Source of the DNA: Candidatus Sulfopaludibacter sp. SbA3
Lineage (GTDB): Bacteria > Acidobacteriota > Terriglobia > 20CM-2-55-15
Length of the DNA stretch: 55,455 bases
Assembly: GCA_945865815.1 (NCBI GenBank)
Contig: CAMBFR010000013.1
Coordinates: forward strand, 1 to 55,455
Direction of reading: 5' to 3'
This document shows, in pieces, positions 1 to 55,455 of this stretch (position 1 is the stretch's first letter; each line of letters starts with the position of its first letter). Made by a program: the position numbers and the translations under genes. Below the pieces are notes generated by a model. It was not told where the DNA came from. It made no database searches and saw only the letters and a list, made by a program, of their open reading frames with translations.

Positions 1-43
1 AGTGAACAATGACAAAGCACCGAAAAATTTGTCATTGTTCACT
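1..43. repeat. Perfect inverted repeat, terminator-like hairpin
   Basis: Positions 1-16 (agtgaacaatgacaaa) are the exact reverse complement of 28-43, with an 11-nt A-rich loop, giving a 16-bp stem. The sequence after it (to about 60) repeats parts of the right arm (gttcacttgtcatttgtcac). It lies upstream of the first gene at the window edge and may end a transcript coming from outside the window. Its A/T-rich repetitive style resembles the palindrome at 50941-51044. Confidence 0.6.
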
Positions 44-109
44 GTTCACTTGTCATTTGTCACATAGAGGACCCCCGCGCCGCCCATAGGTGGAGCGAAC
101 AGAAGCACA

Positions 110-622
110 ATGAAGGAGCCTTCGTTAAAAAGCTTTGTCTCTTCCATCCTGCGAAACCTTGTCGACGGGATTCGAGGGAACAGGCTTGCCGCGGCGCTGT
201 CTCTGGTTGCGTTTCTGGCCGTTGCCACGTTTGCGCTGAGTAGTCAGTACGACGAACGGCCCCGGTATCGTGAAGTGATCCTGCCGGACATCGAGGCTGC
301 CGAAAACCGGTTCTTCAAAACGCTTGAGGCCGCGGAGACCGCACCAAACGAAACATGGCGCCTCCACTACTTCCTGATCGCCCATCAGGAGGCGAGACAA
401 GTGCTGAGAGTCGTAAGACGGCGCCAGCCGAGGACTCGCGATGGCATTCAGGCTCATAGCGAGTTGATCCGCTATTACGATCTCGTAACCGAAGCGATGG
501 CTATCATCAGAACCGAGATGAGTGTCGACGAAAAGCTGGACTATCTCAACGAGTGGAAATCTCAGCAGGAGCAGCTCCTGCGGATTCGAGAGAACTGGGC
601 AGCGTGGGTGACGCTTCGTTAG
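110..622 (+). CDS. Small single-pass membrane protein, unknown function
   Basis: A 170-residue protein with a basic N-terminus and one clear hydrophobic segment at about residues 28-46 (LAAALSLVAFLAVATFALSS). It is followed by a charged, helix-rich tail of about 120 residues with many Arg and Glu residues, so it is probably anchored in the inner membrane with the tail in the periplasm. No family is recognised. It ends 13 bp before the DUF1624 gene on the same strand, so the two are probably co-transcribed. The start at 110 is the first ATG with plausible codon use, but its ribosome site is weak. Function is unknown. Confidence 0.6.
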   Translation: MKEPSLKSFVSSILRNLVDGIRGNRLAAALSLVAFLAVATFALSSQYDERPRYREVILPDIEAAENRFFKTLEAAETAPNETWRLHYFLIAHQEARQVLRVVRRRQPRTRDGIQAHSELIRYYDLVTEAMAIIRTEMSVDEKLDYLNEWKSQQEQLLRIRENWAAWVTLR

Positions 623-635
623 AAGGGTTGAGTCT

Positions 636-1886
636 ATGAGCAGCATCTCTCTCTCCATCTCACCAGCGGCCTCGGCGAAGTCCGCGGCTTCCCTTACCAC
701 TGCCGACAAGCGCCCTTATCGCCTCAGCTCGATTGACATGATACGCGGACTGGTCATCGTCATCATGGCGATCGACCACGTGAGGGACAACTTCTTCTTT
801 GGCGCACTGCAGGATCCGGCTACCGACCCCAACGTTACGTCCGCAGTATTTGCAACTCGATGGATCACGCACTTCTGCGCTCCCGTGTTCGTACTGCTTG
901 CCGGCACGAGCGCGGGTCTGATGGCAACCAGGAAGAGCGGGAGAGAACTTGGACGATTCCTCTTTATCCGGGGGACGTGGCTGATTTTCGTCGAGATGGT
1001 CCTCATCTCGACAGCCATATCGTTCGCCCCACGAGGCATTCCGGAAATCGGCGGACAGGTGCTCATCGTGATGCAGGTGATCTGGGCGATTGGCGCGAGC
1101 ATGATCGCACTCTCGCTCCTGCAGTGGATGGGCCGCCGAACCTGTCTTGTTCTCGGCCTCGCGATTGTCGCCGGTCACAACCTGCTCGACGGCTTCTGGC
1201 CGGCGGCCAGCCTGCTCGATGAACAGTGGCCGCTCTGGGTTTCGCTGCAGGCCCAGATGGCGATCCGTGCCGGTCCATTCCTGTTTCTCTTCGCCTATCC
1301 GCTAGCCGCATGGATCGGCGTCATGTTGCTCGGGTTCGGCGCTTCCGAAGTGTTTGCATGGCCGCATGAGCGGCGGAACCGGATACTGCTTCGCGCAGGA
1401 TTCGCTATGACCGCGGCATTTCTCCTGCTTCGCGCCTTCGACGGTTATGGCGATCCCAATCACTGGCAGTGGCAGCAGGCGGGGCCGGAAACTACCATCA
1501 TTGATTTCTTCAATACTACCAAGTATCCGCCAAGCCTTCTGTTCTTGCTCATGACTCTCGGGCCGGCTGCGATGCTCTGTGGCGTCGCCGACAGGATCGC
1601 CGGAGTCGTGAAGGATTCGCTGGTCATGTTCGGCCGCGTCCCATTCGCCTTTTATGTGGCGCATTTCTACCTGATTCACACGCTGAGCGTGATTCTCGGG
1701 TTGCTTCAGGGTTTCAGCTTCAGCCAGATGATGACCGTGTTCCTGTTTTATCCGGCGGGATACGGCGTCGGTCTGACTGGCGTCTATGTCGCCTGGATTC
1801 TGGTAATCGCCATCCTGTATCCGTACTGCCGCTGGGTAGCAGGGGTGAAGGCCGGGCGCCGGGACTGGTGGCTCAGCTACCTCTAG
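636..1886 (+). CDS. DUF1624/heparan-alpha-glucosaminide acetyltransferase-like membrane protein
   Basis: A 416-residue polytopic membrane protein. After a soluble N-terminus of about 30 residues comes the family signature: RLSSIDMIRGLVIVIMAIDH at residues 29-48, then a long run of hydrophobic helices. The conserved opening (SIDxxRG followed by MxxDHxR) matches the DUF1624/YeiB-like acyltransferase group related to lysosomal HGSNAT. Members move acyl groups from cytoplasmic acyl-CoA to sugars or other acceptors across the membrane, but the acceptor here cannot be read from sequence. ATG start, with AGAAGGG upstream. It converges on the receptor gene at 2060 across a terminator-like palindrome. 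Confidence 0.8.
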   Translation: MSSISLSISPAASAKSAASLTTADKRPYRLSSIDMIRGLVIVIMAIDHVRDNFFFGALQDPATDPNVTSAVFATRWITHFCAPVFVLLAGTSAGLMATRKSGRELGRFLFIRGTWLIFVEMVLISTAISFAPRGIPEIGGQVLIVMQVIWAIGASMIALSLLQWMGRRTCLVLGLAIVAGHNLLDGFWPAASLLDEQWPLWVSLQAQMAIRAGPFLFLFAYPLAAWIGVMLLGFGASEVFAWPHERRNRILLRAGFAMTAAFLLLRAFDGYGDPNHWQWQQAGPETTIIDFFNTTKYPPSLLFLLMTLGPAAMLCGVADRIAGVVKDSLVMFGRVPFAFYVAHFYLIHTLSVILGLLQGFSFSQMMTVFLFYPAGYGVGLTGVYVAWILVIAILYPYCRWVAGVKAGRRDWWLSYL

Positions 1887-1992
1887 GCGATTCGTGGCTG
1901 TATGGAGGGCAATACGGAGTTATGAATCGTGCAGAGCGGGGCTGCAGTTGGCGCGATCCATCCGGCAGCTTCAGCTTCGTTTCGCGCCGCGC

Positions 1993-2046
1993 GATCGTCT
2001 ACCCTTGGGCGCGGGGCTTCAGCCCCCTGCCCACAGGTAGACGATC
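1993..2046. terminator. REP-like palindrome, probable bidirectional terminator
   Basis: Outer arms gatcgtctacc (1993-2003) and ggtagacgatc (2036-2046) are perfectly complementary. They enclose a second palindrome with the core gggcgcggggcttcagcccc (2007-2026). It sits between two convergent genes, where a two-way terminator is expected. The same core recurs at 13921-13950 and, inverted, at 28844-28871, but the arms differ. Confidence 0.7.
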
Positions 2047-2059
2047 ACCCGGACTGCTG

Positions 2060-5000
2060 CTACCAGAGCAGTTTCAATCCGAGTTGGATCTCACGCGGTC
2101 TGGTATCGGTGGCCTGATACGTTCCAAACGCCGGTGACGTCAGGATGTTCTGGAAACCCGCAAAGCTGGTGTTGTTGAACACGTTGAAAAAGTCGGCCCG
2201 GAACTGAAGGTTTACACCCTCCGCAACGGCCGTGTTTTTCAGGACGACCCAGTCGAACTGAGTCAGTCCATTCAAGCGAAGAACGTTCCTTCCAAGTGAT
2301 CCGTACTGGCCCAACAACGGCTGCACAAGCGGATAGGCGCTCGTGTTGAGGTTCCGCTGGGCAGCGGTGGAATTTACGCCGCGTGCAGCAGGCGTCGGAA
2401 TGAGCGCTGCTTCGGCGCTTCCGGCGGGTGCGAAGACCAGCTTGCTCAAGTCTCCTGCCACGTTGGCACGCACGACATTCGCTGTCGTCGTGTTTCCAGA
2501 CAACGCCGCATCCGTGATGCCCAGCCGTGTTCCGGCAAAGATGTTCGTTGGAGCGCCTGCCTGCGTCTGGAAGATGCCGTTGAGAGCCCATCCATGAAGC
2601 AATTTGCCGGCTGCACCAGTGAGTCCGCGGAAGATCTGGGGTTCCAGAATGTGATTGACGACGAGCCGATGCGGCACGTCGAATTGCGATAAACCGCGGC
2701 CCTCCCGCAGATCGAAAGGATTCTGAGAAACGTAGCTGTCGTTGACGAGCACTCCTCCAAAATCCGAGACGTCGTCGATGGACTTGGACCACGTGTATGC
2801 GGCCTGCACCTGCCATCCACGCGAAAACCGTTTATTCAATTCCGCCTCGAACGCATGAAAGGATGAACTGGCTGAGCTTTCCGCGATGGAGATGGAATTG
2901 AATCTGGGATCCAGGCGATTGCTGCTGCCTGTAGGAGCGCCCGTGGCTCCGGCAAATGCCGCCTGAAACTGGGCGAGCCGGGCAACCTCGTCCGCCTCGC
3001 TGGTGGCCGGCCCGACCAATTGCCGCGAAATCGTATTGAGCTGGCGGCTTCGAAGCAGATAGCGCCCGCCGGTTCCAACGTAGCCCACACGGACCGCTAT
3101 GTCCGGCGTGAGCTGACGATCAATTGTGAGGTTCCACTGTTGTACCTGCGGATTCTTCAAGTGAGGATCAACAGGCGATATCGAGCTGAAATTGGTCTGG
3201 GTCGAGCTGAACTTGCCGGCAGAAGCCTGGCCCTGAGCCTGTATGGGGCTCGTACCCGCCAGAACATTGGCGTAGGAATTTGCGCCTGAAAACGCGGCAG
3301 TTCCGGTCAGGTCCACTCTTTGAATAAATGGGGGCAGCGAACGCATGTTCGTGATCGGGTTCAGGAAAATAAAGTCATGCGCGATTCCGTAACCGCCGCG
3401 CACGACCCAGTTTCCGCGGCCCGGGTTCCATGCAAATCCGATTCGAGGCTGGTAATTGAAATTCGGCTCGTACGTGTTGCCACCGATCACAAAGCTGCCG
3501 AGCGGCCCGGCAGGAGCCGCGGCGATAGGGCCTGGTGTCCGGGGGTCGAGATTCGAATGAAGGTTGTTCACTTCGCTCACGCCGCCGGCGATCTCGACGC
3601 GGAAGCCGACGTTCAGAGTGAAATCCGGACTCGCCCTGAAATCATCCTGGCCGAAGAAAAATAGATTCGAGACCCGGTGGCCCCGGGCCGTTGAGCCAAA
3701 CCGCTGCTGGAAAGTCAGCGGACGTCCGGCGGCAAAATCATCCCAACTGGCGAATGTCAGGGCGCCCCGGGTAAAGCCATCCAGCAGGCTGTTCGCCTGT
3801 ATCCGATGAAAGTCCCCACCGAATTTCAAACTGTGCCGGCCCGTTACCCACGCCAGCGTATCGCTGTACTGAAAAGTGTTCTGGACCCGTCCCTGAGGCA
3901 TTCCTTCGAAGAGTCCAAAGAAAGACATGCCCGTAATCTGTATGCGGGGCAATGAACTGTCGGTTTCCGGCGTGAAGAATGGATTGACCCGGCCGAATGC
4001 AGCACGGGCTTCATTGACAAGACTCGCACCGAACACGTGAGTCCAGCCCAAATGCAAATTCTGCGGGCGGTTCGTCGAAGTCGCGCCCCAGCCGGCAAGA
4101 TTGGTGAGAAGGAACGTGTTGCCTGGAGACGAGCCCTCCCTGTCCTGAAACGAGTACCTGCCGGTCAATGTGTCGGCTCCGCCATTGAACGTGCTGTCCA
4201 GCCGTGCCGACCAGTCGGTTGATTTTTCTGAGTCGGAACCACTCTGCTCCACGCGGCCCGTCCCCGCCGCATCCACCTCGGTTGCCGCAGGTAACTTGCC
4301 GGCGGCCAGAATGGCGCGTGATGTGGGATCGGTAACCGCTCCCAGTTGCGACGAACTCGGCACGTTGGCTACGCGTGTTCCGCCTGCTCCCCGCTTTTGA
4401 AGTCCTTCGTAATGGCCAAAGAAAAACAAACGGTCGCGAAGGATCGGACCGCCTGCGGTTGCGCCAAACTGATTGCGCCGGACAATGCTGGCCTTGCCCG
4501 TCTTGTCGAACCACTCGCGGGCGTTTAGCTTGTCGTTCATCAGGAATTCGTAAACAGTGCCGTGGAAATCATTCGAGCCGCTCTTCGTTAATATCTGAAG
4601 CTGCGCGCTCGCATTCCGGCCGAATTCCGCATTGAAATTATTTGTGATGAGCTTGAACTCTTGAATTGCGTCGATGCTCAGCGTGTCGAGCCCGGCCTGA
4701 CCGGTTGTTGTCACGTCCGTGGAAACAATGTTATCGATCGTGATGTTGTTTCCTCGTCCACGGCCGCCATTGCTATTGAAACTGCCGGCGTTAAGAAACG
4801 GGTTGCCGGGCGCAATCGGAACAACGCCAGGGGAGAGTGTGGCAAGAACCAGAGGATCCTGTGTCCGGATCGGCAGCTCCTTAATTCGCTTCTCCCCGAT
4901 CGAGATCTGAATCTGGGCGTCCGCCGTGTTGATGAGCTGGACGGCCGTATCGGTTACGGTGATCTCCTGGGTCAAATTCCCGACTTCAAGTGTCAAATTC

Positions 5001-5305
5001 AGGCTTGCCCGTTCGCCGCTTTTGACCAGAAGGCGCTGCCCGGCCGGCCTGAAGCCCGGCAGCGCCGCTCGGACCTCATACGCCCCGATTGGCAGCAGCG
5101 TGGCCAGAAAGTGTCCCCGGTCATTTGTGATGAGAGACCGCTGCGCGCCAGTCTCAAGGCTTGTAATTGCAATGTTTACGCCCGGTACGAACGCGCCGCT
5201 GCCGTCTGTAACGAACCCTTCGATATCACCGGTCAATGCGGCCCACACGCTCAATGAGCACGCAAGCAAAACCACGGCCGCATCCCAGATTCTCTGCTTT
5301 GACAT
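2060..5305 (-). CDS. TonB-dependent receptor with carboxypeptidase-regulatory-like N-terminal domain
   Basis: A 1081-residue outer-membrane protein of the Oar/SusC-related type abundant in Acidobacteriota. A signal peptide (about residues 1-25) is followed by a carboxypeptidase-regulatory-like beta-sandwich (GDIEGFVTDGSGAFVPGV..., about 26-115). A plug-like region comes next (NNITIDNIVSTDV and ITNNFNAEFGRNAS), then a long beta-barrel ending in a terminal Trp (LKLLW) suited to BAM insertion. The chosen ATG at 5305 has GGAG 8 nt upstream and starts directly on the signal peptide; an upstream in-frame start at 5374 lacks these. It is a tandem paralogue of the next gene, which lies upstream on the same strand. 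The substrate is unknown and no TonB box is evident. Confidence 0.85.
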   Translation of the reverse strand: MSKQRIWDAAVVLLACSLSVWAALTGDIEGFVTDGSGAFVPGVNIAITSLETGAQRSLITNDRGHFLATLLPIGAYEVRAALPGFRPAGQRLLVKSGERASLNLTLEVGNLTQEITVTDTAVQLINTADAQIQISIGEKRIKELPIRTQDPLVLATLSPGVVPIAPGNPFLNAGSFNSNGGRGRGNNITIDNIVSTDVTTTGQAGLDTLSIDAIQEFKLITNNFNAEFGRNASAQLQILTKSGSNDFHGTVYEFLMNDKLNAREWFDKTGKASIVRRNQFGATAGGPILRDRLFFFGHYEGLQKRGAGGTRVANVPSSSQLGAVTDPTSRAILAAGKLPAATEVDAAGTGRVEQSGSDSEKSTDWSARLDSTFNGGADTLTGRYSFQDREGSSPGNTFLLTNLAGWGATSTNRPQNLHLGWTHVFGASLVNEARAAFGRVNPFFTPETDSSLPRIQITGMSFFGLFEGMPQGRVQNTFQYSDTLAWVTGRHSLKFGGDFHRIQANSLLDGFTRGALTFASWDDFAAGRPLTFQQRFGSTARGHRVSNLFFFGQDDFRASPDFTLNVGFRVEIAGGVSEVNNLHSNLDPRTPGPIAAAPAGPLGSFVIGGNTYEPNFNYQPRIGFAWNPGRGNWVVRGGYGIAHDFIFLNPITNMRSLPPFIQRVDLTGTAAFSGANSYANVLAGTSPIQAQGQASAGKFSSTQTNFSSISPVDPHLKNPQVQQWNLTIDRQLTPDIAVRVGYVGTGGRYLLRSRQLNTISRQLVGPATSEADEVARLAQFQAAFAGATGAPTGSSNRLDPRFNSISIAESSASSSFHAFEAELNKRFSRGWQVQAAYTWSKSIDDVSDFGGVLVNDSYVSQNPFDLREGRGLSQFDVPHRLVVNHILEPQIFRGLTGAAGKLLHGWALNGIFQTQAGAPTNIFAGTRLGITDAALSGNTTTANVVRANVAGDLSKLVFAPAGSAEAALIPTPAARGVNSTAAQRNLNTSAYPLVQPLLGQYGSLGRNVLRLNGLTQFDWVVLKNTAVAEGVNLQFRADFFNVFNNTSFAGFQNILTSPAFGTYQATDTRPREIQLGLKLLW

Positions 5306-5395
5306 TACTGTTCTCCGTAGAGTTAAAAACATCCATTTCAAGTGTTCGGTTTTAGAGCGTGGAGCCAGGAGCACGCCGGGGGCCAGGAATGCGGA

Positions 5396-8300
5396 CTACC
5401 AGGTAAGCTTCAGGGCCAGGCATATTTCGCGCGGCCTTGTCAGCGTCGATTGATAGGTTCCGAAGGCCGGCGACGAGAGGGTGTTCTGGAAGCCGGCGAA
5501 ACTGGTGTTATTGAAGACGTTGAAGAGTTCGGCGCGGAACTGGGCATTGACGAATTCGTTTATCGGGGTGTTCTTCAAGAGGACCCAGTCAAACTGGATC
5601 AGGGAATTGAGGCGGACAGAATTGCGTCCCATGTTGCCGTAGTGGCCGATGAGCGGCTGCACCAGAGGATAGTTGCTCGTATTCGTGTTCCGGTCGGTCG
5701 CGTTGGCGTTGATACCGCGCGCCGCGGCAGACGGAATGAGCGCCGCACCGGCGCTGCCCGCAGGCGCGAAAACCAGTTTGCTCACGTCTCCGGCCACATC
5801 TGCAAGCACCATGTTTACGCCCGCGGAATTGCCCGATAACGCAGCGTCGCTGATGCCCAGGCGCGGTCCAGCCAGGATCGTTACAGGGAAGCCCGACTGG
5901 GATTGAAAAATGCCGTTGAGCGCCCAACCGTGAAGAATTTTGCCGGCGATGCCCTGAAGATTGCGGAAGACCTGCGGTTCGAAAATATGATTTACGACCA
6001 GCCGGTGTGGAATGTCGAACTGGGACGGACCCTTGCTGTTCGCCAGATCGAAGGGATTCTGCGCCACAAAACTGTCGTTGGGGAGCGCTCCGTTGAGAAC
6101 ATCGGATCCGTCGTCAATGGACTTGGACCAGGTGTATGAGGCTTGCAGCTGCCAGCCCCGTGAGAACCGCTTATTGAGCTCGACCTCAAGACCATGAAAC
6201 GAAGAACTGGATGAACTCTCCACGACACCCACGGAATTGAACCGCGGATCCAGGCGGTTGCTGCCCCGCGCCGGAGTTCCCGACGAGGCGGCGAAAATAT
6301 TCTGAAACTCCCCCAGCCTCGCAATTTCATCGGCCGCGCCGGCAGCAGGCCGTACCAGGCTTTGAGGGATCATGTTGATCTGCCGGTTGCGGAGCAGATA
6401 ACGTCCCGCGGTGCCGACGTAGCCCACGCGCACGGCCAGATCGCCGGAAATCCGGCGTTCGAGCGTAAGGCTCCATTGTTGTACCTGTGGGCTCTTGAGC
6501 GCCGTATCGATCGGACTGATCGAACTGAAGTTGACCTGCGAGCTGTTGAACCGGCCCACAGCGGCACGGCCCTGCGCCTGAATTGCGCCTGTCCCGCCCA
6601 GGACGTTCGCATAGGAGTCGGCGCCTGTGAAGGACGCGGCGCCCGTAATGTCGATCCTCTGGATAAACGGCGGCAAGGTTCGCGAGGCGCTCGTAATCGG
6701 GTTCAGAAAAACGAAATCGTTCGTAATGCCGTATCCTCCCCGCAGCACCCATTCGCCGCGCCCGGGATTCCAGGCGAATCCAAGCCGGGGCTGATAATTG
6801 ACGATGTTTCCGTAGATCGTGGATCCGAGTACGAATGTTCCCAGCGGGCCGGTCAGCGCGCCTCCAGCCGGGCCGGCCCTGTGAACATCGAGATTCGACT
6901 GGATGTCATTGACTTCGCCAACGTCACCGGCGGCTTCCACGCGCAAGCCCAGATTCAGCGTGAAATCCGGTAAGACCTTGAAGTCGTCCTGCGCGAAAAA
7001 GAAGGCGTTCGAAACCCGGTTTCCGCGCGCTGTCGATCCGAACCGCTGCTGATAGCTCAGCGGCCTTCCGGCCGCGAAATCGGCCCAGCTCGCAAATGTG
7101 AAAATGCCGCGCGTGAACGCATCCAGAACGCTGTTCGCCTGGATTCGATGGTATTCCGCGCCGAACTTCAGATTGTGGCGCGCGCGCGTCCAGGTGAGCG
7201 TGTCGCTGTACTGAAACATGTTCTGGACGCGTCCCTGAGGCAGTCCTTCCCAAAGCCCGAAGGACGCCATGCCCGTGATCTGAATGCGAGGCAACCGATT
7301 ATCCGTCTGCGGGCTGAAGGTGGATGTGGCCCGTCCATAGGCGATGCGCGCTTCGTTTGCCACCTGCGGGTTGACGACGTGGGTCCAGCCCATGTGAAAA
7401 TTTCGTGGATCGTTGGTAACCGTTGCGCCCCAGCCGGCAAGATTGCTCCCGAGAAACGTGTTATTCACATTTCCTTCTGTGGCGCCCTGAGCCGAGAACC
7501 TTCCATGTAAAGTATCGCGTCCGCCGTTGAAGTTGTGATCGAGCCGGATCGACCAGGCATTTGATTTCGTATAGGTGGCCGCGCTTTGCGAGACGCTTCC
7601 GGCGCCAGCGGAATCAGCCTGCGCCGCCGGCAGTTTCGCGGCTGTCAGGATCGCCAGCGATGTGGGATCTGTCACTCCGGCAAGCTGCGCAGCTGTAGGC
7701 ACACTTGCTATCCGCGTCCCACCCGCTCCGCGAACCTGCAGACCCTCGTAGTGACCAAAGAAAAACAGCCTGTCCGGCAGGATCGGCCCACCGGAGGCTA
7801 TCCCGAACTGATTCCGGCGGATGATGCTGGCCTTTCCGGTCTTATCAAACCAGTCCCGCGCATTCAGTTTGTCGTTTCCCAGGAATTCGTAAATGGCGCC
7901 ATGGAATTCGTTCGAGCCGCTTTTCGTGATGATTTGAAATTGGGAACTCGCGTTTCGTCCAAATTCAGCATTGAAATTGTTGGTAATGAGCTTGAGTTCC
8001 TGGATTCCGTCGACGCTGAGCGTATTGATGCCAGCCGTGCCTGCGCTGCTGACATCGGTCGAAACAATGTTGTCAATGGTGACGTTGTTTCCGCGTCCCC
8101 GGCCGCCGTTCGCGTTAAAGGCTCCCGTGCCCAGAAAGGAATTTCCGGCCATTGCCGGAACTACACCCGGCGCAAGCCCTGCCAGCGACACCGGGTTCCT
8201 TCCTGCGAGCGGCAGACCTGTGATTCGCTTTTGATCGATGGAGACCTGAATTTGCGCGTCCGTGGTGTTTACCAGTTGAACCAGGGTTTCGGTCACGGTG

Positions 8301-8644
8301 ACCTGCTCGGTTAGATTCCCGAGGGCGAGGGTGAGGTTCAGGCTTGCCCGCTCCGCGCTCTTAACCAGAATGCGTTGCACTGCGGGCCTGAAATTGAGCC
8401 GTTCGGCGCGAACCTCATACTCCCCGGGGGGCAGCAATGTTGCGAGGAAGTGTCCGCGGTCGTCTGTGACGAGAGTCCGTTCAGCGCCGGTCTCGACGTT
8501 TCTGACCGTTATGGCGACTCCGGGGACCAGCGCGCGGCTGGAATCCGTAACGAATCCTTCAATATCCCCGGAAACGGCTGCCCCGCCGGTCAGCGACCCA
8601 GCCAGCATGAGCGCAACCGCCCACCAGATCTGTTGTATGGACAT
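5396..8644 (-). CDS. TonB-dependent receptor, tandem paralogue of 2060-5305
   Basis: A 1082-residue receptor with the same architecture as its downstream neighbour: signal peptide, regulatory beta-sandwich (GDIEGFVTDSSRALVPGV), plug (NNVTIDNIVSTDV, ITNNFNAEFGRNAS) and barrel with C-terminal Trp (LKLTW). Blocks of near identity over the full length (NGGRGRGNN, RGHFLATLLP, FHGAIYEFL versus FHGTVYEFL) show tandem duplication. ATG at 8644 and TTG at 8647 are both possible; GGAGG lies just upstream of both. The two paralogues are about 90 bp apart and may be co-transcribed. The gene is divergent from the ECF sigma gene at 8914. Ligand unknown. Confidence 0.85.
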   Translation of the reverse strand: MSIQQIWWAVALMLAGSLTGGAAVSGDIEGFVTDSSRALVPGVAITVRNVETGAERTLVTDDRGHFLATLLPPGEYEVRAERLNFRPAVQRILVKSAERASLNLTLALGNLTEQVTVTETLVQLVNTTDAQIQVSIDQKRITGLPLAGRNPVSLAGLAPGVVPAMAGNSFLGTGAFNANGGRGRGNNVTIDNIVSTDVSSAGTAGINTLSVDGIQELKLITNNFNAEFGRNASSQFQIITKSGSNEFHGAIYEFLGNDKLNARDWFDKTGKASIIRRNQFGIASGGPILPDRLFFFGHYEGLQVRGAGGTRIASVPTAAQLAGVTDPTSLAILTAAKLPAAQADSAGAGSVSQSAATYTKSNAWSIRLDHNFNGGRDTLHGRFSAQGATEGNVNNTFLGSNLAGWGATVTNDPRNFHMGWTHVVNPQVANEARIAYGRATSTFSPQTDNRLPRIQITGMASFGLWEGLPQGRVQNMFQYSDTLTWTRARHNLKFGAEYHRIQANSVLDAFTRGIFTFASWADFAAGRPLSYQQRFGSTARGNRVSNAFFFAQDDFKVLPDFTLNLGLRVEAAGDVGEVNDIQSNLDVHRAGPAGGALTGPLGTFVLGSTIYGNIVNYQPRLGFAWNPGRGEWVLRGGYGITNDFVFLNPITSASRTLPPFIQRIDITGAASFTGADSYANVLGGTGAIQAQGRAAVGRFNSSQVNFSSISPIDTALKSPQVQQWSLTLERRISGDLAVRVGYVGTAGRYLLRNRQINMIPQSLVRPAAGAADEIARLGEFQNIFAASSGTPARGSNRLDPRFNSVGVVESSSSSSFHGLEVELNKRFSRGWQLQASYTWSKSIDDGSDVLNGALPNDSFVAQNPFDLANSKGPSQFDIPHRLVVNHIFEPQVFRNLQGIAGKILHGWALNGIFQSQSGFPVTILAGPRLGISDAALSGNSAGVNMVLADVAGDVSKLVFAPAGSAGAALIPSAAARGINANATDRNTNTSNYPLVQPLIGHYGNMGRNSVRLNSLIQFDWVLLKNTPINEFVNAQFRAELFNVFNNTSFAGFQNTLSSPAFGTYQSTLTRPREICLALKLTW

Positions 8645-8688
8645 CAAACCAATACCTCCATGGGACTGAGGGCCTGCGAAACCGGAGG

Positions 8689-8731
8689 AGCGGCTGCAAA
8701 TGCAAAGCCCGATAGGGCGCAGTCATCAAAA
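8689..8731 (+). repeat. Dispersed single copy of the 47-bp repeat
   Basis: The segment from agcggctgcaaatgcaaag to cagtcatcaaaa matches the unit tandemly repeated at 47724-47876, with a few substitutions and a one-base insertion. It keeps the inner hairpin gcccgatagggc. It lies in the 269-bp divergent intergenic region between a receptor gene and an ECF sigma gene, so it may overlap one of their promoters. Confidence 0.7.
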
Positions 8732-8913
8732 ACAAACGGGTGGGTGTCGCGGCTGCATCCTGCCGGGTTCGGAACCCCGAGGGCTCCAGAGAAAATCATG
8801 CTAGAGTCGGACCCAGACTAGGCCGAACATCGTCTAACTGCAACGGCTATTCGTTTTAGGCCGGCGATTTTCCGAGTTTTTCCTACTATTTTTCTCAGTG
8901 TAGATGCCACTTT

Positions 8914-9522
8914 ATGGCGAGTGACGACGTGCCGTTGGTTGTGGAGACCTCCGGATCTGTAACCCCCATTAAACGTTCGGCGTACACCAATGTGGATGTC
9001 GATCGCGAACTCATCGTACGCGCCCAGGGAGGAGACAGTTCGGCCCAGGCCGCCATCGTCGAGCAATTCTCTCCGATGGTTTTCCGCCTGATCGGCCGCT
9101 TTTTTCGAGTTCGTGAAGATGTGGAAGATATTGCGCAGGATGTGTTCATTAAGCTCCTTACCCGGTTCGATCAGGTTCGGCCCGATGATAACTTCCCGGG
9201 TTGGCTGGCCAGGGTTACGGTAAACACTTGCTATGACGAATTGCGGCGGACGCAGCGCCGCCGGACCGCGATGGAGACATACGGTCCTGAATTGAGCAAA
9301 GATCGTTCGTCGGCTTCTCCTGAGGCCGATTCGTTTGACCGGCTTCGCGCGGGGCTTCAGGCCCTCGATCCCAAGTTGAGGATCCCGCTGGTCCTGAAAG
9401 AAGTGGAAGAGATGTCCGTAGAGGAAATTTCACGGACCATGGCACTGACCCAGACGAACATCAAGGTCAGGCTGTTCCGCGCCAGAAAGAAACTGGCGAA
9501 GTTTCTGGGTGAAAAAGAATGA
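8914..9522 (+). CDS. ECF-type RNA polymerase sigma factor
   Basis: A 202-residue sigma-70 family protein of the extracytoplasmic-function type. Region 2 is at about residues 30-100: DRELIVRAQGGD, then VEDIAQDVFIKLLTRFDQ, which is the DAEDIxQExF-like core-binding helix, and the W of FPGWLARVTVN. Region 4 is at about 145-200, with the helix-turn-helix MSVEEISRTMALTQTNIKVR and the typical end LFRARKKL. There is no region 1 or 3. The stop overlaps the next start as ATGA, so it is translationally coupled to a membrane protein that probably restrains it. It heads a five-gene operon running to 13891. The first about 28 residues are an extension before region 2, and the start has no strong ribosome site. 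Confidence 0.9.
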   Translation: MASDDVPLVVETSGSVTPIKRSAYTNVDVDRELIVRAQGGDSSAQAAIVEQFSPMVFRLIGRFFRVREDVEDIAQDVFIKLLTRFDQVRPDDNFPGWLARVTVNTCYDELRRTQRRRTAMETYGPELSKDRSSASPEADSFDRLRAGLQALDPKLRIPLVLKEVEEMSVEEISRTMALTQTNIKVRLFRARKKLAKFLGEKE

Positions 9523-9863
9523 AAAAAATAGAAGAGTTTTTCCGTCAGGAGAGACAGAGGGTGTTTCTGCCCGATGCCTATTTCGTGCAGCGCGTCATGG
9601 CAAGGCTCAGCCGGAAAGCCGAAGACGTTGGGGTCTGGGATATGGTTCGGAAGCCCAGCCGATCGGTGCTGGTGCTGGCAGTAGCGATGCTGCTCTGCTT
9701 TTTTGCGCTGGACGTGTTTATTCCTGTGATGCCGCAGCTGGGACCTGTGGACATGACTCTTGAATCGGAGCAGGGACCGGTTGAAACCCGGGTGCTCAGT
9801 GGCACCGAGGACGATGGCCAGGAATTCATTCAGGAATTGATCGCGATGGAGGGAGAACAATGA
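9519..9863 (+). CDS. Single-TM protein, candidate anti-sigma factor
   Basis: A 114-residue protein with a cytoplasmic helix-rich segment (1-48), a TM helix at about 49-72 (SVLVLAVAMLLCFFALDVFI) and a short acidic periplasmic tail. It overlaps the sigma gene by four bases (ATGA) and the next gene likewise. Position and topology fit an anti-sigma factor, but it has no zinc-finger HxxxCxxC motif, so the call rests on context. The tail contains ETRVLSG at residues 89-95, and the same heptapeptide stands just outside the TM segment of the next protein. Confidence 0.55.
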   Translation: MKKIEEFFRQERQRVFLPDAYFVQRVMARLSRKAEDVGVWDMVRKPSRSVLVLAVAMLLCFFALDVFIPVMPQLGPVDMTLESEQGPVETRVLSGTEDDGQEFIQELIAMEGEQ

Positions 9864-10327
9864 TCACCCGTTCTTTCAAAGCGAAGGTTTTGGTCCTGGG
9901 CGTGTTCTTTGTCGGGGTCGTTACCGGCGTCTTTCTGCTGAATATTTATGAAACCCGCGTTTTGAGCGGCGAGGTCGAAACGGCGGTAGACACACCTCAG
10001 ACCGGCGCGGTGCAGCCGGCGATCGAATCCGATGACCGCGCACGCCGTGAGAGACGAAGGACGAGCGCTGCCCGCGAGGTACAGCGTTTTCAGGACTACC
10101 TCGGACTCGATGACCAGCAACGGGTTCAGACAGAGGCGATCCTCGATCAGACGCGGACGGACTTCCGGAAGCTGAGCAGCCAGACTCAGACTGAATACGA
10201 CATGATTCGTGAAGAATCGCGAAATCAAATTAAGGCCATTCTGACCACCGACGAACAGCGGCGCAAATACGAGGAAATCATCGAGCGCCAGAATCGCCGC
10301 ACCGCCCGGCGTCGCGATCGAAACTAA
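9860..10327 (+). CDS. Membrane-anchored Spy/CpxP-like (LTXXQ) protein
   Basis: A 155-residue protein: one TM helix at about 9-29 (KVLVLGVFFVGVVTGVFLL), then a periplasmic, highly charged helical domain (about 65-150). Its pattern, FQDYLGLDDQQRVQTEAIL followed by IRxQIKAILTxDEQRRKYEEI, is that of Spy/CpxP/ZraP-type helical hairpin proteins, which chaperone or sense misfolded envelope proteins or metals. It starts with an ATGA overlap and GAGGGAG as ribosome site. It probably feeds an envelope signal to the upstream sigma/anti-sigma pair; that role is inferred. ETRVLSG at residues 31-37 is shared with the preceding protein. Confidence 0.7.
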   Translation: MITRSFKAKVLVLGVFFVGVVTGVFLLNIYETRVLSGEVETAVDTPQTGAVQPAIESDDRARRERRRTSAAREVQRFQDYLGLDDQQRVQTEAILDQTRTDFRKLSSQTQTEYDMIREESRNQIKAILTTDEQRRKYEEIIERQNRRTARRRDRN

Positions 10328-10351
10328 TCCAAACTAGTCCGAGGACACTTC

Positions 10352-13066
10352 ATGAGCGTTCGTAATAGCCTCTTGCTCCTGGTTGCCCTGTTGAGCGCGA
10401 CCTTGCTGTTCGGCCAGATAACGCCCCTGCGCGGCCGGGTCGCGGACTCGACCGGCGCAATCCTGCCGGGCGCCGATATCAAGGTCTATCAGGGCGCAGC
10501 AGTAGTTCGAGACGGCAAGACCCGGGCTGGCGGAGATTTCGAATTCCCATTGCCGCCGGGCGAGTACCGGCTGGAGATCACGGCGCCCGACTTTGAGCCG
10601 TACACGGAAGTCGTCCGGGTTACGCCGGAACTGGGTCCCCTTGCGATTACCATGCAGTTGGCGCCAGTCACGCAGAACGTCGAAGTTATAACTGACAGAC
10701 AGCAGCTCAGCGTCGAAGCGGACAGCAACCTGAACGCGACAGTCCTTGGCCAGGATTTCATCGAGCAATTGCCCGAAGATGAAGACGAATTGCTGGCTGT
10801 GCTGCAGCAACTGGCCGGTCCGAGCGCCGGGCCCGGCGGAGCGGATCTCATCATTGACGGCTTTTCGAACGGGCGCATTCCGCCGCGCTCTCAGATCATG
10901 GAAGTCCGCATCAACAACAACCCTTATTCAACCGAATTCAGCAGGTCGGGTTTTGGCCGCCTCGAAATCATTACCAGGGCGGGAACGGGCAATTTTCGCG
11001 GCAGCTTCGGGTTTCAGTTCAAGGACGAAACGCTGAATGCGCGAAACGCCTTTGCGGCGGAGAAGCCTTCATTTCAGCAGCGGAACTTCAATACGAATGT
11101 CAGCGGTCCGGTGATTCCCGGTAAGCTTTCGCTCTCGCTGGACGCGCGCTATAACGAGTCCGACAACTCCGGCACCATCCGGGCGATTACGCCTATTGCA
11201 TCAATTTCGCAGGGCGTGCTCCTGCCCAACACCAACCGCAATATCGGGACGCGAGGGCAGTATCAGCTGACGCAGAACAACATGCTGAACTTCAACGTCC
11301 GGTATGGCAGCAACAAACGGCTGAACCAGGGAGTGGGCGGTTTCAACTTGATGGAGCGCGCATCCAACAACACGAGCCGCGAGATCGAGTTCCAGGTGCG
11401 GGAGTCCGCGGTCATCGGCCAAAGACTGGTGAACGAGGTTCGCTTTTCCGTTGAACGGCAGCGTAGCTCCACAACTCCGAAGACCGAAGCAGTCGCCGTC
11501 AATGTTCTCGATGCGTTCCAGGGTGGCGGCAATCCGAACCGCAACACGAACAACGACACGACGTATGAGTTCGGCAATACCCTGATGTATAACAAGGGGA
11601 AATTGGCACTGAAAACCGGTTTTCAGGGTGTGCAACGCAGCCTGCACTCACTGTCGGAAAACAATTATCGCGGCAGTTTCGTTTTTTCCAGTCTCGCGGA
11701 TTACATCGCCAACCGGCCCATTACGTTCACTGTCACGCAGGGCAATCCGCTGCTGGATATGAAACAGTTTGAGTCGGGTCTGTTCCTCCAGACGGACTGG
11801 AGGATTTCCCCGCGCTTCACTTTTTCGGCCGGAATGAGATACGAGGCGCAGACGAATCTGGCCGACTACAACAACTTCGATCCCCGCGCCGGTTTTGCCT
11901 TCCAGTTGAACCAGGCGACCGTCATCCGGGGCGGCGGCGGCGTCTTCCACCAGCGTCTGAATACGCAGAACGTCCAGACCCTGATCCGGCTGGACGGGAC
12001 GCGGCAGCGCGAGATCGTCATCCGGAATCCTTCTTTCCCGGATCCATTCTCCTTCGGCGACGTCAGCGAGCGACCCGCTTCGTCGATCCGGATGCGCGCC
12101 GAAGATCTTGCGGCGCCTTACACGGTCAATTCGTCCATTTCGCTTGAGCGGCAGTTGCCCAAGGGAATTCGTCTGTCGTCAACCTACGAATTCGTGCGCG
12201 GCGTCCACCAGTTCCGCGGCCGCAACATCAATGCTCCCTTGCCCGGCTCGTTCGTTCGCCCGGATCCCATTCGGGGTAATGTCGTTCAACTGGAATCCAC
12301 CGGTCTATCCAACGAGCACAGCTTCCGCCTGCAAATGAACAAGCAGGTGAACCAGAAGATCACGGTGTTCGGCAATTACACGCTGCGCTTTAACCGCAGC
12401 GACAGCGACGGCGCATTTAACCAGCCCATGAACAACTACAATATGGCGCTCGACTGGGGCAGGTCGAATGACGATACAAGGCATAACGTCAATGCCAACG
12501 TCCTGATTTCCCTTCCGTGGAATCTGCGCCTCGGATCACGGATGTTTGCCGGCTCCGGACGGCCTTACAACATCACCACCGGAAAAGACGACAACGGCGA
12601 TACGGTTACAAACGATCGCCCGGCCGGTTTCGCGCGCAATGCGGGCAATGGCCCCGGCAGTTTTGATATGAGCTTCAACATCACCAAGACGATTCAACTC
12701 CGAGGCGGCAATGCGGGCAATGGAAATGCCGGCGCTGCCCGGCCCGCCACTAGCTTCGCCGAGCCTCAGCGGGGCGGCGGTGGCGGCGGATTCCCGGGCG
12801 GAGGATTCCCCGGCGGCGGGGGCCCTGGCGGGCGTCCCGGCGGCGGCCCTGGTGGCGGACCCGGCGGCGGTCCTGGTGGATTGCCCGGAGGGGGCTTTGG
12901 CCAGCCGAGCCGTCTTCAGATGCAGATCACTGCCGACGTCCGAAACGTCCTGAACCATACGAACTTCGGCAATTACAGCGGTGTCATGACGTCTCCGTTC
13001 TTTGGCCGGCCGACGTCTGCCAGGAACCCGCGTGAGATCCAGGTCGGGTTGCGGTTCAATTTCTAA
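10352..13066 (+). CDS. TonB-dependent receptor-like outer-membrane protein with Gly/Pro-rich insertion
   Basis: A 904-residue protein. A signal peptide (1-22) is followed by a carboxypeptidase-regulatory-like domain (LRGRVADSTGAILPGADIKV, about 26-110) and a plug-like domain containing a run of acidic residues (LPEDEDELLAVLQQL). The barrel ends in Phe (VGLRFNF). Near the C-terminus, residues about 807-850 are a Gly/Pro repeat (GGGFPGGG, GGGPGGGP) that would form a disordered surface loop between the last barrel strands. It is the fourth gene of the sigma-led operon, 24 bp after the Spy-like gene and 12 bp before the last gene. It is shorter than the three other receptors of the window and diverged from them. 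Confidence 0.8.
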   Translation: MSVRNSLLLLVALLSATLLFGQITPLRGRVADSTGAILPGADIKVYQGAAVVRDGKTRAGGDFEFPLPPGEYRLEITAPDFEPYTEVVRVTPELGPLAITMQLAPVTQNVEVITDRQQLSVEADSNLNATVLGQDFIEQLPEDEDELLAVLQQLAGPSAGPGGADLIIDGFSNGRIPPRSQIMEVRINNNPYSTEFSRSGFGRLEIITRAGTGNFRGSFGFQFKDETLNARNAFAAEKPSFQQRNFNTNVSGPVIPGKLSLSLDARYNESDNSGTIRAITPIASISQGVLLPNTNRNIGTRGQYQLTQNNMLNFNVRYGSNKRLNQGVGGFNLMERASNNTSREIEFQVRESAVIGQRLVNEVRFSVERQRSSTTPKTEAVAVNVLDAFQGGGNPNRNTNNDTTYEFGNTLMYNKGKLALKTGFQGVQRSLHSLSENNYRGSFVFSSLADYIANRPITFTVTQGNPLLDMKQFESGLFLQTDWRISPRFTFSAGMRYEAQTNLADYNNFDPRAGFAFQLNQATVIRGGGGVFHQRLNTQNVQTLIRLDGTRQREIVIRNPSFPDPFSFGDVSERPASSIRMRAEDLAAPYTVNSSISLERQLPKGIRLSSTYEFVRGVHQFRGRNINAPLPGSFVRPDPIRGNVVQLESTGLSNEHSFRLQMNKQVNQKITVFGNYTLRFNRSDSDGAFNQPMNNYNMALDWGRSNDDTRHNVNANVLISLPWNLRLGSRMFAGSGRPYNITTGKDDNGDTVTNDRPAGFARNAGNGPGSFDMSFNITKTIQLRGGNAGNGNAGAARPATSFAEPQRGGGGGGFPGGGFPGGGGPGGRPGGGPGGGPGGGPGGLPGGGFGQPSRLQMQITADVRNVLNHTNFGNYSGVMTSPFFGRPTSARNPREIQVGLRFNF

Positions 13067-13078
13067 TTGGAAAATCGT

Positions 13079-13891
13079 ATGAAGCATTTCGTCCTCATCA
13101 TCACGCTGCTGGCTGTTCCCGTATTCACGGCTTCCGGCCAGGACCAGGAAGGCCGTGTACTAGGCGGCGGCGATGGCGGCGGGGGTGACCAGGACGACGG
13201 CGGCGGCAATGGTGGTATCCAGCTTCAGCAGATGGCCGACCCCCTGAAACAGCTCAAAGAGGTTCTCGCGCAGGCAAAAATCACACTGACGAGAGATCAG
13301 GAGAGGGCGTTGCAGCCTGCTATCGATGAAACGATCAAGGCGATGCAGGAAATGGCTGCGGCTCCGGCTCCGAATGGAGCCGAGGCAGGTAACCGGGCCA
13401 ATGGAGGACGCGGCGGTAATCGCGGCGCTGGCGCGCCACCGGAAGGCGCCCGAGGCCGTGGTGCGGGCCGTGGCGCAGGCCGCGGGGGAATTGCCGTCCT
13501 GGCGAATCCCCGAATGCGAGCGCTCAACGATCAGTTTGAAGCAAAGCTGAAGGCAATCCTGAAACCCGACCAGGCCACGGCATGGGACGCTTACCGGAAG
13601 GAGCAGATCAAGAAGGCGGGCGGTCTTGAAGCGCTCAAAATCGTGCTTGAAGAAGCCAGGGCTCCGGCGCTCAGCCCCGAACAGGAACAGCAGATCGGCT
13701 CACTTTATGCGGAACTCAACCGCGCGCGCGTCCGGCTTGCCGTTGAAAGTGGGGGGCAGGCGGATCCCGCAAGGATAAAGGAACTCGAAACCGCGGCGAG
13801 CGCTCAGGTGCTGCGGGCGTTGAACGCCGATCAGCGCAGAACCATGCTCGAATCCATCCGAACCCAGCAGAGGCCGAACCCGCAGGAATAG
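13079..13891 (+). CDS. Secreted Spy/CpxP-like helical protein with Gly-rich linkers
   Basis: A protein of about 270 residues with signal peptide MKHFVLIITLLAVPVFTASG, then a Gly/Asp-rich stretch (GRVLGGGDGGGGDQDDGGG). Two helical repeats follow: ITLTRDQERALQPAIDETI and later LSPEQEQQIGSLYAELNRAR with LNADQRRTML. These recall LTXXQ motifs of Spy/CpxP proteins. A second Gly/Arg-rich linker lies between them. ATG at 13079 is chosen because it begins the signal peptide; a TTG at 13067 is in frame. It is the last gene of the sigma operon, followed by a strong palindromic terminator. It may be a periplasmic sensor or chaperone for the co-encoded barrel. Confidence 0.65.
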   Translation: MKHFVLIITLLAVPVFTASGQDQEGRVLGGGDGGGGDQDDGGGNGGIQLQQMADPLKQLKEVLAQAKITLTRDQERALQPAIDETIKAMQEMAAAPAPNGAEAGNRANGGRGGNRGAGAPPEGARGRGAGRGAGRGGIAVLANPRMRALNDQFEAKLKAILKPDQATAWDAYRKEQIKKAGGLEALKIVLEEARAPALSPEQEQQIGSLYAELNRARVRLAVESGGQADPARIKELETAASAQVLRALNADQRRTMLESIRTQQRPNPQE

Positions 13892-13903
13892 CCAGAGCAT
13901 CAA

Positions 13904-13967
13904 AAAAAGGACAGTGATCTGTGGGCGCGGGGCTTCAGCCCCGTGCCCACAGATCACTGTCCTTTTT
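13904..13967. terminator. Strong bidirectional terminator carrying the REP-like core
   Basis: Perfect 23-bp arms (13904-13926 and 13945-13967) begin with a run of A and end with a run of T, so the hairpin has a T-tract in both directions. The loop is itself the palindrome gcggggcttcagccccgt. It lies between convergent genes. The core matches 2007-2026, but the arms have unrelated sequence. Confidence 0.85.
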
Positions 13968-13990
13968 CCCTTGTCCTCTTATTAGCCCTT

Positions 13991-16900
13991 CTAGAAAACC
14001 ACTCTTATTCCGATCTGTGCCCGGCGGGCGTTCGTCCCGTCCGGGAAGCCCTGCGACTGATTGCCATTACCCAGACCGGCGGATGGTGTGAGCACGCCCC
14101 CGTTGGCTGAGAACGCCTCCGTAAAGACGTTCGTATTGGAAACGTGATTGAAGATATTGAACCCCTCGAAGTTCACGTAGGCCTTCACTGTTTCGCCGAA
14201 CGGAAGCATCTTGCTCAGGCGCGCGTCCGTCCGGAAGACGGTGTCGATATCCAGGTTGGAGAACGGCTGAAACGGGACTCGGTTGCTGCCGCCCAGGCCG
14301 TTCAGCGAACCCGTGAACGCGGCACCGGCAAACGGAGCGCCGACAATTCGTATCGTCGCGGTTGCGGGTTGGGGCGATGCAGCCGTCGTAATTTGAGTCA
14401 GCTGCCAGTTGTTGACGAGAAAACGCGCCACCGCTGAATCGCTTTGCGTGAAGGTTGGCTGCAGAATCGTGGTCACCACCAGCCTGTGGCGCTGATCCAG
14501 TGATGACGACCCTTTATCCATGTCCCAGCGCCCGCTGAAGGTCGACCGGATAAAGTCGTAAAAGAGCGCATTGCTGCCGCCGCCCTGGTTGGCTGTATCG
14601 ATTGCGTGAGACCAGGTGTATGACACCGAAGCCTCGACACCCTTCGACATGCGCTTTTTCAACTGAACAGCGAGCGCGTCGTAGTAGCTTCGACCGGAAT
14701 TCTCCACCTGATTGACTCGGCGAAAGCGCGTATCGACTCGATTTGCGAGCCGGTAGGTTGGCGTGGAATAACTGCCCGCCTGGTTGCCGCTTGAATCATT
14801 GATCCGGTAAGTAACGGCGGCGCCTTCCGCGCCGATATTGAGATCACGCGTCAGAAGCAACTGGACGCCCCGGCTCCAGATGTAATTCAGCGTCAGGGTC
14901 ATGTCGCTTGTTAACTGACGCTCAATGGCAAGATCCGCCTGCTGCGTGTAAGGCGTCCGAAGATTCGGCGCGGCATACGTGATGTCGACGCTTCCTGTCG
15001 GCAGGTTCGTGGCCGTCAGCGGAAGTCTTCCTGGCAAAACGGGGCCGGCCGCCAGGTCCGGCGCGACCGTTCCGTTCAGCGAGACCGCCGGCTGATAGAC
15101 TCCGTTTGCCAGAAGCAGTGTCTGAATGAATGATCCGGGATATCGCGCATAGAAGATTCCATAGCCGCCTCGCAGGACCGTCTTATCGTCCATGGAATAG
15201 GCAAATCCAAATCGCGGCGCGATATTCTTGCCGTATTCATTGATTTTTCCCGTTTGGGCGTAATTCGGATTCACAGTAGTCGGCGTCGGCAGATTGGAGT
15301 AGTCGTACCGTAGCCCGTAATTGAGGGTCAACTGGTTCGTCGCCCGCCACTGATCCTGGCCGAAGAACGCAAAGTCCGTGGTCCGGAAGTCCAAAACGGG
15401 ATTACCAATGGTCTGGGTGAAAGTAGTCCAGCGTTTCGCTCCGGTCGTGTTACCTGAGAGGTCCTGGGCGAAGGCAGTCCAGGTCGAGTAGGTATATGAA
15501 CCTGCGCGGTTGCGAAGACTGTCGAGATAGTCCTGTGTAGTCGCGAGATCCACGCCAACCTTGATCGTGTGCTTGCCGCGGGTCCAGTTGAGATTGTCGG
15601 TGAATTGAAACCGCTGCTCGCTGGGATTGAGGCGAGGGTAGTCGATGGCGGTGCCCAGATTCGACTGACCTGCCACCGTGAGGCCGATCGTGCCGGTCTC
15701 AGCAGGGATCAACGCTGGATTGACCGAATCGAATAGACGATCCTTGAACCAGCCGAAACGAAGCTCGTTGACCATGCTACTGGATGGGACGCTGGTCCAC
15801 GAGACGCGGCCATAGCGGGTACGAACAGTCGAATTTGCGTTATTGCCGATGCCATTCCCGTTTGTGAGCACAGCCTGTGTCTGGATGCCGTTCGGTGAAA
15901 TCCAGCGGAGGCCGTTGAAACTTGTGCTGATCGTGTTCCGGGCGTTGGCTACAAAATCCAGTTTCCCAAAGCCAAGCTCCGAATTGGCCGTGCGTTCCAG
16001 AGTCTGGAATTGACGATTGAGAAAATTGCGGGCCGCAGTGCACTGCGCTGCAGTTGCCGTGCAGGTCTGGAGGAAATTGCCGGCGGCATCGAAGAACTGC
16101 GGATTGATGAGGCGATTGATCAGCGGGAACTTCCGCCGGGTGAATTCGGTATTCAGGAAATAGAACACCTTATCCTGTTTGATGGCTCCGCCAACGCTGC
16201 CACCGAACTGATGACGGGTTTCGTCGGGATTGATTGTGGCGTACCGATCGCGCGCATTGAATGCCTGGTTTCGGAAGAACCAGTAAACCGTGCCGTGAAC
16301 GTCATTACCTCCGCTTCGCGTTACCGTGTTGACTACGCCGCCTGATGCTCGTCCGAACTCCGCGGCGTAACCGTTCGTCAACACCTGAAACTCCTGAACG
16401 GCGTCCGCCGAGATCTGCGAAGAGATGCGCGTTCGGCCCGCATTTTCGTTGTAGAACTGGTTCGTCGTGTCGTTTCCGTCCGTCAGGTAGGAGTTGCCGC
16501 CGGCGATGCCGCGGAAACTCACCAAACCGAAGCTTCCATCCGGTACCACCGCCGGCGTCAACAAGACAAAGGAGTCGACCCGTCGGCCGTTGATCGGCAA
16601 TTCCTGAATCTGCGCCGCGGTGACGACCTGCGAGACTTCGGTCTTCGTGGCATCCACAACAGGCGCCGTCTCCACGATCACAACCGTGGTCTCCGTGCCA
16701 GCGACAGCAAGTTCAACGGTCAGGCTGATCTCTTGTCCGACCTGAAGCTCGATATTCTGTACATTGTAGTCCCGGAATCCGGCCAGCCGGACAGTGACTG
16801 TATATCCGGACGTCGGTACAAGGGCGGACGCCGAAAAGACTCCTGATTCGTTCGAAACCAGCGTGCGCACGACGCTTCTGGATTCGTTAGAGATGCTCAC

Positions 16901-17035
16901 TGCAGCGCCTGGAACACGAGCGCCGGTCGTATCCTGTACAACGCCCGAAATCGTTCCGAATCCCGCTAATTGCGAAAAAAGGTTAGCCGAGTGAAACAGA
17001 CATAAAACGGTCAAGCACCCGATGATTCGTTTCAT
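13991..17035 (-). CDS. TonB-dependent receptor with carboxypeptidase-regulatory-like domain
   Basis: A 1014-residue outer-membrane protein. A signal peptide (MKRIIGCLTVLCLFHSANLF) is followed by a regulatory beta-sandwich (GTISGVVQDTTGARVPGAAV), a plug (NGYAAEFGRASGG and VVNTVTRSGGNDVHG) and a barrel ending IGIRVVF. The ATG at 17035 has GGAGG 5 nt upstream and starts the signal peptide; the longer frame from 17107 is unlikely. It lies downstream of, and on the same strand as, the sigma/anti-sigma pair at 17213-18624, about 180 bp away, and may be their target. It is only distantly related to the tandem receptors at 2060-8644. Substrate unknown. Confidence 0.85.
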   Translation of the reverse strand: MKRIIGCLTVLCLFHSANLFSQLAGFGTISGVVQDTTGARVPGAAVSISNESRSVVRTLVSNESGVFSASALVPTSGYTVTVRLAGFRDYNVQNIELQVGQEISLTVELAVAGTETTVVIVETAPVVDATKTEVSQVVTAAQIQELPINGRRVDSFVLLTPAVVPDGSFGLVSFRGIAGGNSYLTDGNDTTNQFYNENAGRTRISSQISADAVQEFQVLTNGYAAEFGRASGGVVNTVTRSGGNDVHGTVYWFFRNQAFNARDRYATINPDETRHQFGGSVGGAIKQDKVFYFLNTEFTRRKFPLINRLINPQFFDAAGNFLQTCTATAAQCTAARNFLNRQFQTLERTANSELGFGKLDFVANARNTISTSFNGLRWISPNGIQTQAVLTNGNGIGNNANSTVRTRYGRVSWTSVPSSSMVNELRFGWFKDRLFDSVNPALIPAETGTIGLTVAGQSNLGTAIDYPRLNPSEQRFQFTDNLNWTRGKHTIKVGVDLATTQDYLDSLRNRAGSYTYSTWTAFAQDLSGNTTGAKRWTTFTQTIGNPVLDFRTTDFAFFGQDQWRATNQLTLNYGLRYDYSNLPTPTTVNPNYAQTGKINEYGKNIAPRFGFAYSMDDKTVLRGGYGIFYARYPGSFIQTLLLANGVYQPAVSLNGTVAPDLAAGPVLPGRLPLTATNLPTGSVDITYAAPNLRTPYTQQADLAIERQLTSDMTLTLNYIWSRGVQLLLTRDLNIGAEGAAVTYRINDSSGNQAGSYSTPTYRLANRVDTRFRRVNQVENSGRSYYDALAVQLKKRMSKGVEASVSYTWSHAIDTANQGGGSNALFYDFIRSTFSGRWDMDKGSSSLDQRHRLVVTTILQPTFTQSDSAVARFLVNNWQLTQITTAASPQPATATIRIVGAPFAGAAFTGSLNGLGGSNRVPFQPFSNLDIDTVFRTDARLSKMLPFGETVKAYVNFEGFNIFNHVSNTNVFTEAFSANGGVLTPSAGLGNGNQSQGFPDGTNARRAQIGIRVVF

Positions 17036-17212
17036 GGAACCTCCACATAAAGGCATCCCACAAGATGCCGTTAAACCCCAGAGTTCTTCCCCAAGACAGG
17101 AAGTCATTTTACCCCGACGCTACTTGAGGCCTCAAAAGAAAGCCATTAAAAGTTTGTGAATAAAAATGAGTGGCGGCAAATGCAAGGCTGAGTTCGCGAG
17201 ACGACCCAGGGC

Positions 17213-18079
17213 CTATTGGATCGCCAAGGGTTGAAGGGCGTCGCGCAGAACTTTCATTAAATTGTCAGGCGGCGTCAACAGAGAGCCGCGGAGGCGAACG
17301 GCGCCGGTCTGGTCGAGCAGCACAAACTCACCAGGGACAGCGTTCAACAAACGGGAACCCTGGTTGTAGAAAAGCGGGAACGTGGTGTTGGCGGGGTTGG
17401 CCTCCCGTTGGTTGGAGATGCCGACAATGCGCAACCTGGTGTTGCTGCCGAAAGTCTTGTAGACACGTTCGATGTTGGCGATCGCTTCAGGTTGGGTGGG
17501 CTGCCACACGCCGAAGAAAAGAACGTAGCCTTTATAGTCCTCGAGCGTTCGGGAATATCCGGCTGGATCCGTGATCACGAACTCCGGAGCGCCTGAGGCG
17601 TCCGGCCCGGCAGCCGCGGCAGCGGCGGCTGCGGCAGGACCGCCGCTCGCGGCGCCGGCCGCCGGTCCAGCCTCTTCCGGCTTCGCGCGCAGCGTGGCTG
17701 TGGATTCGGAGTCTTTGTCCAGTCCAGGATTCTCAGCTGGAGCAGGCGCTGTTACGGACTGATCCGGCGCCGGCGGGAGACTGGCCGGGCCGGGTTGTAA
17801 TTGAAGTGAGACTGCCATGACGAGTGCGATGGCTACTGCCGCTGCGGCCCCCACATATCCCCAGGCAACCCTGGGCCGTCCGGGTGAATGTGCAACCGCC
17901 ATCTGGTGGCGCACATACTTTTTGATCACGACATCGATTGCTTCCAGGCTCTCTATTTCGCTTCGGCAGTGCGCGCAGTCCTGGATGTGATCCCTGACAA
18001 GGCGGGCTTCTTCCGCGCCCAGGCTGTCACAGGAGATGGCTTCAAGATTTGTGGAAACCCATTGGCAATCGATTCTCAT
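17213..18079 (-). CDS. Zinc-finger anti-sigma factor fused to a cysteine-less thioredoxin-like domain
   Basis: A 288-residue protein. Residues 1-60 form a ZAS-type anti-sigma domain with H31-x3-C35-x2-C38, preceded by C5 and C17. A TM helix at about 71-92 is followed by a Pro/Ala-rich linker with an Ala run (149-157). Residues about 165-285 have the TlpA/AhpC thioredoxin layout: EFVITDPAGYSRTLEDYKGY, then FFGVWQPTQPEA where WCxxC is expected, a later FPLFYNQ, and VPGEFVLLDQTG like the cis-Pro strand. Both redox cysteines are replaced (Q193-P-T-Q196), so it should not do disulfide chemistry. It starts with an ATGA overlap to the sigma gene. It probably holds the sigma factor at the membrane and uses the redoxin fold as a periplasmic sensor, which is inferred. 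Confidence 0.85.
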   Translation of the reverse strand: MRIDCQWVSTNLEAISCDSLGAEEARLVRDHIQDCAHCRSEIESLEAIDVVIKKYVRHQMAVAHSPGRPRVAWGYVGAAAAVAIALVMAVSLQLQPGPASLPPAPDQSVTAPAPAENPGLDKDSESTATLRAKPEEAGPAAGAASGGPAAAAAAAAAGPDASGAPEFVITDPAGYSRTLEDYKGYVLFFGVWQPTQPEAIANIERVYKTFGSNTRLRIVGISNQREANPANTTFPLFYNQGSRLLNAVPGEFVLLDQTGAVRLRGSLLTPPDNLMKVLRDALQPLAIQ

Positions 18080-18624
18080 CGTCTTCTCTTCCCTAATGTT
18101 TCCTTCAGTCGTTTGCGGGCGTAAAAAATTCTCGATTTCACCGTTCCCTGGGGGATCTCGAGGATCTCCGCGATTTCGGGAATCGTCAATCCATCCAGCG
18201 CCAACATCAATAGCGGCAGACGGAAGTCGTCCGGCAACCGGTTGACTTGTTTCCGGACGTCCATGAAAGCTTCACGATCAAAGTCCTTTGAGCGATCCTG
18301 CGGATCAAAGCCCTGCACCGAGCCGTCTTCATAGCTGGTTTCAAGGTCCGTAAAGAAAATCCAGCGTTTAAGGCGTCGCACGGCGCTCTTGTGGTGATTG
18401 ATCGCCACACGAACAACAATCCGGGACAGCCAGATTCTCAGCGGACAATCGCCGCGGAAACGGCTGATTCCACGGAACCCCCTGATCAGGGCCTCCTGGA
18501 CAATATCTTCCGCATCCGTAGGATTGCGCGCCGATGCAATCGCAATCTGCATCAGGAAGGACCGGTGCTCGCCAGCAGCCGTCTCGAAGTCCATTTCGTC
18601 TGCTCGAACAGCCACGGTTTTCAT
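18076..18624 (-). CDS. ECF-type RNA polymerase sigma factor
   Basis: A 182-residue ECF sigma factor. Region 2 contains NPTDAEDIVQEALIRGFRGI and FRGDCPLRIWLSRIVVRVAI. Region 4, at about 125-180, has LTIPEIAEILEIPQGTVKSR and the end IFYARKRLKE. It is coupled by a 4-bp overlap to the zinc-finger anti-sigma/redoxin gene, the classical arrangement. The 89-bp region upstream contains a GAAC-type element (tgaaccttcccc) followed about 16 nt later by gctgtcc, which could be a self-recognised ECF promoter; this is a weak guess. A TPR protein gene precedes it on the same strand. Confidence 0.92.
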   Translation of the reverse strand: MKTVAVRADEMDFETAAGEHRSFLMQIAIASARNPTDAEDIVQEALIRGFRGISRFRGDCPLRIWLSRIVVRVAINHHKSAVRRLKRWIFFTDLETSYEDGSVQGFDPQDRSKDFDREAFMDVRKQVNRLPDDFRLPLLMLALDGLTIPEIAEILEIPQGTVKSRIFYARKRLKETLGKRRR

Positions 18625-18713
18625 CCGGCCGTATTTAAAGGACAGCGTTGGTTAGGGGAAGGTTCACAGAGATTTAGCGAATTTCAGGATCCGGGAAAGA
18701 GTTCTGAAACTCC

Positions 18714-20714
18714 TTACCTGTTGGCAATCCTGGTCTTAAGTCCATCGAGCTTCTTCTTTATTCGACCGACTTCCTCGGAGTCATCGCCGATAGCCAGAGA
18801 CTTGTTCCATTCTGTCCGGGCTTGCTCATACCGCATGGTCTTGAAGTACAGGTCGCCCATGTGGTCGTGAATCGTCGCGTTGTCATTGGCGAATATCAGG
18901 GCTCGCGTCAGGTATTCCTCGGCGCGATCGAGCTGATTCATTCGAAAGTAGGCCCAGCCGAGGCTGTCCAGATAGGCCCCGTTTGTCGGTTCCGTTTCTA
19001 CGGCCTTATGAAGCATTGCGACGGCTTCCTGCAGTTTCAGGCCGCGGTCCGCCAGTATGTACCCCAGATAATTGAGAACGGCGGGGCTGTCCTTTTCAAT
19101 TTCCAATGCCTTGCGGAAGGCCCTCTCGGCCTCGTTGAACTTCTTCTGTTGTTCGTAAAGCGATCCCTGCAACAGGTAAACATTCTCGTTTTCCGGGAAG
19201 CGCCGGACTGCGGTGTTCACGACATCCTGGGCCTGATCCCATTTCCGGGCCCGCGAGTAGATGTTGGCCATGGTTGAAAACACGGCAAGGTCGCCTTCGT
19301 TTCCGCGAGTCAACCTCTGCAGGTTCCGGATGCCTTCGTCGACGCGTCCCTTTTCCGCGATCAGGTCGGCATGGGTCAGTAGAAGGTCACGGCTGTCGGG
19401 AGCCGCCTTCAGCGCCTGTTCGCTGTACTCCAGCGCCTTGTCGATTTGTTTTGCGCTGCGATAAGCCTCCGCGATCAGTGCATCGATGCGGTCGGTGTCC
19501 GACGATATGGTCTTCAATTCAGTAAAAGCCTGGATTGCGGCGCCATGGTTGCCGACCGTCGTATTGAGCAGCGCAAGGTTCGTCAGGAAGATTCGCCGGT
19601 TTTGCTTTTCGCCTTCGCTGTAACGTCCGTTCGCTCGTTCCCCGAGCTTTAAAATGTCGGTTACGCGGGCAATGGCTTCTGGAAGACGTCCTTCGTCGCG
19701 CTCCAGAAGGACGAAGTTGAATTGAACTTCCGCGCTGTCGGCAAACATCGTGACGGCTTTTTCGAGATTTTGCCTCGCAAGCGCGTACTTCATTTGGCGA
19801 CGGTAGATCTGGCCCAGCCTCAACAGGGCAATGCCATCCTCAGGCTCGGCGCGCTGCAATGCCTGATACAAGTCCGCCGCCTCGTTCAGCTGGTCGGAAA
19901 AGAAGAGGGATTGCGCATAGTTTTTTTTCAGTTCGAGATCGTCGGGGTTGAGCTCAACTGCTTTCTTGTATGCCGCCGCCGCCTCTTCAAACCGTTGGAG
20001 GCCGGAGTACGCCTGGCCCAATGTGGCATACGCGGCGTCCGAATCCGGACGTTCCCTGAGAAAAGTTTCGAGCAGGCCGGCAGCCTCCCTTTCGTTACCC
20101 GCGTCCAACTGCAGTTTTGCCAGCGCGATGATGCCCTGTTCGGAACCCGGCTCAATGCCCAGATACTTCTTGTAGATCTCGGCAGCCTTCTCCGGTTCGT
20201 TCCGGATCTGGTAAAGCTGGCCCAGCATCATGTAGGACTGGGTATCGGCGGGGTCAATACGAATGATTTCTTCAAATTCGCGAACCGCCCGGTTGAGAGT
20301 GTCCTGCGGCAGCGGCTGTTGGTTGTTCGCGTTGCCCAACATTGCCGTATAGATCGTGCTGAGTGTCTTATGCGCCTCGATGTTGTTGCGGTCCGCCTGA
20401 ATGGCCTTGTCCGCGGCGTCAACCGCTTCGCGGACGCGGCGGTTACGGTAGTACGTGTCTGCCATCTCCGAATAAATCAGAGAATTATTGGGATCAAGCG
20501 CCAGCGCTCTCTGGTATTCCGCGATCGCCTCGTTCCACTGCCCCTGCTCATCCAGGACTCTTGCTTTTGTGAAATGGAAGTACGCTTCGGCCCGGTTGGC
20601 CGCCGATGCCTGGGCACGAGCCGGTTGTCCGAACCCGTTGGTCGCAAATGCCAGAATAAAGATGACAGAGACGACAGAAAGGAGGCCCCGAATCGTCCTG
20701 AGTGTTCTACGCAT
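18714..20714 (-). CDS. Exported or membrane-anchored TPR-repeat protein
   Basis: A 666-residue protein. A hydrophobic signal or anchor segment (about 8-30, LLSVVSVIFILAFATNGFG) is followed by an almost continuous array of tetratricopeptide repeats from about residue 40 to 650. Examples are WNEAIAEYQRALALDPNN, FEEAAAAYKKAVELNPDD and FNEAERAFRKALEIEKDS. Such arrays mediate protein-protein contacts, and the location is probably periplasmic or envelope. ATG at 20714 is preferred because the signal segment follows and GAGG lies upstream; an in-frame ATG at 20753 has no ribosome site. It ends 89 bp before the ECF sigma gene on the same strand and may be part of that unit. Specific partner unknown. 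Confidence 0.85.
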   Translation of the reverse strand: MRRTLRTIRGLLSVVSVIFILAFATNGFGQPARAQASAANRAEAYFHFTKARVLDEQGQWNEAIAEYQRALALDPNNSLIYSEMADTYYRNRRVREAVDAADKAIQADRNNIEAHKTLSTIYTAMLGNANNQQPLPQDTLNRAVREFEEIIRIDPADTQSYMMLGQLYQIRNEPEKAAEIYKKYLGIEPGSEQGIIALAKLQLDAGNEREAAGLLETFLRERPDSDAAYATLGQAYSGLQRFEEAAAAYKKAVELNPDDLELKKNYAQSLFFSDQLNEAADLYQALQRAEPEDGIALLRLGQIYRRQMKYALARQNLEKAVTMFADSAEVQFNFVLLERDEGRLPEAIARVTDILKLGERANGRYSEGEKQNRRIFLTNLALLNTTVGNHGAAIQAFTELKTISSDTDRIDALIAEAYRSAKQIDKALEYSEQALKAAPDSRDLLLTHADLIAEKGRVDEGIRNLQRLTRGNEGDLAVFSTMANIYSRARKWDQAQDVVNTAVRRFPENENVYLLQGSLYEQQKKFNEAERAFRKALEIEKDSPAVLNYLGYILADRGLKLQEAVAMLHKAVETEPTNGAYLDSLGWAYFRMNQLDRAEEYLTRALIFANDNATIHDHMGDLYFKTMRYEQARTEWNKSLAIGDDSEEVGRIKKKLDGLKTRIANR

Positions 20715-20775
20715 AGACGCTAAATTCCTCGGAAGTCGAAACTTTGCCGCCATTATACAGGCGGGTAACCGCCTT

Positions 20776-22341
20776 TTAATGCTTAAAATGCCGTATTCCC
20801 GTAAAAATCATGGCGATGCCGTGCTCGTCTGCGGCCTCGATAACTTCAGCATCCCGCACCGACCCGCCGGGTTGAATGATGGCGGTAATACCGGCCTTTG
20901 CCGCCTCATCTATGCCATCGCGAAAAGGAAAGAAAGCATCCGAGGCCAGCACGGAACCCCTGGCTGCGGGCCGCGATTTTTCAATGCTCAGCCTCACGGA
21001 ATCGACGCGGCTCATCTGGCCTGCCCCGACGCCAACGGTTCTGCCGCCTTCGGCAAGCACGATGGCATTGGATTTCACGTGCTTCGCCACCCGCCACGCG
21101 AAATCCAGGTCGTGCTGTTCCTTTCCGGTTGGCTGGCGTTTGGTAACGACGCGCGAGTCCGGCCCGGCCAGAATTCCATCCTGGTCCTGCAGCAAAACGC
21201 CGCCGGCCACCCGCTTCAGTTCGAACCCGGAGATTGGACCCTGGAAATTCGTAGACGTTAAACCGTTTTCCAGGGACAGCAATCGCAGGTTCTTTTTCGA
21301 AGATAAAGCCGAGATCGCCCCTGCCTCATACCCGGGAGCGATAATGGCCTCCACAAAGAGCTTCGCGGCCTCGCCGGCAGTTGCGGCATCGACAGGTCTG
21401 TTGAACGCAATAATCGATCCGAATGCCGAGACGGGATCCGCTTCGTACGCCTTCTGATATGCCTCGCCCAGGGATCCACCCACCGCCGTACCGCACGGGT
21501 TGGTGTGCTTGATGATGCAGCAGGCGGGCTCCTCAAATTCCCTGATGAGATTCCACGCCGCTTCGAGATCCACGATGTTGTTGTAGGAAAGCTCCTTGCC
21601 CTGCAACTGGCTCGCCGCCGCCAGGCCGTGCGCAGGCTCGCCTCCCCACCTGTAAAAAGATGCGCGCTGATGAGGATTTTCTCCATAGCGGAGGTCGGCA
21701 ACTTTTTCAAAATCCGTGAAAATGTTAGCCGGAAAGACGGCTTGTTCAGCGCCAACCTGGGAAAGATATTGCGCGATGTAACCATCGTAGCGTGCCGTGC
21801 AGATGAACGCCTTGCGGGCCAGGTCAAACAGTATCTCGCGGGTCAGGATTCCATTTCCCGCGCGCAGGCCTTCCAGCACGCGGATGTACTGTTCCGGAGA
21901 CGTCACGACCGCCACGTCCTGGAAATTTTTCGCCGAAGCGCGAATCAGCGAAGGGCCTCCAATGTCGATGTTTTCGATAACCTCTTCGAATTCGACGCCG
22001 CTTTTTCGTGTGGTCTCCAGAAATGGATAGAGATTCACGCAGACAACGTCGATCATCGGGATCGCGTGTTCTGCGACCTGCCGCATGTGCTCAGCGTTCT
22101 GGCGGATTGCGAGCACGCCACCGGCTATGCGCGGATTGATCGTCTTCACGCGGCCGTCGAGAATTTCCGGAAAGCCTGTCAGATCCGAGACTTCACGCAC
22201 ACGAATGCCATTGGAAGCCAGCAGTTTGGAAGTGCCGCCCGTCGAGATGATCTCGGCGCCCAACCCGGCAAGCCCGCGGGCAAATTCGACCACACCGGTC
22301 TTGTCGTACACGCTGATGAGAGCGCGCTCGATTCGTTTCAC
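20776..22341 (-). CDS. purH: Bifunctional AICAR formyltransferase/IMP cyclohydrolase
   Basis: Catalyses the last two steps of de novo purine synthesis: formylation of AICAR by 10-formyl-THF, then ring closure to IMP. The 521-residue length is normal. The N-terminal IMP cyclohydrolase domain (MGS-like fold) shows [18 protein letters not shown] and [11 protein letters not shown]. The C-terminal transformylase carries the catalytic KHTNPCG motif (about residue 265) and a C-terminal end typical of the family ([20 protein letters not shown]). The start codon is GTG, at the position expected for the family. A run of ten Gs (in the coding sense) lies 9 bp upstream in the ribosome-binding position. 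It follows the secreted hypothetical gene by 24 bp, so they are likely co-transcribed. Confidence 0.97.
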
Positions 22342-22350
22342 GTCTTTGTT

Positions 22351-22360
22351 CCCCCCCCCC
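22351..22360 (-). promoter_or_regulatory. G10 homopolymer in the ribosome-binding position of purH
   Basis: Ten consecutive C on the plus strand are ten G in the purH direction. They fill the gap between the upstream stop codon and the GTG start, at the distance where a Shine-Dalgarno sequence is expected. No other SD is present. The length could vary by slippage or be a sequencing artefact. Confidence 0.5.
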
Positions 22361-22365
22361 TTAAA

Positions 22366-22953
22366 TCACTTGAGTTCGCCATTGGCCCGTTGCCAGATGT
22401 GCAGCCACACATTTGCGACATCCGTAACGGCATGAGAAAAAGCGATCGAGGCGATGCCAAACACAGGTGAGTTCTCAATCACATTCGAGCGGTCGGGCAG
22501 CTCTACGGAGCGGCGCAGACGCCGCAGCAGGCGCTCTTGCTCGTCAAGCCGGATTTTTAGGAATGCTTCGAGATTTCCCTGACGTATCGACTCATGAAAT
22601 CCGTAAAAGACCACGGTAAATGTGCCGGCCTGGGCCGCGACCAGGGAATCCAGTTGCGGGTCATTCAAAGCCGCGACCGCACAACCCGCGTCGCGCATCG
22701 CCGCCACCGATGCGGAGAGATTTCCTGTTCTCTTCGAAATCTCGGTGACGGCTATCTTCGATGCTTCTTCGACCGTCAGTTTCCGGCACGGCTGGGAGAG
22801 CAAACCGTCGAAATCGGCCAGGAGCGTGTTCAGGTTTTTCGGCAGCGTCTGGCGCGCATCGCGGAACATCTTTACGTAAGCCGAAGGCGGCCACGCGCCG
22901 ATTTGCGCCGGAGCAACAAGGAGAAGGGCAATGACGGCAATCGCTAATCGCAT
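22366..22953 (-). CDS. Secreted hypothetical protein
   Basis: A 195-residue protein with an N-terminal signal peptide ([20 protein letters not shown]). A mature part rich in helices follows, containing two to three Cys ([13 protein letters not shown] and [13 protein letters not shown]) and a conserved-looking end ([20 protein letters not shown]). No domain is recognised with confidence. ATG at 22953 starts the signal peptide; a longer frame from 23022 would overlap selA on the other strand. The gene is divergent from selA with only 51 bp between starts and lies 24 bp before purH. It is probably periplasmic; function unknown. Confidence 0.65.
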
Positions 22954-23004
22954 GAGCGGCAATTGTAAATCAAGTTTTGGTGTGCTGAAATAGCGCGCAC
23001 AAAC

Positions 23005-24369
23005 ATGGAAGCACTTCGACAAATACCGCCGGTCAACGACGTGCTTCGTTCCAGCCGCCTTGCTGAATTCGGCGACCTCCTCAACCAGCCCTTCGTTTCG
23101 GATCTTCTCGACCGCATTTTCGCCGATACGCGCCGGGAGCTTGCACAGGCGAAAGCCGTAGTTTCGCGGGCGGAGTTAACAGAGAAAATTGCCGTCCATC
23201 TCGCTGAACGAATCCGCGAATCGCTGAAGCCGTCCCTGCGCAGGGTGATCAATGCCTCCGGCGTCGTTCTTCATACAAACCTCGGACGCGCGCCCCTGCC
23301 GGATGAAGCAATCGACCACCTGCGCGAGGTCTCGACCGGATATTCGAACCTGGAGTTCGACATCGAATCCGGCGAGCGCGGCAAGCGCGACACTCACATC
23401 GACAAATTGTTGCGGCAGCTCGTCTCCTGCGAAGCTGCGATTGTCGTCAACAACAACGCGGCGGCAGTGCTGCTGGTCCTGAATGCGCTGGGAGAGGGTG
23501 GCGAGGTCATCGCCTCGCGGGGCGAACAAGTCGAGATCGGCGGATCATTCCGGATACCTGAAGTGATGGCCAAGAGCGGCGCGCGGCTGCGGGAAGTCGG
23601 AACAACCAACCGGACCCGCATCGAGGATTATGAAAAGGCGATTAACGAAACTACCCGCCTGCTGCTTCGGGTTCATCCGAGCAATTTCCGGATGATCGGC
23701 TTTACCGAGCGGCCGTCGCTGGAAGAATTCGTCGAGCTTGGCAAGCGAAAGAACATACCGACCTTCGAGGATCTGGGCAGCGGCTGCATGGTGCCCCTGG
23801 AGTCCTCGGGCATACAGGACGAGCCGGTTGTGGCCGACAGCATCCGTGCCGGCGTGGATATCATCTGCTTCAGCGGCGACAAGCTTCTCGGAGGACCACA
23901 GGCCGGTATCATCGCCGGAAAGAAACTGTTCGTCGAAAAGATCCGGCAAAACCCGCTGTTTCGCGCCCTGCGCGTGGATAAACTGACGCTGTCTGTCCTG
24001 GAAGTGATCCTGCGAGCTTATCTCCAGGGAAAACCGCAGACCGTTCCGATTTGGCGGATGCTTCAGGCATCGGAGTCCGAGTTGAAAGCTCGCGCCGAAG
24101 CATTTGCGAAGCGGGCCGGGAAAGTTGCCAAGCCGGTACAGATGGCATCGCTTATCGGGGGAGGCTCCGCGCCGGAAGCGCCCCTGGCATCGTGGGGCGT
24201 CGCTATTGAAGCCAGTGGAATTTCGGAGTCGGAACTGGAGCGGCGCTTTCGCGCCGCCACCCCTCCCGTGATTGTCAGGGTCGAAGATGGCCGCGTCATG
24301 TTCGATATGCGGACCATATTCCCCGGCGAAGAAGATGTGCTGCTGAAAATACTCTCGAGCGTTACTTAG
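23005..24369 (+). CDS. selA: L-seryl-tRNA(Sec) selenium transferase
   Basis: A PLP-dependent enzyme converting Ser-tRNA(Sec) to selenocysteinyl-tRNA(Sec) with selenophosphate. It has 454 residues, the usual bacterial SelA length. The N-terminal domain begins with the typical [10 protein letters not shown], followed by [17 protein letters not shown], the Asn-rich [11 protein letters not shown] and the PLP lysine K293 in [13 protein letters not shown]. Bacterial SelA normally forms a decameric ring. No selB, selC or selD is in the window. Its 3' end overlaps the convergent efp gene by 8 bp. The organism is therefore expected to make selenoproteins, with the rest of the machinery elsewhere. Confidence 0.95.
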
Positions 24370-24931
24370 TCGCGCGAACCCGCTCGACGTATTTCCCCTC
24401 GGTGGTGTCCACCCGAATGACTTCTCCCTCGGTGATGAAGTGAGGTACTCCCACGACGAGGCCTGTTTCGAGAGTGGCGGGTTTGAGCACGTTGCTGACG
24501 GTGGCGGAGGGCATTCCGGGGTCGGTTGAAACAACCTTCAGGTCTACTGTTGCCGGCAAGTCGACGCCCAGCGCCTTGCCGTCATAGAACTCCACTTTGA
24601 TCTTGGCATTGGCGACGAGGTACTTCACCGCGTTCCCAAGAAGTTCCTCATTGAACTGGATCTGCTCGTAGTTTTCCGTATCCATGAAATGGTGATCGGT
24701 CCCGTCGGCATAGAGGTATTCCATTTCGCGCTGGTCGAGGATGGCTCTTTCCACCCGGTCTTCAGACCGGAACCGGTGATCCACGATGGCGCCCGTGCTG
24801 AGTCTCCGTAGCTTGGTCTGGACCATGCCGCGCCAGTTTCCGGGCGTAATATGTTGATAATCCACCACTTGATAAAGCTCGTTGTTCATCAGGATGGTGT
24901 TTCCCCGGCGCAGTTGGGTTGCTTGAATCAT
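24362..24931 (-). CDS. efp: Translation elongation factor P
   Basis: Relieves ribosome stalling at polyproline stretches. The 189-residue protein has the three beta-barrel domains: N-terminal KOW-like (MIQATQLRRGNTILMNN), middle (EYLYADGTDHHFMDTENYEQ) and C-terminal (YDGKALGVDLPATVDLKVVS, then KPATLETGLVVGVPHFI). The loop tip of domain I reads P30-G-N-W-R-G35. The residue at position 32, modified Lys or Arg in well-studied EF-Ps, is Asn. ATG at 24931 has GAGGAG upstream and matches family starts. The frame is open for another 330 nt upstream (see the separate entry). The 3' end overlaps selA. Confidence 0.93.
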   Translation of the reverse strand: MIQATQLRRGNTILMNNELYQVVDYQHITPGNWRGMVQTKLRRLSTGAIVDHRFRSEDRVERAILDQREMEYLYADGTDHHFMDTENYEQIQFNEELLGNAVKYLVANAKIKVEFYDGKALGVDLPATVDLKVVSTDPGMPSATVSNVLKPATLETGLVVGVPHFITEGEVIRVDTTEGKYVERVRATK

Positions 24932-25261
24932 TACAGGCAGACTCCTCGTGTGAAGTGAAAACGGAAATTGTACCGCATGGCAGGGAATTAGTGGAAGGAA
25001 GCCTTTCCGGGGACTCGCGTCGGGCTGTGACGAGTTCCACACTTCCTCAAGCGTGCTCCGAAACAGTCGGTTCAGATCTTCGGTTTCTGAAGGCAACCCA
25101 GGCTCTTCGACCGTATTTTGAAGGCGCGCTATTTCAGATTCTATGAATTGACTGATGGCCCGTATCTTTGGTCCATAGTCAAGCTCCGCGCCTTTAGTCT
25201 TTGCGGCAATCAAATCTTCGATGGCACATCTGATTTCAGGAACCGAAACCGTGGTTTCCAC
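24932..25261 (-). other. Open in-frame region upstream of efp; possible small protein or fused extension
   Basis: The efp frame stays open from an ATG at 25261 without a stop, adding 110 residues. The first about 75 look like a real helical, charged protein (EIRCAIEDLIAAKTKGAELD, LNRLFRSTLEEVW). The following about 35 (RKGFLPLIPCHAVQFPFS) do not. EF-Ps never have such an extension, so this is probably either a decayed or frameshifted small gene that now reads into efp, or leader sequence. Nothing else was found between 24932 and 25324. Confidence 0.35.
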
Positions 25262-25324
25262 CCAACGCGAGGGCTATCGGTATTAGCGCATGGGCGGTCC
25301 TCGCGATACAGGTGCCGCGCTCGT

Positions 25325-26902
25325 CTACAGCCCGCGCAGCCGGTGCAGGGTCATGTGCAGAATCGACATCAGGCCCATGTAGGTGAAGCCGACTACGAAA
25401 AGCATGAGGAAGGGAATCGTTGGATAGTTCTCGCTGAAGAACGCGTACATGACGACGAGCGCAAAATAAGCGCCCAGAGACAACTCGAAGAGCGGGAGTA
25501 CGCCGGTTGGCCGCAGGTACTTCTTTGTCGCCCAGAGGTCTTTCTTACTCTCGATTTTGTACTTAGGCGTTCGTTTAAAACTGCTCTTGATGCCCAGAAT
25601 GGCTTCCATGACTGCCTTTGAATTGCTTACCGACAAGCCGATGCCGACCGCCATCAGCAAGGGCAGGTACTTCAGGCGGCGCCGCCAGTCCGGATAAAGC
25701 TCGCGCTGGGAGACCAGATAGAAGGTTGAAACCGAGGCCGTCGACGCAAGCCACAACGGCAGGTCGATATACAGCATCTGGAACCACCCCTGGTTGAAGC
25801 GCACGATCATCGCGGGCAGCAGCAGGAACGACAGCAAAATCATGAGCGGGTATGCGATGTTGGCCGTCAGGTGGAAGAACGCCTCGACCTTGATCTTCAG
25901 CGGCAGGTCGCTCCGCATGATCCGCGGCAGAAGCTTGATGGCGGTCTGTATCAGGCCCTTGGCCCATCGCGACTGCTGAGTCTTGAACGAATTCATTTCG
26001 ACCGGCAGTTCGGCATTGCAGACAATGTGGGGCAGATAAAGGAACTTCCAACCCATCATCTGTGCCCGGTAGCTCAGGTCGGTATCTTCGGTCAGCGTGT
26101 CGTGTTCCCATCCACCGGCGGTTTCAATCGCGGTTCGCCGCCAGATTCCGGCAGTGCCGTTGAAGTTGAAGAATCGGCCCGACATGTGGCGTCCGCCGTG
26201 CTCGATCATGAAGTGTCCGTCGAGGATGACCGATTGAATCTGCGTCAATAATGAATACTCGCGATTGATGTGGCCCCACCGCACCTGGATCATTCCAACC
26301 TGTGGATCGCTGAAATAGTCGACGACAGCCTCGAGAAAGTCCGGCGAAGGCAGGAAGTCCGCATCGAAAATCGAAATGTACTCGCCTGTGGCATACCGGA
26401 GACCGTTCTCAAGAGCGCCGGCCTTGAAGCCCAGGCGATTTGTCCGGTGAATGTGATGGATGTTGAACCCGAGCTGGCGGTGCTTCTCGACACACGCCGC
26501 GGCGATCTCCGTCGTGCCGTCGGTTGAATCGTCGAGCACCTGAATCTCGAGCAGTTCGAGAGGGTACCGAATCCCGCATACCGCTTCGACGAGGCGTTCA
26601 ACGACATACATTTCGTTATAAACGGGGAGCTGAATCGTGACTCTGGGCCGGACCGAAAGCGCGCCTTTCGGAACAGCCACCTTGTTCTTATGCCGCAGGT
26701 AGAGGAAAACCAGGTGATAGCGGTGGATTCCGTAGACCGCAAGAATCGTCAATGTCGCCAAGTAGGGAATGAGCACGAGAACATCGAACGCGTTCCATTC
26801 GTAGAGCCTGTTCCAGTGATCGATTGCAGTAAATTGATAGAACCGGGTGCGCTCGGGCGGAACGATCAGGGTCAAAAACATGTTCAAAGTAGTTCCTATC
26901 AC
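25325..26902 (-). CDS. Processive family 2 glycosyltransferase (cellulose/mannan synthase-like)
   Basis: A 525-residue inner-membrane enzyme. Two N-terminal TM segments precede a cytoplasmic GT2 domain with the processive motifs in order: D124-D125 (VLDDSTDG), D180-A-D182, T271-E-D273 and Q309xxRW313 (QQSRW). Four or more C-terminal TM helices follow. The layout matches bacterial beta-glycan synthases such as CsvB/mannan synthase-like GTs; donor and product cannot be read. GTG at 26902 overlaps the ubiA stop as GTGA; ATG at 26881 is an alternative. No BcsB/BcsC partners are nearby, so this is not a classic cellulose operon. Confidence 0.85.
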   Translation of the reverse strand: MIGTTLNMFLTLIVPPERTRFYQFTAIDHWNRLYEWNAFDVLVLIPYLATLTILAVYGIHRYHLVFLYLRHKNKVAVPKGALSVRPRVTIQLPVYNEMYVVERLVEAVCGIRYPLELLEIQVLDDSTDGTTEIAAACVEKHRQLGFNIHHIHRTNRLGFKAGALENGLRYATGEYISIFDADFLPSPDFLEAVVDYFSDPQVGMIQVRWGHINREYSLLTQIQSVILDGHFMIEHGGRHMSGRFFNFNGTAGIWRRTAIETAGGWEHDTLTEDTDLSYRAQMMGWKFLYLPHIVCNAELPVEMNSFKTQQSRWAKGLIQTAIKLLPRIMRSDLPLKIKVEAFFHLTANIAYPLMILLSFLLLPAMIVRFNQGWFQMLYIDLPLWLASTASVSTFYLVSQRELYPDWRRRLKYLPLLMAVGIGLSVSNSKAVMEAILGIKSSFKRTPKYKIESKKDLWATKKYLRPTGVLPLFELSLGAYFALVVMYAFFSENYPTIPFLMLFVVGFTYMGLMSILHMTLHRLRGL

Positions 26903-27783
26903 CGTATCAGGATGTCTGTTGCGAACGTCAGAAGCAACAGAATGCTTATGTATCCGTTTAGATTGAAAAACGCCACGTTTACACGGCTCAAATCATGGGG
27001 CTTCACGATCCGATGTTCCCAGAACAGAATAGCCGCCACGATCGCTATGCCGGCATATGCGATCCACCCCAGGCCCGTCAGCAGCGCAGTCGCAAATAAC
27101 AGCACAACTGTTGCCGCGTGGAAAATTTCCGATACACGCAGGGCAGGAGCGGTCCCAATTCTCGAGGGCAGTGAGAAAAGTTTTGCCTTTCGATCGAACT
27201 CCGCGTCCTGAAGCGAATAGATCACGTCAAATCCAGCGACCCAGAACATAACGGCTCCACACAGCAGAACCGGCGCCCAGTCAAACTCGCCGCGGATGGC
27301 AAGCCAGGCAGCCAGTGGAGCGCAACCTATGGCGAAGCCCAGAACCAGGTGACTCCATGTGGTAAATCGCTTCGTATACGAGTAAAAGAACAGGACAGCC
27401 AGAGCCGGGAACGAAAGGTAGAAGCACAACGGATTGAGCTGCCACGCGGCGAAAACAAACATCACCGCCATCATTACTGTAAAAACGGCTGCGAACCTTA
27501 CGGAAACGGCGCCTTGCGGCAGCGCCCTTGCGCGCGTCCTGGGATTGGCTTTGTCGTAGTGCATGTCCGCCAATCGGTTGAATGTCATGGCTGCGCTTCT
27601 GGCCCCCACCATGGCCACGACGATCCATCCCGCCTGCCAGGCTGCGGGCAGACCTCCGGAAGCGAGCAATGCGCCGATAAATGCGAAAGGCAGCGCGAAA
27701 AGCGTGTGCTCGAACTTGATCATTTCCAGGGTGGCGACAACCATCGCGCTCACCGGCGGTTTGCGGCTGGATTCCACGGTCAC
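26899..27783 (-). CDS. UbiA-family prenyltransferase (MqnP/UbiA-like)
   Basis: A 294-residue polytopic membrane protein that transfers a polyprenyl chain to an aromatic quinone precursor. The two Asp-rich Mg2+-diphosphate motifs are present: N69-R-x2-D73-x3-D77 (NRLADMHYDKANPRT) and the second DVIYSLQDAEFDRK at about 195-208. The wording of both motifs, including SLQDAEFD, suits the 4-hydroxybenzoate/MqnP branch. The menaquinone (futalosine) route is therefore possible, but the substrate is not certain. It is coupled by GTGA to the glycosyltransferase gene and divergent from larB, 48 bp apart. Confidence 0.88.
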   Translation of the reverse strand: MTVESSRKPPVSAMVVATLEMIKFEHTLFALPFAFIGALLASGGLPAAWQAGWIVVAMVGARSAAMTFNRLADMHYDKANPRTRARALPQGAVSVRFAAVFTVMMAVMFVFAAWQLNPLCFYLSFPALAVLFFYSYTKRFTTWSHLVLGFAIGCAPLAAWLAIRGEFDWAPVLLCGAVMFWVAGFDVIYSLQDAEFDRKAKLFSLPSRIGTAPALRVSEIFHAATVVLLFATALLTGLGWIAYAGIAIVAAILFWEHRIVKPHDLSRVNVAFFNLNGYISILLLLTFATDILIR

Positions 27784-27831
27784 AGCTTTTCAGTCTAATA
27801 TGGAGTCGGCCAAACGGGGAGAGGAAGCTCG

Positions 27832-28578
27832 ATGACCGAAGACCAAATCCGGAAAATTCTCGAAGAGGTGAAGCAGGGAAGCCTTCCTCCCGATGAAGCG
27901 GTTCAGCGCCTGCGTTCGCTTCCGTTCGAGGATCTCGGCTTTGCGAATGTCGACCACCATCGTTCGCTTCGGCAGGGGTTCCCCGAGGTGATCTTCGGAG
28001 CCGGGAAAACCGTCGAGCAGGTGGCGGGCATCGTCGAGTCGATGAACAAGCACCAACACAATATTCTTGTCACCCGGGCAACGCGCGTACAGTTCGATGG
28101 AGTGAAACAAATCGTGGCTGACGCTGCGTATGACGAAGGCGCGCGGACCATCGTCATTCGCAAGGATACGAAGATTTACGGGAAGGGCACGGTCATGGTC
28201 GTGTCGGCAGGCACGTCCGACATGCCGGTGGCCGCAGAGGCTGTGGTTACGCTGGAGGTGATGGGGAACACCGTCGATGCCCTGTATGACGTCGGTGTTG
28301 CCGGCATTCATCGATTGCTCGATCGCCGGGAACGCCTCAGCCAGGCGCGTGTGGTCATCGTTGTGGCCGGTATGGAGGGCGCGCTGCCAAGTGTGGTCGG
28401 CGGACTCGTTTCCGCGCCTGTCATCGCCGTGCCGACGAGCGTTGGATATGGCGCGAGCTTTGGCGGCGTTGCCGCCCTTCTCGGCATGCTGAACAGTTGC
28501 GCTTCCAACGTGTCCGTCGTCAATATCGATAACGGATACGGCGCCGCAGTCGTCGCCAGTCTGATCAATCGTCAGTAG
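27832..28578 (+). CDS. larB: Nickel-pincer cofactor biosynthesis protein LarB
   Basis: LarB carboxylates and hydrolyses nicotinic acid adenine dinucleotide to pyridinium-3,5-biscarboxylic acid mononucleotide, the first step to the nickel-pincer nucleotide of lactate racemase and related enzymes. The 248-residue length is normal. The AIRC/PurE-like C-terminal half is clear: [48 protein letters not shown] and [20 protein letters not shown]. The N-terminal part shows the family line [21 protein letters not shown] good ribosome site (GAGAGGAAG) precedes the ATG. larC, larE and larA are not in the window. Confidence 0.95.
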
Positions 28579-28623
28579 GACTGCGACCTGGAGTTTGGAC
28601 ATTTGTGGGACTGTAGCGCAAAA

Positions 28624-28826
28624 ACTCCCCTCCTGGATTAGGAGGGGTGCCGGTCGCGCGTTTTCCAGCGAACGGCGGGGTGGTGTCCAATCACCGGTTT
28701 GAATGAGCGCTACGCGAGCATCCATAAGGTGGCTTCGCGTCATTCCGTACCACCCCGTCTGCGCAAATAAGGAACGGGACCATTCCCATGGTGGCGCAGC
28801 CACCCCTCCTAAGACAGGAGGGGAGT
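28624..28826. repeat. Nested inverted-repeat element, MITE-like, non-coding
   Basis: The ends 28624-28649 and 28801-28826 are inverted copies (24 of 26 positions match), and each end is itself a small hairpin (cccctcct/aggagggg). A second inverted pair lies inside: ggcggggtggt (28674-28684) with accaccccgtc (28749-28759). A palindrome ggtggcgcagccacc stands at 28790-28804. There is no coding potential. It occupies most of the 308-bp gap between larB and mutS2. Size, nested arms and lack of genes suggest a miniature mobile element or structured repeat. Confidence 0.7.
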
Positions 28827-28843
28827 TCGGACTCACGTTTTCA

Positions 28844-28871
28844 GGGCGCGGGGCTGAAGCCCTACGCCCAC
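28844..28871. repeat. REP-like core, inverted orientation, upstream of mutS2
   Basis: The sequence gggcgcggggctgaagccct followed by acgcccac is the reverse-oriented form of the palindromic core found in the terminators at 1993-2046 and 13904-13967. Here it lacks long outer arms. It lies 15 bp before the mutS2 start and next to the MITE-like element, suggesting a repeat hot spot. Confidence 0.65.
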
Positions 28872-28886
28872 AGGTGCACGGGAACC

Positions 28887-31244
28887 ATGGATTTTTCTGC
28901 ACAGGCCCTCGAATACAACCGTCTGAAAGAGCTTCTTGGACGATACGTGTCTACGGCAGCCGCAAAAGAAGCCCTGGCGCGGCTTGCGCCGAGCCTTGAC
29001 GAGCAGCACCTCGAGGCCGAGCACACCATGACCGCGGAAGCGATGAGCTATCTCCGCGAGCAACGAGTTCCGTTTAATGAAGTTCCATTGCTTTCGCAGG
29101 CCCTTGAAAAGCTCACCGTCGCGGGATCGACACTGGAGATCGAGGAAGTCGAGGCGATCCAGGGCTTTCTGCATCACGCCGAAGGTTTGCGGCTGCGTTG
29201 GAAGGAGGAGCGCGAGCATTTTCCGCGCCTGGCCCAGACGTCCCAGCGCATCCCGGACCTGCGCAACCTGAGCAATCACCTCGGCCGGGCGATTCGCGAT
29301 GGCGAAATTGATGAACGCTACAGTCCGGAGCTGGGAAGAATCCGGCGCGCCCTTCATACCGCCCGCGCGCGGCTGACCGACAGACTCGAATCGATGATGC
29401 GGAGTCCTGCGTTTTCCACTCAGGTTCAGGATGAGATCATCACGATTCGCAATGGGCGGTTTGTGATTCCCGTTCGGAGCGAGCAGAAGCGCACTGTTGA
29501 CGGAATCATCCATGGCAGTTCTTCCAGCGGAGCGACTGTTTTCGTGGAGCCCCTTGCCGTACTCGAAATGAATAACGATCTCGTGCGGCTCCAGGAGGAA
29601 GAGCGCTACGAAATCGCGCGTATTCTTGCGGAACTGACCGACCTCATTCAGCAGAGCGCTGCCGATCTGGATCGCGCCCGCGCGATTTCGGCGCATCTCG
29701 AGCTGACTTTCGCGAAAGCGCGGTTTGGGCGCGAGTTCGACTGCGTACGTCCGGTCTTCACCGCAGGCGGACTCCTGAGTCTCATTAAGGCCCGGCATCC
29801 CCTGCTCGAAGATAACCTGCGGCACGAAAGTGTGCGGATCGCACCGGTCTCGCTCGACATGGATTCCAGCCGGCACGTGCTTGTGATCAGCGGCCCTAAC
29901 GCCGGCGGAAAGACGGTGGTCCTGAAAACCGTGGGGCTGCTCGCATTGATGGCTCAATCGGGCATCCCGGTTCCGGCGGAGGAAGCGGCCTTGCCTGTTT
30001 TTGACCGCGTGCTGGCGGATATCGGCGATCAGCAGTCGATCACCAACCACCTCAGTACGTTCTCGGCGCACGTTCTGGCCATCAAATCGATGATTGAATC
30101 CGCAACGCCGCGCTCGCTTATTCTGCTCGACGAAATCGGCGGCAGCACGGAGCCTGGCGAAGGCGCGGCACTCGCCCGCGCGGTTCTTGAAAAATTTCGC
30201 GAGATCGGCGCCTTAACGGTTGCGACAACTCATTACAACCGCCTCAAGCTCTACGCCGAAACGACAGGCGGAGTCGCCAATGCCGCAATGGAATTCAACG
30301 AGATCACCCTGGAACCCACCTATCGGCTGATACACGGATCGGCCGGCGCATCCAGCGGTTTGAAAATCGCCGAGCGCTTGCAGCTGCCGGCATCCGTCCT
30401 GGAATCGGCACTCGCATCTCTCGATCTGGCGGACGTTGAAGCGGCGCACTACGTGGACGAACTGAGACGGCGTGTCGGAGATCTTGAACGCGAAAAAAAC
30501 CACCTGGAGCAGCAGCGCCGCGACTTTGAAGTCTGGAAGCAGAAGGAGTTCGAACAACTGACGTCTCAACACAAGGCCGAAATTGCCCGCGTTGAACAGA
30601 AGCTCGAACGGATTGTTAAAGAGATGTCGGATCGAGCGTCACGCGAACTGGAATCGGTTCGCGATGATTCGGTCCAGCGGTATCAGCGCAAACTTGCCAG
30701 TGTCAAAGCGCAGGCTGCATCGGAAGTGCAGCGTGAGCGGGAGAAACTCGCTCCAAAGGAAACTCGGCCGGAAAAGGCTGCTCGCCCTGCCCCGGCTGTG
30801 GAAGCAAAAGAAGGTTCCCTTGTGCGTGTGGTTTCAATGGGTGTGACGGGTTCGGTGACCTCGGTGAAGGGCGACAGCGCCGAGGTGCTGGTTGGCAATA
30901 TTAAGCTGCGCCTGCCGCTCGACGACCTGGAGGTCGTCGAGCGGGCGGCGCTCAAGTTGCCGGAAGGCGTGCGGGTCAGCTTCTCTTCGAAGCAGCTCGA
31001 AAAAAACGAGATCAATCTGGTCGGCTGCAAGGTGGACGAAGCCCTGGATCGTACCGACAAGTTTCTGGACGAGGCCTTTCTCGCTTCGATGACCCTGGTC
31101 CGCATCGTTCATGGCAGCGGAACCGGCGCGCTTCGCCACGCAATATCGGAGTTTCTGGCCGGCCATCCTCATGTCGCGCGTTTTGAGGCTGCACCGCAAT
31201 CTGAAGGCGGAAGGGGTGTGACAGTCGTAACTCTTCGGGATTAG
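28887..31244 (+). CDS. mutS2: MutS2 family ATPase/endonuclease
   Basis: A 785-residue protein of normal length. It carries the MutS core/lever region, the ATPase with Walker A GPNAGGKT at 336-343, Walker B (SLILLDEIGGSTEPGEGAAL) and the MutS family signature ATTHYNRLK. A long charged coiled coil follows (about 520-640), then a KOW-like segment and the C-terminal Smr nuclease domain (VRIVHGSGTGALRHAI, about 715-785). It lacks the mismatch-recognition domain of MutS. MutS2 proteins suppress homologous recombination or rescue collided ribosomes in different bacteria. ATG at 28887 fits family starts; upstream in-frame codons fall inside the repeat element. Confidence 0.95.
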   Translation: MDFSAQALEYNRLKELLGRYVSTAAAKEALARLAPSLDEQHLEAEHTMTAEAMSYLREQRVPFNEVPLLSQALEKLTVAGSTLEIEEVEAIQGFLHHAEGLRLRWKEEREHFPRLAQTSQRIPDLRNLSNHLGRAIRDGEIDERYSPELGRIRRALHTARARLTDRLESMMRSPAFSTQVQDEIITIRNGRFVIPVRSEQKRTVDGIIHGSSSSGATVFVEPLAVLEMNNDLVRLQEEERYEIARILAELTDLIQQSAADLDRARAISAHLELTFAKARFGREFDCVRPVFTAGGLLSLIKARHPLLEDNLRHESVRIAPVSLDMDSSRHVLVISGPNAGGKTVVLKTVGLLALMAQSGIPVPAEEAALPVFDRVLADIGDQQSITNHLSTFSAHVLAIKSMIESATPRSLILLDEIGGSTEPGEGAALARAVLEKFREIGALTVATTHYNRLKLYAETTGGVANAAMEFNEITLEPTYRLIHGSAGASSGLKIAERLQLPASVLESALASLDLADVEAAHYVDELRRRVGDLEREKNHLEQQRRDFEVWKQKEFEQLTSQHKAEIARVEQKLERIVKEMSDRASRELESVRDDSVQRYQRKLASVKAQAASEVQREREKLAPKETRPEKAARPAPAVEAKEGSLVRVVSMGVTGSVTSVKGDSAEVLVGNIKLRLPLDDLEVVERAALKLPEGVRVSFSSKQLEKNEINLVGCKVDEALDRTDKFLDEAFLASMTLVRIVHGSGTGALRHAISEFLAGHPHVARFEAAPQSEGGRGVTVVTLRD

Positions 31245-31272
31245 GTTTGCGTTCCGCGGAATCGGCTCAGCA

Positions 31273-31308
31273 ACTCAATTCGCCGCGCATGACGATAGGG
31301 AATTGAGT
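31273..31308. terminator. Inverted repeat after mutS2, possible terminator
   Basis: Actcaattc (31273-31281) and gaattgagt (31300-31308) form a 9-bp stem 29 bp after the mutS2 stop. There is no T-tract, so termination activity is uncertain. Confidence 0.35.
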
Positions 31309-31336
31309 GGCCTGTCCCCGAATTACCCATCCTGAC

Positions 31337-31366
31337 TTGACATCGCTTTCACCGGCGGTGTCGAAT
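31337..31366 (+). promoter_or_regulatory. Probable sigma-70 promoter of the riboswitch-controlled transporter
   Basis: A perfect -35 box TTGACA (31337-31342) is followed after 18 bp by TCGAAT (31361-31366, 4 of 6 matches to TATAAT). The predicted transcription start falls at about 31373-31375, just before the riboswitch. Confidence 0.5.
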
Positions 31367-31379
31367 ATGGGTTTGATTT

Positions 31380-31500
31380 GCCGAGCTCAGTCGAGGCGGG
31401 GGACCCAGTAAATGGGGCGAAGTTCACGTCGCATCACGGTCGATGACGGAAGGTGGACCGGGTACTTTCGAGCCCAAGCCCGTCAGCTAACCCCGTAGGC
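31380..31500 (+). ncRNA. c-di-AMP (ydaO-yuaA) riboswitch
   Basis: The conserved blocks of the family appear in order: gccgag at the 5' P1 side; gcgggggacccagtaaatgg; gggcgaagttc; a variable stem; ccgggtactttcgagcccaa; then cccgtcagctaaccccgtag with GGC closing P1. This class binds cyclic di-AMP and usually turns off potassium and osmolyte transporters or cell-wall hydrolases. It lies 49 bp before the TTG start of a KimA-like transporter, so it presumably shuts off that gene when c-di-AMP is high. Confidence 0.92.
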
Positions 31501-31549
31501 CAAATTGAGAGCGTGCCTGTCGAGCAGGCCCGAAAAGGAGCGGTTTCCC

Positions 31550-33790
31550 TTGTCAAGCCAACAACGGTCGGCAACCACCAAGATCGTGGTGGCCAGCACC
31601 GTCATGCTGTCGTTCATTTCCTTCTGGAGAGCGGCAGCCATCGTTCTCAGCGATCTTGCCTCATCCGCTTTTTACGTAGGCGGCATTGTCGAGCAGGCGA
31701 TCGGCCCCAGCGCTCCCTGGTACATCCTGGCTGTAATGCTCTTCAGTTTCGCGGTCCGCTCCGTGTACCTGGAGAGCTGCAGCATGTACGTCCGGGGCGG
31801 CGTCTACGTCGTTGTGCGCGACTCGATGGGCCCGTTCATGGCGCGCCTTTCGGTTTCGGCGCTCATCTTCGATTACATTCTTACAGGTCCGATCTCAAGC
31901 GTCAGCGCGGGACACTATCTGGGCCGCCTGCTCAACGAGCTGGGCGCCCTGATGAACCTTGGTTTCGAAGTGCCGCCCAACGAGTTTTCGGTTCTGTTTG
32001 CCATCGCAGTCACGGGATATTTCTGGTGGAGCAACATCAAAGGCATTCACGAGTCGAGCACGAAGGCCCTGCGGATCATGCAGATCACGACAGTAATGGC
32101 CGCGATGTTTCTGGTCTGGTGTGTGCTCACGCTGCTGGTGAATGGCCCTGCCCAGATTCCGCCCTCGCCGGTTCCTTCCAATCTCACATTTACTGAAGAA
32201 AGTATAGGGTGGCTAGAGGGAACGCGATTGCTCACGATTCCGTTCGTCCTGATCATTGTGGCGTTCGGACACTCTTTGCTGGCAATGAGCGGTTTCGAAA
32301 CCCTGGCGCAGGTTTATCGGGAAGTTGCATCGCCGAAGCTGAAGAACCTGAAGATGACGGCAAACATTGTGTGCGGATTCGCCGTCCTCTCCACGGGTGT
32401 CATCACGCTGTTTGCGTTCATGATCATTCCGGATAACGTCCGGCCTCAGTACGTCGACAACCTCCTTGGCGGACTTACCGAGCACCTGGCCGGCCCGGAA
32501 CTGCTGCGCCTGGTATTCCATATCTTTGTCGTCTTCGTCGGTACGCTGATTCTTTCGGGGGCCGTAAATACTTCGATTATCGGAGCGAACGGCGTTCTCA
32601 ACCGCGTGGCCGAAGACGGCGTGCTTACTCCATGGTTCCGTAAGCTCCATCGGCGATTCGGCACGTCGTATCGTCTTATCAATCTGATCACCGGCCTTCA
32701 GCTTGCGACGATCCTGGCCAGCCGCGGAGATGTCTACCTGCTCGGCGAGGCGTACGCCTTCGGCGTCGTCTGGAGTTTCTCTCTCAAGGCCCTTGGGATC
32801 CTCTTCCTGAGATTCCGGCGTCACGACCAGGAATACAAGACTCCGCTCAACCTGCACATCGGCGGCAGGGAGATACCGGTCGGCCTGATCCTTACAACGT
32901 CGATGCTGTTCCTGGTGGCGATTGCGAATCTCCTCTCGAAACAGATTGCGACGATCTACGGCGTAGCTTTCACCATTGCCCTTTTTGTCGTCTTTACGAT
33001 TTCCGGGCGCCTGAACGCGAAAGCACGAGCGGAGGGCAAGCAAGGCTTGGAACAGTTCAATCTTGATGTCCAGCCTGAAGTCGTTGCGGGTGAGGGTTCA
33101 ATCCACGCGAGGCCCGCCTGCATTCTGGTTGCGGTCCGCGATTACAACCGGCTGATGCACCTGCAGAATGTGTTGCAGAAAACCAACCTGCGGCGTCACG
33201 ACATTGTGGTTATGACCGTGCGTGCCATCTCGACCGGCGCGGGTGAATACGAACTCGCCGAAAACCAGCTCTTCACCGACTATGAACGGGAACTGTTTAC
33301 CCGGGTTGTCGCGATGGCTGAAAGAGAGGGGAAGACCGTGGACCTGCTCGTGGTGCCGGGCATTAATCCATTTGATGCCATGGTCCAGACCGCGTCAAAA
33401 CTCCAGGCTTCGCGCCTTGTAACCGGTGTTTCCGCCCGCATGGATTCCGAAGAATTGGCTCGCCGGATCGGCCAGGCATGGGAAAAGCTGCAGGAGCACC
33501 GGCATCCGTTTTCGCTCGAAATCCTCACGCCTGGCCGGGCATCGATTTTTGTGAACCTCGGACCCCATCCACCCCGCCTCTGGCCGGAGGACGTCGATCT
33601 CGTGCATTCGATGTGGCTGGAGCTGAGCGAAAAGTATACCGGTGCAAAGCTGCACCATCGCGACATCGTTGGTGTGGCACTTCGCCGCATGCACGACCAG
33701 CTCGAATTGGAAGACCGCGAGGCGGTTGTGAAGGACATTCTCGAAGAAGTCACCCACCGCAGGGAAGAACCTCCGCCTTCCTCGGGCTAA
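31550..33790 (+). CDS. KimA-like APC-superfamily transporter with USP-like C-terminal domain
   Basis: A 746-residue protein with about 12 TM helices (about 10-490) and a soluble C-terminus. TM1 contains SDLASSAFY, with D35 and Y42 seven residues apart as in the potassium importer KimA of Bacillus (SDALSSVAY). GGVYVVVRDSMGP and LIFDYILTGPISSVSAG match the KimA-like segments GGxYIV and DYILTxxxSxSAG. The C-terminal region from about 520 (ACILVAVRDYNRLMHLQNVL) has a universal-stress-protein-like layout. The TTG start at 31550 is chosen because AAAGGAG lies 9 nt upstream; a TTG at 31505 is in frame but without a ribosome site. Control by the c-di-AMP riboswitch supports K+ or osmolyte uptake, though amino acids remain possible. 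Confidence 0.82.
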   Translation: MSSQQRSATTKIVVASTVMLSFISFWRAAAIVLSDLASSAFYVGGIVEQAIGPSAPWYILAVMLFSFAVRSVYLESCSMYVRGGVYVVVRDSMGPFMARLSVSALIFDYILTGPISSVSAGHYLGRLLNELGALMNLGFEVPPNEFSVLFAIAVTGYFWWSNIKGIHESSTKALRIMQITTVMAAMFLVWCVLTLLVNGPAQIPPSPVPSNLTFTEESIGWLEGTRLLTIPFVLIIVAFGHSLLAMSGFETLAQVYREVASPKLKNLKMTANIVCGFAVLSTGVITLFAFMIIPDNVRPQYVDNLLGGLTEHLAGPELLRLVFHIFVVFVGTLILSGAVNTSIIGANGVLNRVAEDGVLTPWFRKLHRRFGTSYRLINLITGLQLATILASRGDVYLLGEAYAFGVVWSFSLKALGILFLRFRRHDQEYKTPLNLHIGGREIPVGLILTTSMLFLVAIANLLSKQIATIYGVAFTIALFVVFTISGRLNAKARAEGKQGLEQFNLDVQPEVVAGEGSIHARPACILVAVRDYNRLMHLQNVLQKTNLRRHDIVVMTVRAISTGAGEYELAENQLFTDYERELFTRVVAMAEREGKTVDLLVVPGINPFDAMVQTASKLQASRLVTGVSARMDSEELARRIGQAWEKLQEHRHPFSLEILTPGRASIFVNLGPHPPRLWPEDVDLVHSMWLELSEKYTGAKLHHRDIVGVALRRMHDQLELEDREAVVKDILEEVTHRREEPPPSSG

Positions 33791-33799
33791 AATCGGCTC

Positions 33800-34666
33800 A
33801 TGGCCACCTTCAAGCGCTCTTATCCCGACAATGTCCAGGGAGACTTCTTCGTCGACGAGACGTGCATCGATTGCGACATGTGCCGGCAGATCGCTCCATC
33901 CGTCTTTCGGGAAGCGTCCGATCACTCGTTCGTCTACCATCAGCCGGATTCGGATGGAGAGCAACTCCGCGCGAAAATGGCGCTGGTGGCATGCCCGACC
34001 GGTTCCATCGGCACGCGTTCGAAGTCCGGCCTGGGAGCCGCTCTGGCGGCGTTTCCCGAGAAGGTGGATGGCGACGTTTACTTCTGCGGCTTCGCTTCTG
34101 AAAGCTCGTACGGCGCCGCGAGTTACCTGATCCGGCGGCCGGAAGGAAACGTTCTTGTCGATTCGCCCCGCGCCGCGAAGCAACTGGTGAAGAGAATCGG
34201 CGAACTGGGAGGTGTGGCCACGATGTTCATGACGCATCGTGATGACGTGGCGGACCACGAGAAATTTCACAGCCATTTCGCCTGCCGCCGCATCATCCAC
34301 CGCGCGGATGCCGGCGGCATCGCGGCCGAGCATTTCCTGGAAGGATACGAGCCGGTGGAGGTGGATCGCCACCTTACGGCCATCCCTGTTCCGGGTCATA
34401 CGCGTGGTTCGGTGGTGCTTCTGTATCGCAGGAAGTATCTGTTCACGGGAGATCATCTGGCATGGTCCGGCGAGCGGGGTGAACTCGTCGCCTTTCGCAA
34501 TGTCGCGTGGTATTCTTGGCGCCATCAGACCGAATCGATGAAACGCCTGCTGGACTTCGATTTCGAATGGGTGCTGCCCGGTCACGGCCGCCGAGGATTC
34601 CAGCCAGCCGCAACCATGCGGCGGAAACTTGAACAGTGCATCGAATGGATGAATAAAGTTGCATGA
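33800..34666 (+). CDS. Ferredoxin-metallo-beta-lactamase fusion protein
   Basis: A 288-residue protein. Residues 1-72 resemble a single-cluster ferredoxin with C22-x2-C25-x2-C28 and C65-P (ETCIDCDMCRQIAPSVF, VACPTGSIG). Residues about 90-288 are a metallo-beta-lactamase fold with a variant metal motif H146-R-D-D-V-A-D152-H153 in place of HxHxDH, then H200 (PGHTRGS), D218 (TGDH) and H262 (PGHG). Such fusions are known as uncharacterised MBL proteins in several phyla. An electron-transfer-linked hydrolase or oxidoreductase role is plausible. It begins 9 bp after the transporter stop and is followed 15 bp later by the M16 genes. Confidence 0.8.
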   Translation: MATFKRSYPDNVQGDFFVDETCIDCDMCRQIAPSVFREASDHSFVYHQPDSDGEQLRAKMALVACPTGSIGTRSKSGLGAALAAFPEKVDGDVYFCGFASESSYGAASYLIRRPEGNVLVDSPRAAKQLVKRIGELGGVATMFMTHRDDVADHEKFHSHFACRRIIHRADAGGIAAEHFLEGYEPVEVDRHLTAIPVPGHTRGSVVLLYRRKYLFTGDHLAWSGERGELVAFRNVAWYSWRHQTESMKRLLDFDFEWVLPGHGRRGFQPAATMRRKLEQCIEWMNKVA

Positions 34667-34681
34667 CTGTGGAGAGGATTC

Positions 34682-36034
34682 ATGAACGCTGCTAAACGTC
34701 TGCCGATCGTCTTGCTGTCAACTCTGCTTGTGGTTTCGAGCGCGTTCGGCCAAACGGTCGACTTCAAGGAATTCAGGCTCAGGAACGGATTGCGCGTCAT
34801 TCTCGCGGAGGATCACTCGGCGCCGACCTACTCCATCTCCGTGACGTACAACGTCGGTTCGCGCGACGAACGCCCCGGCCGCAGCGGTTTTGCGCACCTT
34901 TTCGAGCACATGATGTTTCAGGGTTCCGAGAATGTCGGGAAAGGCGAGCATTTTCTGACGGTACTCAACAATGGCGGCAATATGAATGGCACCACAAGCC
35001 AGGACCGCACGAATTATTTCGAGAGCCTGCCGGCAAATCAGCTTGAAGTCGGCTTGTTCCTCGAAGCCGATCGAATGCGGTCGCTTGCCATCAATCAGCC
35101 GAACCTGGACAACCAGCGCGCCACCGTTCAGGAAGAGCGCCGCTCCAGTTACGACAACCAGCCCTACGGCAAGGTGCAGGAAGCGATCCTGGATACGGTT
35201 TACGAGAACTACGCGTACAAGCATTCCACGATCGGGTCCATGGAAGACCTCAATGCCGCAACGCTGAAAGACGTCGAAGATTTCTTCAGAATCTATTACG
35301 CGCCCAACAACGCCGTGCTCGCAATGGTCGGCGACTTCAAGACGGATGAAACGCTTGCGAAGATCCGGAAGTATTTTGAAGATATCCCGTCACAGACGGC
35401 GCCTCCGGTTCCCGACATGACGGAGCCGAAACAGGCGGCGGAACGGCGGAAAACACTGGAAGACCCGTTGGCCCAGTTTCCGCGGCTCGACATTGTTTAC
35501 AAGATTCCTCCGGGCAATACTCCGGACTGGTATGCGCTTTCGGTTGCGTCGCGCATTATGACGAACGGCCAGTCGTCCCGCCTGTATCAGAAACTCGTAA
35601 GAGGCCTGGAAGTCGTAACGAACGTGAATGCTTTTGCGCAGGAGCGCCGGGGCCCCTCGCTTTTCAGCATCGGCCTGGTTCTCAGGCCGGGCAAGGATCC
35701 TGCCGAAGTGGAGAAATTGATTTACGAGGAGATCGAGCGGATCAAGGCCGAGCCCGTTACCGACCTCGAGATGGAAAAAATTCGGATGTCGTTCCGGCGA
35801 AGCGACGTCGAACAGTTGTCGGGCACTCTGGGCCGGGCCGTCCGGCTCGGTCAATACGCCGTTTTCTACAATGATCCCGGACTCATCAACGCCTACGGTC
35901 AGAAGTTCCGCGCGGTTACGAAGGAACAGATTCAACGGGCTGCGCGCACATACCTGACCGATGCGAATCGCACCGTCATATTAACTGTACCCAGGCCGCG
36001 CACCGCCGGTGGTGCTCCCGGAGGCGCCCAATGA
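34682..36034 (+). CDS. M16 family zinc peptidase, catalytic subunit
   Basis: A 450-residue protein with a signal peptide (about 1-23, ending SSAFGQ), so it is exported. The inverted zinc motif H72-L-F-E75-H76 is intact (GFAHLFEHMMFQG). The third ligand, E152, follows 76 residues later in QEERRSSYDNQPYG. The second M16 half contains the substrate-binding R/Y region (RLYQKLVRGLEVV). The gene is coupled to the next by an ATGA overlap, so the two chains probably form the heterodimer typical of this family. Likely role: periplasmic degradation of peptides or processing of envelope proteins. Confidence 0.9.
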   Translation: MNAAKRLPIVLLSTLLVVSSAFGQTVDFKEFRLRNGLRVILAEDHSAPTYSISVTYNVGSRDERPGRSGFAHLFEHMMFQGSENVGKGEHFLTVLNNGGNMNGTTSQDRTNYFESLPANQLEVGLFLEADRMRSLAINQPNLDNQRATVQEERRSSYDNQPYGKVQEAILDTVYENYAYKHSTIGSMEDLNAATLKDVEDFFRIYYAPNNAVLAMVGDFKTDETLAKIRKYFEDIPSQTAPPVPDMTEPKQAAERRKTLEDPLAQFPRLDIVYKIPPGNTPDWYALSVASRIMTNGQSSRLYQKLVRGLEVVTNVNAFAQERRGPSLFSIGLVLRPGKDPAEVEKLIYEEIERIKAEPVTDLEMEKIRMSFRRSDVEQLSGTLGRAVRLGQYAVFYNDPGLINAYGQKFRAVTKEQIQRAARTYLTDANRTVILTVPRPRTAGGAPGGAQ

Positions 36035-37512
36035 GAGTTTCTCGTTTCACCGTAAAGTTCATGCTCGCAATCGCAAGCTTGACGGTTGGTTATGGCAGCG
36101 CAGCTGCCCAGGATCCAACGAAAACCGACGACGCGAGCAAGGTCGAACGCAAGAACCGGGCGCCCGTGTCCAGGGATGTTCTTCAGGTGCGGATGCCGAA
36201 GCCGACGGAAGCAACGCTTTCGAACGGAATGACCGTGTTGATCATCGAGGATCACCGGCTGCCGCTCGTGTCGATTCAATACAACATCAGTGGCGCCGGT
36301 CCCCTGTTTGAGAATTCGGAATTGCCGGGCCTGGCAAACATCACCGCGCAAATGCTTCGTGAAGGCACTAAGACCCGGAACAGCCTGAAGATCGCGGAGG
36401 ATACCGAGAGCCTGGGGGCGTCGCTTTCGGCAACGTCCGGATTTGGATCCTCGGCCGCAATTGTCAGCGCATCCGGTTTGAGCGATAACTTCGACCAGTG
36501 GTTTGCTCTCGCTAACGACATCCTTTTGAACCCGAGCTTTCCCGCGGATGAGCTCAACAGGCTGAAGCAGCGCCTGAAGCTCCAGCTCCGCCAGCAACGG
36601 ACGAATCCCGGATTTCTTTCGGCGGAGAGGTTCAGCCGCGCCGTGTATGGACAGCATCCCGCGGCAACCATATCGTCGACCGAAGCTTCCATCGATGCGA
36701 TGACGCCGGAAAGGCTGGCCGAATGGCACCGCCAACGGTATGCCCCGCAGAACACGATTCTGGGAATTGCCGGCGACGTGAAACCGTCGGAACTGGTGCC
36801 AAAGCTCGAGAGATGGCTCGCCGCGTGGAAGAAGAGCGACGTTCAGGAAAAGTTGCCGCCAAACGCGGCGGCGGCCGCATCGAAGAAGATCCTCCTGGTG
36901 GATCGTTCGAGTTCGGTGCAGACGAGCATCGTTATGGGGAACATCGCCATCGATCGGCGTGATCCCGACTACATTCCGCTTTCAGTGGCAAATGACGTGA
37001 TCGGCGGCGGACCGACCGGACGGCTCTTCATCAATCTTCGCGAGGAGAAGGGCTATACGTATGGCGCCGGCAGCAGCTTTGCGGCCCTGAAGTATCCGGG
37101 TCCGTGGCGCGCCGCCTCCGATGTTCGGACCGAAGTGACCGACGGAGCCATGACGGAGTTCCTGCGTGAGATCGGACGTCTTCGCGACGAAGCCGTTCCG
37201 GCCGAGGAGCTCGAAGAAGCCAAGCGCTCGATCGTCGCCGGCTTTGCCCTGTCGCTTGAAGATCCCGACTCGGCGTTGGGCTACGCCATTACCCGGAAGA
37301 TCTATGGATTCCCGCCGGATTATTGGGATACCTACGCCGCGAAGATCATGGCCGTAAACGCCCAGGACGTCCAGCGCGTTGCCCGCAAGTACATCAACCC
37401 GGATAACCTTCAAATCGTCGCCGTTGGAGATGCTGGCAAGATCAGGCCGATCATGGAGAAGTACGGCCCGGTGGAGTTGTACGACGTGGACGGAAAGAGG
37501 GTAGGGAACTGA
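36031..37512 (+). CDS. M16 family peptidase-like protein, catalytically inactive partner
   Basis: A 493-residue exported protein (signal peptide about 1-26, ending GSAAAQ) with the two M16 domains. Where HLxEH is expected, the sequence reads N103-I-T-A106-Q107 (GLANITAQMLREGT), so both His and the Glu are lost and it cannot bind zinc. The C-terminal half retains the substrate-binding block (LFINLREEKGYTYGAGSSF). It starts inside the stop of the catalytic subunit (ATGA) and is presumably its structural partner, as in other two-chain M16 enzymes. Confidence 0.9.
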   Translation: MRVSRFTVKFMLAIASLTVGYGSAAAQDPTKTDDASKVERKNRAPVSRDVLQVRMPKPTEATLSNGMTVLIIEDHRLPLVSIQYNISGAGPLFENSELPGLANITAQMLREGTKTRNSLKIAEDTESLGASLSATSGFGSSAAIVSASGLSDNFDQWFALANDILLNPSFPADELNRLKQRLKLQLRQQRTNPGFLSAERFSRAVYGQHPAATISSTEASIDAMTPERLAEWHRQRYAPQNTILGIAGDVKPSELVPKLERWLAAWKKSDVQEKLPPNAAAAASKKILLVDRSSSVQTSIVMGNIAIDRRDPDYIPLSVANDVIGGGPTGRLFINLREEKGYTYGAGSSFAALKYPGPWRAASDVRTEVTDGAMTEFLREIGRLRDEAVPAEELEEAKRSIVAGFALSLEDPDSALGYAITRKIYGFPPDYWDTYAAKIMAVNAQDVQRVARKYINPDNLQIVAVGDAGKIRPIMEKYGPVELYDVDGKRVGN

Positions 37513-37520
37513 GCCCGCGC

Positions 37521-39833
37521 GTGATCAGAGTCATCAACTTCATGCGAGCGGTAGTCCTGCTGATTGCTCTCGGCATTCCGCAGCCGGGAGCCGCCCAGAC
37601 AGCCCCCGCCCGCACACGGTCGGCCATCCCCACGCCCGCGCCGGCTCCAGTGGCGCCGGAAACCGTGTCGCGCACGGCCGAAGGTGGAGTCACGCTCCGG
37701 GCTGTGCGAATCCCGGAAGGGCTCAGGCTCGATGGCCGGCTGGACGAGTCGTACTATAGCGACGTTAAACCCATCGGCGACTTCATCCAGCAGGAACCCA
37801 CCGAAGGCGCGCCGACGACAGAGAAGACCGAGGTATGGATCTTCTTCGACGATGTCAACCTGTACGTGTCGGCCCGGTGCTGGGACTCTCAGCCCGAGCG
37901 CGAGATCGCCAACGAGATGCGGCGGGACTCCAACACCATCCTCCAGAACGAGAATTTCGCTGTTGTGCTGGACACGTTCAACGACAAGCGGAACGGCTTT
38001 CTCTTCCAGACGACTCCGCTCGCCGCCCAGCGTGACGGTACGGTGAACGACGAAAGACAAAACGTCGATTGGAGCGGCGTGTGGGACGTCAAGACGCAGC
38101 GGTCCGAGCAAGGTTGGACCGTTGAGTTCGCGATTCCTTTCAAGACGCTGCGATATGACTCGAATCCCGTCCAGGTCTGGGGCGTGAACCTTCGCCGAAT
38201 CATTCGCTGGAAAAACGAGTGGACTTTCGTTGCTCCCATGCCGGCGTTTCTCCAAAGCGCCGGCATCTTCTATGTGTCCTTAGGGGCGACGCTGGTCGGC
38301 ATCGAGACGCCGCCACCCGGCCTGAACCTCGAAGTGAAGCCGTATGCCATCTCCGGAATTCGCACCGACCGGAAGGCGGCGCCGGCGTTCGTTAACAAGG
38401 TCGAAAGCGATGTGGGCGTCGATGCCAAATACGGGATCAGCAAGAGCATGACTCTGGATCTGACGTTCAATCCCGATTTCGCCCAGGTGGAAGACGACAC
38501 GCAGCAGGTCAACCTGACGCGGTTCAACCAGTTTTTTCCCGAGCGCCGCGAATTCTTTCTCGAAGGCCAGGGCCTGTTTTCGTTCGGCGGCAGCGCGCCC
38601 GGAACCGTTGGCGGGGGAGGCGGGGGAGGCGGGGCGGTGGGCGGCGACGCGCCATTACTGTTTTTCAGCCGGCGCATCGGACTGAATAACGGCCTGCCTG
38701 TCCCGATCGCCGGTGGAGCGCGCCTGACGGGGCGCGCGGGCGCGAATTCTTTCGCATTCCTGAACATTCAGGCACGCGAGCACAGTCTCTCTCGATCGCG
38801 AGCGACGAATTTTACCGCCGTTCGGGCGAGACGCGACATCCTGCAGCGCAGCTATGCCGGATTGCTTTACACGAGACGCGACGAAACGGGGGCCGGGGGC
38901 GCGCCTACCGGACAGACGTGGGGTGTGGACGGGCTGTACTCGATTTCGCCTTCGCTCAGCGTCATTTCTTACTACGCGCGGACGGAAAAGCAGGGCGTCG
39001 AAGACCGCAACGCGAGCTACCTGGCCAGCTTCAACTACAACACCGACCGGTACGGGCTTCAGGCTCAGCGCCTGCAGGTGGGCGAGCGGTTCAATCCGGA
39101 CGCCGGGTTCTTAAGGCGCTCCGATTTTGTGCGCGATTTTCTGCAGGCGCGGTTCAGCCCCCGTCCGGCGCAGAATCGAATGAAGGCGATCCGCCGTTTC
39201 GTCATCCAGGGCAACGTCGAGTACATCGAGAATAACCGGGGGCGGCTGGAGTTCCGCGAACAGTCCGGACAGTTCGGGATCGAGTTTTTCAACAGCGATC
39301 GCCTGACCATCGATTATTCCCGCGACTACGAATTTATTCCCAGACCGTTTGCGATCGCCTCGAATGTTACGGTTCCGGCCGGTGGGTACACTTACCAGAA
39401 CGTGGTTACCTCATACTCCCTTGGCACGCAGCATAAGTTGTCCGGAAACGTGTCCTTTCAGCAGGGGGAGCTATACGGCGGTACCAAGCGGACGCTGGGA
39501 CTCAACGGGGGACGGGCGGAGATCACGCCGCAATTTACGCTCGAGCCGAGCTTCTCCCTGAACTGGGTATCGCTGCCGTGGGGGGATTTCACCTCGTCGG
39601 TGATCACCGAGCGAACAACATATACGATCTCGCCTCGAATGTTTGTCAGTGCTCTCACCCAATACAACTCGAGCAGCCATACGTTCAGCATCAACGCGCG
39701 ATTCCGCTGGGAATATCGTCCCGGCAGTGAAGTGTTCGTCGTATACAGCGATGGCCGCGACACCGCGCTGGATGGCTACCCGGTCGTCAACCGGGCCTTC
39801 GTGGTCAAAATGAACAGGCTCTTCCGATTTTGA
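37521..39833 (+). CDS. DUF5916 outer-membrane protein with CBM9-like N-terminal domain
   Basis: A 770-residue protein from a GTG at 37521; an in-frame ATG at 37542 is an alternative, since the signal peptide (MRAVVLLIALGIPQPGAAQT) begins there. A CBM9-like domain (about 65-215: LRLDGRLDESYYSDVKPIGD, then VWIFFDDVNLYVSARC) precedes DUF5916. That part shows DLTFNPDFAQVEDDTQQVNL and FFPERREFFLEG, the family hallmarks, and a barrel ending NRLFRF. A Gly run (GGGGGGGG, about residue 367-375) interrupts a loop. It lies 8 bp downstream of the M16 pair and may form an operon with it. Function of DUF5916 is unknown; outer-membrane location is inferred. Confidence 0.85.
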   Translation: MIRVINFMRAVVLLIALGIPQPGAAQTAPARTRSAIPTPAPAPVAPETVSRTAEGGVTLRAVRIPEGLRLDGRLDESYYSDVKPIGDFIQQEPTEGAPTTEKTEVWIFFDDVNLYVSARCWDSQPEREIANEMRRDSNTILQNENFAVVLDTFNDKRNGFLFQTTPLAAQRDGTVNDERQNVDWSGVWDVKTQRSEQGWTVEFAIPFKTLRYDSNPVQVWGVNLRRIIRWKNEWTFVAPMPAFLQSAGIFYVSLGATLVGIETPPPGLNLEVKPYAISGIRTDRKAAPAFVNKVESDVGVDAKYGISKSMTLDLTFNPDFAQVEDDTQQVNLTRFNQFFPERREFFLEGQGLFSFGGSAPGTVGGGGGGGGAVGGDAPLLFFSRRIGLNNGLPVPIAGGARLTGRAGANSFAFLNIQAREHSLSRSRATNFTAVRARRDILQRSYAGLLYTRRDETGAGGAPTGQTWGVDGLYSISPSLSVISYYARTEKQGVEDRNASYLASFNYNTDRYGLQAQRLQVGERFNPDAGFLRRSDFVRDFLQARFSPRPAQNRMKAIRRFVIQGNVEYIENNRGRLEFREQSGQFGIEFFNSDRLTIDYSRDYEFIPRPFAIASNVTVPAGGYTYQNVVTSYSLGTQHKLSGNVSFQQGELYGGTKRTLGLNGGRAEITPQFTLEPSFSLNWVSLPWGDFTSSVITERTTYTISPRMFVSALTQYNSSSHTFSINARFRWEYRPGSEVFVVYSDGRDTALDGYPVVNRAFVVKMNRLFRF

Positions 39834-39852
39834 GTCTTCAGAGACCTCCCGC

Positions 39853-40533
39853 GTGAAACCCCTGGAAGTGCTCGGTGAGGCGATAACGCCCGACGGCACC
39901 GACCTGAAGCTCACTCGCCGCGATCACGAATACATCATCCTCGCCAACGGCAAGAGCCTTATGTGGAGCCGCACGCACGGGTCGGAAGAGGCGCTGGCAA
40001 CGCTTGCCTGCAGGCGGGCGCGGACAATGGAGCAGCCACGTGTTCTCATCGGCGGCCTCGGGATGGGATTCACGCTCCGCGCCACGCTCGATTCCCTCCC
40101 ACCGGACGCAGAGGTCGTCGTCGCAGAGCTGGTGCCTGCCGTAGTGGAATGGAATCGTGGTGTTCTCGGGCCACTGGCGGGGCACCCGCTGAAGGACAAG
40201 CGTGTTCGGGTTCATGTGAGCGACGTTGCGGTCACTCTGGACTCAAGCCGCAGCCAGTTCGATGCGGTATTGCTCGACGTCGACAATGGCCCCTCGGCGT
40301 TCACCTCCTCGGGCAACTCCCGGCTTTACGACGATAAAGGATTGGCTTCGGTTCGGGAGGCTCTCAAGGCCGGTGGCGTGCTGGCCGTCTGGTCCGCCCG
40401 CGACGATCGAAAATTCGTGCAACGCCTTCGTTATTGCGGGTTTAGCGTCGAAGTGGAGTGCGTGCGCGCCCGCTTGAAAAAGGGCGGCCCCCGGCACACC
40501 ATCTTTCTCGGTTACAAACCTAATCCCGGCTGA
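39853..40533 (+). CDS. Spermidine synthase-like class I methyltransferase-fold protein
   Basis: A 226-residue protein with the spermidine synthase/SAM-fold core: PRVLIGGLGMGFTLRATL (nucleotide loop), VVVAELVPAVVEWNRGVL (acidic end of strand 2), FDAVLLDVDNGPSAFT (strand 4) and VLAVWSARDDRKF. It is shorter than true SpeE and has no decarboxylating partner nearby, so substrate and reaction are uncertain. The GTG start at 39853 lies 19 bp after the DUF5916 stop. Confidence 0.75.
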   Translation: MKPLEVLGEAITPDGTDLKLTRRDHEYIILANGKSLMWSRTHGSEEALATLACRRARTMEQPRVLIGGLGMGFTLRATLDSLPPDAEVVVAELVPAVVEWNRGVLGPLAGHPLKDKRVRVHVSDVAVTLDSSRSQFDAVLLDVDNGPSAFTSSGNSRLYDDKGLASVREALKAGGVLAVWSARDDRKFVQRLRYCGFSVEVECVRARLKKGGPRHTIFLGYKPNPG

Positions 40534-40632
40534 GGGGTTTGGGTCCTGATAAAGACGTGTTGCTTTGGACCGCCGGGACCGGCATACTCACGGACTGACC
40601 GAAGGTAATCTTCGATCAAAAGGAGGCATGAT

Positions 40633-40869
40633 TTGGCCGAGGTTCGGATGTTCGAAGGTGAGTCCATTGAGAGCGCTCTTCGGCGCTTCAAGAGACAAGT
40701 TCAGCAGGAAGGCATCATCAAGGAAGTCAAGAAACACTCCTTTTATGTGAAGCCCGGGGAAAAGAAACGTCTCAAGAGCAAGCTGGCCCAAAAGCTCAAA
40801 CGCAAGAAGGTGCGGCGCCAACCTGGCGACACCGATAGCAAGGCGCCTCCAAGAGGAGGCCAGTACTAA
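40633..40869 (+). CDS. rpsU: Small ribosomal subunit protein bS21
   Basis: A 78-residue basic protein. The N-terminus AEVRMFEGESIESALRRFKR and the middle KKHSFYVKPGEKKR are typical of bS21, which binds near the 3' end of 16S rRNA and helps mRNA recruitment. The start is TTG, with a strong AAAGGAGG ending 7 nt before it. An ATG at 40628 is out of frame. The tail after the conserved part (RRQPGDTDSKAPPRGGQY) is an acidobacterial-style extension. Confidence 0.93.
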   Translation: MAEVRMFEGESIESALRRFKRQVQQEGIIKEVKKHSFYVKPGEKKRLKSKLAQKLKRKKVRRQPGDTDSKAPPRGGQY

Positions 40870-40896
40870 GTTTTCGGAAGTCTTCCTGCGTAGACG

Positions 40897-40932
40897 CGGT
40901 GGTTCCACCAGAAACTTGCGTGAGAACCACCG
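40897..40932. terminator. Hairpin between rpsU and the convergent coiled-coil gene
   Basis: Cggtggttc (40897-40905) pairs with gaaccaccg (40924-40932), a 9-bp stem with an 18-nt loop and no T-tract. It lies between convergent genes and is a plausible but weak terminator. Confidence 0.4.
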
Positions 40933-40953
40933 GGATTACTGACGATCCGCCCT

Positions 40954-41373
40954 TCAGTTCCGCCCGGCTTTTTCGATTTCCGCGATCTTTTGTTCCAGGA
41001 TTCCCACCCGTAGTGCAAGCCGCTCTGCTTCGAAGGCATCGAAGCGTTTCTCCAGCCGTTTGAGTGCAGCCGTAATGGCCACGTATTCGTCCTCAAGTCG
41101 TTCCACGCGCTTTTCGAGTTTTTCTGTCAAACCGTGCAGGGCGTCCAAACGAACACTGAGACGGGCTGTGACTTCCTCAAGAGACTTCAGCCGGGAGTTG
41201 ATGGTTACGAGTTCGGCGAGAGTCGCAGCCTGAGAAGATTCAACGCGGTCCATTCGAAAGTGAAATTCGCTCCTGAGGCTGAGGAATTCTTTGTAGAATT
41301 GCTGAAGGCTATCGTGAACGATTTGAAGATTGTCGTGAACGAGCTGAATCGTGACCGATCTTTTTGCAGGCAT
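40954..41373 (-). CDS. Coiled-coil protein, unknown function
   Basis: A 139-residue, highly charged protein without signal peptide or TM segment. From about residue 15 to 135 it is predicted coiled coil with regular heptads (LKSLEEVTARLSVRLDAL, LEKRVERLEDEYVAITAALK). It resembles short cytosolic coiled-coil proteins without known role. It lies 54 bp downstream of the adenylate cyclase gene on the same strand and may be co-transcribed. It converges on rpsU. Confidence 0.6.
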   Translation of the reverse strand: MPAKRSVTIQLVHDNLQIVHDSLQQFYKEFLSLRSEFHFRMDRVESSQAATLAELVTINSRLKSLEEVTARLSVRLDALHGLTEKLEKRVERLEDEYVAITAALKRLEKRFDAFEAERLALRVGILEQKIAEIEKAGRN

Positions 41374-41426
41374 GTTTTGTTACCGGGAAGAGGAAAGGGC
41401 GAGCGGATTATAGCACCGGCGATTCG

Positions 41427-43232
41427 TTACGAGGATGGTTGAATGCGGCAAACCTTTCGCATTCCCGACAGGCCACGGACCGTAACATCGAACGCCTCTT
41501 CGGTGTGAGGATGCCGCGCGAGCGTTTCCCGAACTTTCGAATCCTTCCAGATTTCCTCTGTGACCAGAATGTCTCCGCCAATGCTTTCCCTTTGGACTCG
41601 TGCGGCCACATTCACCGAGGTGCCGAAGTAATCGAGAATGTCATTCAGATTTACGGCGATGCAAGGTCCGTTATGAATACCGATCTTCAGGCTCAGGAAT
41701 GGTTCACCGCGGCTTCGGTTGTCCCGGTCAATGGCGGAGTGCATTGCAAATGCCGCATCAACCGCCCTGGCGGGGTCCATGAACGCGGCCATGACCGAGT
41801 CGCCGATTGTCTTGACGATTGCTCCCTCCGACGCCGCAATGCATTCCCTCAGCAGGTCGAAGTGGCGGCGCACCAGTCCGTACGCCGGCGCTTCGCCGAT
41901 TGTTTCGTAAAGGCTCGTGGACGCTTTCAGGTCGGTGAACATCAGCGTGAGCACGCCGACTGAGATCGGCATGTCCGGCTGGAGGACTTCTTCCGAGAAA
42001 AGAGTCCGGAATTCATTCATCGCAATGACCATCGCAGCCGTTGCGGCATTCTCGTTTCCCGACACCCGCTCAATCGTCATGACGATGTCTTTGTCATCCT
42101 TGTTATGGAGTGTCAGGGTTACGTCCGGGGTGAGATCGAGATTCCGCGGTTCGAGCGAAGGCCTGTGAATCGTGATCGTCGCGCTGGAATCTCCGGCGTC
42201 CGATCGGATGGTTAGGACAGCCTGCGTCGAGAGCTTCACTGAACGGATGTTGTATTTCCATGGACTCAGCCTCAGATCCAATGTTTTCGATTGCCTTGCA
42301 GGAATCTGCTGCTGCGACACAACGTGCGGGGCATTCATCGGGCCGCCGCTGCAATAGCGCGTGACCTCGACGCGCCGAATCGAAGGATTCGGCTGGAACG
42401 TCACTTCGACGGACTGCGCGAAATCCGCGGTGTACCGCACATTGCAGGCCTTGCAGTGCGCTTCCTCACGAAGGTTTCTCAGTGTGGCATGCCGCTCCTG
42501 GGCGCCGCGGCAACCCGGGCATATGACGTCCCAGGAAAGATCCAGCAGTCCGGCCTGCGAGGCGTGAAGGAAAAGCTGCAACACCTCTCTGCGGCCGGCC
42601 TTCCAGTGGTCCGCGAAGACAAAGGGCCGCATCCGGTCGAGTTCGTCATCGGGAAGGGTTTCAATGGCTTCGATCAGTTTGGAAAGCCACTGGCGGCCGC
42701 CCGCCGACTGCAACCGTTCCCGGATGACTTCCAGCCTGCCCTGCGGAATGGGTTCCCGGACAAGCGGCTCGTAGGGAGTGGCCGTCTCGCCGGTCAGGAA
42801 CCTTTCGATCTTCCGGTATGCGGCCACGAATCGGCGCTTCGTGAAGAATGCGAGTTCCCAGTAGATTCCGGGCGCCGCGAAAAACCACCGGGGCTCGCAC
42901 ACCATCGTCTGTTCGACGAGCGTGCCGCCATTGTGCGGATGGAGGACTACAGAGGTCCGAAGTTTTCGGATGGGGCCATTGTGATATTCCCGGACGATTT
43001 CGAAATATCGTCCTTCGATCCACTCGAATGGGTGCTCATCCCAGGAAAGCCGCCACCCCATGTAGCGCGTTTCGCCGGCCTGGCGTGAACCGCCGTCGGG
43101 TTCAGGGACGAAACGGAACGTGAATTCCGGGAGGCCTGCGTACTGGTTTATTCGATTTGTGTCCGAGATGTAACGCCAGAGTGTGTCCGGAGCGGCCTCG
43201 ATTGGAATTTTCCAGACGAACTTCAGACTCAT
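41427..43232 (-). CDS. SRPBCC/zinc-ribbon (DUF5939-like) class III adenylate cyclase
   Basis: A 601-residue soluble protein. Residues 1-150 are SRPBCC-like (KIPIEAAPDTLWRYISDTNR), a hydrophobic-ligand fold. A zinc ribbon follows (C238-x2-C241, C260-x2-C263), then a beta-rich segment like the DUF5939 cyclase-associated region. The class III cyclase domain is at about 420-600. Metal-binding D434 and D478, base-recognising K474 and D534, and transition-state N541/R545 are all present, so it should make cAMP. The ATG at 43232 is 46 bp from the divergent peptidase gene. The ligand sensed by the N-terminal part is unknown. Confidence 0.88.
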   Translation of the reverse strand: MSLKFVWKIPIEAAPDTLWRYISDTNRINQYAGLPEFTFRFVPEPDGGSRQAGETRYMGWRLSWDEHPFEWIEGRYFEIVREYHNGPIRKLRTSVVLHPHNGGTLVEQTMVCEPRWFFAAPGIYWELAFFTKRRFVAAYRKIERFLTGETATPYEPLVREPIPQGRLEVIRERLQSAGGRQWLSKLIEAIETLPDDELDRMRPFVFADHWKAGRREVLQLFLHASQAGLLDLSWDVICPGCRGAQERHATLRNLREEAHCKACNVRYTADFAQSVEVTFQPNPSIRRVEVTRYCSGGPMNAPHVVSQQQIPARQSKTLDLRLSPWKYNIRSVKLSTQAVLTIRSDAGDSSATITIHRPSLEPRNLDLTPDVTLTLHNKDDKDIVMTIERVSGNENAATAAMVIAMNEFRTLFSEEVLQPDMPISVGVLTLMFTDLKASTSLYETIGEAPAYGLVRRHFDLLRECIAASEGAIVKTIGDSVMAAFMDPARAVDAAFAMHSAIDRDNRSRGEPFLSLKIGIHNGPCIAVNLNDILDYFGTSVNVAARVQRESIGGDILVTEEIWKDSKVRETLARHPHTEEAFDVTVRGLSGMRKVCRIQPSS

Positions 43233-43278
43233 AGTGTCGGCCTGGCGCCGAATTCTACCATGCTAAACTAGCGGCATC

Positions 43279-44856
43279 ATGATACCCATGCTGGCCTTCT
43301 CGCTCCTGCTGTCATGGGTGCAGGTGCGATCGGACACTTTCATCGTCAAGTCTTCCGCGGGAGAGCAGCGCGCCGAGCGCGTGCTGCGTGAACTCGAAAA
43401 CTTCCATCAACTGCTCGGCACTTTCGTTTTCAAGACTTCAGAGCTTCCGGAGCTTCCGATGGAAGTTCTTCTCGTCGGCGACCAGGAGACGCTCGATGAA
43501 TTGGCTCTCGAATACGACGGCAAGAGGATCGACGTGGCTGCCTACTATCAACCGGGCCAGGATCGCGACTTTATTGTCCTTAACGGCCGCATTTTCCCTC
43601 AAGCATTGGACGGCATCGTCTATCACGAGATTACGCATTACTTCCTGAGCCGCTCATTGGTATACAGGCCGGCATGGCTGAACGAAGGCCTCGCAGAGTA
43701 TTTCGCCACAGCCGACATCGACGAGAATGAGGTATACCTCGGGGAGCTTTCCCCGGAACGTCTTCAGGTGCTGAGGAACGAGAGGCTGCTGCCTCTTAAA
43801 GAGTTCTTTGCCGTCGATCAAAACTCCACGTATTACAACGAGCGTCAGAAAGCGAACGTCTTTTACGCGCAGGCATGGGCGTTCACGCATTTCCTGATGC
43901 ATGGCAGGCATTCCCAGGCGTTCAAGCGCTACCTGGAAGAACTGACGAAGAATGAAACGGATATTCTCGACTACCTGAAGGTGAACGAGCGGGAACTGGA
44001 AGCCGACTTCCTGAACTATCTCGCCACTTTCATCAGGCGGACTGGACGCACGGAGGTGAAAGTTTCCCGCGACGCCTGGACCATGAAGACCGATCCGATA
44101 CCCGACGCCGAGGCCCACATGACGGTCAGCGAGATATTTCTCGCCGGCGGCAACCTTGCCGGCGCCCGGCGGCACCTGGAGGCCGTTTCCGAACTGGAAC
44201 AGCAGTTTCCACGCGCTTCGTACTATCGGGGCGTGCTGGCCAGAATGAGCCAGAACCCGGATGACGCGAAGGACTTCTTCGTGGATGCTCTTGGCGATCC
44301 CCAGTTGGCGCCACGAGCCGCCGTTCAACTGGTGCAGATGGGTGAACTTCAGATCCCCGCCGCGCGCGCCACTCTCATCCAGGCATCTTCAGCGGGGACT
44401 AGAATCCCTGATGTTTATTGGGCGCTTTCGGAGTTGTATCTGGACGATTTGCGGCAAATTGAGGAATCCGTTCGCCTGGCGCGTCAGGCCGCGGTTCTAC
44501 CGCCGGCCGTTCCGTCAGGAGATGTGATCCAGCCGCCAGCCGACCATGTGCTGACGCAATATTCGGATGGCGTTGAGCAGAACATACGATATCGACTGCT
44601 CGCCGAGTCGAACGCCGGCCCCGGGCTTCAGGCATTTGTTCCACCCTATTACCCCGATGAGTTGCTCGCTGAAAGCCTGGCGGGCGAGGTTGTTATGGAC
44701 GTGCAGCTCACTGAGCAGGGCGACGTCGCCGGCCTGTGGCTCGTTTCGGCAACGCCGGAGATCTTCGGCAGCCTCGCTACCGCCGCCGTTCGTGAGTGGA
44801 AGTTCGAACCTGCGACGGCGAAGGTCCGGGTCGTTGTGGAGTTTGTTCCCCGATAG
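43279..44856 (+). CDS. Peptidase MA-like HExxH metallopeptidase with TonB-like C-terminal domain
   Basis: A 525-residue protein with a hydrophobic N-terminus (about 1-15) that may export it. The gluzincin motif H116-E-I-T-H120 is followed by the Glu-helix [10 protein letters not shown] (E136/E140), as in DUF1570/peptidase_MA_2 proteins. Residues about 275-420 are helical and TPR-like. The last about 75 residues ([20 protein letters not shown], then WKFEPA) have the TonB C-terminal fold pattern. Peptidase-TonB_C fusions are seen in Acidobacteriota but their role is unknown. It is followed 34 bp later by a radical SAM gene on the same strand. Confidence 0.8.
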
Positions 44857-44890
44857 TGGTCTAATTCCTACCGGCGAAATCGATTCAAGA

Positions 44891-45892
44891 ATGAACCGTA
44901 TCAACAAGCTGAAGCTTCGGTGGCGCGAACTCCGAATGATTGCCCACGGTCTGGTGTCGACGAAGCACGTCATTCTCGCTCACATCATTCCTACCCGCCG
45001 GTGCAACCTGGCGTGCGGTTACTGTAACGAGTACGACGATTTTTCGCCTCCGATACCCATCGATGTCATGCTGCGGCGAGTCGATCTTCTGGCCGGCCTG
45101 GGCACGTCAATCATTACCATCAGCGGCGGCGAGCCCCTGCTGCATCCGGAAATCGAACAGATCATCGCGCGGATCCGGCATCACGGCATGCTGGCCGGAA
45201 TGATCACCAACGGATACCTGCTGATGCCCAAGAAGATCGCTTCGCTGAATGAAGCCGGTCTGGACCATCTTCAGATCAGTATCGATAACATCCAGCCCGA
45301 TGACGTTTCTCTGAAGAGCCTGAAGGTCCTCGACAAGAAGCTGGAATACCTGAACCAGTTTGCGGAGTTTGCCGTCAATATCAACTCCGTTATCGGTGGA
45401 GGAATACGTATTCCGGAAGATGCGGAAACCATTACCAACCGCGCACTCCAGTTGGGATTTTCCAGTTCGATCGGCATTATCCACGATGGCAGCGGCGCAA
45501 TGAAGCCGCTGACCCGCCGCGAGGAGCGTGTGTACCGCGAGGTTCGGAACGAGGGAAAACACAGCTATAGCCGGCTGAACTGGTTCCAGGAAAATCTTGC
45601 CAGAGGCAAACCCAATGACTGGCGATGCCGGGCGGGCGCGCGTTACGTCTACATCTGCGAAGACGGTCTCGTTCACTATTGTTCGCAGCAGCGGGGCTAT
45701 CCGGGGATTCCGCTCGAGAAATACACTCTCGCCGACGTTCAGCGCGAATACTTAACCACGAAGGCATGCGCGCCCGCATGCACTGTCGGTTGCGTCCAGA
45801 AGGTTTCGGTTATCGACCACTGGCGTGATGCACAGCACGAACGGGCGGAATTGGGGGGACGCACCCCGAATTCCTACACCCCGAGGATGTGA
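44891..45892 (+). CDS. Radical SAM enzyme with C-terminal extra cysteines (SPASM-like)
   Basis: A 333-residue enzyme. The radical SAM cluster motif is C38-x3-C42-x2-C45 ([12 protein letters not shown]). SISGGEPLL-type residues follow ([18 protein letters not shown]), as does the glycine-rich SAM-binding segment. From about residue 246, additional Cys residues ([19 protein letters not shown], then [11 protein letters not shown]) could bind an auxiliary cluster as in SPASM/twitch enzymes. ATG at 44891 fits the family; the frame extends to 44567 only by overlapping the peptidase gene. The 3' end overlaps fabI on the other strand by 19 bp. The substrate is unknown. Confidence 0.85.
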
Positions 45893-46647
45893 TAGCCGCC
45901 ATCCACGAAAATCACTTCGCCTGTAATTCCTCTGGATAAAGGACTGATCAGGAAAAGCGCGGCGTCTCCGACCTCATCGAGATCGACGGCTTTGCGGAGC
46001 GGAGCGCGTTCGGCATGCAGCTTGATCATGCCGCCAATGCCGCCGATGGCCGATGATGCGAGCGTTTTGATCGGGCCCGCGGAGATTGCATTCACGCGGA
46101 TGCCATGAGGTCCCAGGTCGTTGGCCAGATAGCGGACAGAAGATTCGAGCGCCGCTTTCGCGACTCCCATCACGTTGTAGTTCTGCACCACGCGCTCGCT
46201 GCCCAGGTACGTCAGAGTCACGATTGCCGATTGACGGTCCTTCATGAGGGGCAGCGCCGCCTGGGAAACCGCAACCAGGGAATATGCGCTGATGTCGAGC
46301 GCGAGGCTGAAATCGGCCCGCTTCGTGGATGCGTACGTTCCGTCAAGCGCCTCGCGTGGGGCGAATGCCAAAGCATGTACGAGGAAATCCAGGTGGCCGA
46401 CCTCTTCCTGGATGCGCTTCATGCAAGCCTGGATTTGCTCGTCGCTTGCGACATCGCACTGAAGCAGGAGGGGATTGTTCAGCGCCGCGCCCAGCTCCTG
46501 CACATTTTCGCCGAGCCTCTCGCTTTGATATGTGAGTATGAGACGGGCGCCCGCCTTGTTGGCCGCGTTGGTGATTCCCCATGCGATGCTGCGCTTGTTG
46601 GCAACACCCATGATGAGCCCGGTTTTTCCTTCGAGCAGTTGTGTCAT
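45874..46647 (-). CDS. fabI: Enoyl-[acyl-carrier-protein] reductase (NADH)
   Basis: The last reduction step of each fatty acid elongation cycle. The 257-residue length is normal for FabI. Catalytic residues Y147 (TLTYLGSE), Y157 and K164 (YNVMGVAK, Y-x6-K) and the N-terminal cofactor region [15 protein letters not shown] are present. It has the typical end [20 protein letters not shown]. The start ATG overlaps the LysR stop (ATGA at 46644-46647), so the two are translationally coupled. An in-frame longer start at 46803 is rejected because it lies inside the LysR gene. Confidence 0.95.
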
Positions 46648-47534
46648 AAGGCCGATAACATTACCACGGTCTTCCTGAATTCGCTCGCCGCGGCCGACAA
46701 CGCGTCCGAACCTCGATGCGCCAGCCACACCGTCCGCTTGTAGCTGAACCCGTTTACCGGAACTCTCACCAGTTCGCGCCGGCCGAGTTCCTCCTCTACG
46801 CACATCAAAGGAACAAATGCGATGCCCAGCTTCAGGGCGACCAGCTTCTTGATCGTATCCAGTGTCGATATTTCCATTGAAATGTTCAACGGCGTTTCGA
46901 ACTGACGGAATGCGTCCACGACTTTGTCTCTCGATCGTGACCGTACATTGTGCGCAATGAAGGTCTCGGTCCCCAGGTCGCGAATGTGGACTTCGCGGCT
47001 GTTTGCCAGCCGGTGTTCCGGATTGACGATCAACACGAGTTCGTCGTCCTTGACCGCGAATGTCTCGATCTGCTTGTCCTCGGGAGATACGGAGATGAAA
47101 GCGACGTCTACGGTTCCGTCTTTGATGTCCTGGATCAATCTGGCCGAATTCTGGCGATATGCCTCGATCATCATGCCGGGAAATTTCTGGCGAAACGCAT
47201 GAATGAACTTCGGGACCAGATAGCTCGACGTGCTTTCGTTCGCTCCGATCCGGATTCTCCCGATGTGCAGGTGCTGGAGGTCGCTTATCTCCGCGACAGC
47301 TTCGTCACGCATCCGGAGTATGCGTTTTGCCGATGCGTAAAGCAGTTCCCCGGTCGGCGTGAGGATGTAAGCGCCCCGGTTCGACCGGTCGAAAAGCGGA
47401 GCTCCAAGCTCGTCCTCGAGCTTCTTCAGCGCCATGCTTACCGCCGGCTGAGTACGGTAAACGCGCTCGGCCGCCTTCTGTACCCCGCCGGCTTCTACCG
47501 TTGCGACCAACATTTCAAGCTGGGATAAATCCAT
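46644..47534 (-). CDS. LysR family transcriptional regulator coupled to fabI
   Basis: A 296-residue regulator. The winged helix-turn-helix is at 1-60 (LEMLVATVEAGGVQKAAERV, TQPAVSMALKKLEDELG), followed by a linker helix. A periplasmic-binding-protein-like effector domain is at about 90-295 (IGRIRIGANESTSSYLVP). It resembles the CysB/CbbR type in layout; the effector is unknown. Its stop overlaps the fabI start, so it is co-expressed with a fatty-acid gene and may control lipid synthesis. A 20-bp palindrome lies 9 bp before its start codon. Confidence 0.88.
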   Translation of the reverse strand: MDLSQLEMLVATVEAGGVQKAAERVYRTQPAVSMALKKLEDELGAPLFDRSNRGAYILTPTGELLYASAKRILRMRDEAVAEISDLQHLHIGRIRIGANESTSSYLVPKFIHAFRQKFPGMMIEAYRQNSARLIQDIKDGTVDVAFISVSPEDKQIETFAVKDDELVLIVNPEHRLANSREVHIRDLGTETFIAHNVRSRSRDKVVDAFRQFETPLNISMEISTLDTIKKLVALKLGIAFVPLMCVEEELGRRELVRVPVNGFSYKRTVWLAHRGSDALSAAASEFRKTVVMLSAL

Positions 47535-47543
47535 ATTATCAAC

Positions 47544-47563
47544 GACCTACCGATCGGTAGGTC
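47544..47563. promoter_or_regulatory. Perfect 20-bp palindromic operator upstream of the LysR-fabI unit
   Basis: GACCTACCGATCGGTAGGTC is exactly self-complementary, with the inner ACCGATCGGT typical of TetR-family operators. A consensus TTGACA (complement of 47568-47573) lies just upstream in the LysR direction. The palindrome therefore overlaps the promoter spacer and the ribosome-binding region of the LysR gene. No TetR gene is in the window. Confidence 0.7.
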
Positions 47564-47723
47564 ATTATGTCAAAACCCGCTTATGTGACGATAAGAAAAA
47601 TCGAATTGACCTAGATTTTTCTGTTTGTTACGGTTGCCGGAGCTTGCAAGGCGGGGAGCCATGCCGGACGGGAATTTCAACGATTCCAGCCTCTCGTTCC
47701 ACAGAAGCCCGATTGTCCGGGCA

Positions 47724-47876
47724 CAGCCATAAAATAGATGAGCGGCCGCGAATGCAAGCCCCATAGGGCGCAGCCATAAAATAGATGAGCGGCTGCGAAT
47801 GCAAGCCCGATAGGGCGCAGCCATAAAATAGATGAGCGGCTGCGAATGCAAGCCCGATAGGGCGCAGCCATAAAAT
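47724..47876 (+). repeat. 47-bp tandem direct repeat, about 3.3 units
   Basis: Units start at 47724, 47771, 47818 and 47865 (partial), exactly 47 bp apart. Each contains cagccataaaatagatgagc followed by an imperfect hairpin (ggctgcg ... cgcagcc, with inner gccc-gata-gggc). A degenerate extra half-unit precedes at about 47704-47723. The last partial unit ends directly before the ilvN ATG. There are no spacers, so it is not a CRISPR array. A single dispersed copy is at 8689-8731. Confidence 0.92.
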
Positions 47877-47877
47877 A

Positions 47878-48183
47878 ATGGAAGAAGAACAGCCGACCCG
47901 CACATTATCGATATTAGTGGAGAACCAATTTGGAGTTCTCTTCACCATCGCAGGTCTTTTCAGCGCCCGCGGATACAACATCGAGCGCCTTGTTGTGGTT
48001 CCAGACAAGGAGCCGGGGCTTTCCCGCATGGTGATGGCCGTCAGGTGCGACCCGAAGCTTTCCCAGCAAATCATTAAACAGTTGAACAAATTGGTGGACG
48101 TCGTCGAAGCCGAGGATGTTACCGACAAGGAGACATATTCATGGCCAACATTTACTACGAGAAAGATGCAACAGCCAGCCTGA
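47878..48183 (+). CDS. ilvN: Acetolactate synthase small (regulatory) subunit
   Basis: A 101-residue protein consisting of one ACT domain ([20 protein letters not shown], then [12 protein letters not shown]), the regulatory subunit that gives valine feedback and activates IlvB. The length matches the short type (E. coli IlvN, about 96), not the about 160-residue IlvH type. The ATG directly follows the tandem repeat and has no ribosome site. The last about 14 residues ([14 protein letters not shown]) are read from the ilvC start region in another frame, a 43-bp overlap. Confidence 0.9.
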
Positions 48184-49160
48184 TCAAGTCCAGGAAGGTT
48201 GCCATTATCGGCTACGGCAGTCAGGGACATGCCCACGCACTGAACCTTCATGAGAGCGGCGTCGCCGTAACCGTGGCCTGTTATGCCGGCAGTCCGTCGG
48301 CCCAGCGCGCGCAGGCGGATGGACTGCGTGTGAGCACGATCGAAGAAGCGGTCAAGAACTGCGACACCATCATGATTCTCATTCCGGATGAGAAGCAGAA
48401 GAAGGTCTACACCGAGTCGATTGCGCCGAACCTGCGGCAGGGTCAGACGCTCATGTTTGCCCACGGTTTCAATATCAACTTCGGTCAGGTTGTCCCGCCG
48501 GCTTTCGTAGACGTTTCCATGATCGCTCCCAAGGCCCCCGGCCACCGGATGCGCGAGCTGTTCGTGGATGGCGTCGGTGTTCCGGGCCTTCTCGCCGTTC
48601 ATCAGGACGCAAGCGGCAAGGCGAAGGAGAATGCGCTTGCGTACGGTTGGGGCGTTGGTTGCGCGAAGGCAGGCATCATCGAAACGACTTTCAAGGAAGA
48701 AACCGAAACCGATCTTTTCGGCGAGCAATCCGTTCTGTGCGGCGGCGTAACGTCGCTGGTGAAGGCGGCGTTTGAGACTCTCATGGAAGCCGGTTACCAG
48801 CCGGAGATCGCATATTTCGAGTGCATGCACGAGCTGAAGCTGATCGTGGACCTGATGTATCAGGGAGGCCTGGGCTACATGCGGTACTCCGTGAGCGATA
48901 CCGCCGAGTATGGTGACTATTCACGCGGTCCCCGGATCGTCGATCAGCAAGTGCGCGAGACGATGCGCGGAATCCTGAAGGAAATCCAGAACGGAACATT
49001 CGCAAAGGAATGGATCGCGGAAAACGAAGCCGGCCGCCCGAACTACAAACGCATGCGCGAACAGGATGCAAATCATCCTATCGAGATTGTCGGCAAGAAG
49101 CTGCGGGAGATGATGCCTTTCCTGAAACAAGGCAGGAAGGTGCCGGTGGGGGCGCGATGA
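48141..49160 (+). CDS. ilvC: Ketol-acid reductoisomerase (class I)
   Basis: Second enzyme of valine, leucine and isoleucine synthesis. Of 339 residues, the N-terminal Rossmann domain carries [17 protein letters not shown] and the C-terminal knotted helical domain carries the catalytic region ([20 protein letters not shown] and the SDTAEYGDY block). This is the short class I form. GACAAGGAG lies upstream of the ATG at 48141, giving a good ribosome site. It overlaps ilvN by 43 bp and the ilvB start by 4 bp (ATGA). Confidence 0.97.
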
Positions 49161-50941
49161 ACGGAGCCGACATCATCGTTCGCGTCCTGGAGGAACAGGG
49201 CGTCGACACGATGTTTGGATATAGCGGCGGAGCGATTCTTCCGACGTACGACGCTATATTCCGTCACAATGCGGAACAGGAGGCGAAGGGCAAAAAGCCC
49301 ATTCACCTCGTTGTGCCGGCGACCGAACAGGGCGCCGGCTTCATGGCGGCCGGTTACGCCCGCGCCAGCGGCAAGGTCGGAGTGTTCATAGTGACCTCCG
49401 GCCCTGGAGCGACAAACTGCGTGACGCCGATCCGCGACTGCATGGCCGACTCGATTCCCGTGGTTCTCATCTGCGGCCAGGTGCCCCGTCCCGCCATTGG
49501 CACCGACGCGTTCCAGGAAGCGCCTGTGTTCAACATCATGAGCTCCTGCGCAAAAGCGACCTTCCTCGTGATGGATCCGGAAAAACTGGAAGCTACGATC
49601 CGGACAGCATTTGACATCGCGGTAAGCGATCGCCCGGGTCCGGTCGTGGTCGATGTTCCAAAGGACGTTCAAAACTGGCTGGGAACCTTCAGGGGCGAAG
49701 GCCAGCTTCCGCTGAAGGGTTACAGGAAACGGGTGGCCGCCCTGAATTCGTCCCACATGAGCAAGGCCCAGGCCGCCGCCTTTTTCGAAATGCTGCGAAA
49801 AAGCCAGCGCCCCCTGCTGTACGTGGGCGGCGGAGTGATCAAGAGTAACGCCGCCGCGGAACTCCGCAGCTTTGCAGAGAAATATCAGATTCCGGTTGTC
49901 ACAACGCTCCACGGGCTGGGCGCATTCGATTCCACGCATCCGTTGTCATTGAGGATGCTTGGCATGCACGGCACTGCCTTCGCGAACTACGCCGTCGAAG
50001 ATTGCGATTTTCTGATCGCTGTGGGCGCCCGCTTCGACGATCGCGTCGCGGGCAGCGCCGCCAGATTTGCGCCGAACGCGAAGAATATCGCGCACATCGA
50101 TATTGACGCGTCCGAGATCGGCAAAGTGAAGAACGTGACCTGGTCCCATGTTGCGGATGCGCGGAGCGGCCTCATCGATCTTCTCGAAGAGGGAAAAGAC
50201 TTCAGGAAAGACTTCTCCGCCTGGTTGAATCACATCGAAAAGCTCAGGCGCAACCATCCGATGAACTACGATCGCGACTGCGAAAGCGTTCAGCCGCACT
50301 ATGTACTCGAATGCCTGAACGAGATCACCCGTGGCGAGGCGATCATTTCCACGGGCGTGGGGCAGCACCAGATGTGGGCCGCGCAGTACATCGACTACAA
50401 GCATCCGCGCACATGGATGACATCGGGGTCGATGGGCACGATGGGATTCGGCCTGCCCGCCGCGATCGGAGCGCAGTTGGCGTGTCCCGGCCGGCTCGTC
50501 ATCAACATCGACGGCGATGGAAGCCTGCGTATGAATCTGGGAGAGATGGAAACGGTGACCAACTACTGCCTGCCCGTAAAGATCATCCTGCTGAACAACC
50601 AGGGCGACGGCATGGTCCGGCAGTGGCAGAAGCTTTACTTCGCCGAACGGCTGTGCGCCAGCGAAAAGCACTCTCACAAGAAGGATTTCGTCAAGTCCGC
50701 CGAAGCCGACGGCTTCCAATTTTCCCAGCGGATCAGGGATAACCGCAGCGTCAAAGAAACGTTGCGCGCGTTTGTGGAATTTCCGGGTCCCGCTTTCCTC
50801 GAAGTGATGGTTGACCCCGATGCCGGCGTGTATCCGATGATCGGGCCAGGTATGAGCTACAAGGAAATGGTGACGGGCGACTACATTCCTGCCCGCTCCG
50901 AGGAAGTCGCGTTAGAGGTAGAGGTTCCGGATCTGTTCTGA
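49157..50941 (+). CDS. ilvB: Acetolactate synthase large (catalytic) subunit
   Basis: A TPP-dependent enzyme that makes acetolactate or acetohydroxybutyrate. The 594-residue protein has the PP-domain start ([15 protein letters not shown]), the TPP-activating Glu E57 in [19 protein letters not shown], and the TPP/Mg motif [15 protein letters not shown] ... NN near the C-terminus. ATG at 49157 overlaps the ilvC stop; an in-frame start at 49010 lies inside ilvC and is rejected. The gene order N-C-B differs from the usual B-N-C. It converges on pckG across a long palindrome. Confidence 0.95.
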
Positions 50942-51044
50942 AATGAGAATTGGGAATTGAGTATTGAACATTGAAAATTGACACGTAAGAATTGATCCAA
51001 TTCGCATCTGTCAATTCCCAATGCTCAATTCCCAATTCTCATTT
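50941..51044. terminator. Long inverted repeat between ilvB and pckG, probable two-way terminator
   Basis: Positions 50941-50961 are exactly complementary to 51024-51044 (21 bp, with aaatgag and ctcattt at the ends). Inside, the arms continue with a second, imperfect repeat (attgaacattgaaaattgac against tgtcaattcccaatg), extending the imperfect arm to about 43 nt. It overlaps the last bases of pckG. The sequence is a short-period A/T-rich repeat (aattgag, aattgggaattg). Confidence 0.7.
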
Positions 51045-52871
51045 TGCTCTCAATCGCTCTTCCAGGTCTTTCACTTCCTGCGTAAGCGCCTCTGGCAGAT
51101 GATCCCCGAATCGCGCGAAGAACTTGTTGATCAGCGGGATTTCCGCCAGCCATGCAGCGGAATCCACGGCCAGCAGTTGATTTAAGCTCTGTTCCGGCAT
51201 GTCCAGCCCGCTCACGTCGAGATCGCCCGCCTTCGGGACGCGTCCGATCGGCGTTTCTTCGGCTCCAACCTTGCCGCTGCAGCGCTGGAAGATCCATTTC
51301 AGTACGCGGCTGTTCTCGCCAAAACCGGGCCACAGGAAATTGCCCTTGTCATCCTGCCGAAACCAGTTCACGTAGTAGATCTTCGGCAGCCTGGCGCCGG
51401 CGGTCTTACCCATCTCAAACCAGTGTGCAAAGTAATCGCCCATGTTGTAACCACAGAACGGAAGCATGGCCATCGGGTCGTGACGAAGCTGGCCGACTTT
51501 GCCAGCCGCGGCCGCAGTCGTTTCGCTGCTTGTGATAGCGCCGAGAAAAGTTCCATGCTGCCAGTTGAACGATTCAACGACGAGCGGAACCGTTGTGGCT
51601 CGCCGTCCGCCGAAAAGAATTGCGTCTATCGGCACTCCTTTGGGATCTTCCCATTCGGGGGCTATTGAGGGGCACTGTCTGGCGGGAACGGTGAACCGGG
51701 CATTGGGATGCGCGGCTTTTCGATTCGACTGTGGATTCCAGCGCCGCCGGAGCCAATCGAGCAGTTTCGCAGGTTTCTCTTCGGTCATTCCCTCCCACCA
51801 TACGTCGCCCTCGGGGCTTATCGCGCAGTTGGTGAAGATCGAATTGCGGCTGAGTGTGCGAATGGCGTTGGGATTGGACTTCATACCGGTGCCCGGCGCC
51901 ACGCCAAAGAAGCCGGCCTCCGGATTGATTGCGTAGAGCCGTCCGTCCGGACCGAACTTCATCCAGGCAATGTCGTCGCCGATGGTTTCGACTTTCCATC
52001 CGGCAACCGTCGGAATCAACATGGCGAGATTGGTCTTGCCGCAGGCCGAGGGGAATGCGCCCGTCACATACTTGACCTCGCCTTCAGGGCTGGTCAGCTT
52101 CAGGATGAGCATGTGCTCGGCGAGCCATCCTTCGTCCCGCGCCTGGGCCGACGCAATGCGCAACGCGTGGCACTTCTTGCCGAGCAGCGCATTGCCTCCG
52201 TAGCCGGATCCGAATGACCAGATTTCCCGCGTCTCCGGGAAATGGCAGATGTACTTGTTCTGGGCGTTGCAGGGCCACGCGGAGTCCTGATCGTCGGGCC
52301 GTAACGGCGCGCCCACCGAATGCAGTCCCTTTACGAACTCGCCATCGGCGCCCATCACGTCGAGCACTTTGGCGCCCACGCGAGCCATGATGTGCATGTT
52401 CGCGACGACGTAAGGCGAGTCGCTGATTTCGACACCGATCTTGGAAATCGGTGAACCGATCGGTCCCATGCTGTAGGGAACGACAAACATCGTCCGCCCG
52501 GCCATCGATCCCGAGAAAAGCTCTTTCAGCCGGGCCTTCATGGATTCGGGATCTTCCCAATTGTTGGTGGGACCCGCTTCTTCCCTTGTTTTGGAGCAGA
52601 TGTACGTCTGGTCCTCGACCCGCGCGACATCAGCCGGGCTCGATCGGACAAGAATGCTGTTCGGCCGCTTCTCGGCGTTCAATGCCACGGCAGTTCCGCC
52701 ATGCACCATGAGCCGAAGCATCATTTGATATTCTTCCTGCGATCCATCACACCAGTGAATGCGATCCGGAGTGCAGAGGGCGGCGACTTCACCCACCCAC
52801 TGTTTGAGATTCTTATGCTTGATTATTAAGGATGACTGCCCGGCAACGGGCTCGACGACTCGATCGATCAT
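51039..52871 (-). CDS. pckG: Phosphoenolpyruvate carboxykinase (GTP)
   Basis: Converts oxaloacetate and GTP to PEP, the key gluconeogenic step. The 610-residue length is typical of the GTP class. The P-loop [12 protein letters not shown] is the hallmark of the GTP enzyme, and the metal/substrate region ([18 protein letters not shown]) and the GTP-class end motif ([20 protein letters not shown]) are present. ATG at 52871 has GGAG 8 nt upstream; an in-frame ATG at 52928 lacks one. Monocistronic on the minus strand. Confidence 0.96.
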
Positions 52872-52937
52872 TAAGGCTTCTCCGTCTCCTTGCCCACGGC
52901 CCCCATTGTTATCAGAACGGCAGTTCATTTTATCGCT

Positions 52938-53177
52938 TTACGCGCGATTTCGATCGTGTTTTCCCGCCGCTCTGTGGAAATAACGAGGAGGATGAGAACC
53001 GGAAGGAGCCTGCCAGACTCTCTCTTTGCAGATCTCTACAATACAAATAGATTCGACCACGCGATTCGCCGACAGTACAAAGAGATGCGCGAAGGTTCGG
53101 TGACAGCCCTTCCCGCCACGGCTCACGAAACCTGCGGCCTCAAGGTCGCTTATGAGATCTCTGATCTTTCGTGGCAT
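52938..53177 (-). pseudogene. Decayed HicA-like toxin fragment
   Basis: The first about 30 residues (MPRKIRDLISDLEAAGFVSR, then GGKGCHRTFAH) match HicA mRNA-interferase toxins, including the conserved His in G(S/C)HR. The expected second half (GDDAxxYQ...VRxAL) is missing in frame; a possible remnant (LYCRDLQRESL) is read in another frame. No HicB antitoxin is adjacent. The piece lies between the kinase stop and pckG. Confidence 0.5.
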
Positions 53178-53238
53178 AGCCGTTGCAGAACGGCGTCAGA
53201 ATTCTTATAGCACGCTGCCGAGTGTAGAACACCCGCAA

Positions 53239-55455
53239 CTACTGCGCCGGGGGCTTCCAGTTCTGAATGAGCGTGATGGGGGAGGAGTCGTCGTCCAGGA
53301 CCGTGTTGATCAGCAAGCGGCCGTCGGGGGTGAGGTCGTATTGCCAGCCCTGGCCGTTGTCTACGCCGCCGCCGAAGATTCGCGTCGGAAACAGCGCCAC
53401 CGGCGCGACCGGCTCCAGCGTCGTTGCCGTCGCCGCGATCGGCGCCGCCATCATCTCCCCATTCGGCCCAATGTAGTACAACTCCCTGCCGTCGGAACGC
53501 CACGTCGGGAAAATGCCGCCCGCCGTCGATACCTGCCACTGCCCGGCAGCGGGGTTGGCTGCCGGGCCCGTAGCCGCCGGCGCCGCAAACGGCCGGATGT
53601 AGATTTCGTTTCGCCCCGATTCGTTCGACGTGTAGGCGACCCAGCGCCCGTCCGGCGAGAACTGGCCGAAACGTTCATCGAAGCTCTTCAGGAACACCCA
53701 CGGCTTGCGGTCGTTCTCCATCGGCAGCACCCAGATGTCGCGCGCTGTCTGCGGGTCGGCGCTGTGATAGAGCATGAACCGGCCGTCCGCGGACCAGTCG
53801 CTGGTTGTTTTGTCCTGCGGGGATTCCACGAGCAGTTCCTCCGCGCCCGCGCCGCCGGAGGGCTTTTGATAGAGGTCGCGGTGACCTTTCCGGTTCGAGC
53901 CGAACGCGATCCGGCTGCCGTCGGGCGACCAGATGGGCCAGCGGTCGGTGGCCGCATCGAACGTGAACCGGCTCATGCGGGTGCCGTCCAGAAGCCAGAT
54001 GTCGGTGTTGCCCTGCACCGTGCGGTTCACCGCCACCCGGCGGCCATCGGGCGAAACACTGGGACTGTTGAGACCATTTTCATCCGGCGCGCCCAGCGCG
54101 CCCAGCGCCTTGCCGGAACGGTCGAACCATGCCAGTTGCCGCCGGTTGGACTCGCCCGCCCGGTAGGCCACCAGACCCGCCGCCGATACCGACACGGCTC
54201 CCGCGGAGCCAGCGTCGAAGGCCACCGGATCGGCCAGAGTCACCGGATCGCCGGTGAGCGCCTTCCCTTCCAGGTCCAGACGCTGGGCCACGAGCGTTCC
54301 CGCGCGCACCCACAGGAGCCATCCCGCGATTCCCGACGGCAGGTAGAAGCCCGCCGTATCGGCCGCTGTCAAACGCCGGGTTTCGGCCGAGTCGAGCGAT
54401 CCCAGGTAGATGCCCGCGGTTTCGGTCGCTCCCGGCGCGTAGAACAGGAATTGCCGGCCATCGGGCAGAAAGGAGGGAAACCGGTGGCTCGTCTGCCGGT
54501 CGAGCTTCGTCACCGCCACCGCTTCGCCTCCCGTGGCCGGCACGCGGAACAGCGGACTTGTGGGGGCTAGCGGAAACAGGATGACGCCGTCCGCATTCCA
54601 GGTCCCGCCGCGGGGGACGTTTACCGTTGCCAATGTTTGCGGCGCTCCGCCGCCGATGTCGAGCCGCTTCAGACTGCCACCGGCGAAGAAACCGACCGAG
54701 CGGCTGTCGGGCGACCAGAAGGGATACACCGCGCCTTCGGTTCCGGCCAGCGGCTGCGCGCCGGTTGTGGCCAGGGACCGCAGCCAGAGGCGGGAGGCGC
54801 CGTCGCCCGATGCCACGAAGACAATCTGGCGGCCGTCGGGAGACAGGGCAAAGGAAATGGGATCGGACGTCGCGGGCGTGACAATTTCGACGCGTGTCTC
54901 GGGCGGCGGCGTCTGCCGCAGATAACGCAGCGCCGGAATGGTAAGCACCACGGCCACAAGCAACGCCGCGGCGAAGGCAGTCCATGCCGGCCGCGAGCCG
55001 CGCGCGGGCAGAGTCACTGTCGCCGTCGCCGCCGGCTCGTTCAACGCGTCTTCGATTTCGAGCCGCGCGTCGCGAATGTCGCCCAGCCGTTGGCGGGGAT
55101 CTTTCTTCAATGCCCGCCGAAGCAGTCTCTGAATCGCTCGCGGCGTTTTCTCCGGCAACCGGTTCCAGTCCGGGTCCGCGGTCACGACGCGTCCGAGAAT
55201 TTCCGTCAAATCGTCGCCTTCAAATGCCGGCCGGCCCGTCAGCATCTCGTAGAGCACTGCGCCGAACGCGAAGATGTCGGTGCGCCTGTCCACCGGGCGG
55301 CCCTTCGCCTGTTCGGGCGACATGTAGGCCGCCGTGCCGAGAATGACTCCCGCGTTTGTCATCGCCATGCTCAGCGTTGGGGAATTCGACAGATCCGGAT
55401 GTGCCGATGCCGGTTCGTAGGCCTTCGCCAGGCCGAAGTCGAGCACCTTTACTTT
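53239..55455 (-). CDS. Serine/threonine kinase with PD40/WD40-like propeller (5' part outside window)
   Basis: The gene is cut by the window edge; at least 738 residues remain. The sequence starts at the DFG loop (KVLDFGLAKAY) and continues with the activation segment GTAAYMSPEQAKGRPVD, the C-lobe FGAVLYEMLTGRPAFEGDDL and a PASTA-less juxtamembrane region. A TM helix (WTAFAAALLVAVVLTIPALR) follows, then an extracytoplasmic PD40-type beta-propeller of about 500 residues. Its repeats contain SPDG and W(S/T)PDG-like blades (SPDGRQIVF, WSPDGSRIAFG, FSPDGRWVAYTSN). This kinase-propeller layout is common in Acidobacteriota. The ATP-binding lobe and HRD loop lie beyond 55455. Confidence 0.9.
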   Translation of the reverse strand, partial: KVKVLDFGLAKAYEPASAHPDLSNSPTLSMAMTNAGVILGTAAYMSPEQAKGRPVDRRTDIFAFGAVLYEMLTGRPAFEGDDLTEILGRVVTADPDWNRLPEKTPRAIQRLLRRALKKDPRQRLGDIRDARLEIEDALNEPAATATVTLPARGSRPAWTAFAAALLVAVVLTIPALRYLRQTPPPETRVEIVTPATSDPISFALSPDGRQIVFVASGDGASRLWLRSLATTGAQPLAGTEGAVYPFWSPDSRSVGFFAGGSLKRLDIGGGAPQTLATVNVPRGGTWNADGVILFPLAPTSPLFRVPATGGEAVAVTKLDRQTSHRFPSFLPDGRQFLFYAPGATETAGIYLGSLDSAETRRLTAADTAGFYLPSGIAGWLLWVRAGTLVAQRLDLEGKALTGDPVTLADPVAFDAGSAGAVSVSAAGLVAYRAGESNRRQLAWFDRSGKALGALGAPDENGLNSPSVSPDGRRVAVNRTVQGNTDIWLLDGTRMSRFTFDAATDRWPIWSPDGSRIAFGSNRKGHRDLYQKPSGGAGAEELLVESPQDKTTSDWSADGRFMLYHSADPQTARDIWVLPMENDRKPWVFLKSFDERFGQFSPDGRWVAYTSNESGRNEIYIRPFAAPAATGPAANPAAGQWQVSTAGGIFPTWRSDGRELYYIGPNGEMMAAPIAATATTLEPVAPVALFPTRIFGGGVDNGQGWQYDLTPDGRLLINTVLDDDSSPITLIQNWKPPAQ

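Follow-up and report, generated by a model that had tools for sequence, protein, structure and literature searches.

A predicted membrane-anchored anti-sigma factor with a cysteine-free thioredoxin-like domain in one family of Acidobacteriota

What an ECF system senses is believed to depend on the extra domains of its anti-sigma factor, and most such sensor domains are uncharacterized. A gene in a 55,455-nucleotide stretch of DNA (the window) from the soil-type acidobacterium Candidatus Sulfopaludibacter sp. SbA3 raises the question of what such a domain could sense when it resembles a redox enzyme and contains no redox cysteines. The original prediction had read the product as an anti-sigma factor fused to a thioredoxin fold that had lost both cysteines and become a non-catalytic ligand- or protein-binding sensor releasing the neighbouring sigma factor. 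The fold, the cysteine loss, the fusion and the sigma pairing all stood up to analysis; the zinc site had been described incompletely, and a new functional site at the remnant of the active site was not supported.

Domain architecture

The open reading frame (17213..18079, on the minus strand like all features below unless stated) encodes 288 amino acids, and the initial reading of its H31-x3-C35-x2-C38 signature, single hydrophobic helix and W192-Q-P-T-Q196 sequence was reproduced throughout. It comprises a zinc anti-sigma (ZAS) domain, a transmembrane (TM) helix, a putatively periplasmic linker and a TlpA-like domain. Each of the 11 genomes covered for the acidobacterial family to which the window belongs carries a homologue, ten at full length (window included) and one cut by a contig end; the records are mostly metagenome-assembled acidobacteria, several of them labelled gp5.

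The N-terminal class I ZAS domain (residues 1–62; 17894..18079) is modelled as helices 5–16, 22–34 and 36–63, with the Hx3Cx2C signature lying over helices 2 and 3. In addition to H31, C35 and C38, the residue C5, a fourth ligand that had been overlooked, is invariant in 11/11 homologues. Profile searches matched the domain to solved anti-sigma chains (3hug_B, E = 3e-4; DdvA, E = 9e-4; also ChrR and RsiW), and Pfam zf-HC2 was detected in eight of the ten full-length homologues. The entry 3hug is Mycobacterium tuberculosis RslA, and 5wuq is Bacillus subtilis RsiW. On these sequence features, the product is probably a membrane-anchored class I zinc anti-sigma factor that keeps a sigma factor inactive.

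The ligand spacing, C5-x25-H31-x3-C35-x2-C38, is that of Cys11-x25-His37-x3-Cys41-x2-Cys44 in RsrA, which uses its CHCC zinc site for oxidation sensing (PMC4960319). A full CHCC site with RsrA spacing would be compatible with cytoplasmic redox sensing instead of periplasmic sensing: a trigger disulfide in the CHCC site, as in RsrA, would release the sigma factor, and the pseudo-redoxin would be merely structural or localizing. According to a survey covering 10,930 class I anti-sigma domains (PMC7406223), about 65% of the full-length proteins are membrane-bound and about 48% of the membrane-bound ones retain Hx3Cx2C; its authors suggest that the motif may play a structural role in these proteins, as it does in RsiW, and ascribe sensing to extra C-terminal domains. 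Against cytoplasmic redox sensing stand this possible structural role of the zinc site and two features described below, the invariant linker motif and the purifying selection acting on the periplasmic domain, both of which point to a function beyond the membrane. We consider it an unlikely explanation.

The predicted TM helix (residues 76–94; 17798..17854; helix 77–93 in the model) has a 19-residue Kyte–Doolittle mean of 2.24 and is the only strong hydrophobic helix in 10/10 homologues. Basic residues precede it on the N-terminal side, which under the positive-inside rule places the C-terminal domain outside the membrane. We therefore infer that the redoxin-like domain lies in the periplasm.

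A thioredoxin fold without redox cysteines

The C-terminal domain (residues 164–288; 17216..17590) is confidently predicted, from nine sequences, to adopt a thioredoxin fold of the TlpA/ResA type. AlphaFold2 modelled residues 160–288 together with eight homologues at a mean pLDDT of 91.1 and a pTM of 0.86. The best Foldseek matches were DsbE-like, ResA and other TlpA-type chains (E about 1e-7), and VIA-align gave Z = 12.8 against 3gl3 (rmsd 2.3 Å over 119 residues) and Z = 12.4 against ResA; the proposed structural comparison with TlpA/ResA thus bears out the fold. Pfam AhpC-TSA falls below threshold for the window protein (E = 0.009), yet is seen in 10/10 homologues. The position of the cis-proline of the TlpA/ResA fold is occupied by P249 in seven of ten homologues and by serine or alanine in three, in a part of the alignment that is ambiguous.

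None of the ten full-length homologues has a cysteine anywhere in this domain, so that CxxC is retained in no fusion homologue. The same genomes, the class and the phylum also contain free-standing proteins of the TlpA type, and these keep WCxxC. Among the matches listed for a phylum sample of 396 genomes, no protein combines a ZAS domain with a WCxxC TlpA domain, the loci examined carrying one or the other; at L021, a single short overlapping frame matches both patterns by chance. As the window is part of an assembly of 193 contigs, the cysteines might have been lost by decay or misassembly in this genome alone. With ten cysteine-free homologues, open frames and dN/dS below 1, such local loss, decay or assembly error is refuted, and its residual probability is negligible.

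The domain also contains no histidine, methionine or cysteine conserved in at least eight of the ten homologues, which argues against thiol chemistry and against metal or heme binding through these residues. Its invariant residues in the ten homologues are F167, D171, A173, G174, D181, G184, V191, Y207, R217, F234, P235, N239, S242, L244, G250, G259, R264, G265 and L267. Some of them are likely to be structural, as the TlpA sequences share the D-G and FP elements; visual inspection of the alignment suggests that A173, R217, N239, S242, R264 and G265 are specific to the family.

The former active site is now a loop, W192-Q-P-T-Q196 (17492..17506), between a strand and a helix, three residues shorter than in the TlpA sequences. 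Counted from G184, W192 corresponds to the first tryptophan of FWATWCxxC; counted back from the helix, Q196 corresponds to the second cysteine. Of the two glutamines first proposed to occupy the CxxC positions, Q196 can thus be retained by residue count, and Q193 is ambiguous, depending on where the gap is placed. Across the ten homologues, the four columns 193–196 read QQSSNNDSDD, PPKSSVSSGG, TTDDRRKANN and QQQQQQDSAA. The loop sits where thioredoxin folds bind substrate and W192 is kept in 6/10 homologues, as a ligand pocket built on WQPTQ might lead one to expect. All four positions vary within the family, however, and they rank 103 of 104 four-residue windows in the domain for conservation; this low conservation and the shortening by about three residues disfavour a repurposed active-site pocket, which we judge to be highly improbable.

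Phylogeny and selection

The fusion appears to be restricted to a single family. A whole-genome search (E ≤ 1e-10) covering a further 388 genomes of the class returned no anti-sigma homologue; at the cut-offs applied, neither the anti-sigma factor nor its paired sigma factor turned up beyond the family; and no anti-sigma/redoxin fusion was present elsewhere in the phylum sample among the matches listed. In a tree of the ten fusion domains and 16 WCxxC TlpA sequences, the fusion domains formed one clade with 100/100 support; long branches meet at the split from the TlpA sequences, leaving the exact sister group uncertain. Such a tree is what a single ancestral loss of the cysteines, before the family diversified, would be expected to give.

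Three pairwise comparisons give dN/dS values of 0.10–0.48 for the redoxin domain. Between the window gene and that of its congener the ratios are 0.15 (ZAS), 0.49 (linker) and 0.18 (redoxin), and between L005 and L006 they are 0.13, 0.22 and 0.10; in the g2 pair, L009 and L010, they are 0.17, 0.37 and 0.48, indicating weaker constraint on the redoxin domain. The linker is looser than the redoxin domain in two of the three pairs. By these ratios the redoxin domain is under purifying selection and no decaying remnant. The pattern of conserved residues described above indicates that a function has been retained, away from the old active site.

The linker motif

The linker (residues 95–163) is rich in proline and alanine and is poorly alignable among homologues outside one motif. 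R-[A/S]-K-P (residues 131–134; 17678..17689) is its most conserved stretch (entropy 0.12 versus 1.90 for the linker, ten homologues) and is present in 10/10 homologues, with R, K and P invariant. The motif is missing from 22 other ZAS loci that were checked, so it was rejected as a general ZAS feature; its codons vary, and a DNA or RNA signal was likewise rejected. Its distance to the first redoxin strand is 23–24 residues in seven homologues and 30–32 in the other three, and it follows the TM helix at a variable distance of 19–41 residues. From this pattern we infer that RAKP may act in docking or protease recognition.

One form that such a role could take is regulated proteolysis. RAKP and the redoxin domain would form a latch over a cleavage site, a signal would open it, and a site-1 protease followed by an intramembrane protease would free the sigma-bound fragment. 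The conservation of the motif at the amino-acid level and its more even spacing from the redoxin domain than from the membrane fit this scheme, and intramembrane proteolysis is described as a release route for membrane anti-sigma factors in PMC4183432. The full-length AlphaFold2 model, by contrast, shows no docking of RAKP onto the redoxin domain and gives the motif no contact at all, residues 94–161 being disordered (pLDDT < 50), and no protease is tied to the locus. We hold regulated proteolysis as a tentative possibility, one that is a special case of the binding-type sensing favoured below and not exclusive of it.

The sigma factor and its predicted promoter

An ECF sigma factor gene of 182 amino acids, with Sigma70_r2 and r4_2 domains, lies at 18076..18624, its stop codon overlapping the anti-sigma start (ATGA). 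Both genes occur in 11/11 genomes of the family and are adjacent wherever they are on one contig. This strict association supports the pairing first proposed, and the anti-sigma factor presumably binds this sigma factor.

Upstream of the sigma gene, a predicted ECF-type promoter (GAACC-N16-TGTCCT; 18639..18665) recurs with the same spacing and in the same place as GAAC[C/T]-N16-TGTC (that is, GAAC-N17-TGTC) in eight of nine loci; the upstream region of the ninth contains an N and is without GAAC. The motif is expected 0.00085 times per shuffled upstream region. The sequence resembles ECF promoters of the AAC/GTC type. The motif suggests that the sigma factor may autoregulate through GAAC-N17-TGTC. 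The stricter consensus GAACY-N16-TGTCHT, which may be too narrow, has 13 matches in the window's genome, 12 of them inside open reading frames and the sole intergenic one being the sigma promoter; in two relatives, all but three matches are inside open reading frames, and two of these three are the sigma promoter. As the matches lie almost entirely within genes, further targets of the regulon could not be named.

Some features of the upstream regions were noted in passing. In the window (18600–18665, minus strand), just 16 nt separate the predicted −10 element from the first ATG of the sigma gene, so translation may in fact begin at M11, or the transcript may be almost leaderless. The congener (L026, about 4421–4546) has an insertion of about 80 nt that separates the sigma promoter from the conserved start of the sigma gene. 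In one relative (L030, about 6326–6397), a near-perfect, mobile-repeat-like inverted repeat with arms of about 29 nt follows the TPR gene and precedes the sigma promoter.

Gene neighbourhood

The sigma gene is preceded by a gene for a TPR-repeat protein (18714..20753) and by purH (20779–22341), and the order purH, TPR protein, sigma factor, anti-sigma factor is kept wherever the flanks were covered; in g2, the TPR gene was recognized solely by its C-terminal end in the upstream sequence. Beyond purH lies a gene for a 218-residue protein (22369–23022, minus strand) without a Pfam or NCBIfam match, which relatives also have between purH and SelA (61–91% identity). It is followed on the opposite strand by SelA (selenocysteine synthase; 23005–24366, plus strand), which is kept beside the purH–TPR–sigma cluster in several genera.

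Downstream of the anti-sigma gene is an OMP_b-brl_4 TonB-dependent-receptor-like outer-membrane protein (13991..17107), and a gene of this type adjoins the anti-sigma gene in genera g1 and g3 and at most loci of genus g4. Such an arrangement would suit signalling of the FecR kind, in which the neighbouring receptor contacts the periplasmic domain and reports substrate binding. The barrel was not found adjoining the gene in g2 or L029, however, and its orientation flips between genera. About 65 such barrels occur in the 4.3 Mb genome, four of them in the window (including 2063–8647, 10352–13063 and 13991–17107), which makes chance neighbours easy and the adjacency weak evidence. Pfam, moreover, gives no FecR domain in the anti-sigma factor and no STN domain in the receptor. 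We consider signalling through this receptor to be very unlikely.

Proposed mechanism

Taken with the architecture and conservation described above, we assign a probability of about 0.6 to the reading that the locus pairs an ECF sigma factor with a membrane-bound anti-sigma factor of class I, whose cysteine-free periplasmic redoxin domain senses a ligand or partner non-catalytically, releasing the sigma factor. At rest, the ZAS domain in the cytoplasm, stabilized by zinc at its CHCC site, would withhold the sigma factor from RNA polymerase, while the single TM helix and the flexible Pro/Ala-rich linker would display a degenerate TlpA-type fold in the periplasm. This domain, its CxxC lost once before the family diversified, would serve for binding without catalysis. 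Its conserved surface (candidate residues D171, A173–Y175, R217, N239, S242, G250–F252 and R264–L267), the RAKP motif or both might be bound by a ligand or by a protein of the envelope. Binding would free the sigma factor, either because the anti-sigma factor changes conformation or because it is proteolysed, and the freed sigma factor could then transcribe its own operon from the GAAC-N17-TGTC promoter. A more specific version, in which the pseudo-thioredoxin domain holds the tethered RAKP peptide as a latch until an envelope ligand or protein displaces it and triggers sigma release, is speculative and on balance doubtful. If true, it would mean that a thioredoxin fold has, in one lineage, given up catalysis and come to control transcription through gating by a peptide or ligand.

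The locus presents a redox enzyme fold stripped of its chemistry and retained under selection in a signalling protein, and cautions that the fold alone is a poor ground for annotating a redox sensor. The conserved surface, the linker motif and the predicted output promoter offer testable handles.

Comparison with known systems

Anti-sigma factors are known to carry exchangeable sensor domains, and the arrangement fits this scheme; no anti-sigma/thioredoxin fusion was found in the open-access papers searched. RsrA, which shares the zinc-ligand spacing, is a cytoplasmic protein of 105 amino acids without a second domain (PMC4960319), whereas the window protein has a membrane anchor and a redoxin-like domain. 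The membrane-bound ZAS proteins RslA and RsiW share with it the N-terminal zinc domain, one TM helix, an extracytoplasmic C-terminal region and an adjoining ECF sigma gene; the window protein differs from them in its cysteine-free thioredoxin-fold extracytoplasmic domain and its RAKP linker motif.

The thiol-disulfide oxidoreductases ResA, TlpA and DsbE (1su9, 3gl3 and 4nmu) have the same overall fold (Z = 11–13) and are likewise anchored outside the membrane. In contrast to them, the predicted domain lacks CxxC, has a shortened active-site loop and is missing about 7–8 residues of the helix that links strand 3 to the FP strand. In sequence, the redoxin profile is matched best by the uncharacterized protein of PDB entry 2lrt (E = 1.2e-4), which is also without CxxC at this site in the aligned stretch, but whose solved construct has no anti-sigma domain. 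The b and b′ domains of PDI (PMC12830090) are similarly non-catalytic thioredoxin folds; they are eukaryotic and unconnected with transcription control, unlike the acidobacterial protein, in which such a fold is joined to an anti-sigma domain.
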